Source: Paraglaciecola marina (lineage in GTDB: Bacteria; Pseudomonadota; Gammaproteobacteria; Enterobacterales; Alteromonadaceae). Taken from it: DNA of 64,000 nucleotides. The notes beneath the pieces were generated by a model, which worked only from the letters and a program-made list of their open reading frames with translations, was not told where the DNA came from and made no database searches. Positions 1 to 64,000 of the stretch are shown piece after piece. Made by a program: the position numbers and the translations under genes. Positions within the stretch are counted from its first letter, which is position 1, and each line of letters starts with the position of its first letter. The stretch is from the NCBI RefSeq assembly GCF_004360155.1, contig NZ_SAIS01000009.1, forward strand, positions 124,001-188,000. Direction: 5' to 3'.

Positions 1-762
1 CTAGAGCCTATTATAGTAGATGACGTCACAACATTTGAAACTGAAGTTATCGACGAAATAGGCAGTGGTCGTAGCTTATGTCATCTCATGACTACAGTGT
101 TTCCTGAAGATATTTATATACGTGACTATTACGATGACTCTGCATTCTCCAATTTAATTGCCGTTGATTACAACTCTAACTCTCTTGTTCTGTATGGTGA
201 TACCAACGAAGACCGACATTATGAAGAGCTCAGTGTTATTCCAATACAAGGAGCTACCGATGGGAGCATGAAAATAGTAGATGTGTTTTCCTCTGGTACT
301 GCGAGCGAGTCGCCACATTATTTGGCAATTTTAATGAGTGATGGTGAAGTTGATGGAAAACACAGCCTTACAGTTATTGGCCAATTTGATAACAATGAAT
401 TTGAACAGCAAGTATTTAGTTGGACTTCAGGTGTACCACAATCATTAGTGCATGGATCTTTTATTGGCATTAGGCCTGGTGACCAAACTAGAAAAGATTT
501 TGCCGTTGTGACTAAATCCCCTGGTCAAGTATTAGTCTTTGAAAATATTATACCTGACGGGGCGAGTATCGGAGAAACTCCAGTATATTCCGAGCCTGTT
601 TCTTTCGATATTGAAGATGGAGCAGGCTCAGCTGTTACTGCTTATGAGGACTTTATTTTGAAAACCATTGAGCAGGGAGATGTGATTTACATTTCTTATC
701 CTGATACAGGTGTTGTTAGGTCTTACACTCCATCGTTTGAAGAATTAAATTCTTTTAATTAA
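1..762 (+). CDS. C-terminal part of an unrecognised protein (5' end outside the window)
   Basis: The reading frame is open from base 1, so the ATG at 88 is probably internal and the gene starts upstream of the window. About 253 residues are visible. I do not recognise the family. The sequence is acidic and rich in short beta-strand-like segments separated by Gly/Asp/Asn turns, which fits a beta-propeller or other all-beta extracytoplasmic domain, but no repeat signature is clear enough to name it. No membrane helix is present in the visible part. It ends 52 bases before the convergent end of the downstream acyltransferase gene. Function unknown. Confidence 0.65.
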   Translation, partial: LEPIIVDDVTTFETEVIDEIGSGRSLCHLMTTVFPEDIYIRDYYDDSAFSNLIAVDYNSNSLVLYGDTNEDRHYEELSVIPIQGATDGSMKIVDVFSSGTASESPHYLAILMSDGEVDGKHSLTVIGQFDNNEFEQQVFSWTSGVPQSLVHGSFIGIRPGDQTRKDFAVVTKSPGQVLVFENIIPDGASIGETPVYSEPVSFDIEDGAGSAVTAYEDFILKTIEQGDVIYISYPDTGVVRSYTPSFEELNSFN

Positions 763-814
763 CTTTACTTGTTCGCTCCTAACAGACTAAATCATAGTTT
801 AAATTTTTTCTAGA

Positions 815-2527
815 CTAATGGCTGGTTTGTTCTGGCATATACCGTGCCCGCTTTTTAGGCTTTAGAGTATTTAGATCTGCTAGTACTAATCCATCTATGC
901 AATGGTTAAAGTCAGGGTCGATGTTAAAGTCAATGAAGTGAACCCCTCCATCTTGATAGGTTTCGGTATATTGTTTATACAATGTTGGAACGGCCATCCC
1001 CATATTAGCAAGCGTGTGTTTAAGTAGGGTGAAATCCGTTTTGTAGTCGTCGCCACTAAAATTATGTTGATAGCCATGGGGAAGCAAGTAGGGGGTTTTA
1101 GCATGGGCTATGTTTGATTTACTCCCAAAATATAAACTGTAAAACTGTACCAGTAAGTCTTTGGCCGCTTTAGGGTAGTGGTCACTTACACTTACCGCTC
1201 CAAATAAATAGCGGTACTCTGGATGATGCTGAATAAATGCGCCTAGTCCAAACCATAAGTAGTCTAAGCTGCGTTTACCCCAGTATTTAGGCTGAACAAA
1301 GCTTCTGCCAAGTTCCAATCCTTGTTCGAAGTATGTATCCATTTCTGGGCCATAATCGAACAGACTAGCAGAATACAAACCCTCAACACCTTGTTTTTCA
1401 ATGATGCTTTTTGCTGGCCCAAAGCGGTAGGCTCCGGCAATTTCTAAATCTTCTTGATCCCATAATATTAAATGGTAATAGTGGGTGTCGTAGGGGTCAA
1501 TATCGCGGCGTTTATCTGTTCCTTCGCCTACTGCTCTGAAGGATACTTCTCGCAACCTGCCAATCTCTCGCATTATGGGAGAGCTTCCTTTGTGCTGGTA
1601 GAGAAACATAACTTTACCATCTTTAGTCACGCCTAATCGTTGGCAATTTTGTTTGAGACTAAGATACAACTCCGCTCTGTTTTCTGCTGGCGCTATGGAT
1701 TTTTGAGTCTTAAATATAGCTTTTTTACCGTGGCCTATTTTGTATAAGTGTTTTTTAAACAAAGATACATGTTGAGCGCGAGTGATCTTATTGTTGTCAT
1801 ATGACTCAAAAGGTATCAACTCACCAATTCTCATTGGCAGATGATGACGCTTATGTTTGAACATTTCTTTGACTAACAACATAGTTGCTAAGGGCTTGTA
1901 AATCATAGACAAACCGTAAAATAGATGGGAGTTTTTGGCATCGATAAATACAGGCAAAATGGGGGATTTTGCTTGTTTGGCAATGCGTAAAAAGCCGCTT
2001 CTCCAACGCGTATCGCGAATTCCTTGGGGGCGCAATCGAGAGACCTCTCCTGCGGGAAATACAATCACAACGCCTTCGGTTTGTAGGTGTGCTTGAATGT
2101 TTTCAATATGTTCTTTAGCCGTTCCGCCACTCATATTATTTACTGGCAATAACATAGGGTGTAGTGGCTCAAGTGCCATTAACATTTGGTTGGCTACAAC
2201 TTTTATATCTTGTCTTATTTCACTTACCAGCTTGATTAGTGCTAAAGCGTCTAATGAGCCTATCGGATGATTGGCAATAATGACAAGTTTCCCCTGATAT
2301 GGAATATGCTCTTTTTCAACGTCTCTGGTTGAGTAGCTTATATTGAAGTATTCCAGTACTTGCTCTACAAAGTCTAACCCTTGGTAGTGAGGGTAGGTTT
2401 GACCAAACTCTTGGATTTCACGTTCATGGAGTAAGCGCCTTAGTATAAATCGTAAGGTTTTAGATAATAAGGGTTTATTGGCTACCTGAGGGTAATGCTT
2501 TTCAAGGACATCAGATACAGAAAACAT
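815..2527 (-). CDS. olsF: OlsF-like bifunctional acyltransferase (LPLAT + GNAT-type), ornithine-lipid synthesis candidate
   Basis: 570 residues with two acyltransferase halves. The N-terminal half is a lysophospholipid-acyltransferase fold: the catalytic block NHPIGSLD lies at residues 86-93 (His87, Asp93) and a second block FPAGEVSR at 157-164. The C-terminal half, from about residue 280, resembles the OlsB/acyl-homoserine-synthase-like GNAT fold (for example REVSFRAVGEGTDKRRDIDPYD, then GRSFVQPKYWGKRSLDYLW). This order matches OlsF of Serratia, where the C-terminal half makes the N-acyl-ornithine and the N-terminal half adds the ester-linked chain. A role in phosphorus-free aminolipid synthesis is inferred from this architecture. 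It stands alone on the minus strand, 142 bases downstream of glnD. The alternative is a bifunctional acyltransferase with a different amine acceptor. Confidence 0.75.
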   Translation of the reverse strand: MFSVSDVLEKHYPQVANKPLLSKTLRFILRRLLHEREIQEFGQTYPHYQGLDFVEQVLEYFNISYSTRDVEKEHIPYQGKLVIIANHPIGSLDALALIKLVSEIRQDIKVVANQMLMALEPLHPMLLPVNNMSGGTAKEHIENIQAHLQTEGVVIVFPAGEVSRLRPQGIRDTRWRSGFLRIAKQAKSPILPVFIDAKNSHLFYGLSMIYKPLATMLLVKEMFKHKRHHLPMRIGELIPFESYDNNKITRAQHVSLFKKHLYKIGHGKKAIFKTQKSIAPAENRAELYLSLKQNCQRLGVTKDGKVMFLYQHKGSSPIMREIGRLREVSFRAVGEGTDKRRDIDPYDTHYYHLILWDQEDLEIAGAYRFGPAKSIIEKQGVEGLYSASLFDYGPEMDTYFEQGLELGRSFVQPKYWGKRSLDYLWFGLGAFIQHHPEYRYLFGAVSVSDHYPKAAKDLLVQFYSLYFGSKSNIAHAKTPYLLPHGYQHNFSGDDYKTDFTLLKHTLANMGMAVPTLYKQYTETYQDGGVHFIDFNIDPDFNHCIDGLVLADLNTLKPKKRARYMPEQTSH

Positions 2528-2669
2528 AGAACACTAGTCAAATTCATTATTAGCTTTGCTAAAGGGTATTACCTGAATATGACAATTTAGTGCCAAAACG
2601 ATGGCTGTTTTGTGACAAGTAAAAATGACTACGCCCAGTTAATGTTAATGGGCGTAGTGCAGGTGAGTC

Positions 2670-5288
2670 TTAATCCAAAGCTTCTCGAAGTCGCTTTTTG
2701 AGTTCAACTTGTTCGTCATGAGTTAATGGTTGGCCATGCTCGTTAGTAATAATGAATAAATCCTCAGCCCTCTCACCAATAGTAGTGATTTTAGCTTGAT
2801 GCAACTTATACTTTAAGGCAATAAATTGCTCCGTAATGGTGGCTAAAAGACCTGGTGCATCTAAAGCTTCAAGCTCAACAATTGAAGTATTTGTTTTGCT
2901 GGTGTAAAAACGAACTTTAGTGGGCACGTCTAACTGCTTCATTTGGCGTGACATTTTTCTTTTATTAGTATGTTGCACCCCAGGTTTGTTGAGCTGTTCT
3001 TCTACGGCTTCTTTTAAGCTCTTAAGTCTTGATGGGGAGGTTATTCTGTCTCCATTGTGTTCTTGAATAATAAAACTATCGAATATATACCCATCATGAG
3101 TACGCATAATTTGTGCGTCTCGTATTGAGCAGTTTCTACTGTCTAAAACTGAAGCGATTTGCGCAAACATTCTAGCGCGATCTTTACCGTAAACGATAAG
3201 TTCTGCACCGGCTTTAGATGTCCCTTCACTGGTGCCTACCAATAAAAAATCATCTGTCATAGGATGTGACGCTAGAATAACATTTGCATGCCAAGCGATT
3301 TGCTCTGGTTTGAATCGAGCGAAATAGTCGTCGCTTAGTCTCTGCCAAAATTGAGAAATCTGGGTGTTATTCATTCCGTTAGCCAATAAAGACTCTCGGG
3401 CTATGGTTTGATGTTCGTTTATTCTATCTTGCAGAGCGACCTTACACTCTAGACCATTATCTAAAGCTTTTTGAGTGAGCAAATAAAGCTCTCTTAGTAA
3501 AGATGCTTTCCAGTCATTCCATAGGTTGTCATTGGTGGCTCTAATATCAGCTAGGGTTAACACATATAAATGATTTAAGTTATTGTGAGTACGCACTGCT
3601 TGTGCGAATTCATTAATGACTTCAGGATCGTATATGTCTCTTCTTTGGGCAATCACAGACATGAGTAGATGGCTTTCTACTAACCAGCGAATTAGCTCGG
3701 TATCTTTGTCCTTTAAGCCATGGTAATCACAGAACTTTTTAACATCTACTGCCCCTAATTTTGAATGGTCACCGTTACGGCCTTTACCTATGTCGTGAAA
3801 AATAGCTGCGATAAAAAGCAAATCAGGTTTACTGAGACTTTTCATTATATTGCCACAGCGCGGAAAATCCTTGTTCCCAGGTAAGCTGTAATGATGAATA
3901 TTCTTAACTAGTCTGTGGGTATGCTCATCTACAGTATAAGCGTGAAAGAGATCAAACTGCATCATTCCCACTATGTGGTCCCACTCTGGAATATAAGCTT
4001 GTAAAATACCGTGCTTATGCATGATATCCCATCCAAGACCAAAGAAATTTGGATGCCTTACCAATGCTAAAAATAGTGTTCGGCAAGACTCTATTTCCAC
4101 ATAGTATTGGTTACTGAAGGTCCGCCTTGCTTGTCTTAGTTGCTGTAAGCAGCTTGAGTGAAGCCCTTTGACTTCTGGAGTGCTGGCAACAAGAAGCAAA
4201 AACTTGAGAATATCCTCTGGTGATGCAAATACATTTTCATGCTTTGGAGCAATTAAGCCATCGAGTAGTTCATAGTCTTGATTAACGTCAACACCTTGCT
4301 TAACTTTCAGTGCTAATACATCTTGTCCAAACCTTTGCAGCAACATATCGTTTAGTTCTCTGATACGTCTGACAGTCCTAAAAAATGACTTCATCATGCG
4401 TTCAACAGAGGCTTTACCATCATTTCCGAACCCTAAGCGAGTAGCTACGTCAGTTTGGTAGTCAAATAGTAAGCGGTTTTCACTGCGTCCAGCGACTAGG
4501 TGCAGGGCGAAACGTATGCGCCATAGGGTTTCACGACATTCTATTAATTCAGAGAACTCTTCAGGAGTAAAATAGCCATGTCTGACCAACTCTTTGCCAT
4601 CAATAGCATTAAAGTGTTTTTTAGCCACCCAACCTATCGATTGAATATCCCTTAAGCAGCCCGGGCTTTCTTTGACATTGGGTTCTAAATTATAAGATGT
4701 GTCTTTGAATTTTGCGTGGCGCAACTTTTGTTCTTGATATTTTGCCAAGAAAAAGTCTTTGCTACTCCAGTAACCTCTACTTTGAAGTTTTTGTTGCAGC
4801 GCTATAAAGTTATCTTCGCTACCCGTTAATAAACGGGCTTCAACTAAGTTCGTTGCAATGGTGACATCTTGCTTAGCTTGTTGGATGGTTTCTTTTATAG
4901 TACGAACTGATTGACCTATATCTAGGCCTATATCCCATAGAAATGTGATAAATGTGCCGATTTGCTCTTGTTGCTCTTTTGATAACGCTTTTTTACTGAG
5001 TATCAGTAGGTCGATATCAGAATAAGGTTGTAATTGTCCGCGGCCATAGCCACCTACAGCCAATAAACTTATGTGTTTTTGTGTAGATAACCCCATTAGC
5101 TGCCAAATTTGACCTAATAGAGCATCAATAAAGGTGGCTCTTCCTAAAATTAAGTCGTCGATATTTGCCGTACTAAGGTCAGTATTAGTAAGCCAATCAT
5201 AACTCTTAGTTATTAATCCTTTGCAGGCTGCAAAATTATCAATGTTATTGATTGATTTAACTTCGTTTAATAAATTTTGTAGCGACAA
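2670..5288 (-). CDS. glnD: GlnD, bifunctional PII uridylyltransferase/uridylyl-removing enzyme
   Basis: 872 residues (E. coli about 890). GlnD senses glutamine and adds or removes UMP on PII proteins (GlnB/GlnK). Domains in order: nucleotidyltransferase with GGYGRG at 79-84 and the metal-binding DID at 91-93; the GlnE/GlnD helical linker; an HD hydrolase domain with IFHDIGKG around His498-Asp499; and two C-terminal ACT domains at about 690-770 and 798-872. The start is UUG at 5288: no in-frame AUG lies near, an AAGGGG Shine-Dalgarno sequence sits about 6 bases upstream, and the N-terminus has the usual family length. It follows map, which is 53 bases upstream on the same strand, as in E. coli (map-glnD). 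Confidence 0.96.
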   Translation of the reverse strand: MSLQNLLNEVKSINNIDNFAACKGLITKSYDWLTNTDLSTANIDDLILGRATFIDALLGQIWQLMGLSTQKHISLLAVGGYGRGQLQPYSDIDLLILSKKALSKEQQEQIGTFITFLWDIGLDIGQSVRTIKETIQQAKQDVTIATNLVEARLLTGSEDNFIALQQKLQSRGYWSSKDFFLAKYQEQKLRHAKFKDTSYNLEPNVKESPGCLRDIQSIGWVAKKHFNAIDGKELVRHGYFTPEEFSELIECRETLWRIRFALHLVAGRSENRLLFDYQTDVATRLGFGNDGKASVERMMKSFFRTVRRIRELNDMLLQRFGQDVLALKVKQGVDVNQDYELLDGLIAPKHENVFASPEDILKFLLLVASTPEVKGLHSSCLQQLRQARRTFSNQYYVEIESCRTLFLALVRHPNFFGLGWDIMHKHGILQAYIPEWDHIVGMMQFDLFHAYTVDEHTHRLVKNIHHYSLPGNKDFPRCGNIMKSLSKPDLLFIAAIFHDIGKGRNGDHSKLGAVDVKKFCDYHGLKDKDTELIRWLVESHLLMSVIAQRRDIYDPEVINEFAQAVRTHNNLNHLYVLTLADIRATNDNLWNDWKASLLRELYLLTQKALDNGLECKVALQDRINEHQTIARESLLANGMNNTQISQFWQRLSDDYFARFKPEQIAWHANVILASHPMTDDFLLVGTSEGTSKAGAELIVYGKDRARMFAQIASVLDSRNCSIRDAQIMRTHDGYIFDSFIIQEHNGDRITSPSRLKSLKEAVEEQLNKPGVQHTNKRKMSRQMKQLDVPTKVRFYTSKTNTSIVELEALDAPGLLATITEQFIALKYKLHQAKITTIGERAEDLFIITNEHGQPLTHDEQVELKKRLREALD

Positions 5289-5341
5289 TGTCTACCCCTT
5301 GCAAAGGACTATTTTCAAATGGTTAATGTACGAGACACAAA

Positions 5342-6133
5342 CTAATGGTTAATGATGCGATCTATGTTTTCATCATCACGAAGTGTTAGTATTTCCACGC
5401 CATTTTCTGTGACGAGTAAAGTATGCTCCCATTGGGCACTTAAACTTCGGTCTTTGGTTACCACTGTCCACTGATCAGGAAGGATTTTAGAATAGCGTTT
5501 ACCGGCATTTACCATAGGTTCGATAGTAAAACACATACCGGCTTCTAAGGTTTCTCCAGTATTAGGCTTACCATAATGCACCACTTGTGGATCTTCATGG
5601 AAATTAGCTCCAATACCATGGCCACAATATTCACGAACGATCGAATAATTATGGCTTTCAGCATGCTGTTGAATAGCATGGCCGATATCGCCTAATCGAG
5701 CGCCTGGCTTTACCATTTTAATGCCTATATATAGTGCCTCCTGAGTCACTCTAATTAAACGCTCTGTTAGTATTGAGGGTTTACCTACTACAAACATCTT
5801 GGACGTATCACCATGGTAGCCGTCCTTAATCACTGTCACATCTATATTTACAGAATCACCATCTTTAAGTTTTTTATCAGCAGGAATACCATGACAAATA
5901 ACGTGGTTAACTGAAGTACAAATAGATTTAGGAAAGGGGGGGTGACCATAATTTAATGGAGCGGGAATACATTTTTGCTCATTGACTATATAATCATGGC
6001 AAATTTGATTTAACTCGTTGGTAGTAACGCCTTTTTTAACGTACGGCCCAATCATTTGCAGTACGTCAGCAGCAAGTCGGCCTGCTACACGCATCTTTTC
6101 AATTTCTTCAGCGGTTTTTATGGTACCTGACAA
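5342..6133 (-). CDS. map: Methionine aminopeptidase, type I
   Basis: 263 residues (E. coli 264). It removes the initiator methionine from nascent proteins in the cytosol. The two-metal site is complete: Asp98, Asp109, His172, Glu205 and Glu236, with the substrate-gating His81, each one residue after its E. coli counterpart. The start is UUG at 6133 (TTG TCA GGT ACC), with AGGA upstream; no in-frame AUG is available. It is divergent from rpsB across a 334-base gap and precedes glnD on the same strand. This arrangement is conserved in gammaproteobacteria. Confidence 0.97.
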   Translation of the reverse strand: MSGTIKTAEEIEKMRVAGRLAADVLQMIGPYVKKGVTTNELNQICHDYIVNEQKCIPAPLNYGHPPFPKSICTSVNHVICHGIPADKKLKDGDSVNIDVTVIKDGYHGDTSKMFVVGKPSILTERLIRVTQEALYIGIKMVKPGARLGDIGHAIQQHAESHNYSIVREYCGHGIGANFHEDPQVVHYGKPNTGETLEAGMCFTIEPMVNAGKRYSKILPDQWTVVTKDRSLSAQWEHTLLVTENGVEILTLRDDENIDRIINH

Positions 6134-6256
6134 AACGATGATCCTAATTTATAAAATATTTGGTAGTGATTGCATATTGTAACTTTTTGGAGAGGTTCTC
6201 GCTAGGGTCTAATTTTAGGGAATTGGTGCATATATAGTGGATTTTTAGACTAAAAC

Positions 6257-6285
6257 TTGAATCCTCAAAATACTCATGTTATAAA
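6257..6285 (+). promoter_or_regulatory. Sigma-70 promoter of rpsB-tsf
   Basis: TTGAAT at 6257-6262, a 17-base spacer and TATAAA at 6280-6285. It is followed by GCGCACCGC, a GC-rich discriminator typical of stringently controlled ribosomal promoters. It lies about 180 bases before rpsB, leaving a long leader. The spacing and hexamers are seen directly; stringent control is inferred from the discriminator. Confidence 0.7.
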
Positions 6286-6360
6286 GCGCACCGCTGAAAT
6301 TAATGGGGACATTATTGTCTTCAAATTATCGCGAAGTAGCTAGGTTTTCTAGCATTAATA

Positions 6361-6467
6361 TCACACATACATCGACACATATTTCGGGGTGTCTTTCTAG
6401 GGTAAACCTAAGAGGATCGAAATCTGGGATGTATGGAGGCCTAACCCCATATTGAGGAATCTATATA
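6361..6467 (+). promoter_or_regulatory. Structured rpsB leader, candidate S2 autoregulatory element
   Basis: In gammaproteobacteria the rpsB 5' leader is a conserved RNA element through which ribosomal protein S2 represses rpsB-tsf. Here the leader contains GACAC at 6374-6378 pairing with GTGTC at 6389-6393. The loop ATTTCGG could also pair with CGAAAT near 6418-6423, and GGG and CCCC blocks lie just before the GAGGA ribosome-binding site at 6454-6458. The structure is read by eye; its equivalence to the known S2 leader is inference. Confidence 0.45.
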
Positions 6468-7199
6468 ATGGCAAATGTATCTATGCGCGACATGCTTCAG
6501 GCAGGCGTACACTTCGGACACCAGACTCGTTACTGGAACCCAAAAATGAAACCTTTCATCTTTGGTGCACGTAATAAAGTTCATATTATCAACCTAGAAA
6601 AAACTGTTCCTTTGTTTAACGAAGCACTTAACTTCGTTGGTGGCGTTGCTGCTAAAAAAGGAAAAATTCTTTTCGTTGGTACTAAACGTGCTGCAAGTGA
6701 TGCAGTTAAAGAAGCTGCAGACAAATGTGACCAATTTTATGTTAACAAACGCTGGTTAGGCGGTATGTTAACTAACTGGAAAACAGTTCGTCAGTCAATC
6801 AAACGTTTAAAAGAGCTTGAGCAACAAAGCCAAGACGGAACGTTCGAAAAATTGACTAAAAAAGAAGTATTAATGCTTCAGCGTGAAATGACTAAGCTTG
6901 AAACAAGCCTTGGTGGAATTAAAAACATGGGCGGTTTGCCTGATGTTTTATTCGTAGTTGACGCTGACCACGAGCATATCGCTATCACTGAAGCAGGAAA
7001 CCTAGGTATTCCAGTTGTATCTATTGTTGATACTAACTCAAATCCAGATGGTGTTGATTATATCGTACCTGGTAACGATGATGCTATCCGTGCTGTGCAA
7101 CTTTATTTGAATGCTGCAGCTGATGCGGTAATCGAAGGTCGTGAGCAAACTGTTGAAGCACAAGCTGAAAAAGGTGAATTCGTAGAAGCAGCTGAGTAA
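6468..7199 (+). CDS. rpsB: 30S ribosomal protein S2
   Basis: 243 residues (E. coli 241). S2 binds the 30S subunit late in assembly and helps to dock S1. The N-terminus [19 protein letters not shown] and the block [17 protein letters not shown] are diagnostic, as is the acidic C-terminus. GAGGA lies 9 bases before the ATG. It is first in the rpsB-tsf operon, with its own promoter and structured leader upstream and an attenuator-like terminator before tsf. It is divergent from map. Confidence 0.98.
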
Positions 7200-7260
7200 T
7201 TAGCTAAATCAAGAATGCACTATGGCAATCATAACTGATTGCCGAATTGAATAAAAACAA

Positions 7261-7283
7261 ACGGGGGCCAACGCCCCTGTTTT
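7261..7283 (+). terminator. Intrinsic terminator/attenuator between rpsB and tsf
   Basis: ACGGGGGC, loop CAAC, GCCCCTGT form an 8-bp stem (one G-T pair) at 7261-7280, followed by TTTC. It lies 61 bases after rpsB and 43 before tsf. A partial terminator in this gap is known in E. coli, where it lowers tsf transcription relative to rpsB. Confidence 0.8.
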
Positions 7284-7325
7284 CATAGATGTTTAAAGTT
7301 AAATTATATTGCTGAGGAAACAAAA

Positions 7326-8198
7326 ATGGCAGTTACTGCAGCCCTAGTTAAAGAATTGCGTGAGCGCACAGCCGCTGGCATGCTTGATTGTAAAAAAGCA
7401 TTGGTTGAAACTGATGGTGATATCGAACTAGCAATCGAAAACATGCGTAAAAATGGCCAAGCTAAAGCCGCTAAAAAAGCAGGTCGTATTGCTGCTGAAG
7501 GTGTTATTTTGACTAAAGTTGCTCCTGGTGTAGCAACTATGATCGAATTAAACAGTGAAACTGATTTTGTTGCTCGTGATGACGGTTTTGTTGCTTTTGG
7601 TCAAAAACTAATCGACGTTGCTTCTGCAAATAAAATTAGTGATATGGATACATTAAATAATGCTGACATTGATGGCGTTAAAGTAAGCGAAGCTCGCGAC
7701 ACTTTAGTTGCTAAAATTGGTGAAAACATCAGCCCTCGTCGTGTTATTACTGTTGAAGGTGATAACCTAGGTGCATATGTTCACGGTGCACGTATTGGTG
7801 TTATTGCTATCTTACAAGGTGGTGATGAAGAGTTGGCTAAGGATATTGCAATGCATGTTGCTGCATCTAACCCTCAATTCGTTAAGCCTGAAGATGTTGC
7901 AGCTGAAGTCGTTGAAAAAGAAAAAGAAATTCAACTAGATATTGCTATGAAATCAGGAAAGCCTGCTGAAATCGCTGAAAAAATGGTTCTTGGCCGTATG
8001 AAGAAATTCACTGGCGAAATCAGCTTGACTGGTCAACCTTTCGTAAAAGATCCTTCAACATCTGTTGGTGACTTACTTAAATCAAAGGGTGCAGATGTTA
8101 TCAACTTCGTACGTTTTGAAGTGGGTGAAGGTATCGAGAAGAAAGAAGAAGACTTCGCAGCTGAAGTTGCCGCTCAAATGGCAGCAGCTAAAAAGTAA
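7326..8198 (+). CDS. tsf: Elongation factor Ts
   Basis: 290 residues (E. coli 283). It is the guanine-nucleotide exchange factor for EF-Tu. The N-terminal block [18 protein letters not shown] is the UBA-like EF-Tu-binding domain, and TDFVARDD at about residues 79-86 is the core interaction motif. The second core domain and C-terminal module follow. GAGGAAA precedes the ATG. It is co-transcribed with rpsB through the leaky terminator and ends before a strong terminator that separates it from pyrH. Confidence 0.98.
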
Positions 8199-8269
8199 GC
8201 AGATAAGCTTCAAAACAATTTTTATTTATGCTGAAACATGCATTTTAAAGTTGTTTGGGTATAATACTG

Positions 8270-8294
8270 GCACCTCACTTTGAGGTGCTTTTTT
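8270..8294 (+). terminator. Strong intrinsic terminator after tsf
   Basis: GCACCTCA at 8270-8277, loop CTT, TGAGGTGC at 8281-8288, then six T. A perfect 8-bp stem, 71 bases after the tsf stop. It closes the rpsB-tsf unit. Confidence 0.9.
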
Positions 8295-8362
8295 ATATGT
8301 ACTAAAAAGGGTTCGCAACCCTAAGAGATCTTCGTCTTTTTCATATTAAGGAAATACCACCT

Positions 8363-9091
8363 ATGAGTGTCGCACCTAAATCTACTTATCGCAGAATATT
8401 ATTAAAATTGAGTGGCGAAGCCCTAATGGGGGATGAAGGCTTTGGTATTGATCCCAAAGTACTAGAGCGCATGGCGCTAGAAATTAAAGAAATCGTAGAG
8501 TTGGGTATTGAAGTTGGTTTAGTTATCGGTGGCGGTAACCTATTCCGTGGTGAAGGACTTGCTAAAGCAGGAATGAATAGAGTCGTTGGCGACCATATGG
8601 GAATGCTAGCCACAGTCATGAATGGTTTAGCTATGCGTGACGCCTTACACAGAGCATTCGTAAATGCTCGTTTGATGTCAGCATTTCCTTTAAATGGCGT
8701 GTGTGATTCATACAACTGGGCAGAAGCTATTAGTTTGTTAAAGTCTGGACGTGTTGTAATTTTTTCGGCTGGAACAGGTAACCCATTCTTTACAACTGAC
8801 TCAGCGGCTTGTCTTCGTGGCATCGAAATTGAAGCCGACGCAGTTCTTAAAGGAACTAAAGTAGATGGTGTCTATGATTCTGATCCAGCAACTAACCCAG
8901 ATGCAAAATTATATAAAACCCTTTCTTATGATGAGGTTTTAGACAAAGAATTGAAAGTAATGGATTTGGCTGCATTTACCCTTGCCAGAGACCACAATGT
9001 CCCTATTCGCGTATTTAATATGAATACCCCAGGCTGTTTGAAAGCCGTAGTGATGGGCGAAGATGTAGGCACAGTGATCTGTCATTCATAA
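8363..9091 (+). CDS. pyrH: UMP kinase
   Basis: 242 residues (E. coli 241). It phosphorylates UMP to UDP with ATP as a hexamer of the amino-acid-kinase fold, a control point of pyrimidine synthesis (GTP activates, UTP inhibits in the family). Visible motifs are the N-terminal LLKLSGEAL nucleotide-binding block, GGGNLFRG, and [14 protein letters not shown] with the following [13 protein letters not shown]. It starts at an ATG after an AAGGAAATA ribosome-binding site and lies 27 bases before frr, as in other gammaproteobacteria. Confidence 0.98.
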
Positions 9092-9118
9092 AACAATAGC
9101 AATAATAGGAATACTACC

Positions 9119-9676
9119 GTGATTGATGAAATTAATGATGATGCGCGTCAGCGTATGGAAAAAAGTATTGTCTCTTTAAAAGGGCAGCTTTCTAAAATTA
9201 GAACGGGTCGTGCGCATCCTAGTTTACTTGATAGCATTATGGTGCCTTATTATGGCGCGCCGACTCCGCTAAAACAGTTAGCTAATATCGTTGCAGAAGA
9301 TGCTCGTACCTTAGCATTAACCGTGTTTGATCAAAGTGCAGCTCAAGCTGTAGAAAAGGCGATTATGCAGTCAGATTTGGGGCTTAACCCTATGAGTGCC
9401 GGAGCGGTTATGCGCATACCTATGCCAGCATTAACCGAAGAGCGTCGTAAAGACCTAATTCGAGTCGTTCGCGGTGAAGCTGAGCAAGGAAAAGTCGCGA
9501 TTCGTAATATCCGACGTGACGCTAATGGCGATATTAAAGAGTTACTCAAAGAAAAAGAAATCGGTGAAGATGATAGTCGTCGTGGTGAAGAATCGATTCA
9601 AAAATTGACAGATATATTTGTTAAACAAGTTGATGAAATCTTATTAGCTAAAGAAAAAGACCTAATGGAAGTATAA
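9119..9676 (+). CDS. frr: Ribosome recycling factor
   Basis: 185 residues, the same length as E. coli RRF. With EF-G it splits post-termination ribosomes. The sequence shows the long three-helix domain I, including [14 protein letters not shown] and the C-terminal helix [22 protein letters not shown], and domain II around [16 protein letters not shown]. It begins with GTG, supported by AGGAATACTACC upstream and by the usual MI(S/D)EI N-terminus. It lies between pyrH and uppS, 19 bases before the latter. Confidence 0.98.
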
Positions 9677-9695
9677 CTGGGCCTTTTTCTATTTC

Positions 9696-10439
9696 ATGAA
9701 TACATCTAATTTATCAAACTCAAGTATAACACCTGAACATGTTGCCATTATTATGGATGGCAACGGTCGTTGGGCTAAAAACAAAGGTAAAATCCGCACT
9801 TTTGGCCACAAAGCTGGTGTTAAAGCGGTAAGAGCGTCAGTTTCTTATTCCCTTAAAAATGGAGTTAAATTTCTTACTTTGTTTGCGTTTAGTAGTGAAA
9901 ACTGGAACCGACCCGAAGAAGAGGTTGGGGTGCTTATGGAGCTATTTAAAATGGTTCTAGGAAGTGAAGTTAAAAAACTGCATAAGAATAACGTGAGATT
10001 AAGAGTGATTGGCGATACGAGTCGCTTTGATACAAAATTAGTTGAGAAAATTCGTGCGGCAGAGGTACTTACCGCAGAAAACGACGCATTAACACTCAAT
10101 ATAGCTGCAAATTATGGCGGCCGTTGGGATATTGTTAATGCTGCCAAAAGTCTTGTTCAGAGTGTCCAAGCTGGCGAGCTAAGCTTAGATAATATTAATG
10201 AAACGGTTTTTAATCAGTTTACTAGTACCAATGGCGTGCCTGAAGTTGATTTATTGATCCGTACCGGCGGTGAGCAACGCATAAGCAATTTTTTATTGTG
10301 GCAAATTGCTTATGCTGAATTATATTTTTCCGAAGAGTTTTGGCCTGATTTTAATGAAGAAGTTTTTCAATCTGCTGTGGATACGTTCAATGAACGTCAA
10401 AGACGCTTTGGTAAAACAGGCGAGCAGATTAGTGAATGA
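9696..10439 (+). CDS. uppS: Undecaprenyl diphosphate synthase (cis-prenyltransferase)
   Basis: 247 residues (E. coli 253). It condenses eight isopentenyl diphosphates onto farnesyl diphosphate to make the C55 lipid carrier for peptidoglycan and O-antigen. [13 protein letters not shown] carries the catalytic Asp21 (Asp26 in E. coli); [11 protein letters not shown] and [18 protein letters not shown] are the substrate-binding blocks. The last normally reads RTSGE, so RTGGE is a mild variant. The ribosome-binding site is weak. It is followed by cdsA after 34 bases. Confidence 0.97.
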
Positions 10440-10473
10440 CAAGTCTTTCAAGAGTAAGGCTTAAGGCGGAAAA

Positions 10474-11337
10474 ATGTTAAAGCAACGAATTATCACTGCG
10501 CTTATTTTAGCGCCCTTGGCTCTGTTTGCCATTTTATTTTTACCTCTGTTTAGTTTCCAACTGGTCATTGCCGCAATTATAGGTCTTGGTGCTTGGGAAT
10601 GGTCAAGTATGTCAGGTATTACCAGAACCACTACTAAGTATGCCTATGCAATATTAGTCGCGGCTGTATGTGTTTGCCTGTCTATTCTTTTGCCAACGGA
10701 TCTTATTTGGTATCAAGGACAACTTAATAGTCTATACATTTATATATTAAGTGCCGCTGCAATTTGGTGGGCTATTTCATTTTTCATGATACTTGGCTAT
10801 CCAAAGTTCAGCTCAATTTGGTATTGCAGTAAAGTTTTAAGGGGGATCTTCGGGTTTTTTACATTGATCCCTACTTGGGTCGCGGTGGTATCATTACGCA
10901 CGAGTTTGTATGATGTTGATCCTTATTACGGCGCTTCTTTAATTTTTTATGTGTTAGGTATTGTCTGGGCGGCAGACATTGGTGCATTTTTCGTGGGTGT
11001 TAAATTTGGTAAACATAAATTACGTCCCAGAGTTTCTCCTGGTAAAACTTATGAGGGATTAATGGGAGGTATTTTTGCGTCTTCTGCGATTATTGCTTTT
11101 GCTGCATTGCACTACCAAGTAGATCCTTCTCGTATATGGCTACATGTGGTAATTGGTGCCTTAACTGTTGGTGTGTCAGCTTTAGGTGATTTGAATGAAA
11201 GCATGTTCAAACGGTGTGCTGGCATTAAAGATAGTGGCACTTTGTTACCAGGTCATGGCGGAATAATGGACAGAATAGATAGCCTAACTGCAGCCTTTCC
11301 TATTTTTGCGTTTTGCTATGTTATGTGGATGGCTTAA
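10474..11337 (+). CDS. cdsA: Phosphatidate cytidylyltransferase
   Basis: 287 residues (E. coli 285). It converts phosphatidic acid and CTP to CDP-diacylglycerol, the precursor of all phospholipids, in the inner membrane. About eight hydrophobic segments are visible, beginning at residue 8. The C-terminal family signature runs from KDSGTLLPGHGGIMDRIDSL, preceded by SPGKTYEGLMGG and GDLNESMFKR. AAGGCGG precedes the ATG. Its stop overlaps the dxr start by one base (taATG), indicating translational coupling. Confidence 0.97.
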   Translation: MLKQRIITALILAPLALFAILFLPLFSFQLVIAAIIGLGAWEWSSMSGITRTTTKYAYAILVAAVCVCLSILLPTDLIWYQGQLNSLYIYILSAAAIWWAISFFMILGYPKFSSIWYCSKVLRGIFGFFTLIPTWVAVVSLRTSLYDVDPYYGASLIFYVLGIVWAADIGAFFVGVKFGKHKLRPRVSPGKTYEGLMGGIFASSAIIAFAALHYQVDPSRIWLHVVIGALTVGVSALGDLNESMFKRCAGIKDSGTLLPGHGGIMDRIDSLTAAFPIFAFCYVMWMA

Positions 11338-12554
11338 TGTCTCAAGCTATTCAAAAGGTCACTATATTAGGGGCAACGGGATCGATAGGAAGAAGTACTA
11401 TCGATGTCCTTCTAAGACACCCTGAAATGTTCAAAGTGTTTGCGTTAACCGCAAATAGCAATATCGATCTTTTGTTACAGCAAGCTCTAATATGCTCTCC
11501 TGAGTATGTTGTTGTAAGCGATCTTAAGTATTACCAACAAGCTAAAGAATTATTTGCTCAAAGTACGTTAAACTGTGAAGTACTCGCAGGTAATGATGCC
11601 CTTGAGCTGGTTGCAAGTGATGCCAATGTCGATGTGGTCATGGCAGCTATTGTAGGAGCCGCTGGTTTATTGCCCACTTTGGCAGCTGCAAGAGCAGGTA
11701 AAAAGGTGCTACTAGCCAATAAAGAGTCTTTGGTTATGTCTGGTGATTTGTTTATTCAAACAGCAAATAAATATAAAGCCCAGCTGTTACCCATTGATAG
11801 TGAACATAACGCTATTTTTCAATGTTTACCTGCAGACTTCACTTATGGTGACTTACCTGCATCAGGTATAAGCAAGATTTTACTGACCGGTTCAGGTGGA
11901 CCTTTTTTAAATCTACCATTACAAGATTTATCTCATGTTGGTCCAGAGCAAGCTTGCGCTCATCCAAATTGGAGCATGGGTCGCAAAATATCTGTGGACT
12001 CAGCCACTATGATGAATAAAGGCTTGGAGTTCATTGAAGCTCGCTGGTTATTCGGTTTACAGTCTGATGATATTCAAGTGGTGTTGCACCCCCAAAGTAT
12101 TATTCATTCTATGGTGCAATACCTAGATGGGTCAGTAATAGCCCAAATGGGTAATCCAGATATGCGTACGCCTATTGCTCACGCGTTAGCTTACCCCCAA
12201 AGAGTCGAATCCGGGGTAGCTGCTTTAGATTTTAATCAGCTAACAGATTTTACTTTTAGCCAACCTAGTAAAGAACGCTACCCTAATTTAACCTTAGCAA
12301 TTGAGGCCAGTAATGCAGGGCAATATGCCACTACTAGCCTTAACGCTGCTAATGAGATCGCCGTAGATAGCTTTTTGCAGGGACAGATTAGCTTTACACA
12401 GATAGCAGAAGTTAATAATGAATGTTTGCAGCAAATTACCAGTCATAAGCTAGATACTATTGATGAGGTGATTGCGAGTGACCAAAATGCTAGACGAGTT
12501 TCCTTAGAAATTATAAAAAGAATAAACCCTCCAGCCATGTTGAGAACTAAGTAA
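11337..12554 (+). CDS. dxr: 1-deoxy-D-xylulose 5-phosphate reductoisomerase
   Basis: 405 residues. It makes 2-C-methyl-D-erythritol 4-phosphate, the first committed step of the non-mevalonate isoprenoid pathway, and so feeds uppS upstream. The NADPH motif GATGSIG is at residues 12-18; ANKESLV, the metal-binding IDSEHNA and PNWSMGRKISVDSATMMNKGLE follow. A longer frame opens at 11313, but the ATG at 11337 gives the family N-terminus and overlaps the cdsA stop by one base, so I chose it. The stop is directly followed by the rseP ATG. Confidence 0.97.
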   Translation: MSQAIQKVTILGATGSIGRSTIDVLLRHPEMFKVFALTANSNIDLLLQQALICSPEYVVVSDLKYYQQAKELFAQSTLNCEVLAGNDALELVASDANVDVVMAAIVGAAGLLPTLAAARAGKKVLLANKESLVMSGDLFIQTANKYKAQLLPIDSEHNAIFQCLPADFTYGDLPASGISKILLTGSGGPFLNLPLQDLSHVGPEQACAHPNWSMGRKISVDSATMMNKGLEFIEARWLFGLQSDDIQVVLHPQSIIHSMVQYLDGSVIAQMGNPDMRTPIAHALAYPQRVESGVAALDFNQLTDFTFSQPSKERYPNLTLAIEASNAGQYATTSLNAANEIAVDSFLQGQISFTQIAEVNNECLQQITSHKLDTIDEVIASDQNARRVSLEIIKRINPPAMLRTK

Positions 12555-13907
12555 ATGTTAGAATTTTTATGGACAGTGGCAAGTTTTGTTATTGCTTTAG
12601 GTATTTTAGTCGCTGTTCATGAGTGGGGGCATTTTTGGGTAGCCCGTCGTTGTGGAGTCAAAGTAGAAAGGTTCTCTATTGGGTTTGGTAAAGCCCTTTG
12701 GAAAAGGACTGATAAGTTAGGCACTGAATATGTCGTTGCTGCTATCCCTCTAGGTGGCTACGTAAAAATGTTGGATGAGCGGGTCGATGAAGTAGCGGTA
12801 GAGGACTTGCCTTATGCATTCAATCGCCAACATGTATTAAAACGTATTGCGATTGTGGCAGCAGGCCCAATAGTGAATTTTTTGTTTGCTATCTTCGCTT
12901 TGTTTATTATGTATCTGATTGGCTTAGAAACAGTTAAGCCCGTGGTTGCAGACATTAAGCCCGAGAGTATTTTTAGTCAAAGTAACATTACTAAAAATGC
13001 CATTATTACCCAAGTCGGGGATCGTAAAGTAGCAGATTGGGAAGATGTAAATTATGAGCTAATTTCTCATATCGGCAAAGATTTGATGCATATAAAGTGG
13101 ACAGAAGCTAATCATGTTATTGAGCGCTCAGCAGTTGTTAATATTGAAACTTGGCAGTTTGATCCAGATAAAGGCTCTCCGATTGCGAGTTTAGGTTTAG
13201 TTCCTTTTCGACCGGAAGTCTCAAAAATCATAGGTTACGTGCTGCCAGACTCTGCCGCAGATGCCATTGGGTTGCGGCCAAATGATAAAATTCTGCGTCT
13301 AGATGGAACTACTATGGAAAATTGGGAACAAATAGTGGGATATGTTTCATCTAGAGCGAACCAGTTTGTGAAGGTGGATGTATTGAGAGGCGGCGAAACC
13401 GTAAGGTTAGAAGGCTCAATAGGTCAAAATGAAGTTGAAGGAATAGTCAAAGGATATATGGGGTTCACCCCCACCTTTGAAGCTTGGCCTGCAGGTATGT
13501 TGTTTACACATCAATATGGCGTTATTGACGCTGTAACCAAAGCAATGGATAAAACTTGGCGTATGATGACACTCAGTGTCGAAATGTTAGGTAAATTGCT
13601 TACGGGTGATGTTTCAGTAAAGAACTTAAGTGGCCCTATCGCAATTGCGCAGGGTGCCGGGATGAGCGCAAGCTCTGGGTTGGTATACTTTTTAGGATTT
13701 TTAGCGCTAATTAGTGTGAACTTAGGCATAATTAACCTTTTGCCCTTACCCGTACTAGACGGTGGACATCTACTGTATTTCGTTATCGAACTTTTTAGTG
13801 GTCGTCCTGTCCCGGAGTCAGTACAAGAAATAGGATTTAAAGTGGGTGGCGTATTGTTGCTGCTATTAATGAGCATCGCAATCTTTAATGATATTGCGCG
13901 TTTATAA
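12555..13907 (+). CDS. rseP: RseP, site-2 intramembrane zinc protease
   Basis: 450 residues, the same as E. coli. It cleaves the anti-sigma factor RseA in the membrane after DegS, releasing sigma-E during envelope stress, and clears remnant signal peptides. The zinc site HEWGH is at 22-26 in the first membrane helix, and the third ligand Asp402 lies in LLPLPVLDGGH, exactly the E. coli position. Two PDZ domains lie between, at about residues 115-310. It starts immediately after the dxr stop with no ribosome-binding site of its own, implying coupled translation, and precedes bamA. Confidence 0.97.
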   Translation: MLEFLWTVASFVIALGILVAVHEWGHFWVARRCGVKVERFSIGFGKALWKRTDKLGTEYVVAAIPLGGYVKMLDERVDEVAVEDLPYAFNRQHVLKRIAIVAAGPIVNFLFAIFALFIMYLIGLETVKPVVADIKPESIFSQSNITKNAIITQVGDRKVADWEDVNYELISHIGKDLMHIKWTEANHVIERSAVVNIETWQFDPDKGSPIASLGLVPFRPEVSKIIGYVLPDSAADAIGLRPNDKILRLDGTTMENWEQIVGYVSSRANQFVKVDVLRGGETVRLEGSIGQNEVEGIVKGYMGFTPTFEAWPAGMLFTHQYGVIDAVTKAMDKTWRMMTLSVEMLGKLLTGDVSVKNLSGPIAIAQGAGMSASSGLVYFLGFLALISVNLGIINLLPLPVLDGGHLLYFVIELFSGRPVPESVQEIGFKVGGVLLLLLMSIAIFNDIARL

Positions 13908-13970
13908 TTTTTATCGGTCAGTTAGGCCAAGCATGTTTTGTTTTTGTGCTTTTAGGAAGAATACTAATAA

Positions 13971-16448
13971 ATGAAGTTTATACAGTTAGTTGTTGCCGGA
14001 TTAATATTATCCATTACTAGCGTTGCAAAAGCTGCCCCTGGTAGTGAATTTGTAGTCGAAGACATTAAAATAGAAGGTTTACAGCGTGTTGCTTTAGGTG
14101 CAGCACTCACTTACTTACCCATTAACGTGGGTGATGAGATGAATAGCTTTAGGGTTTCACAGCTTATTCGGTCTATGTATTCTTCAACCCATTTCGAAAA
14201 TATCGAAATTTTACGAGATGGCAATACATTGATAGTGCGAGTTAAAGAGCGCCCAACTATCAGTAACATAGTGTTTGAAGATAATGACGATATAAAAGAT
14301 GAGCAACTTCAAGAAAGCTTAAATGATGCCAATATCTTAATTGGTGAGCCTTTAGACAGAACGGTATTAACCTCTATTGAGAACGGCCTTAAGGACTTCT
14401 TCTATAGTATCGGTAAATATAATGCTGATGTAACGGCTATTATTACTCCTTTACCTAGAAACCGAGTTGACTTAAAACTATTGTTTGAAGAAGGTGACTC
14501 AGCAAAAATTCAACAGATTAATATTGTGGGTAACGAAACTTTTACTGATAGTGAGCTACTTGACCCAATCGAACTAAAATTTAATACCGCTTGGTGGGAT
14601 TTCTTATCTGAGACTCGTTACCAGAAACAAACCCTAACAGGTGATATGGAAACCATAACTAGTTACTACAAGGATAGGGGGTATATACGTTTTAACATTG
14701 ATTCAACTCAAGTCACTATGACTCCTGATAAAACCGGAATTTATGTTACCTTGAATGTCGATGAAGGTGAGCAATATACCATTTCTGATATAGAGCTAAT
14801 CGGTGACTTACTTGGGCACGAAGACTATATAAATGCTGTTTTACCATTGAAAAAAGGTGAAATGTATAATCAAGCAGAAGTCACCTATACCGAAGAGTTT
14901 ATCAGTAAGTATTTAGGGCGATATGGCTATGCCTACCCAACAGTAACCACTATTCCTGACATCAATGATGAAGACAAAACTGTAAAATTAGTGTTATCTG
15001 TAGACCCAGGTAAGCGTATTTACGTGCGCCGCATTAACTTTGCCGGTAATACCAGCACGGCAGATGAAGTGTTACGTCAATCTGTATCTCAAATGGAAGG
15101 TGCATGGTTGTCAAACGCCACCTTAGAGTCATCTAAGAATAGTTTGTCACGTTTAACTTATATGGAAACCGTAGATTTTGAAACCGTGCGTTTGCCAGGT
15201 GAAGAAGACAAAGTTGACGTAAATTTTGCTGTAAAAGAACAACCTTCTGGCGCTTTCAATGCGGGCATAGGTTATGGTGACCGAACTAAATTAAGTTTAA
15301 ATGCGGGTATTCAACAAGATAATTTCTTGGGTACAGGTAAGCGCATCGCATTTAATATAAGCACAGTGTCTTATCAGAAAAGCATTCAGCTCTCATACAC
15401 AGACCCTTTCTTTACTATTGATGGTATTAGTTTAGGGGGAACAGTGTCTTATAGTGAATTTGATGGTAGTTCAGCTAACTTAATTCAATACAACAGTAAA
15501 CAATACTCTCTAGGTGCCAATGTTGGTTACCCAATAAATCAGTTTAACCGTATCAATTTTGGACTGACCTATAGTAATGTTGAGTTATTCCAACGCCAAG
15601 CCTATGTTCAGACTACACGTTTTAATGACCAGTTTGTTGATGAAGAAAACCCCGACTCTGCAATTAATTATGATAGCTTTCTAGCTTCTGTTGCTTGGTC
15701 TCGCTCAACCTTAAACCGTGGTGTATTCCCAACTGCAGGTTCATCGCAACGTGCATCATTTGGTATTACTACACCCAATTCAGACGTAAACTACTTTAAA
15801 ACTGAAATTGATGGTAAGTGGTATTTTCCACTTTCACGTAATCAACGTTGGTCTGTATTAGCAAGGTTAAAAGCAGGGTATGGTAATGGTTATGGTGATG
15901 CGGGTGGTGTAGATCAAATCTTACCCTTTACACAACATTTTACAGCGGGTGGTTCAGATTCTTTAAGAGGGTTTGAAAATAACACAGTTGGCCCTCGCGG
16001 GTTACAAGTTACACCATCAGTAGCGGTTACAGATCCAAATGGTAATGATATTTTAGGGGATAGCTCAAGTGATGTGGTTGCTATTTCTACCCGTTCTTTA
16101 GGTGGTAATGCCATGGTGTTGGGGGGAGTTGAGTTAATCGTACCCACTCCATTTGTTGAGGTTGATTTTGATAACTCAGTGCGTACCAGTTTATTTGTTG
16201 ATGTGGGTAACGTATGGGACACTGAATTTGATTACGATGCTTACAAAGATCTAACTCTGAGCACTAGTTTTAACGATGACCCATTATTAGATTATAGTGA
16301 TCCATTCCTTTATAGAGCTTCAGGCGGGATCTCTGTACAATGGTTATCACCCATGGGACCTATGGTGTTTAGTTTTTCTAGAGCCATTAAAGAACGTGAA
16401 GGTGATGATTCCAAATTCTTTACCTTTAATATTGGTCAAACATTTTAA
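13971..16448 (+). CDS. bamA: BamA, outer-membrane protein assembly factor
   Basis: 825 residues (E. coli 810). It is the central barrel of the BAM complex that folds and inserts outer-membrane proteins. A signal peptide covers about residues 1-22 (cut near VAKA-AP). Five POTRA domains follow to about residue 420, then a 16-strand barrel ending in a terminal Phe, the beta-signal. The L6 segment near [18 protein letters not shown] carries the conserved RGF. AGGAAGAATACTAATAA precedes the ATG. It is followed by skp after 43 bases. Confidence 0.97.
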
Positions 16449-16491
16449 TTTTTTGGTTGCTTAGTCAATCACTATAAGACAGGAGTTTCTT

Positions 16492-17007
16492 TTGAAAAAA
16501 TTTACTAAGAGTTTAATAGCGGGTGCATTACTAACTACAGCCATGACAAGTTCAGCTGTTTTTGCAGAGCAAAAAATTGGGGCGGTTAATGTTCAAGGTA
16601 TCTTCCAGAACATGCCTCAAGCTGCAAATATTCAAGAAGCTATTGCTATTGAATTTAAAGATAAAACTGAAGAAGTTAGTCGTTTAGAAAAAGACATTAA
16701 GTACTATCTTGAAAAGAATCAGCGTGATGCAGCTACTATGAGTGCAGCTGAGAAAAAAGAACTTGAAGAAAAGATTATTGCACTTCGTGGTGAATATACT
16801 GCTAAAGCCCAACCTCTTCAGCAAGAAATTCAGCAACGCCTGCAAGAAGAACAAAACAAGTTACTTGGTCTTATAAAGCAAGGTGTTGATGCCGTTGCAG
16901 CAAAAGAAAAGTATGACGTTATCTTGAATGCCAACTCAGTAGCTTTTATTAATCCTGACCACGATATTTCTAAGTTAGTTTTAGAGCAAGTTAGTAAAGT
17001 TAACTAA
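16492..17007 (+). CDS. skp: Skp/OmpH periplasmic chaperone
   Basis: 171 residues (E. coli 161). It is a trimeric periplasmic holdase that carries unfolded outer-membrane proteins to BamA. The signal peptide covers residues 1-25 (AVFA-EQ), followed by KIGAVNVQGIF and a long coiled coil with the charged, Gln-rich tentacle at about 65-125. The start is UUG at 16492: AGGAG at 16481-16485 is well placed, and MKKFTKSLIAG is a standard signal-peptide N-region. It lies between bamA and lpxD as in E. coli. Confidence 0.95.
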   Translation: MKKFTKSLIAGALLTTAMTSSAVFAEQKIGAVNVQGIFQNMPQAANIQEAIAIEFKDKTEEVSRLEKDIKYYLEKNQRDAATMSAAEKKELEEKIIALRGEYTAKAQPLQQEIQQRLQEEQNKLLGLIKQGVDAVAAKEKYDVILNANSVAFINPDHDISKLVLEQVSKVN

Positions 17008-17049
17008 AATTATTAGTTAACTATTGTATTTATTGAAATGGGAGGTGTT

Positions 17050-18087
17050 TTGAGCCATTCAGTTAGTTTAATAGAGTTAGCCAATCACATTGGTGCAGAA
17101 CTGCATCTAGCGAATAATGATACTCAAAATACTCCAATTACCGGTCTGTCTACATTAGTCAGTGCGGGTAATGGTCAGATTTCATTTTTATCGAATAGCA
17201 AGTATCGTAGTCAACTTCAGGATTCGATGGCACAAGCTATTATTTTACATCCCGACGAACTGTCTCACTGTTCACGTTCAGCACTTGTAATGAATAACCC
17301 ATATATAGGGTTTGCAAAGGCTGCACAATTACTAGATACCACTCCGGCTGCAGCCCATGAGATATCACCTCACGCAGTTATTGCAGATGATGTTGTGCTT
17401 GGTGAAAATGTGAAAGTTGCGGCGAATGCTGTCATAGAGACAGGGGTTAAATTAGGCGATAACGTTCAAGTTGGTCCTGGGTGTTTTATTGGCAAAAATG
17501 CAGTCTTGGGTGCAAATACAAAATTATGGTCTAACGTCAGCATTTATCATGATGTAGTGTTAGGTTCAGATTGTTTGATTCAAGCTAATACTGTAATAGG
17601 TAGTGACGGATTTGGTTATGCTAATGAAAGTGGCAAGTGGATCAAAATTCCTCAATTAGGCAGTGTGATAATTGGTGATAGAGTTGAAATTGGCGCAAGT
17701 ACTACCATTGACCGTGGTGCCATTGATAATACTATTTTGGCAGACGGCGTGATTATTGATAATCAGTGTCAGATTGCTCATAACGTTGAAATAGGTGAAA
17801 ACACCGCCATGGCTGCTTGTTCTGTTATTGCAGGAAGTACGGTGGTTGGAAAAAATTGTAGCATGGCTGGGCTAGTAGGAATTAATGGTCACATCAATAT
17901 ATGTGATGGTGTTGTTTTTACTGGCATGAGTATGGTGACTAAAAGTATTTCAGAACCTGGAGTATATTCGTCAGGTATACCTGCCGCTGCAAATAAAGAA
18001 TGGCGTAAAAATATGGTAGCTCTGAGAAACATTACTACCCTCAATCAGCGTGTAAAAACGTTAGAGAAATCCCAACAAGGTAGTTAG
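17050..18087 (+). CDS. lpxD: UDP-3-O-acylglucosamine N-acyltransferase
   Basis: 345 residues (E. coli 341). It transfers a 3-hydroxyacyl chain from ACP to the 2-amino group of UDP-3-O-acyl-glucosamine, the third step of lipid A synthesis. An N-terminal uridine-binding domain is followed by hexapeptide repeats forming a left-handed beta helix, with the catalytic His in QIAHNVEIG. The frame opens at an ATG at 17038, but that codon lies on the ribosome-binding site GGAGG (17041-17045). The UUG at 17050 gives the family N-terminus ([17 protein letters not shown]) and is preferred, although its spacing of 4 bases is short. Confidence 0.93.
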
Positions 18088-18122
18088 AAAGCTACCCAAT
18101 AGTGAGTTTAGGAGAACCCCCT

Positions 18123-18569
18123 TTGGCTAATAGTTTAAACACTCTTGCAGTAGAAGAGATCATGGAGTTGTTACCCCACCGCTACCCTTTTCTATTAGTA
18201 GATAGAGTGACAGATTATACTATCAATGAATCCATTGATGCCTATAAAAACATTACCTTTAATGAACCTTGTTTTACTGGACATTTTCCAGGCAAACCTA
18301 TTTTCCCTGGCGTGATGATACTTGAAGCCTTAGCTCAAGTTGCTGGTGTGCTAGGGTTTAAAACTCAAGGTAATAGTGATGATCTATACTTGTACGCAGG
18401 TGTTGATAAGGCACGTTTTAAAACACCCGTTGTTCCAGGTGATCGTTTAGACATGCGTGTAGAGCTAATTAAAGAACGTCGTGGTATTTGGAAGTTCCGT
18501 GGTATTGCCAGTGTAGACGGAGTTGCTGCGTGTGAAGCAGAGTTTATGTGTGCTATGAGGAAACTGTAA
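18123..18569 (+). CDS. fabZ: 3-hydroxyacyl-ACP dehydratase FabZ
   Basis: 148 residues (E. coli 151). It dehydrates 3-hydroxyacyl-ACP in fatty-acid elongation and competes with LpxA/LpxD for the same substrate pool, explaining its place in the lpx cluster. Hot-dog fold with catalytic His54 in [11 protein letters not shown] and Glu68 in ILEALAQ, both at E. coli positions. The frame opens at GTG 18102. The UUG at 18123 has AGGAGA seven bases upstream and aligns with the E. coli N-terminus ([21 protein letters not shown]), so I chose it. It ends 3 bases before lpxA. Confidence 0.94.
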
Positions 18570-18572
18570 AAA

Positions 18573-19340
18573 GTGATCCATTCAACGGCTATTATTCATC
18601 CTTCCGTAAAACTGGGCAATAATGTCAGTATCGGGCCTTATTGTTTTATCGATGAAAATGTCAGCATAGGTGACAACACAGTACTTGAATCTCATGTAGT
18701 GGTTAAAGGTAAAACCACTATAGGTAAAGGTAATCACTTTTATCAATTTTCATCTATAGGTGAAGATTGCCAAGATAAAAAGTATGCAGGTGAGCTGACT
18801 GAACTAATCATAGGTGATAACAACATTATACGTGAGTCGGTGACACTTCACCGTGGAACAGTTCAAGATAATAGTGTGACGACTATTGGGTCAAATAATT
18901 TACTGATGTGTTACGTCCATGTTGCCCACGATTGCTCTATTGGAAGCAATAGCATATTAGCGACTAGTGCTATTTTGGCGGGGCATGTGCACATAGGCGA
19001 TTGGGTCATTATGGGAGGTGCTACTGCTGCACATCAGTTTTGTCGTATTGGCGATCATAGTTTTGTAGGTGGCGGTGCTATCATTCTTGCTGATGTACCT
19101 CCTTTTGTTATGTTAGGTAACGACAGCAAACCTCGCACTATAAATGCTGAAGGCTTGAAACGTAGAGGCTTTGATAGTCAAACCATTATGCAAATTAAAC
19201 GTGCTTATAAGGTGTTATATCGCCAAGGGCATAGAGCAGAAGATGCAGTTAAATTGTTATTAGAAATGCCTGGCGATTTACCAGAAATAAAGCTTATAGC
19301 TGATTTTGTTGCCAGCTCTTCTAGAGGTATTGCGCGCTAA
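18573..19340 (+). CDS. lpxA: UDP-N-acetylglucosamine O-acyltransferase
   Basis: 255 residues (E. coli 262). It catalyses the first step of lipid A synthesis, moving a 3-hydroxyacyl chain from ACP to the 3-OH of UDP-GlcNAc. Hexapeptide left-handed beta helix with the motif HVAHDC at about residues 116-121, whose second His is the catalytic base, then a C-terminal helical domain from about 190. The start is GTG at 18573, giving the normal N-terminus MIHSTAIIHPSVKLG. It sits 3 bases after fabZ and 3 before lpxB. Confidence 0.97.
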   Translation: MIHSTAIIHPSVKLGNNVSIGPYCFIDENVSIGDNTVLESHVVVKGKTTIGKGNHFYQFSSIGEDCQDKKYAGELTELIIGDNNIIRESVTLHRGTVQDNSVTTIGSNNLLMCYVHVAHDCSIGSNSILATSAILAGHVHIGDWVIMGGATAAHQFCRIGDHSFVGGGAIILADVPPFVMLGNDSKPRTINAEGLKRRGFDSQTIMQIKRAYKVLYRQGHRAEDAVKLLLEMPGDLPEIKLIADFVASSSRGIAR

Positions 19341-19343
19341 GCC

Positions 19344-20504
19344 ATGAGCGACAAAATACTAAGGATAGGCATAGTCGCGGGTGAAGCCTCCGGGGATATA
19401 CTCGCCGCAGGCTTGATTAAACAATTAAAGCTTCAGTATCCAAACGCTACCTTTGAAGGTATTGCCGGGCCAAAAATGTTGGCCCAAGGCTGCCATTCAT
19501 TATTTGAAATGGAAGAGTTATCGGTAATGGGACTTATCGAAGTACTTCCTAAACTCCGTCGATTAATGTTTATACGTAAATCATTATTGCACTACTTCTT
19601 AGAAAACCCACCTGATGTATTTATAGGCGTTGATGCACCTGACTTTAATTTAGGCCTCGAAGCTAAATTAAAAGCGCAAAATATCAAAACTGTACATTAT
19701 GTAAGTCCTACAGTCTGGGCATGGCGAGAAAAGCGAATTTTTAAAATAGCCAAAGCTACTAACTTAGTGTTGAGTATTTTCCCCTTTGAAAAACAAGTGT
19801 ACGACAAACACAATATCCCCTGTGAATTTGTTGGGCATACTATGGCTGATGATATTGAATTAAAGCCAGATCAACCAAAGGCTAGACAATCCCTGCAAAT
19901 TTTAGATAAACAATTGGTGTTAGCGGTTTTACCTGGTAGTCGTAAGCGAGAAGTAGAGACCCTTCTAGATATATTTATCAAAGCATCTCTTTTATTAAAA
20001 CCTCAACTTGAAGACTTTAAAGTGGTGATACCAGTTGTTAATAGGCAGCGTAAAGCACAAGTTGATGACTATATTCGCCAGCACTTACCAGAATTAGATA
20101 TTCAAATTGTAATAGGTCATGCCAGAGACGTGATGATAGCGGCAGACGCCGTATTGTTAGCCTCAGGAACGGCAACATTAGAGGCTATGTTTTGTAAAAA
20201 GAATATGGTGGCAGCTTATAAGCTGAGTGGGCTAACGTATCAAATGATGAAGTGGCTTTACAAAGCTAAGTATTTTACTTTGCCTAATGTATTAGCTGAT
20301 GAACCGCTTATTCCAGAGTTATTGCAAGATGACGTTAATCCTCAAACTATAGCGGACCTACTTCTACCCATGTTGAAAGAGAAAAACTCTAAAGCACAGC
20401 AAGTGCTTATTGAAAAATTTACAATATTGCATCAATCCCTTAAAAAAGGGGCTGATAGACAAGCTGCCATTGCCATATCTAACTTGATTGAGGCAGAGGT
20501 ATGA
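19344..20504 (+). CDS. lpxB: Lipid A disaccharide synthase
   Basis: 386 residues (E. coli 382). A GT19 glycosyltransferase that joins lipid X and UDP-2,3-diacylglucosamine into the beta-1,6 disaccharide at the inner membrane. Seen: the N-terminal [23 protein letters not shown]-type block [27 protein letters not shown], and [13 protein letters not shown] near the UDP site. The ribosome-binding site is weak, so coupling to lpxA is likely. It overlaps rnhB by 4 bases (ATGA). Confidence 0.97.
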
Positions 20505-21094
20505 GCCGTTTATTAGCAGGGGTAGATGAAGTAGGGCGTGGCCCTCTGGTAGGAGATGTCGTTACCGCAGCGGTTATTCTTGACCCAAATCAGCCTATTG
20601 CAGGCTTGGCAGATTCTAAAAAATTGTCTGAAAAAAAGCGCGTCGTATTGGCTGCTGAAATCAAACAAAAAGCATTGGTTTGGTCAATTGGCCGAGCTAG
20701 CCCCAAAGAAATTGATGAGCTAAATATTTTACACGCCACCATGTTAGCCATGACCAGAGCAGTAGAAGGTTTAGTTATACAGCCAGATCATGTCATGGTT
20801 GATGGAAATCGCTGTCCCCCTTGGTCATACTCTAGTGAAGCAATTGTGAAAGGCGACGGACTGATAGCGGAAATATCAGCCGCTTCGATTATCGCTAAGG
20901 TTACCCGAGATCAAGAAATGCTTGATTTAGATGCACAATATCCAGAGTATGGTTTTGCAAAACATAAGGGATATCCAACCGCTTTTCATCTAGCTAAACT
21001 GTTAGAATTAGGTCCGTTACCCGAATATCGAATGAGTTTTAAGCCAGTGCAACAGTCTCTTATCTCGCGCCATGGCCAATTAGCAGGCGCATAA
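20501..21094 (+). CDS. rnhB: Ribonuclease HII
   Basis: 197 residues (E. coli 198). It removes ribonucleotides and RNA-DNA junctions from genomic DNA. The four acidic catalytic residues are present: Asp9 and Glu10 in [12 protein letters not shown], Asp101 in VMVDGNRCP and Asp119, all offset by seven from E. coli. The ATG overlaps the lpxB stop, with AGAGG upstream. The dnaE start codon follows directly after its stop, so the replication/repair genes rnhB and dnaE appear co-translated. Confidence 0.97.
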
Positions 21095-24000
21095 ATGACA
21101 GAACAACTACCTTCAACTTCCACCAGTTTTGTGCACTTACGTGTGCATAGTGATTTTTCTATGGTAGATGGGTTGAACAAAGTGAAGCCTATTATGGCTC
21201 GGGTTAAAGAGTTAAATATGCCCGCGGTCGCCATTACCGACCAAATGAATATGTGCGGTTTGGTTAAGTTTTATGGGCAAGCCCATGGAAATGGTATAAA
21301 ACCTATTATTGGCACTGATTTTTGGGTGCAAAGTGACGAAATGGAAGGGCGAATTTTTCGTCTCACACTACTTGCCTTAGATAATCATGGTTACAAAAAC
21401 ATTACCTTGCTTATCTCAAAAGCTTATTTACGAGGTAACCTGCAAGATAAACCAGTCATTGATAAGCAATGGTTAGCAGAGCACAACCAGGGCGTGTTGA
21501 TAATCTCAGGCGGTAAATCAGGTGACTTAGGTATTGCTTTAACCAAAGGTAATCACACCACTGCTTTGGCAATTACTCAGTTCTATCAAGAGTACTTTGC
21601 TGATCGTTATTATATTGAGTTAACGCGAACCGCAAGACTCGGTGAAGAAGACTATATTCACCGGGCGGTAGAGTGGGCAGGTCAACATGATTTACCCGTA
21701 GTGGCCACCAACGAAGTGTGCTTTATTAAAAAAGAAGGATTCGACGCGCATGAGATTCGCGTTGCTATTCATGATGGCTTTACATTGGTCGACCCCCGCA
21801 GACCAAAAGAATACAGTGAGCAACAATATTTACGCTCTGCAGAAGAAATGGCCGAGCTTTTTGCCGATATACCAGAAGCATTACAAAACACAGTAGAAAT
21901 TGCTAAACGATGTAACGTTACTGTGCAGTTAGGTACTTACTTTTTACCTGATTTCCCAACCGAAGGTATGGATATCAAAGACTTTTTAGTTAAGGTATCC
22001 AGAGAAGGGCTAGAAAGGCGTTTAGCGTTTTTATTTCCTGACGAACAAGAGCGAATAGAGAAGCGCCCTGAGTACGATGAGCGACTTGAAATCGAATTAG
22101 GCGTTATTAACCAAATGGGGTTCCCTGGTTACTTTTTGATCGTGATGGAGTTTATTCAGTGGAGTAAAGATAACAATATTCCAGTTGGCCCAGGTCGAGG
22201 GTCAGGTGCAGGGTCATTGGTGGCTTACGCGTTGGATATTACCGACTTAGACCCATTAGAATACGATTTATTATTCGAACGTTTCTTGAACCCAGAACGG
22301 GTATCTATGCCAGACTTCGACGTCGATTTTTGCATGGACAGACGTGACGAAGTTATCGACCACGTTGCTGAAATGTATGGTCGTGATGCGGTATCGCAAA
22401 TTATCACCTTCGGAACCATGGCCGCAAAAGCCGTGGTACGAGACGTAGGTAGGGTGTTAGGGCACCCATATGGTTTTGTTGACAGACTATCTAAACTAAT
22501 ACCACCCACGCCAGGCATGACCCTTGAAAAGGCCTTCTTAGAAGAGCCAAGGCTGCAAGAAGCCTACGACGAAGATGAAGAAGTAAAAGAACTCATCGAC
22601 ATGTGTCGTATCTTAGAAGGGGTAACCCGTAATGCTGGTAAACATGCTGGTGGTGTGGTTATCGCCCCCACAGTTATCACTGATTTTGCTCCTTTGTATT
22701 GTGATGACGAAGGTAAAAATCCGGTTACTCAATTTGATAAGAATGACGTGGAAACCGCTGGGTTAGTAAAATTTGACTTCCTCGGTTTACGTACTTTGAC
22801 CATTATCCAATGGGCCATTGATATGATTAAGCTGGGTAAAAATATCGATGTTGATATCGCGTCTATCCCCTTAGAAGATCCTCGCTCATTTAAAATATTA
22901 CAAAATGCCGAAACCACGGCTGTGTTCCAATTAGAATCACGGGGTATGAAGGAGCTGATTAAGCGCCTTAAGCCTGATTCATTCGAAGATATCATCGCAC
23001 TGGTAGCGCTATTTAGACCTGGGCCTTTGCAATCAGGCATGGTTGATAACTTTATCGACCGTAAACATGGCCGTGAAGAAGTGTCTTACCCAGATGCCGA
23101 ATACCAACATGAATGTTTAAAAACAATTCTTCAGCCTACCTACGGCATTATTTTGTATCAAGAACAGGTAATGCAAATAGCCCAAGAAATGTCAGGTTAT
23201 AGCTTAGGTGGCGCTGATTTATTACGTCGAGCTATGGGTAAGAAAAAAGCCGAGGAGATGGAAAAGCAGCGGGGCTCATTTGAAGCCGGCGCTGAAGCCA
23301 ACGGTATTGATCCTAACCTAGCAGGTAAAATTTTTGATTTGGTTGAAAAATTTGCGGGTTATGGTTTTAACAAATCTCACTCTGCAGCTTATGCCTTAGT
23401 TTCATATCAAACTCTGTGGCTCAAGACCCATTATCCTGCCGAATTTATGGCGGCTGTAATGTCTGCTGATATGGACAATTCAGATAAAATTGTAACCTTA
23501 GTAGATGAATGTGATCGCATGGGGTTAACCATTTTACCTCCTGATGTGAATGCGGGTAGTCACAAGTTCACAGTTGATGAAGAAGGTCGCATTGTATATG
23601 GCATAGGCGCTGTTAAAGGGGTGGGTGAAGGCCCAATCGAAGCTATTATTGAAGCTAGAGAGCAGCAAGGTAAATTTAGTGATTTATTCGACTTTTGCGC
23701 CAAGATTGATGTCAAACGTATTAACAAGCGCATACTAGAAAAACTGGTATTAGCTGGGGCCTTAGATAATTTAGGTCCGCACCGTGCTTCACTAATGGCA
23801 TCTTTACCCGACGCACTAGCGGCTGCAGGGCAACATGCCAAAGACCAAACTTCGGGTCAGTCGGATATGTTTGGGTTACTCACTACTGAGCCTGAGCAAG
23901 TACAACAAGCTTTTGCAGACGTACCTGAGTGGCCAGAGAAAGTATGGCTAGAGGGTGAGAAAAACACCTTAGGTTTATACCTAACCGGCCACCCAATTAA

Positions 24001-24580
24001 TCAGTACGTAAACGAAATCAAACATTACGCGCCCACACGCTTAGTTGATTTAAAACCGACTCACAGAGATCAAACTGCTTATGCGGTTGGGTTAGTGCTT
24101 GGTGTAAGAGTTATGACTAACAAGCGAGGCAGACGTTGGGCTTTAGTGACTTTAGACGACAAGAGTGCCAGAATCGACGTTAGGTTTTTCCCCGATATGC
24201 TAGAACAATACGAAGAATTGCTGCAAACGGATAAAATATTGGTCATAAGTGGACAGGTCAGCTTTGATGAATTCTCCGGTGGCAATACAATGTCGGCCCG
24301 CGACGCCATGGACTTAGTTCAGGCTAGAGAGAAAAATGCCAAGTGTTTGCAGTTACAAATGCAATCTAGCTGGTGCAATTCATCAACCGTGGGTAAACTA
24401 CAGACAATATTTCAGCCATATCAAGGTGGAAGTTGCCCGGTACAGGTACATTATGTCCATCCGGATGCAAAAGCAGACTTAACCTTGGGCGCTCAGTGGT
24501 ATGTTACGCCACAAGATGAGTTAATATACGACCTACAACAGTTGTTAGGTAAGCCGCAGGTTAATTTAGAATTTCATTAG
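21095..24580 (+). CDS. dnaE: DNA polymerase III alpha subunit
   Basis: 1161 residues (E. coli 1160). It is the replicative polymerase. Domains in order: PHP ([19 protein letters not shown] at the N-terminus), the C-family palm with PDFDVDF at 406-412 (Asp409 and Asp411 match E. coli Asp401/Asp403), thumb and fingers, a helix-hairpin-helix region, an OB domain around residues 990-1070 and a C-terminal tau-binding domain. The start codon follows the rnhB stop immediately. accA lies 53 bases downstream, as in E. coli. Confidence 0.98.
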
Positions 24581-24633
24581 TCTAGCCAGTAAATGAAGAA
24601 TGAAATAAGCAACAAATTATTATTAGGTGTTCA

Positions 24634-25590
24634 ATGAGTGTAAATTTTTTGGAATTCGAAAAGCCCATCGCTGATTTAGAAGCGAAGATTGAAGAGTTAA
24701 GATTGGTCAATCAAGGGGGAGAGTTCGATGTTAGTCTTGAAGAAGAAATAACTAAACTTCGAGAAAAAAGTGCAGAATTAAGTCGTAAAATCTTTGCAGA
24801 TTTAGGAGCTTGGCAGGTACAGCAAATCGCCCGTCATCCCATGCGTCCGTATACCTATGATTACATTGAGCTTATTTGTACTGACTTTGATGAATTGGCA
24901 GGTGATCGCGCTTTTGCAGACGACAAAGCAATAGTGGGTGGTCTAGCTAAAATTGATGAGCAGCCAGTGATGATAATTGGCCATCAAAAAGGCCGTGATA
25001 CCAAAGAAAAAATCAAACGTAACTTTGGTATGCCTAAACCAGAAGGATACCGCAAAGCATTACGTTTAATGGAAATGGCAGAACGTTTCAATTTACCCAT
25101 CATCACCTTTATTGATACTCCAGGTGCATATCCAGGAGTAGGCGCTGAAGAGCGTGGTCAAAGTGAAGCCATTGCCAAAAACCTAAAAGTCATGGCTGGC
25201 CTGAAAGTCCCCGTTATTTGTACCGTAATCGGTGAGGGCGGTTCTGGTGGTGCACTTGCTATCGGTGTGGGTGACAGAGTAAACATGCTGCAATATAGTA
25301 CATACTCGGTTATTTCTCCTGAAGGTTGCGCGTCAATCTTGTGGAAGAGCGCTGAAAAAGCCCCACAAGCCGCAGAAGCTATGGGTGTAAGTGCAGGGAA
25401 AATTAAAGAACTGGGCCTTATCAATCATATTGTTGAAGAGCCGTTAGGGGGAGCCCATCGTGACCACGTCAGCATGGCGGCAAACTTAAAAGCCACAATT
25501 AAACAACAGTTAGCACAACTAGGTAGCTTATCTACGGAAGAGTTGCTTGATGAACGCTACAAACGTTTAATGTCTTTTGGCTACTGTTAA
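24634..25590 (+). CDS. accA: Acetyl-CoA carboxylase carboxyltransferase alpha subunit
   Basis: 318 residues (E. coli 319). With AccD it transfers carboxyl from biotin to acetyl-CoA, giving malonyl-CoA, the committed step of fatty-acid synthesis. Seen: the N-terminal [16 protein letters not shown] helix, [28 protein letters not shown], and the oxyanion/CoA site [15 protein letters not shown]. The start is an ATG with AGGTGT upstream. It ends before an intrinsic terminator that precedes tilS. Confidence 0.98.
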
Positions 25591-25613
25591 GCTTTAGACT
25601 CACGTTATACTAC

Positions 25614-25648
25614 AAAGCCATTTGCTGGTTTAAGGCAGATGGCTTTTT
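25614..25648 (+). terminator. Intrinsic terminator after accA
   Basis: AAGCCAT at 25615-25621 pairs with ATGGCTT at 25639-25645, with additional TGC/GCA pairing inside, followed by a T-rich run to 25649. It lies 24 bases after accA and its T-run almost reaches the tilS ribosome-binding site. Confidence 0.75.
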
Positions 25649-25663
25649 TGTTTTTGGGATATT

Positions 25664-27034
25664 ATGTCACTACTAACCACATTAAACGTACATTTATCAG
25701 TGTCACCCTTGAGTGAAGCTAATGATATTGTGGTCGCCTATAGCGGTGGTGTAGATTCTCATGTGTTATTGCATGCTCTCAGTGAGCTTAAGCAACACCA
25801 AGCCAATTCTTTTAATTTACACGCAATCCATATTCACCATGGCCTCAACCAAAATGCCAATATGTGGCAAGAACATTGCCGTGCAGTATGCCTAGAACTT
25901 GGTGTGAGCTTTCAAACAGCGAACGTAGCAGTTAATGCACAAGCTAGGCAAAGCTTAGAGGCTCAAGCCCGAGATGCCCGCTATCAAAAGTTAGTGGAGA
26001 TGGCGCCAGCTGATAGCCAAATATTGCTGGGGCAACATCAAGATGATCAGCTAGAAACCTTTTTATTGCAGTTAAAAAGGGGGGCAGGGCCTAAAGGCCT
26101 GTCGGCCATGAATCAACAATGGTCTGTTACAAATACTAGTGGGGCTGAGCTGAAAATCGTTAACTTTTATCGACCGCTTTTAGAGATTAGCCAGAAAGAC
26201 ATTTTAGAATACGCCCAGCAGCAAAAGCTGAAATGGGTTGAAGACGAATCAAATCAAGACGCGCAATTCGACAGAAACTTTTTAAGACTAGATGTGTTAC
26301 CTATTTTACAAAACAGATGGCCAGAGTTAGCAAGTTCGGTCTCTCGCAGTGCTCAGTTATGTGCGCAACAGCAAAAAATGCTAGATGAAATCTGTGCAGA
26401 AAAACTAGCCATTATTCAAAGCTCAAAAAGTAGTTTAGACCTCAATGAATTACTCAAGTTAAGTGAAAAATGGCTACACCAATTGGTGCGCTATTGGCTA
26501 TCGCAGCAAGGTATTGCGAGCCCTTCATTAGCGGTGTTACAGCAACTATTGCCCCAAGTGCTGTTAGCCGCAGAAGACGCCAACCCAATACTTCAATGGC
26601 AAACTTGGCAATTTAGACGTTTTAATCAGCAACTTTATGTAATCCCTGTACCTATTGAATTACCTGAGTTTGAAAAGCTTTGGCAAGGGGAAAGCGGTAT
26701 GGTTTTGCCAGAAAATTTGGGTTGCTTATGTTTTACCCAAGATAATAACGAATTAGATACTAACCAAGTATTCTTAGCTATAAACCCAGATTTAGGGCCA
26801 TTAACCGTGCGCCTAGGGGGTTATTCAGCCAAGTTTAAACCCAAAGGTAGTCAATATAGCAAACCCATAAAGCAATGGTTTAAGCTATGGAAGGTGCCCC
26901 CATGGATACGTGATAACACTTTGATAATTATCCAGAACCAAGATGTTATTGGGTTAATAGGCGAAGGTAAGTGCTACCAAGCTGCGGTTAAGCTGAACCA
27001 GGTTCGCCCCATATTTATTAGCCTACAAAAGTAG
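25664..27034 (+). CDS. tilS: tRNA(Ile)-lysidine synthetase
   Basis: 456 residues (E. coli 432). It converts cytidine 34 of tRNA-Ile(CAU) to lysidine, changing its codon from AUG to AUA. The PP-loop ATP motif SGGVDS is at residues 27-32, followed by HIHHGLNQNANMW and LLGQHQDDQLETFLLQLKRG, where the metal/tRNA site lies. The C-terminal substrate-binding domains TilS_sub and TilS_C follow (VRLGGYSAKFKPKGS...PPWIRD). The start is an ATG after GGGATATT. It ends 2 bases from the convergent end of the first receiver-TPR gene. Confidence 0.95.
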   Translation: MSLLTTLNVHLSVSPLSEANDIVVAYSGGVDSHVLLHALSELKQHQANSFNLHAIHIHHGLNQNANMWQEHCRAVCLELGVSFQTANVAVNAQARQSLEAQARDARYQKLVEMAPADSQILLGQHQDDQLETFLLQLKRGAGPKGLSAMNQQWSVTNTSGAELKIVNFYRPLLEISQKDILEYAQQQKLKWVEDESNQDAQFDRNFLRLDVLPILQNRWPELASSVSRSAQLCAQQQKMLDEICAEKLAIIQSSKSSLDLNELLKLSEKWLHQLVRYWLSQQGIASPSLAVLQQLLPQVLLAAEDANPILQWQTWQFRRFNQQLYVIPVPIELPEFEKLWQGESGMVLPENLGCLCFTQDNNELDTNQVFLAINPDLGPLTVRLGGYSAKFKPKGSQYSKPIKQWFKLWKVPPWIRDNTLIIIQNQDVIGLIGEGKCYQAAVKLNQVRPIFISLQK

Positions 27035-27035
27035 T

Positions 27036-28703
27036 TTAAATACCTAATGCAGCTTTGGTTAGCGCTTTAGAAATACGGCTTTTATACTCCTCAAAGTCCG
27101 ATTGTTGAGTCTCAGTTAGAGTTGAAGTCTCTAAAGTTTCTATACACCCTTTTGCGTGCTCAGTTTCTTGTTCGGTTAAGCCTTCTTCTTCAGCAATAAT
27201 AGCCAGTACCTTTAAAATACTCACCATAATACTTTTGTTATTGGGTGATAACTGGGTGGCTTGGCACAACAAATTATAGGCTGGTTGATAACGTTGATTT
27301 TTGTAATAAGAAGAAGCCATTTCGGCGATTTCTCTAGGATTATAACGAATATCTTTTCGCTCCCTAGATTCTTGGTCTATGTAGGCGGTTAACACCTTAC
27401 CTGTGAAAGAGTCATGAGACATAAACTCCTTCATTTGTTCAAGTAATAACATGGATTGTTCCCACATGCCTACTTCATGATAAGCCTTAACTTTATCTAA
27501 GTTATCTTCAAAGTACTTTTGTGCCTTTACCGGTAAGCTTTTTTGAAAATGTCTATGTAAAGCTTTTTCTGCTTCTCTTTTATTTTGCCTAGAATTCATT
27601 ATTCGAATTTCAATGATACTTATCTGTTCACCTAATTCATTAGCAGCACCAAAGTCTGACTTTAGCTCTTTTATATTTCTTTCTGTTCTAGCTATTAATT
27701 TGTTCGCTTCTGGGTTAGACAGGGTTGGCGCAAGATCGATAGCAGAACGTATTACGTTAAGCTGCAGTAACGGGGTATCATGAATAGAGTTTTTAGCATA
27801 TTTCAACATGTTTCTCGTGGCAACATATTGGCCTAACCTATCGTGATTTAACCTAGCCAAATTCCAAGAGTTTTTATTACGTTCGATACTGCGGGGCGCT
27901 AATTTAGTCGCTTCTTGAATGATTTGGTAACCCATTTGAAAGTCTTCTTTACCAATATAGTATTCAGCCAGTAAATCGTAGGTTGCAAACTTAGTGTCTT
28001 CACGTTCAAGCAGTTTATCTGTTAATTCAGACGCTTCTGTAATCATATCTTGCTTTAAAAGTGAATTGGCCAAACCCACATGGACCCAAGCATAATCATA
28101 GGTAGCCAGTAATTTATTATAGAAACGCTGGGCCTCTTTATACTCACGTAAATTGATTAAACTACGCCCTATTAAGCGGTTTATGTGTGGATGATATAAA
28201 ACTAAGGTTTCGTCTTTTAATTGTCTTTCAGCGTAATAGATTGCCGTCGCATACTCTTCCTGCTCGAAGCAATATCGCAATGCATAGAGTTTTTGCTCGA
28301 TCATTAACAGTTGTTGTATACGATGTTCAACTTTAGACTGATCTAATGGTTTTACCCAAAAATCTGTGGGCTCCATTTCTACAACGCAATTAACTAATCC
28401 TTCACTGGTATCGGCGCTGAGAAAAATGACACAGGTGGTTTTTTTTATATGCCCCTTAAACTTCATCTCTTCTAAAAGGTTAAAACCGTCTTTATCGCTT
28501 TTAACGTCAAAGGCAATTAACACCATATCAAACTTAGTTGCGTTACATAAACGTAACGCAGTATAGGCGTTATGGGCACTTTGAATTTTTTTAATACCCG
28601 CATCAATTAGGGCTGCTTTTACTACTGTATGTACCAACGCCTGCCCATCAATAATCAGCACATTTAATTCATTCCAAGGCTTTTGATCGGGGATTTCTAT
28701 CAA
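27036..28703 (-). CDS. Receiver-domain protein with TPR repeats, copy 1
   Basis: 555 residues. An N-terminal response-regulator receiver fold (about 12-125) is followed by alpha-helical TPR-like repeats to the end; there is no DNA-binding or enzymatic output domain. The acidic pocket is altered: LIIDGQ has one Asp where two acids are usual, and the phosphoacceptor strand reads MVLIAFDVKSDKDG, so by alignment on DG the acceptor position is Phe with Asp one later. The lysine of KPL and the switch Ser of LSAD are kept. The start is UUG at 28703 with AAAGGA eight bases upstream. It is a close paralog of the next gene upstream. Probably a scaffold or partner-binding protein; role unknown. Confidence 0.85.
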   Translation of the reverse strand: MIEIPDQKPWNELNVLIIDGQALVHTVVKAALIDAGIKKIQSAHNAYTALRLCNATKFDMVLIAFDVKSDKDGFNLLEEMKFKGHIKKTTCVIFLSADTSEGLVNCVVEMEPTDFWVKPLDQSKVEHRIQQLLMIEQKLYALRYCFEQEEYATAIYYAERQLKDETLVLYHPHINRLIGRSLINLREYKEAQRFYNKLLATYDYAWVHVGLANSLLKQDMITEASELTDKLLEREDTKFATYDLLAEYYIGKEDFQMGYQIIQEATKLAPRSIERNKNSWNLARLNHDRLGQYVATRNMLKYAKNSIHDTPLLQLNVIRSAIDLAPTLSNPEANKLIARTERNIKELKSDFGAANELGEQISIIEIRIMNSRQNKREAEKALHRHFQKSLPVKAQKYFEDNLDKVKAYHEVGMWEQSMLLLEQMKEFMSHDSFTGKVLTAYIDQESRERKDIRYNPREIAEMASSYYKNQRYQPAYNLLCQATQLSPNNKSIMVSILKVLAIIAEEEGLTEQETEHAKGCIETLETSTLTETQQSDFEEYKSRISKALTKAALGI

Positions 28704-28790
28704 GCTTTCATTCCTTTAAAATCAAATATATATCTACAGGTAATTAATTTATTATCCTATACAGCTAAAGTCTAGTTTTTATACGTTAAA
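28704..28790 (-). repeat. Duplicated leader of receiver-TPR copy 1
   Basis: The region upstream of copy 1 resembles that upstream of copy 2 (30680-30765). Both read AAAGGAATGAAAGC immediately before the UUG start and share a TAATAAATTAA block about 40-50 bases upstream. AUG AAA GCU UGA forms a three-codon mini-ORF whose stop overlaps the UUG start. This shows that the tandem duplication included the promoter/leader. Confidence 0.75.
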
Positions 28791-29029
28791 GCAGTTGGAA
28801 TCAGTGTTTTTAACCGTTAGGTATAAATTTGGGAAGGTATCCATGAGGTTTAGACTTTTTTCTCTATAAAAATCGACCTAATTGCCCGTAAAAATTATTG
28901 ACGACATAGCCTTAATTAATCTACTAGGGATCAAATCAATCGATAAAAATAAAAGCTTTCTGAAAGGCATATAAATTAGCAAAATAGAGATTTTTAAGGA
29001 TGAGGGGTAATAGTTACATCAACTAAAGT
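28791..29029. other. Spacer between the two receiver-TPR genes
   Basis: Together with the leader above, 326 bases lie between the paralogs. On the minus strand GCCTTTCAGAAAGC near 28954-28968 followed by a T-rich stretch could be a weak terminator for copy 2. No ORF with a credible ribosome-binding site was seen. Confidence 0.4.
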
Positions 29030-30679
29030 TTATTCTTCTATATCCCTAAGTACTTTATCAATACGCACTTTGTATTCATTGAATAGGGCTTGCTGTTGCT
29101 CAGATAATTTCACATCAACTAAAAATTTAATACTCTCTTCAGCGTGTAGGCTTTCAGCTTCAGTTAACCCCGATTCTTCAGCAATAATTGCTAACACTTT
29201 GAGTATAGTAATCACTATGTTTTTATTGTTTGGAGACAATTTATTGGCTTGGCATAGAAAGTTATAAGATGGCTTGTAGCGCTTGTTCTTATAATGGGAT
29301 GATGCCATTTCGCCCAACTCTTTTGGGTTGTAACGAATATTTTCCCGTTCCTGTGACTCTTGTTCTAGGTAAGCAGTGAGTACCTTGCCTGTAAAGGAAT
29401 CATCGGAAACGCCACCTTTCATTTCATTAAGTATCGACATTGATTTTTCCCACATTCCCGCTTCGTGGTAAGCCTTTACTTTATCTAATTCATCTTCAAA
29501 ACTACTTTGTATATCTAAGGCTGAGTTCTCTTCTATAAGGGCCTCTGCCACTTTTTTATTATTTCTTAAGCTCATTAACCTAATGTTTATTATGGTTAGT
29601 TGCTCTTTTAGTTCATTCGCCACAGTGAAATCAGATTTAAGCCGCTCGATACTTCTTTCGGTATTTGCGAGAAGTTTATTAGACTCAGCTTCGGGTAACG
29701 TTGCAGCAAGATCTATAGCCGAACGAATAACGTTCAGTTGCAGAACAGGAGAGTCATGAATAGAGTTTTTTGCATACTTAGACATGTTTTTAGTTGCTAT
29801 ATATTGACCTAAACGGTCGTGATTTAGCCGTGCTAAATTCCACGATTTTCTATTTCGTTCAATACTACGAGGGGCTAATTTTGTGGCCTCTTGAATAATT
29901 TCGTAACCCAATTGAAAGTTTTCTTTAGCAATATGGTATTCAGCTAACAAGTCATAAGTCGCAAACTTTGTATCTTCTCGCTGTAGTAACTCATTGGTTA
30001 AGGTAGTTGCTTCATCCATTTTATCTTGTTGCAGTAGCGTAGCGGCAAGACCAACCTGTACCCAGGCGTAAGAGTATGTTTCAGCTATTTTTTCATAAAA
30101 AGCTTGTGCTTCTTTGTATTCTCGTAAATTAAATAAACAGCGACCAATTAAGCGATTTATATGGGGGTGATATAGTACTAAAGAATCATCTTTTAATTGT
30201 CGCTCAGCGTAATAAATAGCAGTAGGGTACTCTTCTTTATCGAAACAAAATCGCAAAGCGTAAAGCTTTTGTTCAATCAGCAAAATCTGCTGAATACGAT
30301 GTTCAACTTTTGATTTATCCAATGGCTTAACCCAAAAATCTGTAGGCTCCATTTCAACAACACAATTAACTAAGCCTTTATTGGTATCAGCACTGAGAAA
30401 TACAACACAGGTGGTTTTGGTAATATAACCTTTGAACTTCATCTCTTCTAAAAGGTTAAAACCATCTTTATCACTTTTCACATCAAATGCGATAAGCACC
30501 ATATCAAACTTGGTGGACTCACATAATTGCAATGCTGTATACGAATTATGAGCACTTTGAATATTTTTAATACCTGCATCTAGTAACGCGGCTTTTATCA
30601 CCGTATGTACCAGTGCTTGTCCATCAATAACTAGAATTTCTAATTTATTCGAAGGTTTTTGTTCAGGTATTTTTATCAA
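29030..30679 (-). CDS. Receiver-domain protein with TPR repeats, copy 2
   Basis: 549 residues, paralogous to the gene downstream over its whole length, with the receiver domain almost identical (for example SDKDGFNLLEEMKFKG in both) and the last third more diverged. It has the same one-Asp LVIDGQ start of the receiver, the same MVLIAFDVKSDKDG variant and the same WVKPLD lysine block. TPR-like helices fill residues 130-549. The start is UUG at 30679 with AAAGGA upstream, within the same ATG AAA GCT TGA leader as copy 1. Tandem duplication within the lineage is inferred. The family role is unknown to me. Confidence 0.85.
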   Translation of the reverse strand: MIKIPEQKPSNKLEILVIDGQALVHTVIKAALLDAGIKNIQSAHNSYTALQLCESTKFDMVLIAFDVKSDKDGFNLLEEMKFKGYITKTTCVVFLSADTNKGLVNCVVEMEPTDFWVKPLDKSKVEHRIQQILLIEQKLYALRFCFDKEEYPTAIYYAERQLKDDSLVLYHPHINRLIGRCLFNLREYKEAQAFYEKIAETYSYAWVQVGLAATLLQQDKMDEATTLTNELLQREDTKFATYDLLAEYHIAKENFQLGYEIIQEATKLAPRSIERNRKSWNLARLNHDRLGQYIATKNMSKYAKNSIHDSPVLQLNVIRSAIDLAATLPEAESNKLLANTERSIERLKSDFTVANELKEQLTIINIRLMSLRNNKKVAEALIEENSALDIQSSFEDELDKVKAYHEAGMWEKSMSILNEMKGGVSDDSFTGKVLTAYLEQESQERENIRYNPKELGEMASSHYKNKRYKPSYNFLCQANKLSPNNKNIVITILKVLAIIAEESGLTEAESLHAEESIKFLVDVKLSEQQQALFNEYKVRIDKVLRDIEE

Positions 30680-30765
30680 GCTTTCATTCCTTTATAAATC
30701 AAATGTTTACCTACAAGTAGTTAATTTATTATGCTAGAACATGAATGTCTAGTTATCATACTTTA
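30680..30765 (-). repeat. Duplicated leader of receiver-TPR copy 2
   Basis: Counterpart of 28704-28790. AAAGGA, the ATG AAA GCT TGA mini-ORF and the TAATAAATTAA block are all retained, with scattered substitutions elsewhere. Confidence 0.75.
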
Positions 30766-30904
30766 AACTAAGTGGGGGCAAAATTTCTGAGGATAAGGTA
30801 TAGAAATACATATATAGATTTTACATCTTATCTTTTAGTTTTATGTACAAAAATAAAAGCATATTAACTGTATTTAACCATGCTTACATGGCCGTGGATC
30901 CCTA

Positions 30905-31147
30905 TTACCTTCTTTTTACGTTAGCTATTCTAAGGTTGAGGTGCCACCCTATCAAATGGTCTTTCTCAGTACAGAACCCACGTGAGCAGCTTACTGCTGA
31001 TTCCTGTAAATGAAGCTGCTCCGTCGTAATTGCAATGTCTTGAATAGGGATTGGGCAAAACCCGAATGATAGATAATAGGTTTTGCCATTTGCATGAATT
31101 GAATGGTTATTCTCTTTGTTTATTACACCGTTATTGTGTGGTGACAA
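30905..31147 (-). CDS. Possible small hypothetical protein
   Basis: An 80-residue frame opening at UUG 31147. The translation is not of low complexity and contains NGKTYYLSFGFCPIPIQDIAIT, but no family is recognised. No good ribosome-binding site precedes the UUG (a GGGAGC block is about 20 bases upstream, too far). It fills most of the 515-base gap between the TPR genes. It may be a relic or a chance frame; otherwise the gap holds nothing I can name. Confidence 0.3.
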   Translation of the reverse strand: MSPHNNGVINKENNHSIHANGKTYYLSFGFCPIPIQDIAITTEQLHLQESAVSCSRGFCTEKDHLIGWHLNLRIANVKRR

Positions 31148-31194
31148 TAAGTGTCTATTCGCTCCCGTTAAATTATATGATTCAATTTTTAAAA

Positions 31195-31701
31195 TTAATG
31201 GGACACCTGCCTAGTTAGTTTATTTTTGTCATTTAGCAATATTGAGTTGGCTACTAATTGCCTATTACGCAACAGTTTTGCGTTATCAGGATCCAACGCA
31301 ATAGCCTTATCATAATGATGCATTGCTCCTACAAAATCATGCTCTTGGTTAAGTAGTTGAGCCAAGGCCACATGAGCTGGGTAAAAGTTGATGTTTAGTT
31401 TTAGGCTGTGTGTAAAGTCACTTTTTGCTTTGTTATATTGACCTTGTGCCATGTATATAATTCCTCGGTTTAATCGAGTAATTGACTCCGCCTCTTTGGT
31501 TACCCAATCATTATCAATGACCTTAGTACAGGCAAGAGTCGTTAGGTTACGTACATCAGTCTTTTGATGTAACAACACGGTTTGCTGAAAGCATTTTTCT
31601 AAGTTACCGTTCATTTGGCTAACCGAAAGGTAACTCGCACCAGCAGGTAATACTGGTAAGCTCAAGATGGTGGCAATCGATAAACTCATAAATTTTGTCA
31701 T
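31195..31701 (-). CDS. Small exported TPR-repeat protein
   Basis: 168 residues from the ATG at 31701, chosen over an upstream in-frame start at 31764 because TTGGAG lies 8 bases before it and because it gives a clean signal peptide (about residues 1-22, cut near PAGA-SY). At least two TPR units follow, RGIIYMAQGQYNKAKSDFTHSLKLN and FYPAHVALAQLLNQEHDFVGAMHHYDKAIALDPDN by position near residues 75-140. Likely a periplasmic protein-protein interaction module. It is divergent from the AraC-type regulator. Confidence 0.75.
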   Translation of the reverse strand: MTKFMSLSIATILSLPVLPAGASYLSVSQMNGNLEKCFQQTVLLHQKTDVRNLTTLACTKVIDNDWVTKEAESITRLNRGIIYMAQGQYNKAKSDFTHSLKLNINFYPAHVALAQLLNQEHDFVGAMHHYDKAIALDPDNAKLLRNRQLVANSILLNDKNKLTRQVSH

Positions 31702-31797
31702 GGTACGCTCCAATATTTGGGTAGGTGATTTAAAACTCCTATTCACTCTAAAATTTTCACCCAAAAGTTAAGCCCGATACTCGGCAAACCCCTTAAA

Positions 31798-31807
31798 CGA
31801 ACGTTCG
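31798..31807. promoter_or_regulatory. Palindrome in the divergent promoter region, possible operator
   Basis: CGAACGTTCG is a perfect 10-base palindrome in the 220-base gap between the exported TPR gene and the divergent AraC-type regulator gene. Its position suggests a transcription-factor site; this is inference only. Confidence 0.3.
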
Positions 31808-31921
31808 CGTACACGCACTACATCTAGCCGAACCTCGCTTAGCTGGTATCCTTGTATATAAAATGACTTAATATGACATTGAATAAAGCCTTCAACTATT
31901 ATCTCTAGGGGGAACAAAAGC

Positions 31922-33046
31922 GTGTTTTCTTACATACTTAATTTCTACGATTTCATCGTATTAACCACTGCTCTTTTGGCTGTTCTGTATTCAATCCCTT
32001 TAATGATAAAAAGAGATATAGAAAAAAGTGATGTATTACTCTGTGCATTTTTAATCTGTCAGGGGTTGATCGCTCTCAATATTGTTTTTCTGCATAACGA
32101 AACATTGGGCCCACAAACCATCCAGAAATTAGCGCCTTTTCATTCAGTCCTCTTAACAATCCTTTATGGCCTTCAGGGATTTCTATTTTTGTGGTACTGC
32201 CGAGCAATGATGGGGATACCCATTCAAATGTTGACCAAAGCCAGTGTTGCTGGTTTAGCCACAGTGTTAATCGTGATTGTTTATGGCATAGGTGTTTTAT
32301 TTGGGGCAGAAAACTTAACAAAACCTTACCTACCCAATGCATGGATAGCTACCTTAATATCGGTTATAACAGGGATTTACGCGCTGCACTGCTTAAGCCA
32401 TTACGACAGTAATATTCGCCGTCGTTTTTCCACCATCGAAAATATTAAATTGTCTTGGCTCTGGTATTGCGGGCTAGGATTTGTATGCCTATGTGCCTTG
32501 TCATTATTGAGTTCTCTAAGCGGTGTTCTAGGGTTTTATTATTTAGCAGAACAAGTTGGCACCTTTAAAAATTTACTGCCTATGTTCTTGATGAGTATTA
32601 TGGTGGTATATAGCCAAACTCTGCGCACCGACAGAGATAGAAAAGCGTCTAATAGCCACACCTACATAGAAAGAGAAGAAAGGCCTTTCACTGTCAGTGA
32701 AGAGCAAAAGTCCAAATTAGAAGATCTCATGCTGCGGGTTAAAATATATCAAGATCCAGAGCTTAGGTTAGACGGTTTGGCTGACAGTATGAAAATGTCA
32801 CCAAGAAGTATTTCAGCCTTGCTAAACGGTTACTACCAAAAGAATTTTTACGACTTTATAAACTACTACCGGGTACTCGACGCACAAGAACAACTACGTA
32901 ATACACATACCTCAGATAAAACCATACAAAGAATATTCGAAGATGCTGGCTTTAACAGTAAAACCACCTTTAACACCCTATTTAAAAAACTCACAGGCCA
33001 CACCCCTAGCGAATACCGAAAGTTAACATCAGTATCAGAAAAGTGA
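31922..33046 (+). CDS. AraC-family regulator with an N-terminal membrane domain
   Basis: 374 residues. Residues 1-235 contain about seven hydrophobic helices (first at 9-27), followed by a cytoplasmic linker (RTDRDRKASN) and a C-terminal AraC-type double helix-turn-helix at about 265-370, ending with FNSKTTFNTLFKKLTGHTPSEYR, the family signature. Such proteins are membrane-bound one-component regulators; the signal is unknown. The start is GTG at 31922 after GGGGGAAC. Divergent from the exported TPR gene, which may be its target or simply a neighbour. Confidence 0.85.
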   Translation: MFSYILNFYDFIVLTTALLAVLYSIPLMIKRDIEKSDVLLCAFLICQGLIALNIVFLHNETLGPQTIQKLAPFHSVLLTILYGLQGFLFLWYCRAMMGIPIQMLTKASVAGLATVLIVIVYGIGVLFGAENLTKPYLPNAWIATLISVITGIYALHCLSHYDSNIRRRFSTIENIKLSWLWYCGLGFVCLCALSLLSSLSGVLGFYYLAEQVGTFKNLLPMFLMSIMVVYSQTLRTDRDRKASNSHTYIEREERPFTVSEEQKSKLEDLMLRVKIYQDPELRLDGLADSMKMSPRSISALLNGYYQKNFYDFINYYRVLDAQEQLRNTHTSDKTIQRIFEDAGFNSKTTFNTLFKKLTGHTPSEYRKLTSVSEK

Positions 33047-33584
33047 GTGAAACCTTGTGGTGAAGGTATCGTTTAGTGTGAATGTTTTATTGTTATAGTG
33101 GCTGTTGAATTCGGGTTGTAGTTTATTGATTTAATTATAGTTTATTACAATGGGGCTCGATAAGTATGCGCTAAAAAATGTCACAAACTTCATTTACTAC
33201 TTAGATAAGATAATACACAGCTCTAGTTTGTTATGAAGGCAGAACAAGGAAAGGCAGAAAATGGGTTTCATTGTCATTTATCAAACACTAAGGCACGGCA
33301 GAATATTCACTTGGTTTACTGCATTTTTGATATTAGAAGCTTGCGATTATTTTCTATATTTTACTATTTTTATATACAGTTTGGTCTCTGGTTCAGCATA
33401 TTCGCAAGGTCAAGGTATCCCCCGTATTTCGTTATAGCACCATTTCATGTGCGGTTAAAAAATTAAGCTATACAGTTACTTAGAAAACATGCTAAAAATG
33501 GAGAAAATTAATATGCGGTGTGTCCCCGTGTTTAGTTACGGGGTAAGCAGGCTGATGAAACTGTTAGCTTTACAGGAGTCTATT
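33047..33584. other. Non-coding gap before the DUF3223 gene
   Basis: 538 bases. A 77-residue frame at 33233-33466 has no ribosome-binding site and an unconvincing sequence. Near the end, CCCCGT (33524-33529) and ACGGGG (33538-33543) form a 6-bp stem in the leader of the next gene. Nothing else is recognised. Confidence 0.4.
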
Positions 33585-34229
33585 TTGGCTAAACCGATAT
33601 CATTTGGAATTTTTAAATTTAATACACGTAAAGCTTGCGAAGATGAAGCTCGCAATCGTGTTAATTCATATTCAGCGGGTTCTATAATATCGACTACTGA
33701 TAAAGAGTTTTTTGAAGCCCTATTTACGCTACATGGTGAGTATGATGAAAAAATAGGGTGTGGTATTAAAGATATTGAAGTGGTCTTAGACTTTCATAAA
33801 AACAAGTGTCTATCCATAATTAGAAATGATAACTCTAAAGTAATTATTAGCTGGAGACATTGTGTTAAACCTTATACAAAGAAAATGGTTGTGTCATATT
33901 CTTTCAGAAGAGCGGTTAAAACTACTGTAATGGAGTTTAAAAGCATGGCTCTTTCAGGTGGTGCTACTTGTCCAGTATCAAATAATGAATTGTCTTTTGA
34001 TAATAGTCATGTTTCATATACATATGTTTCATTTGATGATTTGCTCAGTAACTTCCTTGCGACAAAAAATTTAGGTTATGAGGACATAGAGTTAATTGAT
34101 CCCGATGCAGCTGATTCTGATCAACGAGGAGTTCTTCAAAATACTTTACTCACTAATAGTTGGCATGAGTACCACAAAAACCATGCGAAATTAACATTAT
34201 TAAGTGCAGATGCAAATCTGAGAAAGTAA
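33585..34229 (+). CDS. DUF3223/DCL-domain protein with a degenerate HNH-like motif
   Basis: 214 residues. The block KIGCGIKDIEVVLDFHKNKCLSI with the following VIISWRHCV resembles the DCL domain (DUF3223). The C-terminal LTNSWHEYHKNHAKLTLLSADANLRK matches the tail I recall in bacterial members. Between them, TCPVSNNELSFDNSHVSY corresponds to a TCP...HVDH-type, HNH-like segment; here HVSY replaces the usual HVDH. A longer frame opens at 33489 or 33513, but the UUG at 33585 has AGGAG six bases upstream and gives the common MAKPI N-terminus. Function unknown; nuclease activity is doubtful. Confidence 0.65.
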   Translation: MAKPISFGIFKFNTRKACEDEARNRVNSYSAGSIISTTDKEFFEALFTLHGEYDEKIGCGIKDIEVVLDFHKNKCLSIIRNDNSKVIISWRHCVKPYTKKMVVSYSFRRAVKTTVMEFKSMALSGGATCPVSNNELSFDNSHVSYTYVSFDDLLSNFLATKNLGYEDIELIDPDAADSDQRGVLQNTLLTNSWHEYHKNHAKLTLLSADANLRK

Positions 34230-34241
34230 AGCTAACACATA

Positions 34242-35821
34242 TGAGCCTCCGGTCGGTCAATAGGTATTAGTCATCTTTTGATCACTTTTTCAAGATCAAT
34301 CCAAATCACTGAGCTAAGCCGTACACTTCATCTGTCATATTGGCTGTTAAGTCATCGCTTACAGCAAACACATATAGAGGCTCTCTTATGTGATCTCATC
34401 ACAGCCTGTTATTTCACCATCCGTGATAACAACAGGGGCACTAGACATTCATCGGTTAACCCAGCATTGGCACTATTCAAGAATAGGGTTGGATAAATCC
34501 ACCAGTTAGTTGCAGGCTCAGGCTAGGTGTAAACGATTTAGCTCAGAGTATTGATGCACGCCCATTCGGTGTCTAATCAAGCAATGTAGTTGCCTGGCGG
34601 TGGCATATAAAGGATATCAAGGGCTTGTTTAGCCAGTGATAAATTCACTACCGTTTATAAATGCTCTGCCTGAGGCCCTAGTTAGACGTTCAGCTCACCG
34701 AATGACGTGACTAACCTGCTAGAAATCGACTTTCATCAAATGCCTTTTGTCGTTTTAACATGAAGTAGACACATCGGCCAAGTTTGTGGGCGAGCGCTGA
34801 AAGCGCTTTTGCTTTACTCATGCGTTTTTGTAGTTTGTTGAGGTAAGCTTTCGCTTTATCGTTACCTCTAAAATAGAGCACGGCCATTTCAGAGAAGGCC
34901 CATTTTAGGTGAGCGTTACCAATTTTGTTTCCTTGGGTACCATATGTTTTACCTGCTGATTCAGCTTTGCATTTTACGAGTCGAGAATACGATGCAAACT
35001 TCTGCACAGATTCAAAACGTTGAATATCGCCGATTTCATACAAGATAGTGAGGGCGAGTATTTGCCCGACACCAGCGATGGATTTGAGCAAATAATAATC
35101 TCTGGCATTATGCTGCTTGGCTTGTTTTTCAATGAACCATTCGACTTTGCGTAGTTCAGTTTCGATATGGCCTACCATGGTTAAGTCGATATCAACATTA
35201 CGTTGTACAGAGGGTTCAGAAAACACCCCACGCATTTGTTCACGAGCGGGTTGATAACGTAAATTAAGAGTATGGGGACGATAATTATATTGGCTAACGG
35301 TGTTGGTGACATGTGCTTTTAAATCCGCCCCAAAGCGCACTAACTTGGTACGTCTGCGGAGTAAATCACGAGTCGCGCGTAATTCATTAGGGTAGTTATA
35401 TGCCAAGGGGAAATTGCCTCCGCGTAATAATTTGGCAATTTTAAATGAATCAATTTTGTCATTCTTGGTTTTACCGCCATGTATGGCCTTCATATACAAG
35501 GCATGGCCGAGCACAAAATCAATATTGTGTAATTGGCAAAAGTCGCTAATCCAGTACCAGCAGTGCATACATTCGACGCCAACAACAATATTACCCAAAT
35601 AAGGTTGTAGCAAAGAAAGTAGTTGTTCTGGTGAATCTTTTATTTTTTTATGTACGAGTACCTCACCGTGTTCGTCAATAATGCAGACATAAAGTAGGCG
35701 AGCGTGTAAATCAATTCCACAATAGTATGGATGTGTATTAGTATAAAAGTTCATTGAGCTTCTCCGTTCGGTTTTGTCACCAATCAGAGTAGCCGAAAGT
35801 TACGCTGATTGGGGAGGCTCA
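34242..35821 (-). mobile_element. IS110-family insertion sequence (boundaries tentative)
   Basis: TGAGCCTCC at 34242-34250 and its inverted copy GGAGGCTCA at 35813-35821 bracket the transposase gene, giving a 1580-bp element, a normal IS110/IS1111 size. The left repeat begins 12 bases after the DUF3223 stop. Nine bases of match could arise by chance in a search of this kind, so the ends are tentative. About 460 bases between the left repeat and the transposase stop are non-coding, as expected if the guide (bridge) RNA of IS1111-type elements is encoded downstream of the transposase. Confidence 0.5.
34711..35754 (-). CDS. IS110-family transposase (DEDD recombinase)
   Basis: 347 residues. The RuvC-like N-terminal domain carries Asp15 (GIDLHA), Glu61 (VECMHCW), and Asp99/Asp102 (KNDKID). 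The C-terminal Tnp_20 domain contains KSIAGVGQILALTILYEIGD and the conserved Ser at about 266 (AESAGKT). All catalytic residues are present, so the gene looks intact. IS110 enzymes recombine circular element and target using an element-encoded bridge RNA. Its ATG (35754) lies inside an inverted-repeat arm (see 35755-35824). Confidence 0.93.
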   Translation of the reverse strand: MNFYTNTHPYYCGIDLHARLLYVCIIDEHGEVLVHKKIKDSPEQLLSLLQPYLGNIVVGVECMHCWYWISDFCQLHNIDFVLGHALYMKAIHGGKTKNDKIDSFKIAKLLRGGNFPLAYNYPNELRATRDLLRRRTKLVRFGADLKAHVTNTVSQYNYRPHTLNLRYQPAREQMRGVFSEPSVQRNVDIDLTMVGHIETELRKVEWFIEKQAKQHNARDYYLLKSIAGVGQILALTILYEIGDIQRFESVQKFASYSRLVKCKAESAGKTYGTQGNKIGNAHLKWAFSEMAVLYFRGNDKAKAYLNKLQKRMSKAKALSALAHKLGRCVYFMLKRQKAFDESRFLAG

Positions 35822-35824
35822 ATG
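35755..35824. repeat. Nested inverted repeats upstream of the IS110 transposase
   Basis: Inner arms CCAATCAG (35780-35787) and CTGATTGG (35805-35812) form a perfect 8-bp stem, extended by GTA/TAC after one mismatch. The outer arms at about 35755-35768 and 35811-35824 match at 12 of 14 positions. The outer left arm abuts the transposase start codon. It may be a promoter-blocking hairpin, part of the end structure, or part of a bridge RNA. Confidence 0.6.
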
Positions 35825-35923
35825 AGTATCAAGCACATGAATAAAGCGGCTGTGTGGTCAGACACACCTATAGTAAGTCGATCGTGCGCGGCTCATACCA
35901 ATTGGAATTAGGAATCACTGCGA

Positions 35924-36844
35924 ATGGCAGATAAATCGGAAAGGGAAAAAAGGCGGTTAGGCTGGCATGAAGAAGTCAGAGAGGTACCCAAAGCAGGGTC
36001 CCTCATTGTTTTTATTCATGGTTTAGGTGGAAACTATAAAAAGACTTGGGGTGAGTTCCCTGATTTTTTGGAGCAAGACGATAAATTCAATAATACTGAT
36101 ATCTATTTATTTGGATTTAAATCTGGTTTTTTGCGTTTCTTTGTTTCTCCAATAGAAGCGCTTGGGCAAAGGCTTCGTACGGTCTTATTAGATGCTTCAT
36201 GCAAATATGAACAAATAACGGTCATATCACATAGTCTAGGTGGACTCGTCGTAAAAGAAGCTATCGCTAGTATTTTGAAAACAGGGGACGCTCATCGTGT
36301 CAATTTACATCATGCAATATTTTGCTCAACACCTCACCTAGGATCGGTAACGGCACGTTTCTTAGCATTTTTAGGTGGACACATTAATCAACTTAAAGTT
36401 CTTCAGCCTAAAATAATAGACGCCCATACACTTTGGCTAGCAAGGATAAATTCACACAAGACAAGTCCAAATGACATTGTCCATGAGCGCTATTCCAAAA
36501 ATATTGATATTACGAATATATGGGCCTCAAATGATCGAATCGTTTCATTTGGCAACGCTACTGCGCTACCGAGTCAGCATACGATAACTATTGAAGGCTC
36601 ACACACAATGATGGTTAAACCAGAAACAATGGACCATCACGTATATACGACATTGTCTGAGCAGCTGGTGAAAGCTCCTGTTCCAAAACCAATAGAGTCA
36701 TCACCATCTATTCAAATATTGGCTGATTCTGCAAAATTGGGAGATGAACTAAAAATTCTTAATACTCTGGAGATCCCAGTAAAGTATCGAGCATTGGTGA
36801 AGAGAGTAGAACTGAAAAACAGTGAGAGCGAAGGAGAACAATGA
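35924..36844 (+). CDS. PGAP1/DUF676-like serine alpha/beta hydrolase
   Basis: 306 residues, no signal peptide or membrane helix. A complete lipase-type triad is visible: oxyanion motif IHGLGG at 31-36, nucleophile Ser104 in SHSLGG, Asp204 in ASNDRIV and His227 in GSHTMMV. The surroundings (STPHLGS after the nucleophile strand) resemble PGAP1-like/DUF676 esterases. The last 60 residues are a non-catalytic tail. AGGAA precedes the ATG. Its stop overlaps the next start by four bases (ATGA), so the two proteins are made together. Substrate unknown; esters or membrane lipids are plausible. Confidence 0.85.
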
Positions 36845-38187
36845 ATACGTTCCAAACTACCAACACACAACCTGTATTTCGCCTTATAGCCATTACCGGA
36901 ATAAGAGACTCTCAGGAATTACTTCCTCAGGAAATAACAGAACGTCGCGATATAAATATTACATATTTCCGATACGGTTTTACTTCAATACTCACCAAAA
37001 ATAAGATGTACGATAAGTTTAAGAAGTCATTTGATGAGATATTAGATGGAAATTATGATATTGGCATAATTGCATGGAGCCTAGGAGGATATATGTTGAA
37101 AAGGTATCTCGTAGAGTATAATGAGCCTGACCTGCTTCAAAGGATTAAGCTGGTTGTTTTTGTTGGCACACCTTCTGGCTCGCCTAATCCTTTCTCTAGA
37201 TTTATAAATTTTGGACTTGGTGGGCTTCTTAAACTAAAAGACTTGTACTCTAAAGCTCAAGTTTATGAGAACGCATGGAATGAAATTGTTAATAGTCACA
37301 ATCTTAATGTATATACATTATTTGGAGCTTATGACTCGATTGTTCCTTTAACTTCAAGTTACAACTCCGATCCCAACAGAGTATATGTCGTTGATGAAGA
37401 TCACTTTTCTTTACAAGTACCAAAGCCTGATTCGATGACAAGTAAAGTGCTATGCAAATTAATAGGCGACCTCAGCCGCGAAGAAAATAACTTAAAGTTT
37501 GATGAAGAATTAAGTATAGAAAAAATAGTAAATGAGGAACTGGCAGAGGAGCCATTGACGATTGCAAGATTCGCGGCTGATGAAAATACTGATGACAATA
37601 TAAAATTCATATCTGAGTTATCAAACAACATCAAAGAAACTTCAAAATTAGTCTCATCTTTAAATAATGACTCTAATAGTATCGGAAATATTTTAAATGT
37701 AATAAATGGAATTAGTGAACAAACCAATTTACTTGCATTAAATGCAGCTATCGAAGCGGCGAGAGCAGGTGAACAAGGGAGAGGCTTTGCTACTGTTGCT
37801 GATGAAGTAAGAAATTTAGCACAAAGAACTCAAGAGTCGACAAGTGAGATTGATAAGATGCTTAGATTAATGAATGAAAGAGCGTTAGAAACTGCTTCAA
37901 TATTAAAAATAACGTCCAGCAGTATAGAGAATACAGAAAGTCGAGTAACAAATGCTTTCGAATCAATCACAGAAATATCTAGTGCTATTGAGGCGATCTC
38001 AGAAATGAGCGCACGAATCGCTAGTGCAACTTCAGAGCAAACCCCTATTTCAGAAGAAATCAGTAATGCTGTACTTAATATTAACAAAGTGACAGAAAAC
38101 ACAAAAAGGCTTGTGGAAATTGCCAACAGGAGCCTAGCTGGTAAGCCGGTCAGTTTCTTAAGAACACATAACAAGCAGGTTAAATGA
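36841..38187 (+). CDS. Alpha/beta hydrolase fused to a methyl-accepting chemoreceptor signalling domain
   Basis: 448 residues. Residues 10-215 are an alpha/beta-hydrolase domain with Ser80 (AWSLGG), Asp165 (GAYDSIVP) and His188 (EDHFS), and a TPSGS segment after the nucleophile; the usual HG oxyanion motif is absent. Residues about 250-430 are an MCP cytoplasmic hairpin; its tip, around 293-327, carries [19 protein letters not shown] followed by [16 protein letters not shown], the region that contacts CheA/CheW. There is no membrane helix, HAMP domain or C-terminal CheR-tethering pentapeptide. The C-terminal arm is about twice as long as the N-terminal one. Translationally coupled to the hydrolase upstream. 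I know of no named family with this architecture; role unknown. Confidence 0.88.
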
Positions 38188-38308
38188 AGCGTTGAACGTC
38201 CGCAGTTTGTCTTCTGCCGACTATCCGCATTGTGCCAAAAGCAGACATTACGGCTACTCTGTTCATGTGGTCAAATTCACTATGCCACTACAGTTTTGTT
38301 GTCTATTG

Positions 38309-39208
38309 CTAAATTGCATTGAAATTTAAATCAAACCTACTCGGCATCATTTCTGCCTGCCATAACTCCGGTTCGAAAGGCCCATTTTTAATCATTTCGA
38401 TTAATTGTTCTCGGTGTTCTTGAGGCATATTACAACCAAAATAAACATTTGTAATCTCATCTCCATTGAGAACAAGACTCGTGTCGTTATTTGCTAACTG
38501 TAAGGGTGCTCCAGGCTTGTATATAGAGCGATACTCGTCTTCGTATTTCCAATCCTTGGATTTAGTTAAAATAGGTTCGATAATTTTCATGTCCAAATCA
38601 AGATGAAGCTTATCTTCCTTATTGTGATTAGCGATTTCCTCTGACTTAAAGTAAAGCTTTCGAATGTCACCAAACATAGGGAAGGTTAGAGAAGGAAACT
38701 TGTCGGTATAGCGAACTTTATATACTTGTGAAAGCAACTGCCCCTTTGTGCTGTACTCTACACAATATCCTTTGTGTGAATCGGCATAGTGAGACCAAAA
38801 TAGCAAGTTATCTTTACGTTTCGTAAAGCAGCAGAGCCGAAAGCTTTGAAACTCTTCAAGCAGCTTTTGCTCGACATCAGAAATTATCGAACAATTAAGT
38901 TCAAAAGAGTAAGCTCTGCGAATAGCATCTTGCATATCTATACGTTCATTGAGCATTAGAGACACTAGATCTTCTCTTAACGCATTCATTTCTTTATCAG
39001 TTTTTGGCCACTCTAAAATAGGTCTACATTCAAAGGGATCATTGAAATAAGATGGTTCATTGTGAAATAAGTTCTTGTCGCAAAATAATGCTTCGTGGTA
39101 ATGAACAGTTTCTGGGTCAAAGGCTGAAAATCTGTACAAGCTCTGCGTACCGTCATCATAAGGGCGCTTGTATTTTTTCAGAAACAATTTGGACATCACT
39201 TCGATCAT
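38309..39208 (-). CDS. DUF2971 protein
   Basis: 299 residues. The pattern LYRFSAF, SYFNDPFEC, RLCCFTKRKDNLLFWSHYADSHKGYCVEY and DWKYEDEYRSIY matches DUF2971, a widespread cytosolic family of unknown biochemical role that often occurs in variable chromosomal islands. GGAGGAATT precedes the ATG. It converges with the hydrolase-MCP gene, 121 bases away. Nothing in the sequence assigns a function; membership of a defence or toxin module would be speculation. Confidence 0.8.
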   Translation of the reverse strand: MIEVMSKLFLKKYKRPYDDGTQSLYRFSAFDPETVHYHEALFCDKNLFHNEPSYFNDPFECRPILEWPKTDKEMNALREDLVSLMLNERIDMQDAIRRAYSFELNCSIISDVEQKLLEEFQSFRLCCFTKRKDNLLFWSHYADSHKGYCVEYSTKGQLLSQVYKVRYTDKFPSLTFPMFGDIRKLYFKSEEIANHNKEDKLHLDLDMKIIEPILTKSKDWKYEDEYRSIYKPGAPLQLANNDTSLVLNGDEITNVYFGCNMPQEHREQLIEMIKNGPFEPELWQAEMMPSRFDLNFNAI

Positions 39209-39642
39209 AATTCCTCCCTGATGTTGCTGTGTATCGCATTGTAACAGAGGGCCTACAACGAAGAAAAGTAATGCCCTTATTAGATATAAAGAATGTTGCT
39301 CGTAAAAATTAGGGGCAAAAATTGTAACGATACGAAGGACTATATATCGCTCAAAGCCGTCCGTCGCCTCAGTGCCATTTACTGCCGTTCACCCACATTC
39401 ATCTGAACTGGTGCTTATAGCAGTATGCAGAAGTTAAGTTAACCCGAAGGTATCTGCATTTTGCAGCAAATTGCCTTCACTCACACCTTCGAGCCGGAAC
39501 CTCAGCTGATACGATATTGCTGACGTAAGACGTTCCTTAATTTAACGCATTCTGTTCGATTAAAGCAGGCTTTGAACGAACGATTCCGCCCCTCGATAAA
39601 TGGCAAGAAAAAAGACGCTAGCAGAGGGCGACTAGCTAATGC
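39209..39642. other. Non-coding gap carrying one copy of a 31-bp direct repeat
   Basis: 434 bases without a credible ORF. It contains the first copy (39347-39377) of the 31-base direct repeat, whose second copy is at 40620-40650. Confidence 0.5.
39347..39377. repeat. 31-bp direct repeat, copy 1
   Basis: Starts TCGCTCAAAGCCGTCCGTCG and ends CCTCAGTGCCA. Identical over 31 bases to 40620-40650; the two copies bracket the secreted hypothetical gene at a spacing of 1273 bases. Confidence 0.9.
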
Positions 39643-40341
39643 TCAATCAACTTCGAGATAAAACTCGCTTGAATATTCAACGGTTGCGTTAAGTTTTGCT
39701 TTGAAGCTTTTGTAAAAGGAATCAAAGGCCTTCTGACTACTCCATCGGCTAATTAAGGTCACATCTGGTGAACGTTGATAACCAAACATGGAAGTAACTG
39801 AGTCGGCGCTTAATTCAGCACTGCCGCCAGCCTTTTCAATAGCGAGTTTAAGTTCAGTGGCAAAATTGGTATCGCCTGTCCAGTATGCACCAAACACATA
39901 GATTTGCTCTGGGTCGAAACGAATATTAATATCTTGTTTTACTTCGAAGTTAACCATATTGAACGTAGACCAAATATCTAATCTTCGAGAGCGTATGTCC
40001 GGAGCCAAAACCAAAAGCTCAGCGAACCGTTTTTGCCGGTCCTGCCAGTCTCCCGGCCAACTTCCAACGGCTAAAACTCTTGGGGAATACATACCGCTAA
40101 TGGGTTTTCGCACGACATTAAAAAACGTATTCGCTGTGTAGCCAAGTTGGCTTCCCAATGGACCAATATCTTCAAAATAGGCTTTTTGATAAGTTCTGCC
40201 TTCTTCTTTTAAGGTTAGAAGCAAAATATCAATTACATGATCTTTACCTATTACTAAATCTCTTGTTTTCGCTGCGCTCTGTAATGAAAAGACCAGCGTA
40301 AATACGAGACCTATCATGACCGTACTATTTTTAATTCGCAT
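39643..40341 (-). CDS. Secreted hypothetical protein
   Basis: 232 residues. I do not recognise the family. A signal peptide covers about residues 1-24 (LVFSLQSAAK). The mature part has two similar halves ending in SRWSSQKAFDSFYKSFKAKL and earlier GSWPGDWQDRQKRFAELL, which suggests a pair of ferredoxin-like (dimeric alpha-beta barrel, EthD/DUF1330-like) folds; this is a guess from pattern. The frame opens at 40356, but that codon lies on the Shine-Dalgarno sequence GAGGAAA; the ATG at 40341 has proper spacing. Bracketed by the 31-bp direct repeats. Confidence 0.65.
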   Translation of the reverse strand: MRIKNSTVMIGLVFTLVFSLQSAAKTRDLVIGKDHVIDILLLTLKEEGRTYQKAYFEDIGPLGSQLGYTANTFFNVVRKPISGMYSPRVLAVGSWPGDWQDRQKRFAELLVLAPDIRSRRLDIWSTFNMVNFEVKQDINIRFDPEQIYVFGAYWTGDTNFATELKLAIEKAGGSAELSADSVTSMFGYQRSPDVTLISRWSSQKAFDSFYKSFKAKLNATVEYSSEFYLEVD

Positions 40342-40512
40342 ACACATTTTCCTCAACTAAGGTGAGAAGCAGTGTCCACTAAATGTGTCATTGCGTCTTG
40401 CATATTCAGACAAACAACAGATTAACAGGATAAACGCTGTTTTGGATTAAAAGTATATGTATCTATTGAATTTTTTAGCAGCATGGATGGAGAGGATTTC
40501 CAAGATATTACA

Positions 40513-40540
40513 CGTCATTCCCGCGAAGGCGGGAATGACG
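40513..40540. repeat. Palindromic REP/dRS3-like element
   Basis: CGTCATTCCCGC, loop GAAG, GCGGGAATGACG: a perfect 12-bp stem. The core ATTCCCGC...GCGGGAAT is the same as in the dispersed dRS3/NEMIS-type and other extragenic palindromes of many proteobacteria. No T-run follows, so it is not an ordinary terminator. Confidence 0.85.
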
Positions 40541-40619
40541 GAGAATAGAAGGGACGATGTCACCGTCTGCTTCCTCAGTATAGGTGATCGTCACCGCTAC
40601 TTAATCGTATGTCCGCTTT

Positions 40620-40650
40620 TCGCTCAAAGCCGTCCGTCGCCTCAGTGCCA
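40620..40650. repeat. 31-bp direct repeat, copy 2
   Basis: Identical to 39347-39377. Here it is nested inside the GTCCGCTTT/AAAGCGGAC inverted pair. Confidence 0.9.
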
Positions 40651-40849
40651 ATTGCAGTCATTCCTCACTTTTGAGTGGTTGCTTCTGCTTCACGCCCAAA
40701 GCGGACCAAACGAATTGTTAAATCGAAAGGATTACACAGTCAAGAGCAGAAATTTGAATGGCAGATTTCACTGCTGTTGTAAAAACAAATAAACAGCAAA
40801 TGGCACTTCTTTACCAAAACCGTATCTGAGTTAAACAATAGACACTTAG

Positions 40850-41065
40850 TTACTGAATTCGATTGATACAACATTTCTTAAATTTCTTTCCACTTCCGCA
40901 AATACATAGCTCATTGCGACCAATTTTTTTTGTTATCTTTGCTTTAGGGATATTAGCCAAAACTTGCTCGCTTGTTTCATCATATACCCAATCGAACTCT
41001 ATGTAGTCGGCTGTATTGAATAGTTTAGTGTGCTTTTTATCATCATAATGTTTTACACCAATCAC
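40850..41065 (-). CDS. Small SEC-C zinc-motif protein
   Basis: 71 residues from GTG 41065. The C-terminus IGRNELCICGSGKKFKKCC is the SEC-C zinc-binding motif of SecA and many small proteins. The preceding 45 residues are not recognised. The frame continues open for about nine codons upstream of the GTG without an alternative standard start, and the ribosome-binding site is weak, so the gene may be a 3' fragment of a longer SEC-C protein. Confidence 0.5.
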   Translation of the reverse strand: MIGVKHYDDKKHTKLFNTADYIEFDWVYDETSEQVLANIPKAKITKKIGRNELCICGSGKKFKKCCINRIQ

Positions 41066-41323
41066 AATACATTTTCTTGCTTTAAATCGTCAGGGTCAGA
41101 GCGGTTGATATCGAGTTAATGTTTAACGACTAGTCATCACCGTAACATCGGCTTCGCCGATGTCCATCTTAGGTGGCTTCCCACTGCTCTTCCACCTTTA
41201 AAGTATCAGCAAAATGGCTTATTCATAACGTGTATGTGATGTGGTAACTAAGTCGCGCAGCAGGAGTTATTCGATTGATTTGGAAGAAGCTGCTTAATTC
41301 AGGGTGTCTAGGTAGCCTTTACT
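41066..41323. other. Non-coding gap with hairpin and short repeat
   Basis: 258 bases. ACATCGGC, TTC, GCCGATGT at 41145-41163 is a perfect 8-bp stem. TCAGGGTCAGAG at 41090-41101 recurs at 42507-42518, a motif I associate with ends of degraded mobile elements. No ORF. Confidence 0.4.
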
Positions 41324-42133
41324 TTACCTGAAGTGGTCAACTAAAAGTTGTGCATATCCATCTCGTGTTTTTTGATCAATAAAATGATTGTCATTGACAG
41401 ACAGGTGGTAAGTTGAGTGTGTAAAGTTATGCTGCTTAAGATAGGTCATTATCTTATTGGCCATGAGGGATGAAGGCCAAATATGGTCATTTTTTGCTGA
41501 AATTAATAAAAGAGAACCATTGATTTTTTCGAATTGAAATTGGGCATAAGAAGCTGAATTTTGAGTTAATGCTGCTGTAGACCGCTCATAAATACTCTCT
41601 TCAGATTGGCGAGGAAAAGTAACCGAGGGTAAAGGCTTCCCTTTAATAGTCCACGCATGGGGGCTAATTTGACCATGCCAAGCAACCGATGAAGGAACTA
41701 TACCAGCCACAGCGGTGATTCTGGGATCGTTTGTTGCACTAAGAAATGCTAACTCTGAGCCGCGTGATACGCCTAGAATACCCAAATTATTGGTATTAAC
41801 TTGTGGGTGATTTTGTAAATAATCTAAGGCATCGCTCACTGTTTCTATCGGTATTTCATCTAATGTATTTGGTAAGCCCTGAGATCGAAAATAAGCTAAA
41901 CTCATGGCAACAATCCCATGGGCAGCCAACAGTTCAGGGTAAACTGTATTACGATGTCCACTCGAACCTCCCAGCACTATCACCGCAGACATTTTTCCTG
42001 ATTGTTTTGGTATATACAATGTGGCGCTAATTTGTTCTGTTTGTAAATCAGTAGTTACAAAACTAACCTTAGCGTTTGCAATAAAAGTGTTGCAGGCTAA
42101 CAATAAAAAACATGTTATTTGTTTATAGGGCAT
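41324..42133 (-). CDS. Exported BAAT/dienelactone-hydrolase-like esterase
   Basis: 269 residues. A signal peptide covers about 1-21 (TFIANA-KV). The mature part is an alpha/beta hydrolase resembling the C-terminal domain of acyl-CoA thioester hydrolase/BAAT: VIVLGGSSG at 51-59, nucleophile Ser123 in GVSRGSELAF, Asp216 in SAKNDHIWPSS and His250 in NDNHF. Periplasmic location makes an acyl-CoA substrate unlikely; an ester or peptide-like substrate is more plausible. Unlinked to neighbours. Confidence 0.8.
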   Translation of the reverse strand: MPYKQITCFLLLACNTFIANAKVSFVTTDLQTEQISATLYIPKQSGKMSAVIVLGGSSGHRNTVYPELLAAHGIVAMSLAYFRSQGLPNTLDEIPIETVSDALDYLQNHPQVNTNNLGILGVSRGSELAFLSATNDPRITAVAGIVPSSVAWHGQISPHAWTIKGKPLPSVTFPRQSEESIYERSTAALTQNSASYAQFQFEKINGSLLLISAKNDHIWPSSLMANKIMTYLKQHNFTHSTYHLSVNDNHFIDQKTRDGYAQLLVDHFR

Positions 42134-42784
42134 AGCGAAGTCTATTTAATAAGGTCCATTGATAGTAGATAGGATACATTCGCTAATTCCTCAGCGCTAA
42201 TTATCAAATAACAGAGTTAATAGTTTATGGAACCGGCGGAGCAGAACCGTTGATTTACTTTTTACGCTTTGAAATGTTCATATTTTCATTGGTACCTTTT
42301 AAGTGCTTTGTTGTAACACCCTCATGTAAGGCTGTATGGTATGTGAATAAGGCTGATTAATCATAACCAATCTTATTCATTTTCCAAAATAATCCGCAGA
42401 TGGTTTATTCGCTGACACCACAAATTTCGATGATACATAGGATGTAAATCCGTATGCAATTCAAGAACTGTTGTTTGCATACACGTTCATCTGGCATGGC
42501 AAATTATCAGGGTCAGAGTTAAATTAAACTTGTAAGATATTGATTTATAGTGGCTTACTATTTGTTGCAGTGACATTATCCCGTTTAAAGTTTTAACTAT
42601 TGTTTACACATACCGATACTTTATTGAACCTCACTCCTGAAGGTCAGGCCTTGTCGCTTTTAACCATTGGGGAATGACATGGGATTAAAAGGTTACTTGG
42701 CTTTTATATTGCCTAAAGTTCACGAGATTTTTATACAAAAAAGCCCTCAATTTTGAGGGCTTTGATTTTTGGGCTTAGTTACGG
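42134..42784. other. Long non-coding gap at the end of the accessory region
   Basis: 651 bases with no ORF. It contains the second TCAGGGTCAGAG copy (42507-42518), a GAATAAG/CTTATTC inverted pair around 42345-42380, and at its right end the terminator of the ABC operon (42740-42763). Confidence 0.45.
42740..42763 (-). terminator. Intrinsic terminator of the ABC/M1 operon
   Basis: AAAGCCCTCAA and TTGAGGGCTTT form an 11-bp stem with a two-base loop. On the minus strand a run of T follows the stem, 22 bases after the ABC-M1 stop codon. Confidence 0.85.
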
Positions 42785-45700
42785 TTACAACTTAATGATG
42801 TTGTTACCTGTGTCGCGGTCAATAAAGCGTACGAATGGGTCTATGCCCGCGTAGTTGGGGACTTCATCAACCGTTAATTCAATGGTGGTGTCTCCACTTT
42901 CAATGGTATGTAGGCCTTTGTAAATCACCTTATTGTCGGCTGCAAAGTTGTTGGGGTCGTCACTAAATAGCACTATCTCTACTTCTTGTGAGAAGGGCTG
43001 TTCGGTTTCTTTACCTTTGCCGTCTGCTGCAAACTGTTGGGCCGATACGGTGAACAATACTGTGGTTTGTCCGTTTTCATCGGTTGCCTGTGATATTTCT
43101 TTGGCTTGTAGGTCGTAGATGGTGATCTGCGAAAACAAGTCTTGAATATAAGCTTGCTCTTCTACCGTAGCTACTGCGTTTAAATGCCTGACTAAATCAA
43201 GTGTGGTGGGGTACAAGTCTTCTCTAAATTTATATTCATTTAGCAAGGCTTGTAGTGCCTGATTAAGTCGAGTTTCACCTAGCTTGTTGACTAGCGCCAT
43301 CATCACAACCGAGCCTTTTTGATAATGAATATATTGCTGGTTTTCAGAGCGCAGCAATGGCATTTCTTCAATACGTTCTGCGCTGCGGCCTTGTAGGTAC
43401 CGGTCTAGCTCGTGGGTTAAGAATTTACGGAGTTTTGTTTCACCGTATTTTTGTTTCATCACCATTAACGCGCTGTACTGAGATAGGCTTTCAGACAAAA
43501 TTGCGCTGCCTTGTACATTGGCAGCATTAAGCTGGTGGCCCCACCATTGGTGAGCGACTTCGTGAGCAGTCACGTAGTAAACAGGGTCAATGTTTTCAGG
43601 ATCTCGCAGGTCGGTTATAAAGCCTATGTTTTCTGAGTAAGGCACAGTATTCGCAAAGCTTTGTGCAAAACTGCGGTAACCCGGAAACTCAATGATCCTT
43701 AATTGCTTGTGCTGGTAGGGGCCAAATGCTTGTTGAAAATAATCGAGTGAGTCTTGGCTAGACTCTATCATTCGGTCTATGTTCCAGTGATGATCTTTAT
43801 GGTAGTAAACTTCAATGCTTATGCCTTTATATTCAACCTTTTTACTTTCAAGTTTGGCAGACATAATACTGAAGAAGTTAACCATAGGGGCATCCATTTC
43901 GTACCTGTAATAGTTGCGTCCGTTTTCTTGCCATTCTTTTTGTAAATACCCAGGCACAATAGCAAATTGATCGGCGCTGGTGGATACAGTGGCGCTAAAG
44001 TCAATAAACTCGACTCCCTTACCAAAAAAGCTTTCGGTATAACGTGAGGTGTCTTCTAGTTTATAGGCTCGCTGCAATGGCGGTAAATCCCGTTTGCGTC
44101 TTTCATGCTGATCAGTAATGCGGTAATCCTCATTAAAACCAAAAGACGGGAACAAGGTAAAGTTATTAATAAAGGTGCCGTTTTTGACTAAGGTGCTGTC
44201 TTCACCTCTGTCTTTAAAGCCATTGTGGTACCTAGATACCGTTATAGTGCCTTGCCTTTCTTCGTTAGGGGCAAGTGGCTCGCTGAGTTCATACCAACCC
44301 ACATTATATTTACTGTCGATTTCACCTAAGGTGCCACCGGGTATGTCAACGGTATAGGCTTTAGTGTGCTGTGGAATATTCACTAAAAATCGCGTGATAG
44401 GTGTGTTAGTGCGGTTAATGACTTTTACTTTGGCGTTGGCATCTATGCGCCTACTTTCAGGGAATATATCAATAGCGGCATCAACACTCACTATGGTTGG
44501 TATAGGGGCATCACGAAATTCAACGAAGTCTTTTTCGTAATCTGCTTGGGTATTTAAGGTGTCGTCTTGGCTATAAAAGGTATTCAATACTTTGGTGTTG
44601 TAATGAATGTAAGCACCGCTACTAATAAATACCACTAAAGCTACTGCAGCAATACTCTTACCTTGAGTGCCTAGTTGATAATTTAATAAGCTAAAACGTT
44701 GTTTTAACGAGGTTTGCGGGCCTCGCTTCCATAAGCCATAACTCAGCACACTTAGCACTACCGCTAAGGCTGACCAGTACAACATGTACCAATTTTGGGT
44801 TTGCATAAACCAGCCATAGCCGTTTAATCCTGAGTATTGCAGGGTAGGGGCGGCTGCAAAATTGAACATATTATGTTCTATGCCTATTTGCGGAAACACA
44901 ATAGACACAAATATGTAGCCAACAAAAATTAGCATACCCACGTACTTATTAGGGCTGAGTACTTGAATCAAAAAGGCTAATACTATGGTTAAGCAAAATG
45001 GCAGCACGCCAAAATATAAAAGGCTTATTAGGTATTGACCAAACTCGATGTTTTCGTAGCCACTTAACAGTTGTTTGATGATGGCAAGGGCCATGCCTAC
45101 AAAATGTAAAGACACAATCACTAACATCACAGCTATGAGTTTAGATAGCCAAAAGGTGACATTGTGCACGGGCATGCTGTCTACAATATCGCCCATGCCT
45201 ACGTTGCGTTCACGCCATACTACTTCTGCTGTGTAGTAAGTAATTACAATTATGGTCATAAGCGAAAATGCGCCTATGATGATTTGCACTAAGGTTTGAG
45301 TTAAGGGCCAATTTGGAGAGCCATAAACACCGTTTATATTGAAAAAACTCGCCACTAATTGAAATGCAGAGAATAGTAACAACACCGCAAATGCAGGGCT
45401 GAACATCACTTGTTTTATCTCAAATTTAGTACGAGTGATAAACTGTGAAAACCCATTGTCTGCTGTAGACTTAATGGCAATATTAATGGTTTTAGGAATG
45501 ACACTGGCGTTTTCTTTGCGTGCTTTTTTGCTGGCTTTATTTGGCGTTAAGTTTAAGGGTTTAAACAAGCCGCCTCCAGCTAGTAATATAAAACCGCCCA
45601 CGGCCACCCATAACAGCCTATTTTGTAATACCGCACCACCTAAAGAAACCATTAAGGCGTTCTTTTCAAAGGCAGTCCAATATCTTGCATATTCACGAAA

Positions 45701-46342
45701 TGAATTGAGCCCAAATGGGTCAAGTAAGGCACGAATAGTGCGCTGTTCGGGTTCGTTAAAGACCTGCCCAGCGACTACATAAAGTATAAACAACCCTAGT
45801 GCACAGATATAACCCGCCATCATGTTTCTAAATAGGTTGGTGACTGCATAAAACAAAGCTGCTACAACAAAAATGGTGGTAGTAGAGAATATTAAAAAAG
45901 GTTGTAGGTACATCATTAGGCTATTGGGGCCAATGCGTTCGCCGTCTACCCATGGCATTAAGGTGCCAATAAATGTACCTAAAGGCACCATAGCAAATAC
46001 CGTTAGACATATAAGATATGCCCCTAAAAAACGCCCTAGGTTGTAACTAAAGGGTTTAATAGGTTTGGTATAAATGATTTCAGACATGAATGATGTGTGG
46101 TTACGGGTGGCGGTACCCGATACAAAATTCACCACCATAAACATGCCAAACACACTTAAAATTAATAGAATTTGGGTGACAGCAAAGGGGCTGTTAAACA
46201 GTACATTACCACCTGAGCCAATTTGCACTTGGTCTATGGTAATGGCTAAAAAAGGTAACAGAAAAAACACTAAGCAGGTCACAATAAACGAGGGCTGGCG
46301 GGTAAAATAACGCCATTCAAAACCTAACATTTGGCTAAACAT
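42785..46342 (-). CDS. ABC-2 permease fused to an M1-family aminopeptidase domain
   Basis: 1185 residues. The first about 590 residues contain two ABC-2-type permease blocks of six helices each (first helix at 18-36). A periplasmic C-terminal half follows: a beta-sandwich region, then a gluzincin domain with HEVAHQWWGH (His927, Glu928, His931) and the third ligand Glu951 in LSESLSQYSALM. The spacing from the second His to this Glu is 19 residues rather than the 18 of classical M1 enzymes. Such fusions are annotated as ABC permease/M1 aminopeptidase; substrates are unknown. Partner ATPase is 12 bases upstream. Confidence 0.9.
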   Translation of the reverse strand: MFSQMLGFEWRYFTRQPSFIVTCLVFFLLPFLAITIDQVQIGSGGNVLFNSPFAVTQILLILSVFGMFMVVNFVSGTATRNHTSFMSEIIYTKPIKPFSYNLGRFLGAYLICLTVFAMVPLGTFIGTLMPWVDGERIGPNSLMMYLQPFLIFSTTTIFVVAALFYAVTNLFRNMMAGYICALGLFILYVVAGQVFNEPEQRTIRALLDPFGLNSFREYARYWTAFEKNALMVSLGGAVLQNRLLWVAVGGFILLAGGGLFKPLNLTPNKASKKARKENASVIPKTINIAIKSTADNGFSQFITRTKFEIKQVMFSPAFAVLLLFSAFQLVASFFNINGVYGSPNWPLTQTLVQIIIGAFSLMTIIVITYYTAEVVWRERNVGMGDIVDSMPVHNVTFWLSKLIAVMLVIVSLHFVGMALAIIKQLLSGYENIEFGQYLISLLYFGVLPFCLTIVLAFLIQVLSPNKYVGMLIFVGYIFVSIVFPQIGIEHNMFNFAAAPTLQYSGLNGYGWFMQTQNWYMLYWSALAVVLSVLSYGLWKRGPQTSLKQRFSLLNYQLGTQGKSIAAVALVVFISSGAYIHYNTKVLNTFYSQDDTLNTQADYEKDFVEFRDAPIPTIVSVDAAIDIFPESRRIDANAKVKVINRTNTPITRFLVNIPQHTKAYTVDIPGGTLGEIDSKYNVGWYELSEPLAPNEERQGTITVSRYHNGFKDRGEDSTLVKNGTFINNFTLFPSFGFNEDYRITDQHERRKRDLPPLQRAYKLEDTSRYTESFFGKGVEFIDFSATVSTSADQFAIVPGYLQKEWQENGRNYYRYEMDAPMVNFFSIMSAKLESKKVEYKGISIEVYYHKDHHWNIDRMIESSQDSLDYFQQAFGPYQHKQLRIIEFPGYRSFAQSFANTVPYSENIGFITDLRDPENIDPVYYVTAHEVAHQWWGHQLNAANVQGSAILSESLSQYSALMVMKQKYGETKLRKFLTHELDRYLQGRSAERIEEMPLLRSENQQYIHYQKGSVVMMALVNKLGETRLNQALQALLNEYKFREDLYPTTLDLVRHLNAVATVEEQAYIQDLFSQITIYDLQAKEISQATDENGQTTVLFTVSAQQFAADGKGKETEQPFSQEVEIVLFSDDPNNFAADNKVIYKGLHTIESGDTTIELTVDEVPNYAGIDPFVRFIDRDTGNNIIKL

Positions 46343-46354
46343 GATTGCGCTTCC

Positions 46355-47236
46355 TTATGCTGCTTGGTTTGAACGAGAGCTGTGCAAAGTAGAAAAGTAC
46401 ACGTCTTCTAAGGTAGCTGGGGTAGCTTCAAACCCTTCTGGTGCTTCTGCTGCCATGACATTTAAAACCGTGCGGCCTGCAAATAGGCGTTTTGAAATAA
46501 CCGGAAGCGTGCTTTCAAGCTCTGCCGCTTCATCTATTGATACGGTTTTGCGCCAAATTTGTCCCGTTAGCTTTTCGGTAACCTCAATGGGGTTGCCTTG
46601 TAATAAAATTTGACCGCTGCCCAGTACAGCCATGTTTGAACAAAGCTCTGATACATCATCTACGATATGGGTAGATAAAATGATGACTTTTTCTTCACCT
46701 AAGGTGACCAATAAATTATGAAAGCGGTTACGCTCTTCAGGGTCTAGGCCTGCTGTGGGCTCATCAACAATAATTAAGTCTGGGTCGCCTAATAGTGCTT
46801 GGGCAATGCCAAAACGCTGGCGCATACCACCAGAAAATCCACTTACCGCTTTTTTACGATGTTGAAACAAATTGGTGTGAGCCAGCAGTCCATCTACCGC
46901 TTCTTTACGCTCCCCTTTATTGGCTATGCCTTTTAAAATGGCGAGGTGATCTAATAAGTCATAGGCGTTAACCCTAGGGTAAACTCCAAAATCTTGAGGT
47001 AAATAGCCTAAACGTTTACGTAATTCGTTGGGTTGGCTGAGAACATCGGTACCATCAAATTGGATTGTGCCTGTGTCTGGCTGCTGCAGGGTAGAAATGG
47101 TTCGCATTAAACTGGATTTACCGGCTCCATTTGGGCCAAGTAATCCAAACATTCCTTTTGGAATATCTAGATTTACACCATTTAAGGCTTTTACACCATT
47201 GTCATAGGTTTTGGTTACGTTAGTGATTTTTAGCAT
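46355..47236 (-). CDS. ABC transporter ATP-binding protein
   Basis: 293 residues. Walker A GPNGAGKS at 34-41, signature SGGMRQR at 135-141, Walker B LIIVDEPT at 154-161, then the switch His in STHIVDD. The C-terminal extension after residue 215 is typical of ABC-2 exporters. A longer frame opens at 47266; the ATG at 47236 is preferred because AGGGAA lies 8 bases before it and MLKITNVTKTYDNG is the usual N-terminus. Two-gene operon with the permease-peptidase. Confidence 0.93.
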   Translation of the reverse strand: MLKITNVTKTYDNGVKALNGVNLDIPKGMFGLLGPNGAGKSSLMRTISTLQQPDTGTIQFDGTDVLSQPNELRKRLGYLPQDFGVYPRVNAYDLLDHLAILKGIANKGERKEAVDGLLAHTNLFQHRKKAVSGFSGGMRQRFGIAQALLGDPDLIIVDEPTAGLDPEERNRFHNLLVTLGEEKVIILSTHIVDDVSELCSNMAVLGSGQILLQGNPIEVTEKLTGQIWRKTVSIDEAAELESTLPVISKRLFAGRTVLNVMAAEAPEGFEATPATLEDVYFSTLHSSRSNQAA

Positions 47237-47336
47237 GTCGTGTTCCCTGTTATTGTTTTTTATCAATTTAAATATGACGAAATACTAAGCATTAGTCTAT
47301 AGATGCAACATTTTCTTACGAAAACCAATATTTTAT

Positions 47337-47365
47337 TTTAGAGGGTGCCGTATTCGGTATATACT
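47337..47365 (+). promoter_or_regulatory. Candidate aspS promoter
   Basis: TTTAGA (47337-47342), 17 bases, TATACT (47360-47365), then ACGCGGCC, a GC-rich discriminator. Lies 50 bases before aspS in the divergent gap. The -35 hexamer is weak. Confidence 0.45.
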
Positions 47366-47415
47366 ACGCGGCCTTAAATTTTATCAATTTTTACGCTTTT
47401 TAGAGGTCGTTTTTC

Positions 47416-49197
47416 ATGCGCACAGACTATTGTGGCAACATCAATTCTTCTTATATCGGACAAACTGTCACCTTGTGTGGTTGGGTTAATCGTAGCCGTG
47501 ATTTGGGCGGTGTTATCTTTCTTGATTTACGAGACCGCGAAGGTGTGGTTCAAGTGGTGTTTGATCCTGATTTAGTCGAGGTATTTGACGTAGCAAATAG
47601 TTTACGTAATGAGTTCTGCGTGCAGTTGACTGGATTAGTGAGAGCTCGTCCCGAAGGCCAAGTAAATAAAGATATGTCTACCGGCGAAATTGAAATGCTG
47701 GGTAAGTCTTTGACTATCTTAAATAAAGCTGCGCCGCTACCTTTAGATTGGAATCAAGAAAACTCTGAAGAGCAACGTTTAAAGTATCGTTATTTAGATT
47801 TGCGCCGCCCCTTGATGAGCGACAGACTTAAATTTAGAGCTAAAGTCACCAGTAATGTACGTAATTACCTAGAAGGCGATGGCTTTTTAGATATCGAAAC
47901 GCCTATTTTGACCAAAGCTACACCTGAAGGGGCCCGTGATTACTTGGTGCCTAGTCGAACTCACAAAGGTCAGTTCTTTGCTTTGCCGCAGTCACCTCAG
48001 TTGTTTAAGCAGTTGTTGATGATGTCTGGTATGGACAAATATTATCAAATCGTAAAATGTTTCCGAGATGAAGATTTACGTGCTGATCGTCAACCAGAAT
48101 TCACCCAAATTGATATCGAAACCACCTTTTTAGATGCAGATGGTGTGATGTCTATTACCGAAGGTTTGGTGCGTGACTTGTTCCAAAAAATGCTTAATGT
48201 TGATTTGGGTGATTTCCCAAGTATGACATACGCCGATGCGATGCGTCGTTTTGGTAGCGATAAGCCAGACTTACGTAACCCATTAGAATTAACTGATGTG
48301 GCAGATTTACTGAAAGACGTTGAGTTTAAGGTGTTCTCGGGCCCAGCAAACGATGCGAAAGGTCGTGTTGCAGTAATACGTGTACCGGGCGGAGCTAAAT
48401 TGTCTCGTAAACAAATTGATGACTACGGTAAGTTTGTTGGCATTTATGGTGCTAAAGGCCTAGCGTGGATGAAAATCAACGACCTTGATGCAGGTATGGA
48501 AGGCCTTCAGTCGCCAATTCTTAAGTTCTTAAATGAAGACGTAGCTAAAGGCATTGTTGAGCGCGCAGGCGCACAAAGTGGCGATATTTTATTATTTGGT
48601 GCCGACACCAATACAGTAGTAACCGAAGCGCTAGGCGCACTTAGATTAAAACTAGGTGAAGACTTAGACTTACTAGAAGGCGAGTGGAAGCCTCTATGGG
48701 TGGTTGACTTCCCAATGTTTGAGGAAGTTGATGGCCAGTTTTATGCGTTACACCATCCCTTTACTGCACCACGTGATATGACCCCAGAAGAGTTAGCGGC
48801 TAACCCAGCTGGTGCCTTGTCTAATGCATACGACATGGTATTAAATGGCTGTGAGTTAGGTGGTGGTTCGGTTCGTATTCATAATCAAGAGATGCAAGCC
48901 TGTGTGTTTAAGTTACTAGGTATTAGCGATGAAGAAGCCGAGATGAAATTTGGGTTCTTACTAGAAGCCCTTAAATTTGGTGCTCCGCCCCATGCTGGCT
49001 TGGCCTTTGGTTTAGACCGTATGGTAATGCTGATGACTGGCGCTACGTCTATTCGTGATGTTATGGCGTTCCCTAAAACCACTACCGCGGCTTGCCCATT
49101 AACCGATGCACCGGGTGAAGCTAACCCAGATCAACTTAAAGAGTTGTCTATCCGCACGGTTATTGAGAAAAAAGAAAAAGAAAGTAAAACTGATTAA
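47416..49197 (+). CDS. aspS: Aspartyl-tRNA synthetase
   Basis: 593 residues (E. coli 590). A class II synthetase charging tRNA-Asp. N-terminal OB anticodon-binding domain ([23 protein letters not shown]), catalytic core with motif 2 [20 protein letters not shown], the bacterial GAD insertion at about 290-420, and motif 3 [15 protein letters not shown]. The residue pattern matches the discriminating bacterial type. It heads the aspS-nudB-ruvC-ruvA-ruvB series. Confidence 0.98.
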
Positions 49198-49209
49198 GTT
49201 TTAGCTGAG

Positions 49210-49656
49210 ATGACATCACCTTACCGCATCCCAAAATCTGCCCTTACGGTTGTATACAACAAAGCTGGGCAGGTATTGGTGATGCAGCGTAATGATGACC
49301 CCGCGTTTTGGCAATCTGTCACAGGTACCCTTGAAGAGGGTGAACAACCCTTTGAGACTGCCATGCGAGAAGTCTTAGAAGAGACGGGTATTGATATCAC
49401 CAATAATGGTTATCAGCTTCGAGACTGCCAAAAAATAAATACCTACGAAATACGGGATATGTGGAAACACAGGTACCCTCCAAATACCCCTTTTAATACC
49501 GAGTATGTGTTTGCTGTGGAAGTTGCCAACGATCAAGCTGTTATACTTACCGAGCACTCAGCTTATTTTTGGTTAGATAAACAAGCTGCAATGGAAAAGG
49601 TCTGGTCTGATACCAATCGTGAAGCAATCTCATTGTATGTGCCAGATGCAAACTAA
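49210..49656 (+). CDS. nudB: Dihydroneopterin triphosphate diphosphatase
   Basis: 148 residues (E. coli 150). A Nudix hydrolase that removes pyrophosphate from dihydroneopterin triphosphate in folate synthesis. The Nudix box runs from Gly39 to Ile61: G-x5-E45-x7-R53-E54-x2-E57-E58-x-G60. FWQSVTGTLEEGE and the C-terminal TEHSAYFWLD match E. coli NudB. It starts 12 bases after aspS, as in E. coli. yebC, which separates nudB from ruvC in E. coli, is absent here. Confidence 0.93.
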   Translation: MTSPYRIPKSALTVVYNKAGQVLVMQRNDDPAFWQSVTGTLEEGEQPFETAMREVLEETGIDITNNGYQLRDCQKINTYEIRDMWKHRYPPNTPFNTEYVFAVEVANDQAVILTEHSAYFWLDKQAAMEKVWSDTNREAISLYVPDAN

Positions 49657-49704
49657 TTTATTAATATTCACCTATTCTAACTGTCTATTCCGAGTGTTTG
49701 CCTA

Positions 49705-50226
49705 ATGGCTTTAATTTTAGGAATTGACCCCGGCTCCCGTATTACGGGTTATGGGGTAATTAAAAAAGTCGGGCAAAAGTCTGAGTATGTAGCCAGTGGC
49801 TGTATTCGCGTTCAAGGTGATGAGCTTGCAGGTAGGCTCAAGCAAATTTTTGATGGCGTGAGTGAAATTATTCATCAATTTCAGCCAAATGAATTCGCTA
49901 TTGAGCAAGTCTTTATGGCGAAAAATCCTGATTCAGCTCTTAAGCTAGGGCAAGCCAGAGGGGCGGCTATTGTTGCCGCTACCACTTTTGATTTACCGGT
50001 GGCAGAATATTCTGCGAGGCAAATTAAGCAGTCGGTTGTGGGTAAAGGTAGCGCTGATAAATCACAGGTACAGCATATGGTGACCTACTTATTAAACCTA
50101 GCTGCCAAACCTCAAGCTGATGCAGCAGACGCATTAGCAGTGGCTTTATGCCACAATCATACCCAACAGAGTTTAATTAAAATGTCTGGTCAAGCCTCAA
50201 AAACCGTACGCGGTCGCCTGCGTTAG
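49705..50226 (+). CDS. ruvC: Holliday-junction resolvase RuvC
   Basis: 173 residues, equal to E. coli. It cuts Holliday junctions symmetrically as a dimer. Catalytic residues Asp8, Glu67, Asp139 and Asp142 are each one position after E. coli. The start ATG gives [17 protein letters not shown]. It lies 25 bases before ruvA, forming a ruvCAB cluster rather than a split arrangement. Confidence 0.97.
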
Positions 50227-50251
50227 TCATAAAAACAAATAAGGAAACACC

Positions 50252-50878
50252 ATGATAGGTAACCTTCGCGGTATCTTACTTGAAAAACAGCCTCCTGAAA
50301 TACTTATCGAAGCCGGTGGCGTGGGCTACGAAGTGCATGTGCCCATGACCAGTTTTTATCAGTTACCAGAAATTGGTCAAGAAGCGAATATCTGTATTCA
50401 CTTTGTGACCCGTGAAGACGCTCAGCTGTTATTTGGATTTGCCAATAAACAAGAGCGAGCGGTTTTTCGTGAGTTAATTAAAGCCAGTGGTGTGGGGCCA
50501 AAACTAGCGCTAACCATTTTGTCTGGTATGAATGCTCTGCAATTTATGCAATGTGTAAGTATGGAAGATGTGACTGGACTAACTAAATTGCCTGGAGTGG
50601 GTAAAAAGACTGCAGAACGTTTAGTCATTGAAATGCGTGATAGGTTAAGCAAACTAGCCAAAGAACAAGGCTATGCAGAAACCGTGCACTTAACCCCAGA
50701 TTTACCTGTTGAAAACACCTTTGTACAACGTACCGATGCTAAAGAAGAAGCCTTAAGTGCGTTAATTGCTTTAGGATATAAAGCACCGCAAGCCACCAAA
50801 GTGATTAATTCTGTGCACCAAGAAGATATGAGCAGTGAAGTACTCATAAGAGAAGCGTTGCGAGCTATGGCAAATTAG
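50252..50878 (+). CDS. ruvA: Holliday-junction DNA-binding protein RuvA
   Basis: 208 residues (E. coli 203). It binds the junction as a tetramer and loads RuvB. N-terminal OB domain ([28 protein letters not shown]), two helix-hairpin-helix motifs ([11 protein letters not shown] and [13 protein letters not shown]), an acidic linker and the C-terminal RuvB-binding domain ([17 protein letters not shown]). AAGGAAACACC precedes the ATG. Confidence 0.97.
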
Positions 50879-50939
50879 AGACGGCAGGCAATAAATTTGA
50901 TACTGTATAAAAAAACACTAAAGCTAATAATAAGTCACA

Positions 50940-51947
50940 ATGATTGAAGCAGACCGCATTATAAAACCCACAGCCAGCCATGAAGATGAAGTGGTTGACC
51001 GTGCCATTCGACCTAAAATGCTGGTTGATTATACTGGGCAAGATCATGTCTGCTCACAAATGGAAATCTTTATAGAAGCCGCCAGAAAGCGTAGTGATGC
51101 GCTCGATCATCTATTAATTTTTGGTCCCCCGGGTTTAGGTAAAACTACTTTGGCTAACATAGTGGCTAATGAAATGGGGGTGAATATTAAAACCACCTCT
51201 GGCCCTGTTTTAGAAAAAGCCGGTGATTTAGCGGCATTGTTAACCAATCTAGAAGAAAACGATGTATTGTTTATTGATGAAATACATCGCCTAAGCCCTG
51301 TAGTAGAAGAAATCTTGTATCCTGCCATGGAAGATTATCAACTCGATATTATGATTGGTGAAGGGCCAGCGGCACGTTCAATTAAATTGGAATTACCCCC
51401 TTTTACCTTAATTGGCGCAACCACAAGAGCGGGCTCTTTGACGTCTCCACTTAGAGATCGTTTTGGCATAGTACAGCGCCTAGAATTTTATAATGTTAAA
51501 GACTTAACTCAAATTGTAAAACGCTCCGCCAGTTATTTAGATTTAACTATGGAAGAAGAAGGGGCCTTTGAAGTGGCCAAACGCTCACGGGGAACTCCAA
51601 GAATCAGTAACCGTTTATTACGCCGAGTGCGAGATTTCGCTGAAGTAAAAGCAGATGGCAAGATCACGGCTGGCGTGGCGGCACAAGCTTTAGATATGTT
51701 AGACGTAGATAAAGAAGGGTTTGATTACATGGACCGGAAATTACTATTAGCCATTATTGAAAAATTTATGGGCGGTCCAGTAGGTTTAGATAACTTAGCC
51801 GCAGCTATTGGTGAAGAGCGTGACACCATAGAAGATGTAATAGAGCCGTTTTTAATTCAACAAGGTTTTCTGCAGCGTACTCCGAGAGGACGCATAGCTT
51901 CACAGCGAGCATTCTTGCATTTTGGAATAGATTATACTCCAGATTAA
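50940..51947 (+). CDS. ruvB: Holliday-junction branch-migration ATPase RuvB
   Basis: 335 residues (E. coli 336). A AAA+ hexameric motor. Walker A GPPGLGKT at 62-69, Walker B FIDEIH at 111-116, sensor region [21 protein letters not shown], and the C-terminal winged helix (FLQRTPRGR). The N-terminus MIEADRII is the normal one, although the ribosome-binding site is poor. No plus-strand terminator follows; the hairpin downstream is oriented for the opposite strand. Confidence 0.98.
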
Positions 51948-51962
51948 CGCTTATTTTTAGGC

Positions 51963-51990
51963 AAAAAAAAAGCCCACACAAAGTGTGGGC
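51963..51990 (-). terminator. Strong intrinsic terminator on the minus strand
   Basis: GCCCACAC (51972-51979), loop AAA, GTGTGGGC (51983-51990). The A-run at 51963-51971 gives nine T after the stem on the minus strand; on the plus strand no T-run follows. There is no minus-strand protein gene upstream of it within the gap or beyond. Confidence 0.85.
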
Positions 51991-52148
51991 AAGCAACTAA
52001 AAAATTAGTTAAAGGGAATAAATCCAAGGAACATGTCAAAAAACTATTTTCACTTTTCAACCGTTTGGCGTCTAAATTACTCTGTAGCTCTAAGAACAGG
52101 TGCTATTCTAAGAGTTATTGAGGTTTGTACAACTGAATAAAATTGATA
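51963..52148 (-). ncRNA. Candidate small RNA transcribed towards ruvB
   Basis: A sigma-70-like promoter reads leftwards: minus-strand TTGAAA (52184-52179), 18 bases, TCTAAT (52160-52155). Initiation near 52148 and termination at the 51963-51990 hairpin give a transcript of about 185 nucleotides ending in nine U, the usual form of an Hfq-dependent small RNA. A second hairpin, AACTAA/TTAGTT, lies just before the terminator. It does not resemble any small RNA that I can recall. Entirely predicted from these signals. Confidence 0.45.
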
Positions 52149-52158
52149 TTAGGCATTA

Positions 52159-52182
52159 GAAAAACTAATGAGTTAGTTTTTC
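52159..52182. repeat. 10-bp perfect inverted repeat overlapping the predicted promoter
   Basis: GAAAAACTAA (52159-52168), TGAG, TTAGTTTTTC (52173-52182). It spans the spacer of the predicted minus-strand promoter, so it could be an operator; as RNA it would be a weak AT-rich hairpin. Confidence 0.6.
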
Positions 52183-52556
52183 AAAATAAATGGATGTTAG
52201 ACTTTAGGCGTATATCTATTTTATCTTTTTGATTTTAAAGGGTTTTTTATTCTGGTTATTTATTGTTCTATTATTTTTTCTGATTCTAAAAAGATTCTAG
52301 TAAAGTTAATGGGTATTAGCCTAGCTTGAATGTTTATTCACTATGTTAATGTGAGTTAATAGATGTTTTTAACCTGCGATTTTTGCTTTTACAGGTAATT
52401 ATATGATTAATATGGTTTTTTAAGTTGCTGTAAGGTGATTTTAAGGGGTTGTATATTTATTAGTTGGTAGCATAACTATTAAATATTGATAGTTAATCTC
52501 GATTCGAAAAGTTTTTTTAGTTGCTAGATTATTGACATTAAAAAGTTGAAAATAAA

Positions 52557-52958
52557 ATGAGCTTTGAACATAAAATTCGTGTTTATTACGAAGATACAGA
52601 TGCTGGTGGCATTGTTTATTATGCTAACTATTTAAAGTTTATGGAAAGGGCCAGAACAGAGTGGTTGAGAGCAATGGGGACAGAACAAGATATTCTTTTG
52701 GAACATTCTGTGGGTTTTGTCGTCAAACGGGTCGAAATGGATAATCACGCCCCTGCAAGGTTCAATGAATTGTTGAGTATTCAAACCGAAATAGTAGAAT
52801 TGAAGCGTGCCAGTTTAGTGTTTAAACAAATCATCATCAGCCCAGCCAATAAACCTTTGGTTAGTGCTTTAATACGAGTCGCCTGTGTAAATATATTAAA
52901 TATGAAACCACAAGCCATTCCAGAAAAAATATTAGGGGAATTTTCACGTGTCATCTGA
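52557..52958 (+). CDS. ybgC: YbgC, acyl-CoA thioesterase of the Tol-Pal operon
   Basis: 133 residues (E. coli 134). A hot-dog thioesterase with the motif [25 protein letters not shown], in which the Asp of DTDAGG is catalytic. E. coli YbgC hydrolyses short acyl-CoA and interacts with phospholipid-synthesis proteins. It is first in the ybgC-tolQRAB-pal-cpoB operon and overlaps tolQ by 11 bases. Confidence 0.95.
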
Positions 52959-53649
52959 GTTATCTTTTATCGATCTGATTTTAGAAGCTAGTTTACTAGT
53001 TCAACTGGTTATGTTGTTGTTGATTATTGCATCTATCGCATCTTGGGCTTTTATTATTGAGCGCAGTCGAGCTTTGAATGCTGCTCGTAGTGAAATGAAG
53101 AAATTTGAAGACAAATTTTGGTCTGGCGTTGATTTAAATAAATTTTATCAAGAACTAGCTGCCCGAGAAACTGTAGGGGGGATGGCTAGTATGTTCTGTT
53201 CTGGCTTTAAAGAGTTTGTGAAATTGCGAAAGAGTTCATCCACTCCAGCAGATGCCATTATGGAAGGTACATCCCGTGCCATGCGTGTTTCTTTATCGAG
53301 AGAAATAGATAGTTTAGAAAGTCGCTTACCGTTTTTGGCCACAACTGGTTCAATTAGCCCCTACATTGGTTTGTTTGGGACAGTTTGGGGCATAATGAAT
53401 TCGTTTATTGCATTAGGTGGCCAACAACAAGCAACCTTAGCTATGGTGGCTCCAGGTATTGCTGAAGCATTGATTGCAACCGCGATGGGATTATTTGCTG
53501 CCATTCCAGCTGTAATTGCCTACAACCGTTTCAGTCATCAAGTAGAGAAACTTGAAAATAGCTATGGCAATTTTATGGAAGAATTTTCAAGTATTTTGCA
53601 TAGACAAGCCTTGTCATCTAGTGCCGAAACTAACCAAGCTGCTGGATAG
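52948..53649 (+). CDS. tolQ: TolQ, proton-channel subunit
   Basis: 233 residues (E. coli 230). An inner-membrane protein of the MotA/TolQ/ExbB family that, with TolR, uses the proton gradient to energise TolA for outer-membrane constriction at division. Three membrane helices: about 15-37, 130-155 and 165-190. [19 protein letters not shown] and [23 protein letters not shown] are the channel motifs. GTG start with AGGGGAA upstream, inside the end of ybgC. Confidence 0.96.
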
Positions 53650-53660
53650 GTAGTTAAACT

Positions 53661-54083
53661 ATGTATGTAAGAAAACGTAGACGCCCAGTCTCTGAGATTA
53701 ATGTTGTTCCTTATATCGATGTAATGTTGGTATTGTTGATTATCTTTATGGTAACCGCTCCCTTAATCACCCAGGGTGTAAAGGTAGATTTACCGAAAGC
53801 TGATTCGCAACCTTTAGATGAAGAAGCTAAGCCTCCGATTGTGGCGTCGGTAGATGCCCAAGGCCAATATTTCTTAAATGTGGGAGATACCCAGGATGAA
53901 CCCATGTCTGCGGTCGACCTAGCCACTTTAGTAGCTGCACAATTACAAGTTGAACCCGATATACCTGTAGTTGTTAGAGGTGACGGTGCTGTGCCCTATA
54001 GTGAAGTCGTTCAATTGATGGTGTTGTTACAAAGAGCTGGCGCGCCGTCAGTGGGATTAATGACGACTCCACCGGAGAATTAG
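53661..54083 (+). CDS. tolR: TolR, proton-channel partner
   Basis: 140 residues (E. coli 142). A single membrane helix (about 17-36) carries the essential Asp in VVPYIDVMLVLLIIFMV. A periplasmic peptidoglycan-binding domain follows. Located 11 bases after tolQ and 7 before tolA. Confidence 0.96.
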   Translation: MYVRKRRRPVSEINVVPYIDVMLVLLIIFMVTAPLITQGVKVDLPKADSQPLDEEAKPPIVASVDAQGQYFLNVGDTQDEPMSAVDLATLVAAQLQVEPDIPVVVRGDGAVPYSEVVQLMVLLQRAGAPSVGLMTTPPEN

Positions 54084-54090
54084 GCTAGCA

Positions 54091-54981
54091 ATGAACCTTT
54101 CCACTAGTTTTTCATTGTCCTTTTTGCTGCACTTAGCTGTGTTGTTTATGGTGTGGGTGAGTGCTGACTTTTCTTCATCTAAGGAAACTCCAGAGTATTC
54201 TGCCCCCGCACCAATTATTGAAGCTAAGGCAGTAGATGAACAGCAATTACAACAACAGGTTCAAAAAATAAAAGACCAGAAGAAGGCTCAGCAACAAAAA
54301 GAAGAGCAAAGGGTTAAAGATTTAGAACGCAGAGCTGCCGAGGCTGAAAGAAAGCGAAAGCAGCAAGAGTCTGAAGTATCTGAATTAAAGAAGCAGGCCC
54401 GTCAACAAGAGCAAAATAAAAAGAAAGCAGAACAAGCTGCCGCTGCCGCCCGAGAAAGACAGAAACAAGAAAAAGCTAAAGCTGAAAAGCTCGAAGCTGA
54501 GCGAAAGCGCAAAGAATTAGAAAAGAAAAAAGCCGATGAACTTGCACGTAAAGCAAAAGAAAAGCGTGAAAAAGAAGAAGCGGCTTTAAAAGAATTAGAA
54601 AGAAAACGGCAACAAGAAAAAGAACAAGCAGAGCAACAAAAACTTTTAGAAGAGCAGTTACAAGCAGAACAAGCTGCAAGACAGCAAATACGAAATAAGC
54701 AAGTCTTGTCTGAAGTTCAAAAGTACCAAGCGTTAATCAAACAGACTATTGAACGAAACTTGATAGTAGATGATTCTATGAAAGGTAATTCTTGTCGCTT
54801 AAATATTCGTTTAGCATCGAATGGGTTAGTAATACAAGTTACTGAATTAGGTGGTAATGCTATTTTATGCCGTGCCGCTAAAGCAGCTGTATATAAATCA
54901 GATACATTGCCAGTTTCAAAAGAAGCGGACGTAAATCAACAATTACGTGATATTAACTTAACTGTAGAGCCAAAATTGTAA
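54091..54981 (+). CDS. tolA: TolA, periplasm-spanning linker
   Basis: 296 residues, shorter than E. coli (421). One N-terminal membrane helix (about 7-25), then a long charged alpha-helical domain rich in Lys, Glu, Gln and Ala (about 55-215), and a C-terminal domain III with the two Cys of NSCRLNIRL and AILCRAA. The shorter length falls in the helical domain, which varies among species. It shares one base with the tolB start (taATG). Confidence 0.95.
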
Positions 54982-56339
54982 TGCCCAAACTTAGAGTTGT
55001 ACTCCTTCCTTTATTATTTTCCCTAATGAGTTTTAACAGTTTCTCTGCCCTGGAGATTGTCATTACTGAAGGGGTTGATACATCAAGACCTATAGGTATT
55101 GTGCCGTTTAAGTGGGTTGGCGACGGTGTAATGCCTGAAAAACTTACTGAAGTAATTGGTGCCGATTTACGCCGTAGTGGTAAATTTAATCCTATTAAGG
55201 CAATAGATATGCCTCAGTATCCTGCTACTGACGCAGAGGTTGATTATAGTGCTTGGGCTGCAAAAGGTGTTGAAGCCGTTTTGGTGGGCACTATCGAACT
55301 CGCTGGCATTGATAGATATACAGTATCTTATGAGTTAATTGATGTACTACGTGGGCAAATTACCGGTGGTGATTCACAAGTTCTAGTGGGTGGAAAATTA
55401 GTTAGCAGTAGTGAGCACATATTAGAAACCAGAAGATCAACTATTTCAGGAAACGAATTTAGACAATACTCCCATAGAATTAGTGATGTGGTTTATGAAA
55501 AGCTTACGGGTGAAAAAGGGGCCTTTATGACCCGGATTGCCTATGTATTGGTAAGAGATAGGCAAGCACATGAGTTTCCATATCAATTGGTAGTATCTGA
55601 CTATGATGGTGTTAATGAAACTGTGTTGTTACGTTCGAAAGAGCCATTGATGTCACCTTCTTGGTCTCCTGATGGGACTAAGCTTGCTTATGTTAGTTTT
55701 GAGAATAAGCGACCACAGATTTATATCCAAGATATCTACACCATGAGCCGTACTCAAATGACCAGCTTTCCTGGAATAAATGGTTCGCCAAAATTTTCAC
55801 CTGATGGTAAAAAGCTAGCTTTAGTATTGTCTAAAGATGGCAATCCCGAATTATATGTTATGGATATAGCGAGTAAACATATTCGCAGACTCACAAATAA
55901 TAGGGCGATAGATACTGAACCTAGTTGGTTGCCTGATAGTAAAGGATTGATATTTAGTTCAGAACGGGGTGGTAAACCTCAGATATATCGAGTAAATTTA
56001 GCTACGAACAAGGTTCGACGCCTAACGTTTGATGGCGAAATGAATTTAGGTGGTACGGTAACCCCTAATGGCGAGCAGATGGTGATGGTGAATCGAACCC
56101 GAGGCAACTATCATATTGCAAGGCAAGATCTTGATAGTGGGGATCTAATGGTTTTAACCAAAACTTATTTAGATGAATCGCCAAGTATTGCTCCAAATGG
56201 AAGTATGATCATATACAGTACATTGCATCAAGGAAAACAAGTTTTGTCTTTGGTCTCCCTTGATGGAAGATTTAAGGCTCGTCTACCAGCAGCCGATGGA
56301 CAAGTAAAGGCACCAAGTTGGTCGCCGTTTTTACTGTAG
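54981..56339 (+). CDS. tolB: TolB, periplasmic beta-propeller
   Basis: 452 residues (E. coli 430). Signal peptide at about 1-22, whose product N-terminus [20 protein letters not shown] is the conserved TolA-binding region. Domain 1 to about 165; then a six-bladed propeller with repeats such as [17 protein letters not shown] and [17 protein letters not shown] that binds Pal. Ends 46 bases before pal. Confidence 0.97.
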
Positions 56340-56385
56340 CTTTGAGATATATAATTTAAATTCGATAAAAATAGGAATAAAAAGA

Positions 56386-56946
56386 ATGCAGCTTAATAAA
56401 ATTTTTAAAGGTTTAATCATAGCTTTACCTGTTGTGACCTTAATGGCTTGTTCATCAACAAGTGAAGACGAAGCTTTAGCCGCTGAGCAAGCGAGAATCG
56501 CACAAGAGCAAGCAGCCGCTGATGCCCAAGCTGCAGAAGATGCAAAAGTTCAAACCGGAACTGTAGCGCCTTTAATGTCACCTGAAGAAGAAATGAAAAA
56601 GCAATTGGATGAGTTGCAAGAAAGCCAAACTGTTTATTTTGACTTTGACCGCGCTAGTATAAAGCCTGAGTTTTATTCAGTATTAGATTTACATGCCGCA
56701 TTTTTAGTTAAAAATAGCAGCCAATCTGTTGTTATTGAAGGTCATACAGATAGCCGTGGTACACCAGAGTATAATATTGCTTTAGGTGAGTCTCGAGCCA
56801 AATCAGTTCAGACTTATCTATTAAATGCAGGTGTAAGCTCTTCGCAAATTTCTGTTGTTTCTTATGGTGAAGAAAAGCCAGTTAATTATTACAGTACTGC
56901 AGCGGCTTTCGCAGAAAACCGTCGTGGTGTATTAGTTTACCAATAG
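56386..56946 (+). CDS. pal: Pal, peptidoglycan-associated lipoprotein
   Basis: 186 residues (E. coli 173). Lipoprotein signal with the lipobox LMAC (Cys22). An Ala/Gln/Glu-rich linker precedes an OmpA-like peptidoglycan-binding domain with VYFDFDRASIKPEFYSVLD and VVIEGHTDSRGTPEYNIALG. Anchored in the outer membrane; binds TolB and TolA. AGGAATAAAAAG precedes the ATG. Confidence 0.97.
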   Translation: MQLNKIFKGLIIALPVVTLMACSSTSEDEALAAEQARIAQEQAAADAQAAEDAKVQTGTVAPLMSPEEEMKKQLDELQESQTVYFDFDRASIKPEFYSVLDLHAAFLVKNSSQSVVIEGHTDSRGTPEYNIALGESRAKSVQTYLLNAGVSSSQISVVSYGEEKPVNYYSTAAAFAENRRGVLVYQ

Positions 56947-56958
56947 TAGATTTTAAAC

Positions 56959-57708
56959 ATGATAAAACGCACCTTAGCGCTAAGTTTGCTAGGGCTATAC
57001 GGAGCCGCAGTTATTGCGGCTCCTGCGCCTGTGGCAGATGTAAATGACAGTAGTGATAAACAACGTCTTGTGGAACTAGAAAGAAAGTTTGCGTCTCGTA
57101 CTCAAGCTCAACATCGTCAACAAGAACAATTGGACCTGTTACAAAGCGAAGTGAGTGAGCTTCGTGGTGCAATTGAAGTTCAAAGTTATCAATTAGAGAA
57201 AATCTTAGAGCGGCAGCGTGAGTTGTACCTTGAAATTGATAAACGTATTGAAGAAGTAAAGGCTCAACCAAGTACACAGGTTGCCACTGTGGCCACGCAG
57301 CTCGATACGCCTAGTGTTGCTACTCCGATATCTGGAAGTGATAACGAAGCTTACGATAAAGCGGTTAACCTAATATTAAAAGATCGCCTGTATGACCAAG
57401 CTATTCTAGAGTTTGAGGCATTTTTACAAAATTATCCTACTTCTGACTATGTGCCAAATGCGCGATATTGGTTAGGTCAAGTATTGTTTAATAAACAAGA
57501 TTGGGTAGGGGCCGGTGAGCAATTTCAGTCGCTAGTTAGTAATTATCCAGACTCTAATAAAAGAGCGGATGCTTTGTTAAAGCTTGGGATTACGGAACTA
57601 GAAAGATCAAATGCAGCTAGAGCTAAACAATTATGGGAACAATTAATGAGCGAATTCCCAGACTCTTCTTCGGCAAAGTTGGCGAGCAAGAGGTTAAATA
57701 GTCTATAA
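56959..57708 (+). CDS. cpoB: CpoB/YbgF, cell-division coordinator
   Basis: 249 residues (E. coli 263). Signal peptide at 1-20 (AVIAA), a trimerising coiled coil at about 32-90, a Thr/Ala-rich linker, and C-terminal TPR repeats (DRLYDQAILEFEAFLQNYP; NARYWLGQVLFNKQDW). In E. coli it couples PBP1B peptidoglycan synthesis to the Tol machine. Last gene of the operon; no clear terminator follows directly. Confidence 0.95.
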   Translation: MIKRTLALSLLGLYGAAVIAAPAPVADVNDSSDKQRLVELERKFASRTQAQHRQQEQLDLLQSEVSELRGAIEVQSYQLEKILERQRELYLEIDKRIEEVKAQPSTQVATVATQLDTPSVATPISGSDNEAYDKAVNLILKDRLYDQAILEFEAFLQNYPTSDYVPNARYWLGQVLFNKQDWVGAGEQFQSLVSNYPDSNKRADALLKLGITELERSNAARAKQLWEQLMSEFPDSSSAKLASKRLNSL

Positions 57709-57816
57709 AAATTGTGCGCTAAACTATTAATTAGCGCCAATGTTTCATTCTTTATACAAGTATCGTTCGCTTTTTCAGCAAACAGTTGAAATTATTAAAA
57801 TAAATTAATTTTAGGC

Positions 57817-57844
57817 TTGCACAGAATTTTCAATTGAGTATTAT
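57817..57844 (+). promoter_or_regulatory. Promoter of the tRNA-Lys pair
   Basis: TTGCAC (57817-57822), 16 bases, TATTAT (57839-57844), followed by ATGCCGCC, a GC-rich stretch usual at stable-RNA promoters. The leader contains CGCCT/AGGCG, a short stem that could mark a processing site. Confidence 0.55.
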
Positions 57845-57876
57845 ATGCCGCCTTCGCAGTGAGGCGAACGGAAAAA

Positions 57877-57952
57877 GGGTCGTTAGCTCAGTTGGTAGAG
57901 CAGTTGACTTTTAATCAATTGGTCGCTGGTTCGAATCCAGCACGACCCACCA
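57877..57952 (+). tRNA. tRNA-Lys (UUU), copy 1
   Basis: 76 bases including encoded CCA. Acceptor GGGTCGT pairs with ACGACCC; D-arm AGCTCAGTTGGTAGAGC; anticodon loop CTTTTAA (anticodon TTT); T-arm with GGTTCGAATCC. Differs from E. coli tRNA-Lys by a compensated pair in the T-arm. Confidence 0.98.
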
Positions 57953-57995
57953 CTTTCCAAATCTCACCGCGTTTATGTAAAGTTTTCAATTAGAT

Positions 57996-58071
57996 GGGTC
58001 GTTAGCTCAGTTGGTAGAGCAGTTGACTTTTAATCAATTGGTCGCTGGTTCGAATCCAGCACGACCCACCA
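57996..58071 (+). tRNA. tRNA-Lys (UUU), copy 2
   Basis: Identical to copy 1 over all 76 bases, 43 bases downstream. One transcript is likely. The identical copies point to recent duplication or gene conversion. Confidence 0.98.
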
Positions 58072-58570
58072 TCTTTCTAAGTTTTCCTCAAAGTTATCAA
58101 TACAAATCAATATTCAAAGTTATTGACGTAAGTCGTGCCGGATGAGGATCAGCGTGGTAAATTCACTTTGAGGCAAATCAATTATGCGCCCATGATGATC
58201 GGCACCCAAATAAGACATCCTTGTCTTATTGAAAAGCGGAGCGGAACTTCGTTCCTAAAACTTCCGTTATCCCCCACCATCATTTTTGAAGCTTCATAAC
58301 TTACTAGATAACATGATAAAGCGACCTTTAGCGCTTTATGCAGTTTTTATCTGAATCCAATTATAGTTTTGTAACACTGACTGAGTATGAGAGAGCTAGA
58401 GCGTCTAGAATAAAATGCCTAACTGTATGAGTATCATTAAACTTGGTAACTATTATTCTCTATAAATATTTGGCTAGTATTAATTAATATACCTGTAATC
58501 TTTGTTTAGACATGAACTTGAAGCATTCTTCATTTACAATTAATCGGACACTCTGCAACGAAGAAGATAG
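58072..58570. other. Non-coding gap after the tRNA genes
   Basis: 499 bases without an ORF. AATAAGACA/TGTCTTATT with a four-base loop at 58209-58230 is a perfect 9-bp stem but lacks a T-run. The tRNA 3' flank CCCACCATC (58066-58074) recurs near 58275, which could be a relic of insertion at the tRNA end; the match is short. Confidence 0.45.
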
Positions 58571-59413
58571 ATGGATTTACAAGATTACGTAGACAATGCT
58601 GGTGATATATTTGTTTTACCAGAAGCGGTTATTAAAATTAAACAATTAATCGATGATGATGCTGCTTCTTTGGATGATATTGCAGAGGTCATAAATTATG
58701 ATCCTGCCATAATGACCCAAGTCTTGAAAATATCGAATAGTGCTCTCTATAAGTTTCCAAATACTATAACGACTGTATCTAAAGCCATTCAGGTAATTGG
58801 CACACATTCTATTTATGATTTGGTGCTAGCTTATGGTGTTGCTAGCGCCTTTAAAGATATCGCAACTGATGTAATCGATTTAGATAAGTATTGGGAAGAG
58901 TCAGTTTTTTGTGGGTTGTTGTGTAAATACTTAGCGGATGAACTTGGACTAAAAGAGCCGGAAAAGCTATTTGTGTGTGGGTTATTGCATAATTTAGGTG
59001 AGCTGGTAATGGTGCAATTAAATCCAGAGAGCGCCAAGAAATGCATGGATATTTCTTCTAAACGTCCATTGCAACAGCAAAAACAACATCTAGGGTTTTC
59101 TTATGTTGATATCTCTAGTCGTTTGCTCGAACTTTGGGGAATACCCTCAGATATAGTTCGCATAGTAGAGTCTACACATGGTGCCCAGCAGGAACCTATG
59201 ACTCAAGAACAACAAGTCATTCAACTAGGATACTTGTTGGCACTAAATAACATTAATAATGAGCATTTCTCTAGATTTGATGGCGTAACCCCTGAAATGT
59301 ATGGTGTTTTAAACTTGGATAAAGAAAGCATAGATAATGCTGTAGATTTTAGTAATTTACAGCTTATGAGTGCTTTAGCCTTGTTTAGCCCGTCGTCATT
59401 CGCATTATTTTAA
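58571..59413 (+). CDS. HDOD-domain protein
   Basis: 280 residues, almost entirely one HDOD domain (about 8-210): LPEAVIKIKQLIDDDAASLDDIAEVINYDPAIMTQVLKISNSALY is characteristic. HDOD is an HD-like fold without the catalytic metal residues and acts as a signalling or adaptor module in motility, biofilm and cyclic-di-GMP systems. No partner domain is present. Ends 6 bases from the convergent thioesterase. Confidence 0.85.
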   Translation: MDLQDYVDNAGDIFVLPEAVIKIKQLIDDDAASLDDIAEVINYDPAIMTQVLKISNSALYKFPNTITTVSKAIQVIGTHSIYDLVLAYGVASAFKDIATDVIDLDKYWEESVFCGLLCKYLADELGLKEPEKLFVCGLLHNLGELVMVQLNPESAKKCMDISSKRPLQQQKQHLGFSYVDISSRLLELWGIPSDIVRIVESTHGAQQEPMTQEQQVIQLGYLLALNNINNEHFSRFDGVTPEMYGVLNLDKESIDNAVDFSNLQLMSALALFSPSSFALF

Positions 59414-59419
59414 AGCGGA

Positions 59420-60232
59420 TTAGGCGAATATCGCTACCGTTTGCCTGCTTAACGCAACTAAAGCTCCACTACTATCCCAAACTTCTGCTTCTGTATTAGC
59501 ATACCCATCTTGAGCATGTCGGGTTTTAGCTTTGTATACAAACCAGTCGGTGGGGTTAAATTGTTGGTGTGGGTGAATAAACTCTAAATTCCAATTCACT
59601 GTACTAGCTGCTGCAGGCCATTTTAACTGCTGTAAAACGGTTGGGGGCCACACATCAATCAAACTCACTAGATGAGCTTCTGTAAACGCTTTAGGAGCAA
59701 CCTTAAACCGCATTCGACCAAAAGTATGGCTGTTTTTATTGCCAGTAAAAGGCCAGCCTCCATCGGTTTTGGCTAATTCAAACTGACTAATAAATTTAGG
59801 GGTCACTTTAGGAATAGCTGGCAGAAAGTTTGCCTTTATTGGACCTTCTAAACCATGCTCCAAGTTATTGTGGACACGTATCTTTGATTGCCTATTTACG
59901 CCAAAGCTAGCCTGACTGAGAACCGCTGTGTTTCCATTTTGAATGATCCTGCCCATAGCCTGGGTGACATTTTTACCTTGTCTCAATATTTCAACCTGTA
60001 TGGTAAATTCTTTATTCGCTTCTAGTGGACCAATAAATGCGGTGTTAAAAGATCTCATTAGATTTTCTGGCGGGATACTTTCTCGAATAGCCTTATATAT
60101 TAAGGCTGCTGATACACCGCCGTATATGGTTCTCCCTTGTGTCCAAGACTTGTCTAATGTGAGTTGTATTTCGGTTGTGTTTTGTTCTATTTGATTTTTA
60201 ATAGAATCAAAAAAGCTGTCTATGTGCATCAT
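59420..60232 (-). CDS. TesB-like acyl-CoA thioesterase
   Basis: 270 residues with two hot-dog halves. GRTIYGGVSAALIYKAI and MRSFNTAFIGPLEANKEFTIQVEILRQGKN are the first half; the second contains WNLEFIHPHQQFNPTDWFVY and GYANTEAEVWDSSGALVALSRQTVAIF. This fits the acyl-CoA thioesterase II/4HBT_3 family. Starts MMHIDSFF after a weak ribosome-binding site (GGACAA). Fatty-acid turnover is inferred from family only. Confidence 0.85.
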   Translation of the reverse strand: MMHIDSFFDSIKNQIEQNTTEIQLTLDKSWTQGRTIYGGVSAALIYKAIRESIPPENLMRSFNTAFIGPLEANKEFTIQVEILRQGKNVTQAMGRIIQNGNTAVLSQASFGVNRQSKIRVHNNLEHGLEGPIKANFLPAIPKVTPKFISQFELAKTDGGWPFTGNKNSHTFGRMRFKVAPKAFTEAHLVSLIDVWPPTVLQQLKWPAAASTVNWNLEFIHPHQQFNPTDWFVYKAKTRHAQDGYANTEAEVWDSSGALVALSRQTVAIFA

Positions 60233-60377
60233 TTGTCCGTGTTTGAAAGTCGATTTGTATAAGTAACGTTTTAGTTACTCTATAGTGATTATCATAGTTT
60301 TTCATGCTGAAGTCACAATTTCATATCGTTATGATAGGGCATAAGTTATTGTTATATTTGCAAAAAATATACTGGAG

Positions 60378-61274
60378 TTGCTTGATATTATCAATGTCAC
60401 AGCATTACCATGGCTCAGATTACATAAATTATTTAAAGGCGCTTATATCTTGGTTTCAAATCCTACTATTTCAATACATTTTTCCCATGCAAACGGTTTT
60501 CCTGTGGGGAGTTATAGACGTTTGTTTGATGGATTGGCTGATGATATAGAAGTGTTTGGTTTGCCTAAGTTTGCTCACTCTGAATCTTTTCCTGTAAATG
60601 CAAACTTCGCAAATCTTAATTTAGAGTTAGTTCATCATTTGGAAAGCCATGTGTGTAAACCTGTTTATCTTGTGGGGCATTCAATGGGAGCCGTGGTGTC
60701 TTTTATGGTTGCATGTGAAAGACCTGATTTGGTTAAAGGATTGATCATGCTCGATCCGCCCATTGCCTCGGGTATGGCTAGTTTACTTTTTAAGGCAATG
60801 AAATTATTTGGCCAGACGGATCGATTTACCCCAGCAGGAAAATCTAAAAATCGCTGCAAGAGTTGGCCATTAGGTACTGACTTGGTAGCTTACTTTCAAG
60901 CTAAAGCGTTGTTTAAGAATTTTGAAAAAGAATGTGTTCAGGATTATGTGGCGTCCGCAATTACAGAAAAAGAGGGCCATTTACAGCTTAACTATGATGT
61001 AAATATAGAAACTGAAATTTATCGGAATGTGCCTGATAATATTCATAAATATTACAAACGGTTGAAGGTACCTACGTTACTTATTAGTGGTGAAAAAAGT
61101 GAACTCAATTCAACATTTTTCCTTTCTTCATTTTTAAAAAATACCGGTGCTGAGCAACAAGTACTGAGAAAAGGAGGCCATATGTTTCCTTTAGAACAAC
61201 CTCTTAAGGTAGCTAATATTATTAACGAGAAACTCTTGCAGTGGGAACAAGAATACAAAACCAAAAGCCGCTAA
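60378..61274 (+). CDS. Alpha/beta hydrolase
   Basis: 298 residues from UUG 60378. Core motifs: ISIHFSHANGFPVGSYRRLF (oxyanion region), nucleophile Ser102 in VGHSMGAVVSF, and the catalytic His in KGGHMFPLEQP. The start is uncertain: GGAG at 60374-60377 touches the UUG at 60378, and the in-frame UUG at 60450 (giving LVSNPTISIHFSHANG) is equally possible; no in-frame AUG exists. Its stop lies in the left arm of the downstream terminator. Substrate unknown. Confidence 0.8.
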   Translation: MLDIINVTALPWLRLHKLFKGAYILVSNPTISIHFSHANGFPVGSYRRLFDGLADDIEVFGLPKFAHSESFPVNANFANLNLELVHHLESHVCKPVYLVGHSMGAVVSFMVACERPDLVKGLIMLDPPIASGMASLLFKAMKLFGQTDRFTPAGKSKNRCKSWPLGTDLVAYFQAKALFKNFEKECVQDYVASAITEKEGHLQLNYDVNIETEIYRNVPDNIHKYYKRLKVPTLLISGEKSELNSTFFLSSFLKNTGAEQQVLRKGGHMFPLEQPLKVANIINEKLLQWEQEYKTKSR

Positions 61275-61343
61275 TGACTGAAGTGACCCCCATTAGTTGG
61301 ACATACCAATTATTGGGGGTCACTTCATGACAGCGGCTTTTTT
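61263..61343 (+). terminator. Intrinsic terminator interrupted by a 49-bp palindrome
   Basis: AAAAGCCGCT (61263-61272) and AGCGGCTTTT (61332-61341) form a perfect 10-bp stem followed by T residues. Removing the insertion and one TGAC leaves the loop AATGAC, an ordinary terminator. It serves the convergent hydrolase and, through the A-run, may also serve glgC. Confidence 0.8.
61279..61327. mobile_element. 49-bp IS-end palindrome (minimal MITE or relic) with TGAC duplication
   Basis: Left arm of 22 bases starting TGAAGTGACCCCC, loop ACATA, right arm ending GGGGGTCACTTCA; arms match at 20 of 22 positions. TGAC occurs directly before (61275-61278) and after (61328-61331). The ends resemble terminal inverted repeats of IS3-type elements from memory. 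Two ends with nothing between imply a minimal non-autonomous element or an extreme internal deletion. Confidence 0.65.
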
Positions 61344-61349
61344 AATTGA

Positions 61350-62612
61350 TTAAAAGCCTACTTTGAGGCCGAGCATCTCTCGGGTTACTAAAACTACTCC
61401 TTTATCTGAGACTCTAAAACCTCTAGCTAAATCATCATCACGGTTATGGCCAATGACCATACCTTCAGGTACTTCACAACCCCTGTCGATGATAGCTTTG
61501 CGGATTTTACAATTACGGTTAACGACGACTTCAGGCAGGATAACTGAGTCTTCAACCTCACTATAGGAATGTACTCGAACGTTTGAGAAACACAGACTTC
61601 GCCTTAGTGTGGCGCCAGAGATTATGCAGCCACCTGAAACCACTGAATTGATTGCTGCGCCCAACCTGTCCTCGTCTTCCCAGACAAACTTGGCTGGAGG
61701 AAGCTGTTCTTGATAAGTCCAAATGGGCCATTTTTTATCATAAAGATTAAGTGCAGGAACCGGAGACACCATTTCCATATTAGCTTGCCAGAAAGAGTCT
61801 ATGGTTCCAACATCACGCCAGTAAGCCTCGTTATCCTCGTCACTTCTAAATGGAAATGCATAGACATCATGCTCTTCGAGAATAGCAGGAATAATATCTT
61901 TTCCGAAGTCTCGCTCTGAGCCTAAGTTGTCGGCATCTACTTTAAGTTGGTCAAATAAAAATTCAGTATCAAAAACGTAGTTGCCCATAGAAGCCAAGCA
62001 TTTAGTTGGATCATCTGGCAGTGGGGTAGGGTGCTCTGGTTTTTCTTCGAAGCCAATTATTTTGTAGTTTTCATCAACTGACATAACGCCAAATTGCCCG
62101 GCTGCTTCTTCTAAGGGGACTGGCATGCAGCAAACAGTCATTTTAGCCCCTGATTCTGAATGTTGAGCAAGTAAATTACCGTAATCCATTCTATAAATAT
62201 GGTCTCCAGACAAAACCATTACAAACTTAGGCAGCTCGTCTCGAATAATATCGATATTCTGAAAAACAGCGTCTGCTGTGCCCTCATACCAGTTATCTGA
62301 GAAGCGTTGTGAAGCTGGCAGTATTTCAACAGACTCACCAAGTTCTTTTTTAAAATGACCCCAACCTCGAACAAGGTGGCGTATTAGTGAATGAGATTTG
62401 TATTGAGTCACGACTCCAACGTTGCGAATACCTGAGTTGATACAATTAGATAGAGGGAAGTCGATGATGCGAAATTTACCACCAAAGTATAGCGCTGGTT
62501 TGGCTCGCCAATTAGTTAGCTCATAGAGTCTTGAGCCTCGTCCTCCCGCTAAAATAAGTGCATAAGTGTCACGTGTTAAATTACTAATATAGCGAGATGG
62601 TTGTTTTGCCAT
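61350..62612 (-). CDS. glgC: Glucose-1-phosphate adenylyltransferase
   Basis: 420 residues (E. coli 431). It makes ADP-glucose, the committed step of glycogen synthesis, and is allosterically controlled in the family. Seen: [48 protein letters not shown], the glucose-1-phosphate site FEEKP, and a C-terminal beta helix. A longer frame opens at 62720; the ATG at 62612 has TGGAGC upstream and gives the normal N-terminus. No other glg gene is visible in the window. Confidence 0.96.
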
Positions 62613-62822
62613 AAGTCGTGCTCCATCAAAATTAAGGGTGTTTGTAAAATATGTACTTAATCCATTACTACCTTTGTTGAGTACCATAATCGAGTGTACA
62701 CCACAGAAAAGTATATTCAATCAATGATAAGGGAATGTGAATAGAAAGTTAAAATAATCTCTTTGTGCGATGGCTTTGTGTACAACAATAGACAATAATA
62801 GGCCAACTTAAGAGGACTGTTT

Positions 62823-63758
62823 ATGTTGAAAGTAGCTATCTTGGCATATGAGCAAATAGCCACGTTTGAATTGGCCTGTGCTATCGAAATTTTTGCCTTA
62901 CCAAGAGAATATAAAACCTGGTATCAGACGGATGTGGTTTGTTTTGACCGTACCCCCATGAGTGCCACTGGCGGTATAAAAATTACTGCAAAACCAATTA
63001 AAAGTTTGTATAGGTATGACACTTTAGTTATTCCAAGCTGGACGACTAACAGTAAACATGTTCGCTTAGACATGGCGGAGAAAATTAATGAATTTGCAGA
63101 ACAAGGAAAACGCATTATTTGTTTTTGTTCTGGGGCGTTTTTACTGGCGCAACTAGGATTATTGCAACACAGAAAAGCTACAACACATTGGCGCTATAGT
63201 GACCAGTTTCAGGAGAGGTTCCCAAAAGTAAACTTTGTAAACGATGTACTTTATACCCATGACCAAAATATTAGTTGTTCTGCCGGTAGTGCTGCAGCTC
63301 TAGATTTAGGTATCGATATCATTCGTAAAGATTTTGGTCATAGTATTGCTAACCAAGTTGCAAGGCGTTTGGTTATTTCTCCACATAGGAGTGGTGGACA
63401 GACTCAATATGTAGAGACACCTATCCTTAAGAATGCAGGCTCTTTTAGTGCAACATTAGATTGGGCGATTGAAAACATTAGCGAAGCTATCAGTGTTGCT
63501 GAGATGGCTGAGCAAGCTTGTATGTCTAGAAGAAGCTTTGACCGTCACTTTAAAAAAGCATTAGGAACTAGCCCTAAAGCTTGGCTTAACCAGCAAAGAA
63601 TTAATTTAGCGAAGCAAATACTAGAAGTTGAAACTCTTTCAATCGAGCAACTGGCTAATAGAGTTGGTTACGATAACGGTATTACTTTAAGGTTCAATTT
63701 CAATAAATATGTAGGGGTAGCCCCTAGTCAATATCAAGCACAATTTAAATCAAGTTGA
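62823..63758 (+). CDS. GlxA-type transcriptional regulator (DJ-1/PfpI + AraC domains)
   Basis: 311 residues. Residues 1-185 are a DJ-1/PfpI-like, class-I glutamine-amidotransferase-like domain with Cys102 in CFCSGAFLL at the nucleophile elbow. Residues about 215-308 are an AraC helix-turn-helix pair ending in the family signature around LANRVGYDNGITLRFNFNKYVGVAPSQYQ. This is the GlxA/FtrA architecture; ligands are often quaternary amines or similar, but nothing here fixes the ligand. GAGGACTGTTT precedes the ATG. Divergent from glgC. Confidence 0.88.
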   Translation: MLKVAILAYEQIATFELACAIEIFALPREYKTWYQTDVVCFDRTPMSATGGIKITAKPIKSLYRYDTLVIPSWTTNSKHVRLDMAEKINEFAEQGKRIICFCSGAFLLAQLGLLQHRKATTHWRYSDQFQERFPKVNFVNDVLYTHDQNISCSAGSAAALDLGIDIIRKDFGHSIANQVARRLVISPHRSGGQTQYVETPILKNAGSFSATLDWAIENISEAISVAEMAEQACMSRRSFDRHFKKALGTSPKAWLNQQRINLAKQILEVETLSIEQLANRVGYDNGITLRFNFNKYVGVAPSQYQAQFKSS

Positions 63759-63810
63759 GTAATTATTCACTTTATATATGCTTTTTACTCGAGCCCTATG
63801 AATTTGTAAT

Positions 63811-63833
63811 GGTTGGCCTGTTTTAGGCCAACC
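63811..63833 (+). terminator. Hairpin after the GlxA-type gene
   Basis: GGTTGGCCT (63811-63819), loop GTTTT, AGGCCAACC (63825-63833). A strong 9-bp stem, but followed by only TT, so termination efficiency is uncertain. It lies between two genes whose 3' ends converge. Confidence 0.6.
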
Positions 63834-63900
63834 TTAGGTAAGTAAAATATTTATCAATATTAAAAATTGGCCAAATTTAATATTGCTTTGAACCTTACTA

Positions 63901-64000
63901 TTATTTCTTTATGAGCTGATTACCATTCTTTATTGCACGAATTAATAGAAAAACGCCACAAACAAAGAATGGAATACTCAAGGCTTGCCCAGTGTTTATC
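63901..64000 (-). CDS. C-terminal end of an Lgt-like membrane protein (continues beyond the window)
   Basis: The last 32 residues are visible: INTGQALSIPFFVCGVFLLI and RAIKNGNQLIKK, then TAA. A GQxLSxPM-like block followed by a hydrophobic helix and a basic tail is typical of the C-terminus of prolipoprotein diacylglyceryl transferase. Too short to be certain; a paralog is possible. Confidence 0.45.
   Translation of the reverse strand, partial: INTGQALSIPFFVCGVFLLIRAIKNGNQLIKK

Follow-up and report, generated by a model that had tools for sequence, protein, structure and literature searches.

A predicted serine esterase gene of Paraglaciecola marina overlaps a gene for a divergent hydrolase fused to a chemoreceptor signalling hairpin

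What does a hydrolase do in front of a chemoreceptor signalling hairpin, and does the protein that joins the two act on its own? These questions are raised by a gene in the 64,000-nucleotide stretch of the Paraglaciecola marina genome analysed here (the window). A sequence-only reading of this stretch had described a cytosolic alpha/beta-hydrolase domain in the position where a methyl-accepting chemotaxis protein (MCP) carries its sensor, and had proposed that either the hydrolase regulates a chemosensory array or the array gates the hydrolase. The fused architecture stood up to analysis, but the picture of a self-contained single protein is incomplete, as the gene is the second of a tandem esterase pair. 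The overlapping upstream paralogue, two histidines lost from the fused hydrolase, the short N-terminal arm of the hairpin and the defence-type relatives had all been overlooked. The fusion and the residues discussed below are located as follows.

36841..38187, plus strand: hydrolase-MCP fusion gene, 448 aa, soluble product (open reading frame call and Pfam)
36841..37575, plus strand: divergent alpha/beta-hydrolase domain and linker, residues 1-245 (profile match over 34-205)
36895..36897, plus strand: Thr19 (multiple alignment)
37075..37077, plus strand: Trp79 (alignment)
37078..37080, plus strand: Ser80, predicted nucleophile (profile and alignment)
37333..37335, plus strand: Asp165, predicted catalytic acid (profile and alignment)
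37402..37404, plus strand: His188, predicted catalytic base (profile and alignment)
37576..38130, plus strand: MCP signalling hairpin, residues 246-430 (Pfam, NCBIfam and MCP comparison; arm ends set by eye)
37717..37824, plus strand: hairpin tip, residues 293-328 (alignment with the MCPs of the genome)
37792..37794, plus strand: Thr318 (alignment with the MCPs of the genome)

A soluble fusion in one open frame

The fusion gene opens with ATG and runs through 448 codons with no internal stop; a single frame followed across the opposite strand of this stretch contains many stops. An artefactual frameshift or gene join was considered and rejected at the level of the sequence, given the single open frame, the lack of a stop and the ATGA-coupled start; an error of assembly is still conceivable. 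The highest 19-residue Kyte-Doolittle mean in the product is 0.81, with no stretch reaching the level of a membrane helix, and the corresponding maxima for the 11 membrane-helix MCPs of the same genome are 2.37-3.31. The Pfam scan reported no HAMP or PAS domain in the fusion. The earlier claim of a soluble hydrolase at the sensor position of a chemoreceptor, lacking membrane helix, HAMP and PAS, is supported by the open frame, in which no frameshift is seen, the Pfam and profile matches and these hydropathy values. The upstream gene has a G+C content of 39%, each half of the fusion 36% and the window 40%.

The overlapping upstream gene

35924..36844, plus strand: upstream DUF676-type serine esterase (predicted), 306 aa (Pfam, PDB and alignment)
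36830..36844, plus strand: Shine-Dalgarno-like GAAGGAG (36830-36836) with ATGA start/stop overlap (36841-36844) (sequence)

The GAAGGAG sequence lies inside the 3' end of the upstream gene, before the start codon of the fusion, and translation of the fusion is likely to be coupled to that of the upstream gene. A promoter scan returned 5 sites where 7.8 were expected, none of them upstream of the pair. The upstream protein matches Pfam DUF676 (PF05057) with an E-value of 7e-14 and 52.3 bits (cut-off 20.3), and alignment places an HG motif at residues 32-33 (H32-G33) and a triad at Ser104/Asp204/His227. We predict from these matches that it is a canonical DUF676-type serine esterase. The PlaB phospholipase (PDB 6zth), its only solved relative at E 0.1, matches over upstream residues 24-146 (E 1.5e-5). 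The two hydrolases of the pair are homologous, with 25% identity (38/151) and an E-value of 5e-6.

Divergence of the fused hydrolase

The hydrolase half of the fusion falls below every Pfam cut-off (Abhydrolase_1, E 0.072), and DUF676 is not listed for it at E-values up to 1; it was detected solely by a home-made esterase profile. This profile was built from 39 sequences, the upstream protein and its relatives, with the fusion left out, and matched fusion residues 1-245 at E 1.6e-12, the best of 1000 shuffled sequences reaching E 3.7. The genome's 14 other MCPs and five MCPs from elsewhere gave noise only against the profile (best E 0.17), as did a sixth MCP from elsewhere (0.9 bits). A PDB search with the fused hydrolase gave no credible match.

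Among 42 aligned relatives, the catalytic columns hold Ser in 42, Asp in 36 and His in 37. Ser80, Asp165 and His188 of the fusion align to these columns in the correct order, so the triad named in the earlier reading was rightly placed in a hydrolase context. Two other positions depart from the family. Thr19 replaces the histidine of the HG motif in the oxyanion region, and Trp79 replaces the histidine preceding the nucleophile, each of which is found in 42/42 relatives; the profile match covers nothing before residue 34, so Thr19 is placed by the multiple alignment alone. By these alignments the fused hydrolase is the divergent, odd member of the pair. Since the two family histidines are absent, it may be inactive, altered or regulatory, although the retained triad means that loss of activity is not proven.

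The MCP signalling hairpin

Pfam MCPsignal (PF00015) matches fusion residues 262-418 with an E-value of 6.9e-41 and 140 bits (cut-off 34.6). Matches to NCBIfam and PHROGs begin at residues 246-249, the NCBIfam models being those of whole receptors and scoring far under their cut-offs; the best of them for the signalling part, CtpM, gives an equal-length match of 175 residues each, likewise far under cut-off. The conserved MCP tip makes contacts with CheA and CheW and within receptor trimers. In a 40-column tip region, 29 columns do not vary across the genome's 14 other MCPs; the fusion keeps 28 of them, in agreement with the tip claimed earlier. The sole exception is Thr318, which is Val in 14/14 other MCPs.

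The C-terminal arm is in register with those of the other MCPs of the genome. The hairpin length class, which we take to be 40H, looks alike because 144 residues follow the tip in the fusion and 147 do so in 6 of the 14 other MCPs. The two arms are unequal: judged by eye, about 60 residues of the N-terminal arm and about 122 of the C-terminal arm are recognisable as MCP. The six 147-residue receptors have about 130 residues before the tip (by eye) and the fusion is MCP-like only from about residue 246, leaving about half of its C-terminal arm without the usual partner. A scan for methylation motifs proved too insensitive, detecting no site in the fusion but also missing any in 9 of the genome's 14 other receptors.

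The genome encodes 15 MCPs including the fusion, of which three others (L015, L016 and L021) likewise lack a membrane helix. Two of the receptors (L020 and L021) have an N-terminally placed signalling domain, within the first half of the protein; 320 and 204 residues follow the start of the tip, and thus further sequence lies beyond the hairpin. Six CheW-domain proteins are encoded, among them a 722-aa CheA-like frame, a CheW of 164 aa and three that are CheV-like in length. The CheA-like, CheW and CheV-like genes therefore co-occur with the fusion in the genome, all of them outside the window, in which no CheW-domain gene and no MCP other than the fusion was found.

The closest MCP in the same genome is 44% identical to the MCP half of the fusion. 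Among the plasmid matches listed the best-ranked is 48% identical, and 47 of all 2014 records reach 60-80% identity over their best place. Recent capture of a local MCP is not supported by the nearest matches (44% in the genome, 48% for the best-ranked plasmid match). The MCP half alone matches one phage record and no viral contig. Four plasmid MCP matches examined with the esterase profile contained no hydrolase (L099 was unlisted at E 10).

Searches for a second fusion

No second hydrolase-MCP fusion was found in the genomes, plasmids, phages and viral contigs searched. The fused hydrolase half had no relatives in plasmids, phages or viral contigs, and none in one-per-species genome contigs, where exact 8-residue patterns were used, so that this last search covers close relatives only. 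A second scan used a DNA pattern with the catalytic-Asp motif about 394 bases before the MCP tip, at fixed spacing; it misses other spacings, other motif spellings and the other Glu codon. The pattern occurred once in the window and in 2 viral and 13 genome stretches, among whose open reading frames a motif scan found no hydrolase-MCP fusion. Two of the stretches contain ordinary MCPs (L069 and L072) that gave only noise against the hydrolase profile. Many distant fusions would escape these searches because exact 8-residue matches or a fixed spacing were required. With both genes as a DNA query, 181 plasmid records matched, none over more than 80% of the query, and the best 10 of the 181 matched around the MCP tip. 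No named family with this architecture came out of scans of the fusion with Pfam, PADLOC, NCBIfam and PHROGs, which fits the earlier statement that none is known. No hydrolase-MCP fusion was found described in open-licence PMC papers, which is weak evidence on this point.

Relatives of the two hydrolases

Relatives of the fused hydrolase were sought at E <= 0.001 in five overlapping samples of 98, 369, 398, 395 and 242 genomes. They were found in 5 other genomes of the 398 (phylum sample) and 3 of the 395 (family sample), with no others in the samples of 98, 369 and 242. These eight comprise five lipoprotein-like lipases, four of a distant family (f224) and one of another (f232), one protein at locus L083 and two of defence type; no MCP motif was present beside any of them within the DNA examined. 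For the four f224 proteins, the f232 protein and L083, no defence context was seen. Two of the three relatives from the same bacterial family are of defence type by PADLOC. One (L082/L085) is an LmuA lipase (E 1.1e-97) encoded in a Lamassu operon, where its gene is followed by LmuC and LmuB genes and preceded by a ThsB-like TIR gene. The other (L084/L087) is a 1304-aa protein with the lipase domain first and a large remainder that matches PD-Lambda-4_A (E 1.8e-43). In L087, Pfam found no ATPase domain and the lipase matches are under cut-offs, although inspection by eye shows a Walker-like stretch. The upstream gene has a relative in the same genus (L029) that resembles L087 by eye, and the ATPase nature of both was judged in the same way. 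As a separate observation, positions 729-5039 of L085 show a lipase-effector Lamassu adjoining a ThsB-like TIR gene.

The upstream esterase is more widely represented, with relatives in 47 other genomes of the 398 in the phylum sample, in 4 others of 60 near relatives and in 19 plasmid records; none were found in phages or viral contigs. Annotations among the plasmid records include three ABC-three component proteins, one NB-ARC and one AAA-like protein. The best plasmid match by E-value was left out of interpretation, as most of the annotated gene falls outside the matching region. A Klebsiella plasmid relative (L034) contains CTD8, a domain of ABC-3C systems, and the gene downstream of it is annotated SbcC. 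We examined 38 loci (L029-L066), representing 29 of the 47 phylum genomes, all four near relatives and 5 of the 19 plasmid records, and no MCP motif was present at any of them within the DNA examined. PADLOC run on the pair itself matched LmuA at E 0.0041 for the upstream gene and at noise level for the fusion, neither being solid.

The alpha/beta-hydrolase fold is given as one of the LmuA effector domains (PMC10586767) and as an effector in bacterial conflict systems (PMC8195603, PMC7159879); the terms MCP and methyl-accepting are absent from the main texts of the latter two papers.

A variable hotspot

27036-28703 and 29030-30679, minus strand: two similar, adjacent response-regulator/TPR genes
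30679-42785: variable insertion hotspot between conserved flanks
33489-34229, plus strand: HamC2-like gene (DUF3223; PADLOC E 4.7e-85)
34711-35754: IS110 transposase (Pfam)
38309-39208, minus strand: DUF2971 protein matching the PDC-S31 defence candidate (E 9.9e-46)

The pair lies between the IS110 transposase and the DUF2971/PDC-S31 gene, which is convergent with the fusion, and the HamC2-like gene is farther upstream. No helicase-sized open reading frame was found near the HamC2-like gene, which is an orphan, perhaps a remnant or else a member that stands alone.

The hotspot is flanked by a response-regulator/TPR gene and an ABC-2/M1-peptidase gene. The response-regulator/TPR gene at 29030-30679 has a relative in each of 17 same-genus genomes searched, split over two frames in one; 10 of these genomes had nothing close to the right flank, and three had the flanks on different contigs. 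In the other four the flank-to-flank interval is 2.1, 7.2, 6.9 and 20.6 kb, compared with 12.1 kb here. Ten island queries, with the fusion entered as two halves, found no match in these four intervals by tblastn at E 1e-3, while the flank proteins were found; the 20.6-kb interval was covered except for its final 1 kb. The locus is a variable hotspot and the esterase pair an accessory module within it.

Possible functions of the pair

We tentatively favor, with a probability of about 0.33, the interpretation that the overlapping genes form a conflict-type esterase module in which the fused divergent copy regulates and docks the canonical enzyme, possibly at a chemosensory array. The upstream protein would be the working serine esterase or lipase, and the fusion, a divergent esterase copy on a soluble chemoreceptor hairpin, would act as its regulatory partner, its hydrolase-like domain pairing with the active esterase or sharing ligands with it. 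Through the trimer and CheA/CheW contacts of its tip, the hairpin could keep the pair in an oligomer, probably at a chemosensory array. An invader, or some change affecting the array or the envelope, might then shift the hairpin and free the esterase onto membrane lipids or another ester. The analogy would be with conflict-type lipases that Lamassu parts or a large C-terminal regulatory region restrain. Because divergence marks the fused hydrolase and not its upstream partner, the earlier proposal of a hydrolase gated by the array may concern the upstream enzyme instead.

The ATGA overlap with its Shine-Dalgarno-like site is consistent with this module, as is the homology of a canonical upstream enzyme to a fused copy missing two histidines conserved in 42/42 relatives. 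Kinship also points this way, through LmuA at L082/L085, the PD-Lambda-4-like protein at L084/L087 with L029 alike by eye, and the plasmid relatives annotated as ABC-three component, NB-ARC and AAA-like (3, 1 and 1 of 19). So do the HamC2-like and PDC-S31 neighbours in a variable hotspot, and docking is compatible with a genome that has CheA-like, CheW and CheV-like genes, 14 other MCPs and a fusion tip matching them in 28 of 29 columns. Against it, neither gene has a solid PADLOC match, 6 of the 8 fused-hydrolase relatives lie where no defence context was seen, none of the 38 upstream-relative loci has an MCP motif, and L087 lacks a Pfam ATPase and has lipase matches under cut-offs. Thr318 in the tip is a further difficulty, and the short N-terminal arm may block a normal four-helix bundle.

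A possible but doubtful alternative is that the fusion works as a cytosolic chemoreceptor, its degenerate hydrolase sensing or slowly turning over a lipid or ester, perhaps a product of the upstream esterase, and its hairpin signalling to CheA for taxis toward or away from the compound. The nearly identical tip, the 144 residues after it (147 in 6 of 14 receptors), the equal-length CtpM match (far under cut-off) and the presence of CheA-like and CheW genes would all be expected of such a receptor, and the loss of two family histidines suits binding over catalysis. The unpartnered half of the C-terminal arm, opposite an N-terminal arm of about 60 residues, fits a signalling receptor poorly, as do Thr318, the lack of a CheW-domain gene or other MCP in the window and the defence-type gene surroundings. 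Unequal arms would matter less if the hairpin were a mere coiled-coil scaffold that dimerises or oligomerises the hydrolase with no relation to the array, and related lipases are indeed joined to other large or docking C-terminal parts; a bare scaffold has no need of a receptor tip, yet 28 of 29 columns are kept, and we regard this as quite improbable. It is also unlikely that the fusion arose by chance in a gene-shuffling hotspot, recent or neutral and with no selected joint function. The lack of a second example, the truncated N-terminal arm, the nearby IS110 element and the variable interval speak for such an origin, whereas 448 codons lack a stop and key residues are kept in both halves although neither the genome (nearest MCP 44%) nor the plasmid search (48% for the best-ranked match) yielded a close donor. 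A hairpin in use is favored by the conservation of the tip and by the failure to find a close MCP donor, and disfavored by the short N-terminal arm and the lack of a second example.

If the esterase module docks through its hairpin, chemoreceptor arrays would host an enzyme output beyond CheA phosphotransfer, and a defence-type lipase would come under the control of chemosensory parts. The stronger form of this proposal, an array-coupled immune module in which a chemoreceptor hairpin holds and triggers a defence-type lipase and a membrane hydrolase, lethal or protective, has the chemotaxis array as its scaffold or sensor, seems improbable. Even in the more modest case, a soluble receptor that derives from an esterase and is paired with an enzyme of its own would be an unusual sensor design, and the two-gene unit is small enough to be transferred to a laboratory strain.

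Comparison with known systems

With soluble MCPs the fusion shares the MCPsignal domain, the tip and the absence of a membrane helix. Those receptors are PAS-like by eye, whereas the fusion has a hydrolase in the sensor place, and it differs further in its half-length N-terminal arm, in Thr318 for Val and in the overlapping enzyme gene. MCP hairpins have antiparallel arms of equal length; those of the fusion measure about 60 and 122 residues by eye. Set beside DUF676 esterases, the upstream protein has the family score, HG motif and triad, whereas the fused copy has the triad order and lacks the HG motif, the histidine before the serine and a score above the Pfam cut-off. PlaB is a distant match to the upstream enzyme, compared by sequence alone.

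In the LmuA proteins of Lamassu and ABC-3C systems (L085 and the Klebsiella plasmid relative L034), a related DUF676-type domain is N-terminal and another module follows, as in the fusion. That module is the docking domain CTD8 in both, L085 having LmuC and LmuB partners as well; in the fusion it is an MCP hairpin, borne on a second, divergent hydrolase copy. Pfam found no CTD match here, and no LmuB ATPase gene was found, as no open reading frame between 31 and 42.7 kb exceeds 448 aa (LmuB of L085 has 662 aa). The PD-Lambda-4-like protein L087, with L029 similar by eye, also begins with a related lipase domain and continues into a large C-terminal part. In the Paraglaciecola marina fusion the C-terminal part is instead a chemoreceptor hairpin, and the canonical enzyme is encoded separately by the overlapping upstream gene.
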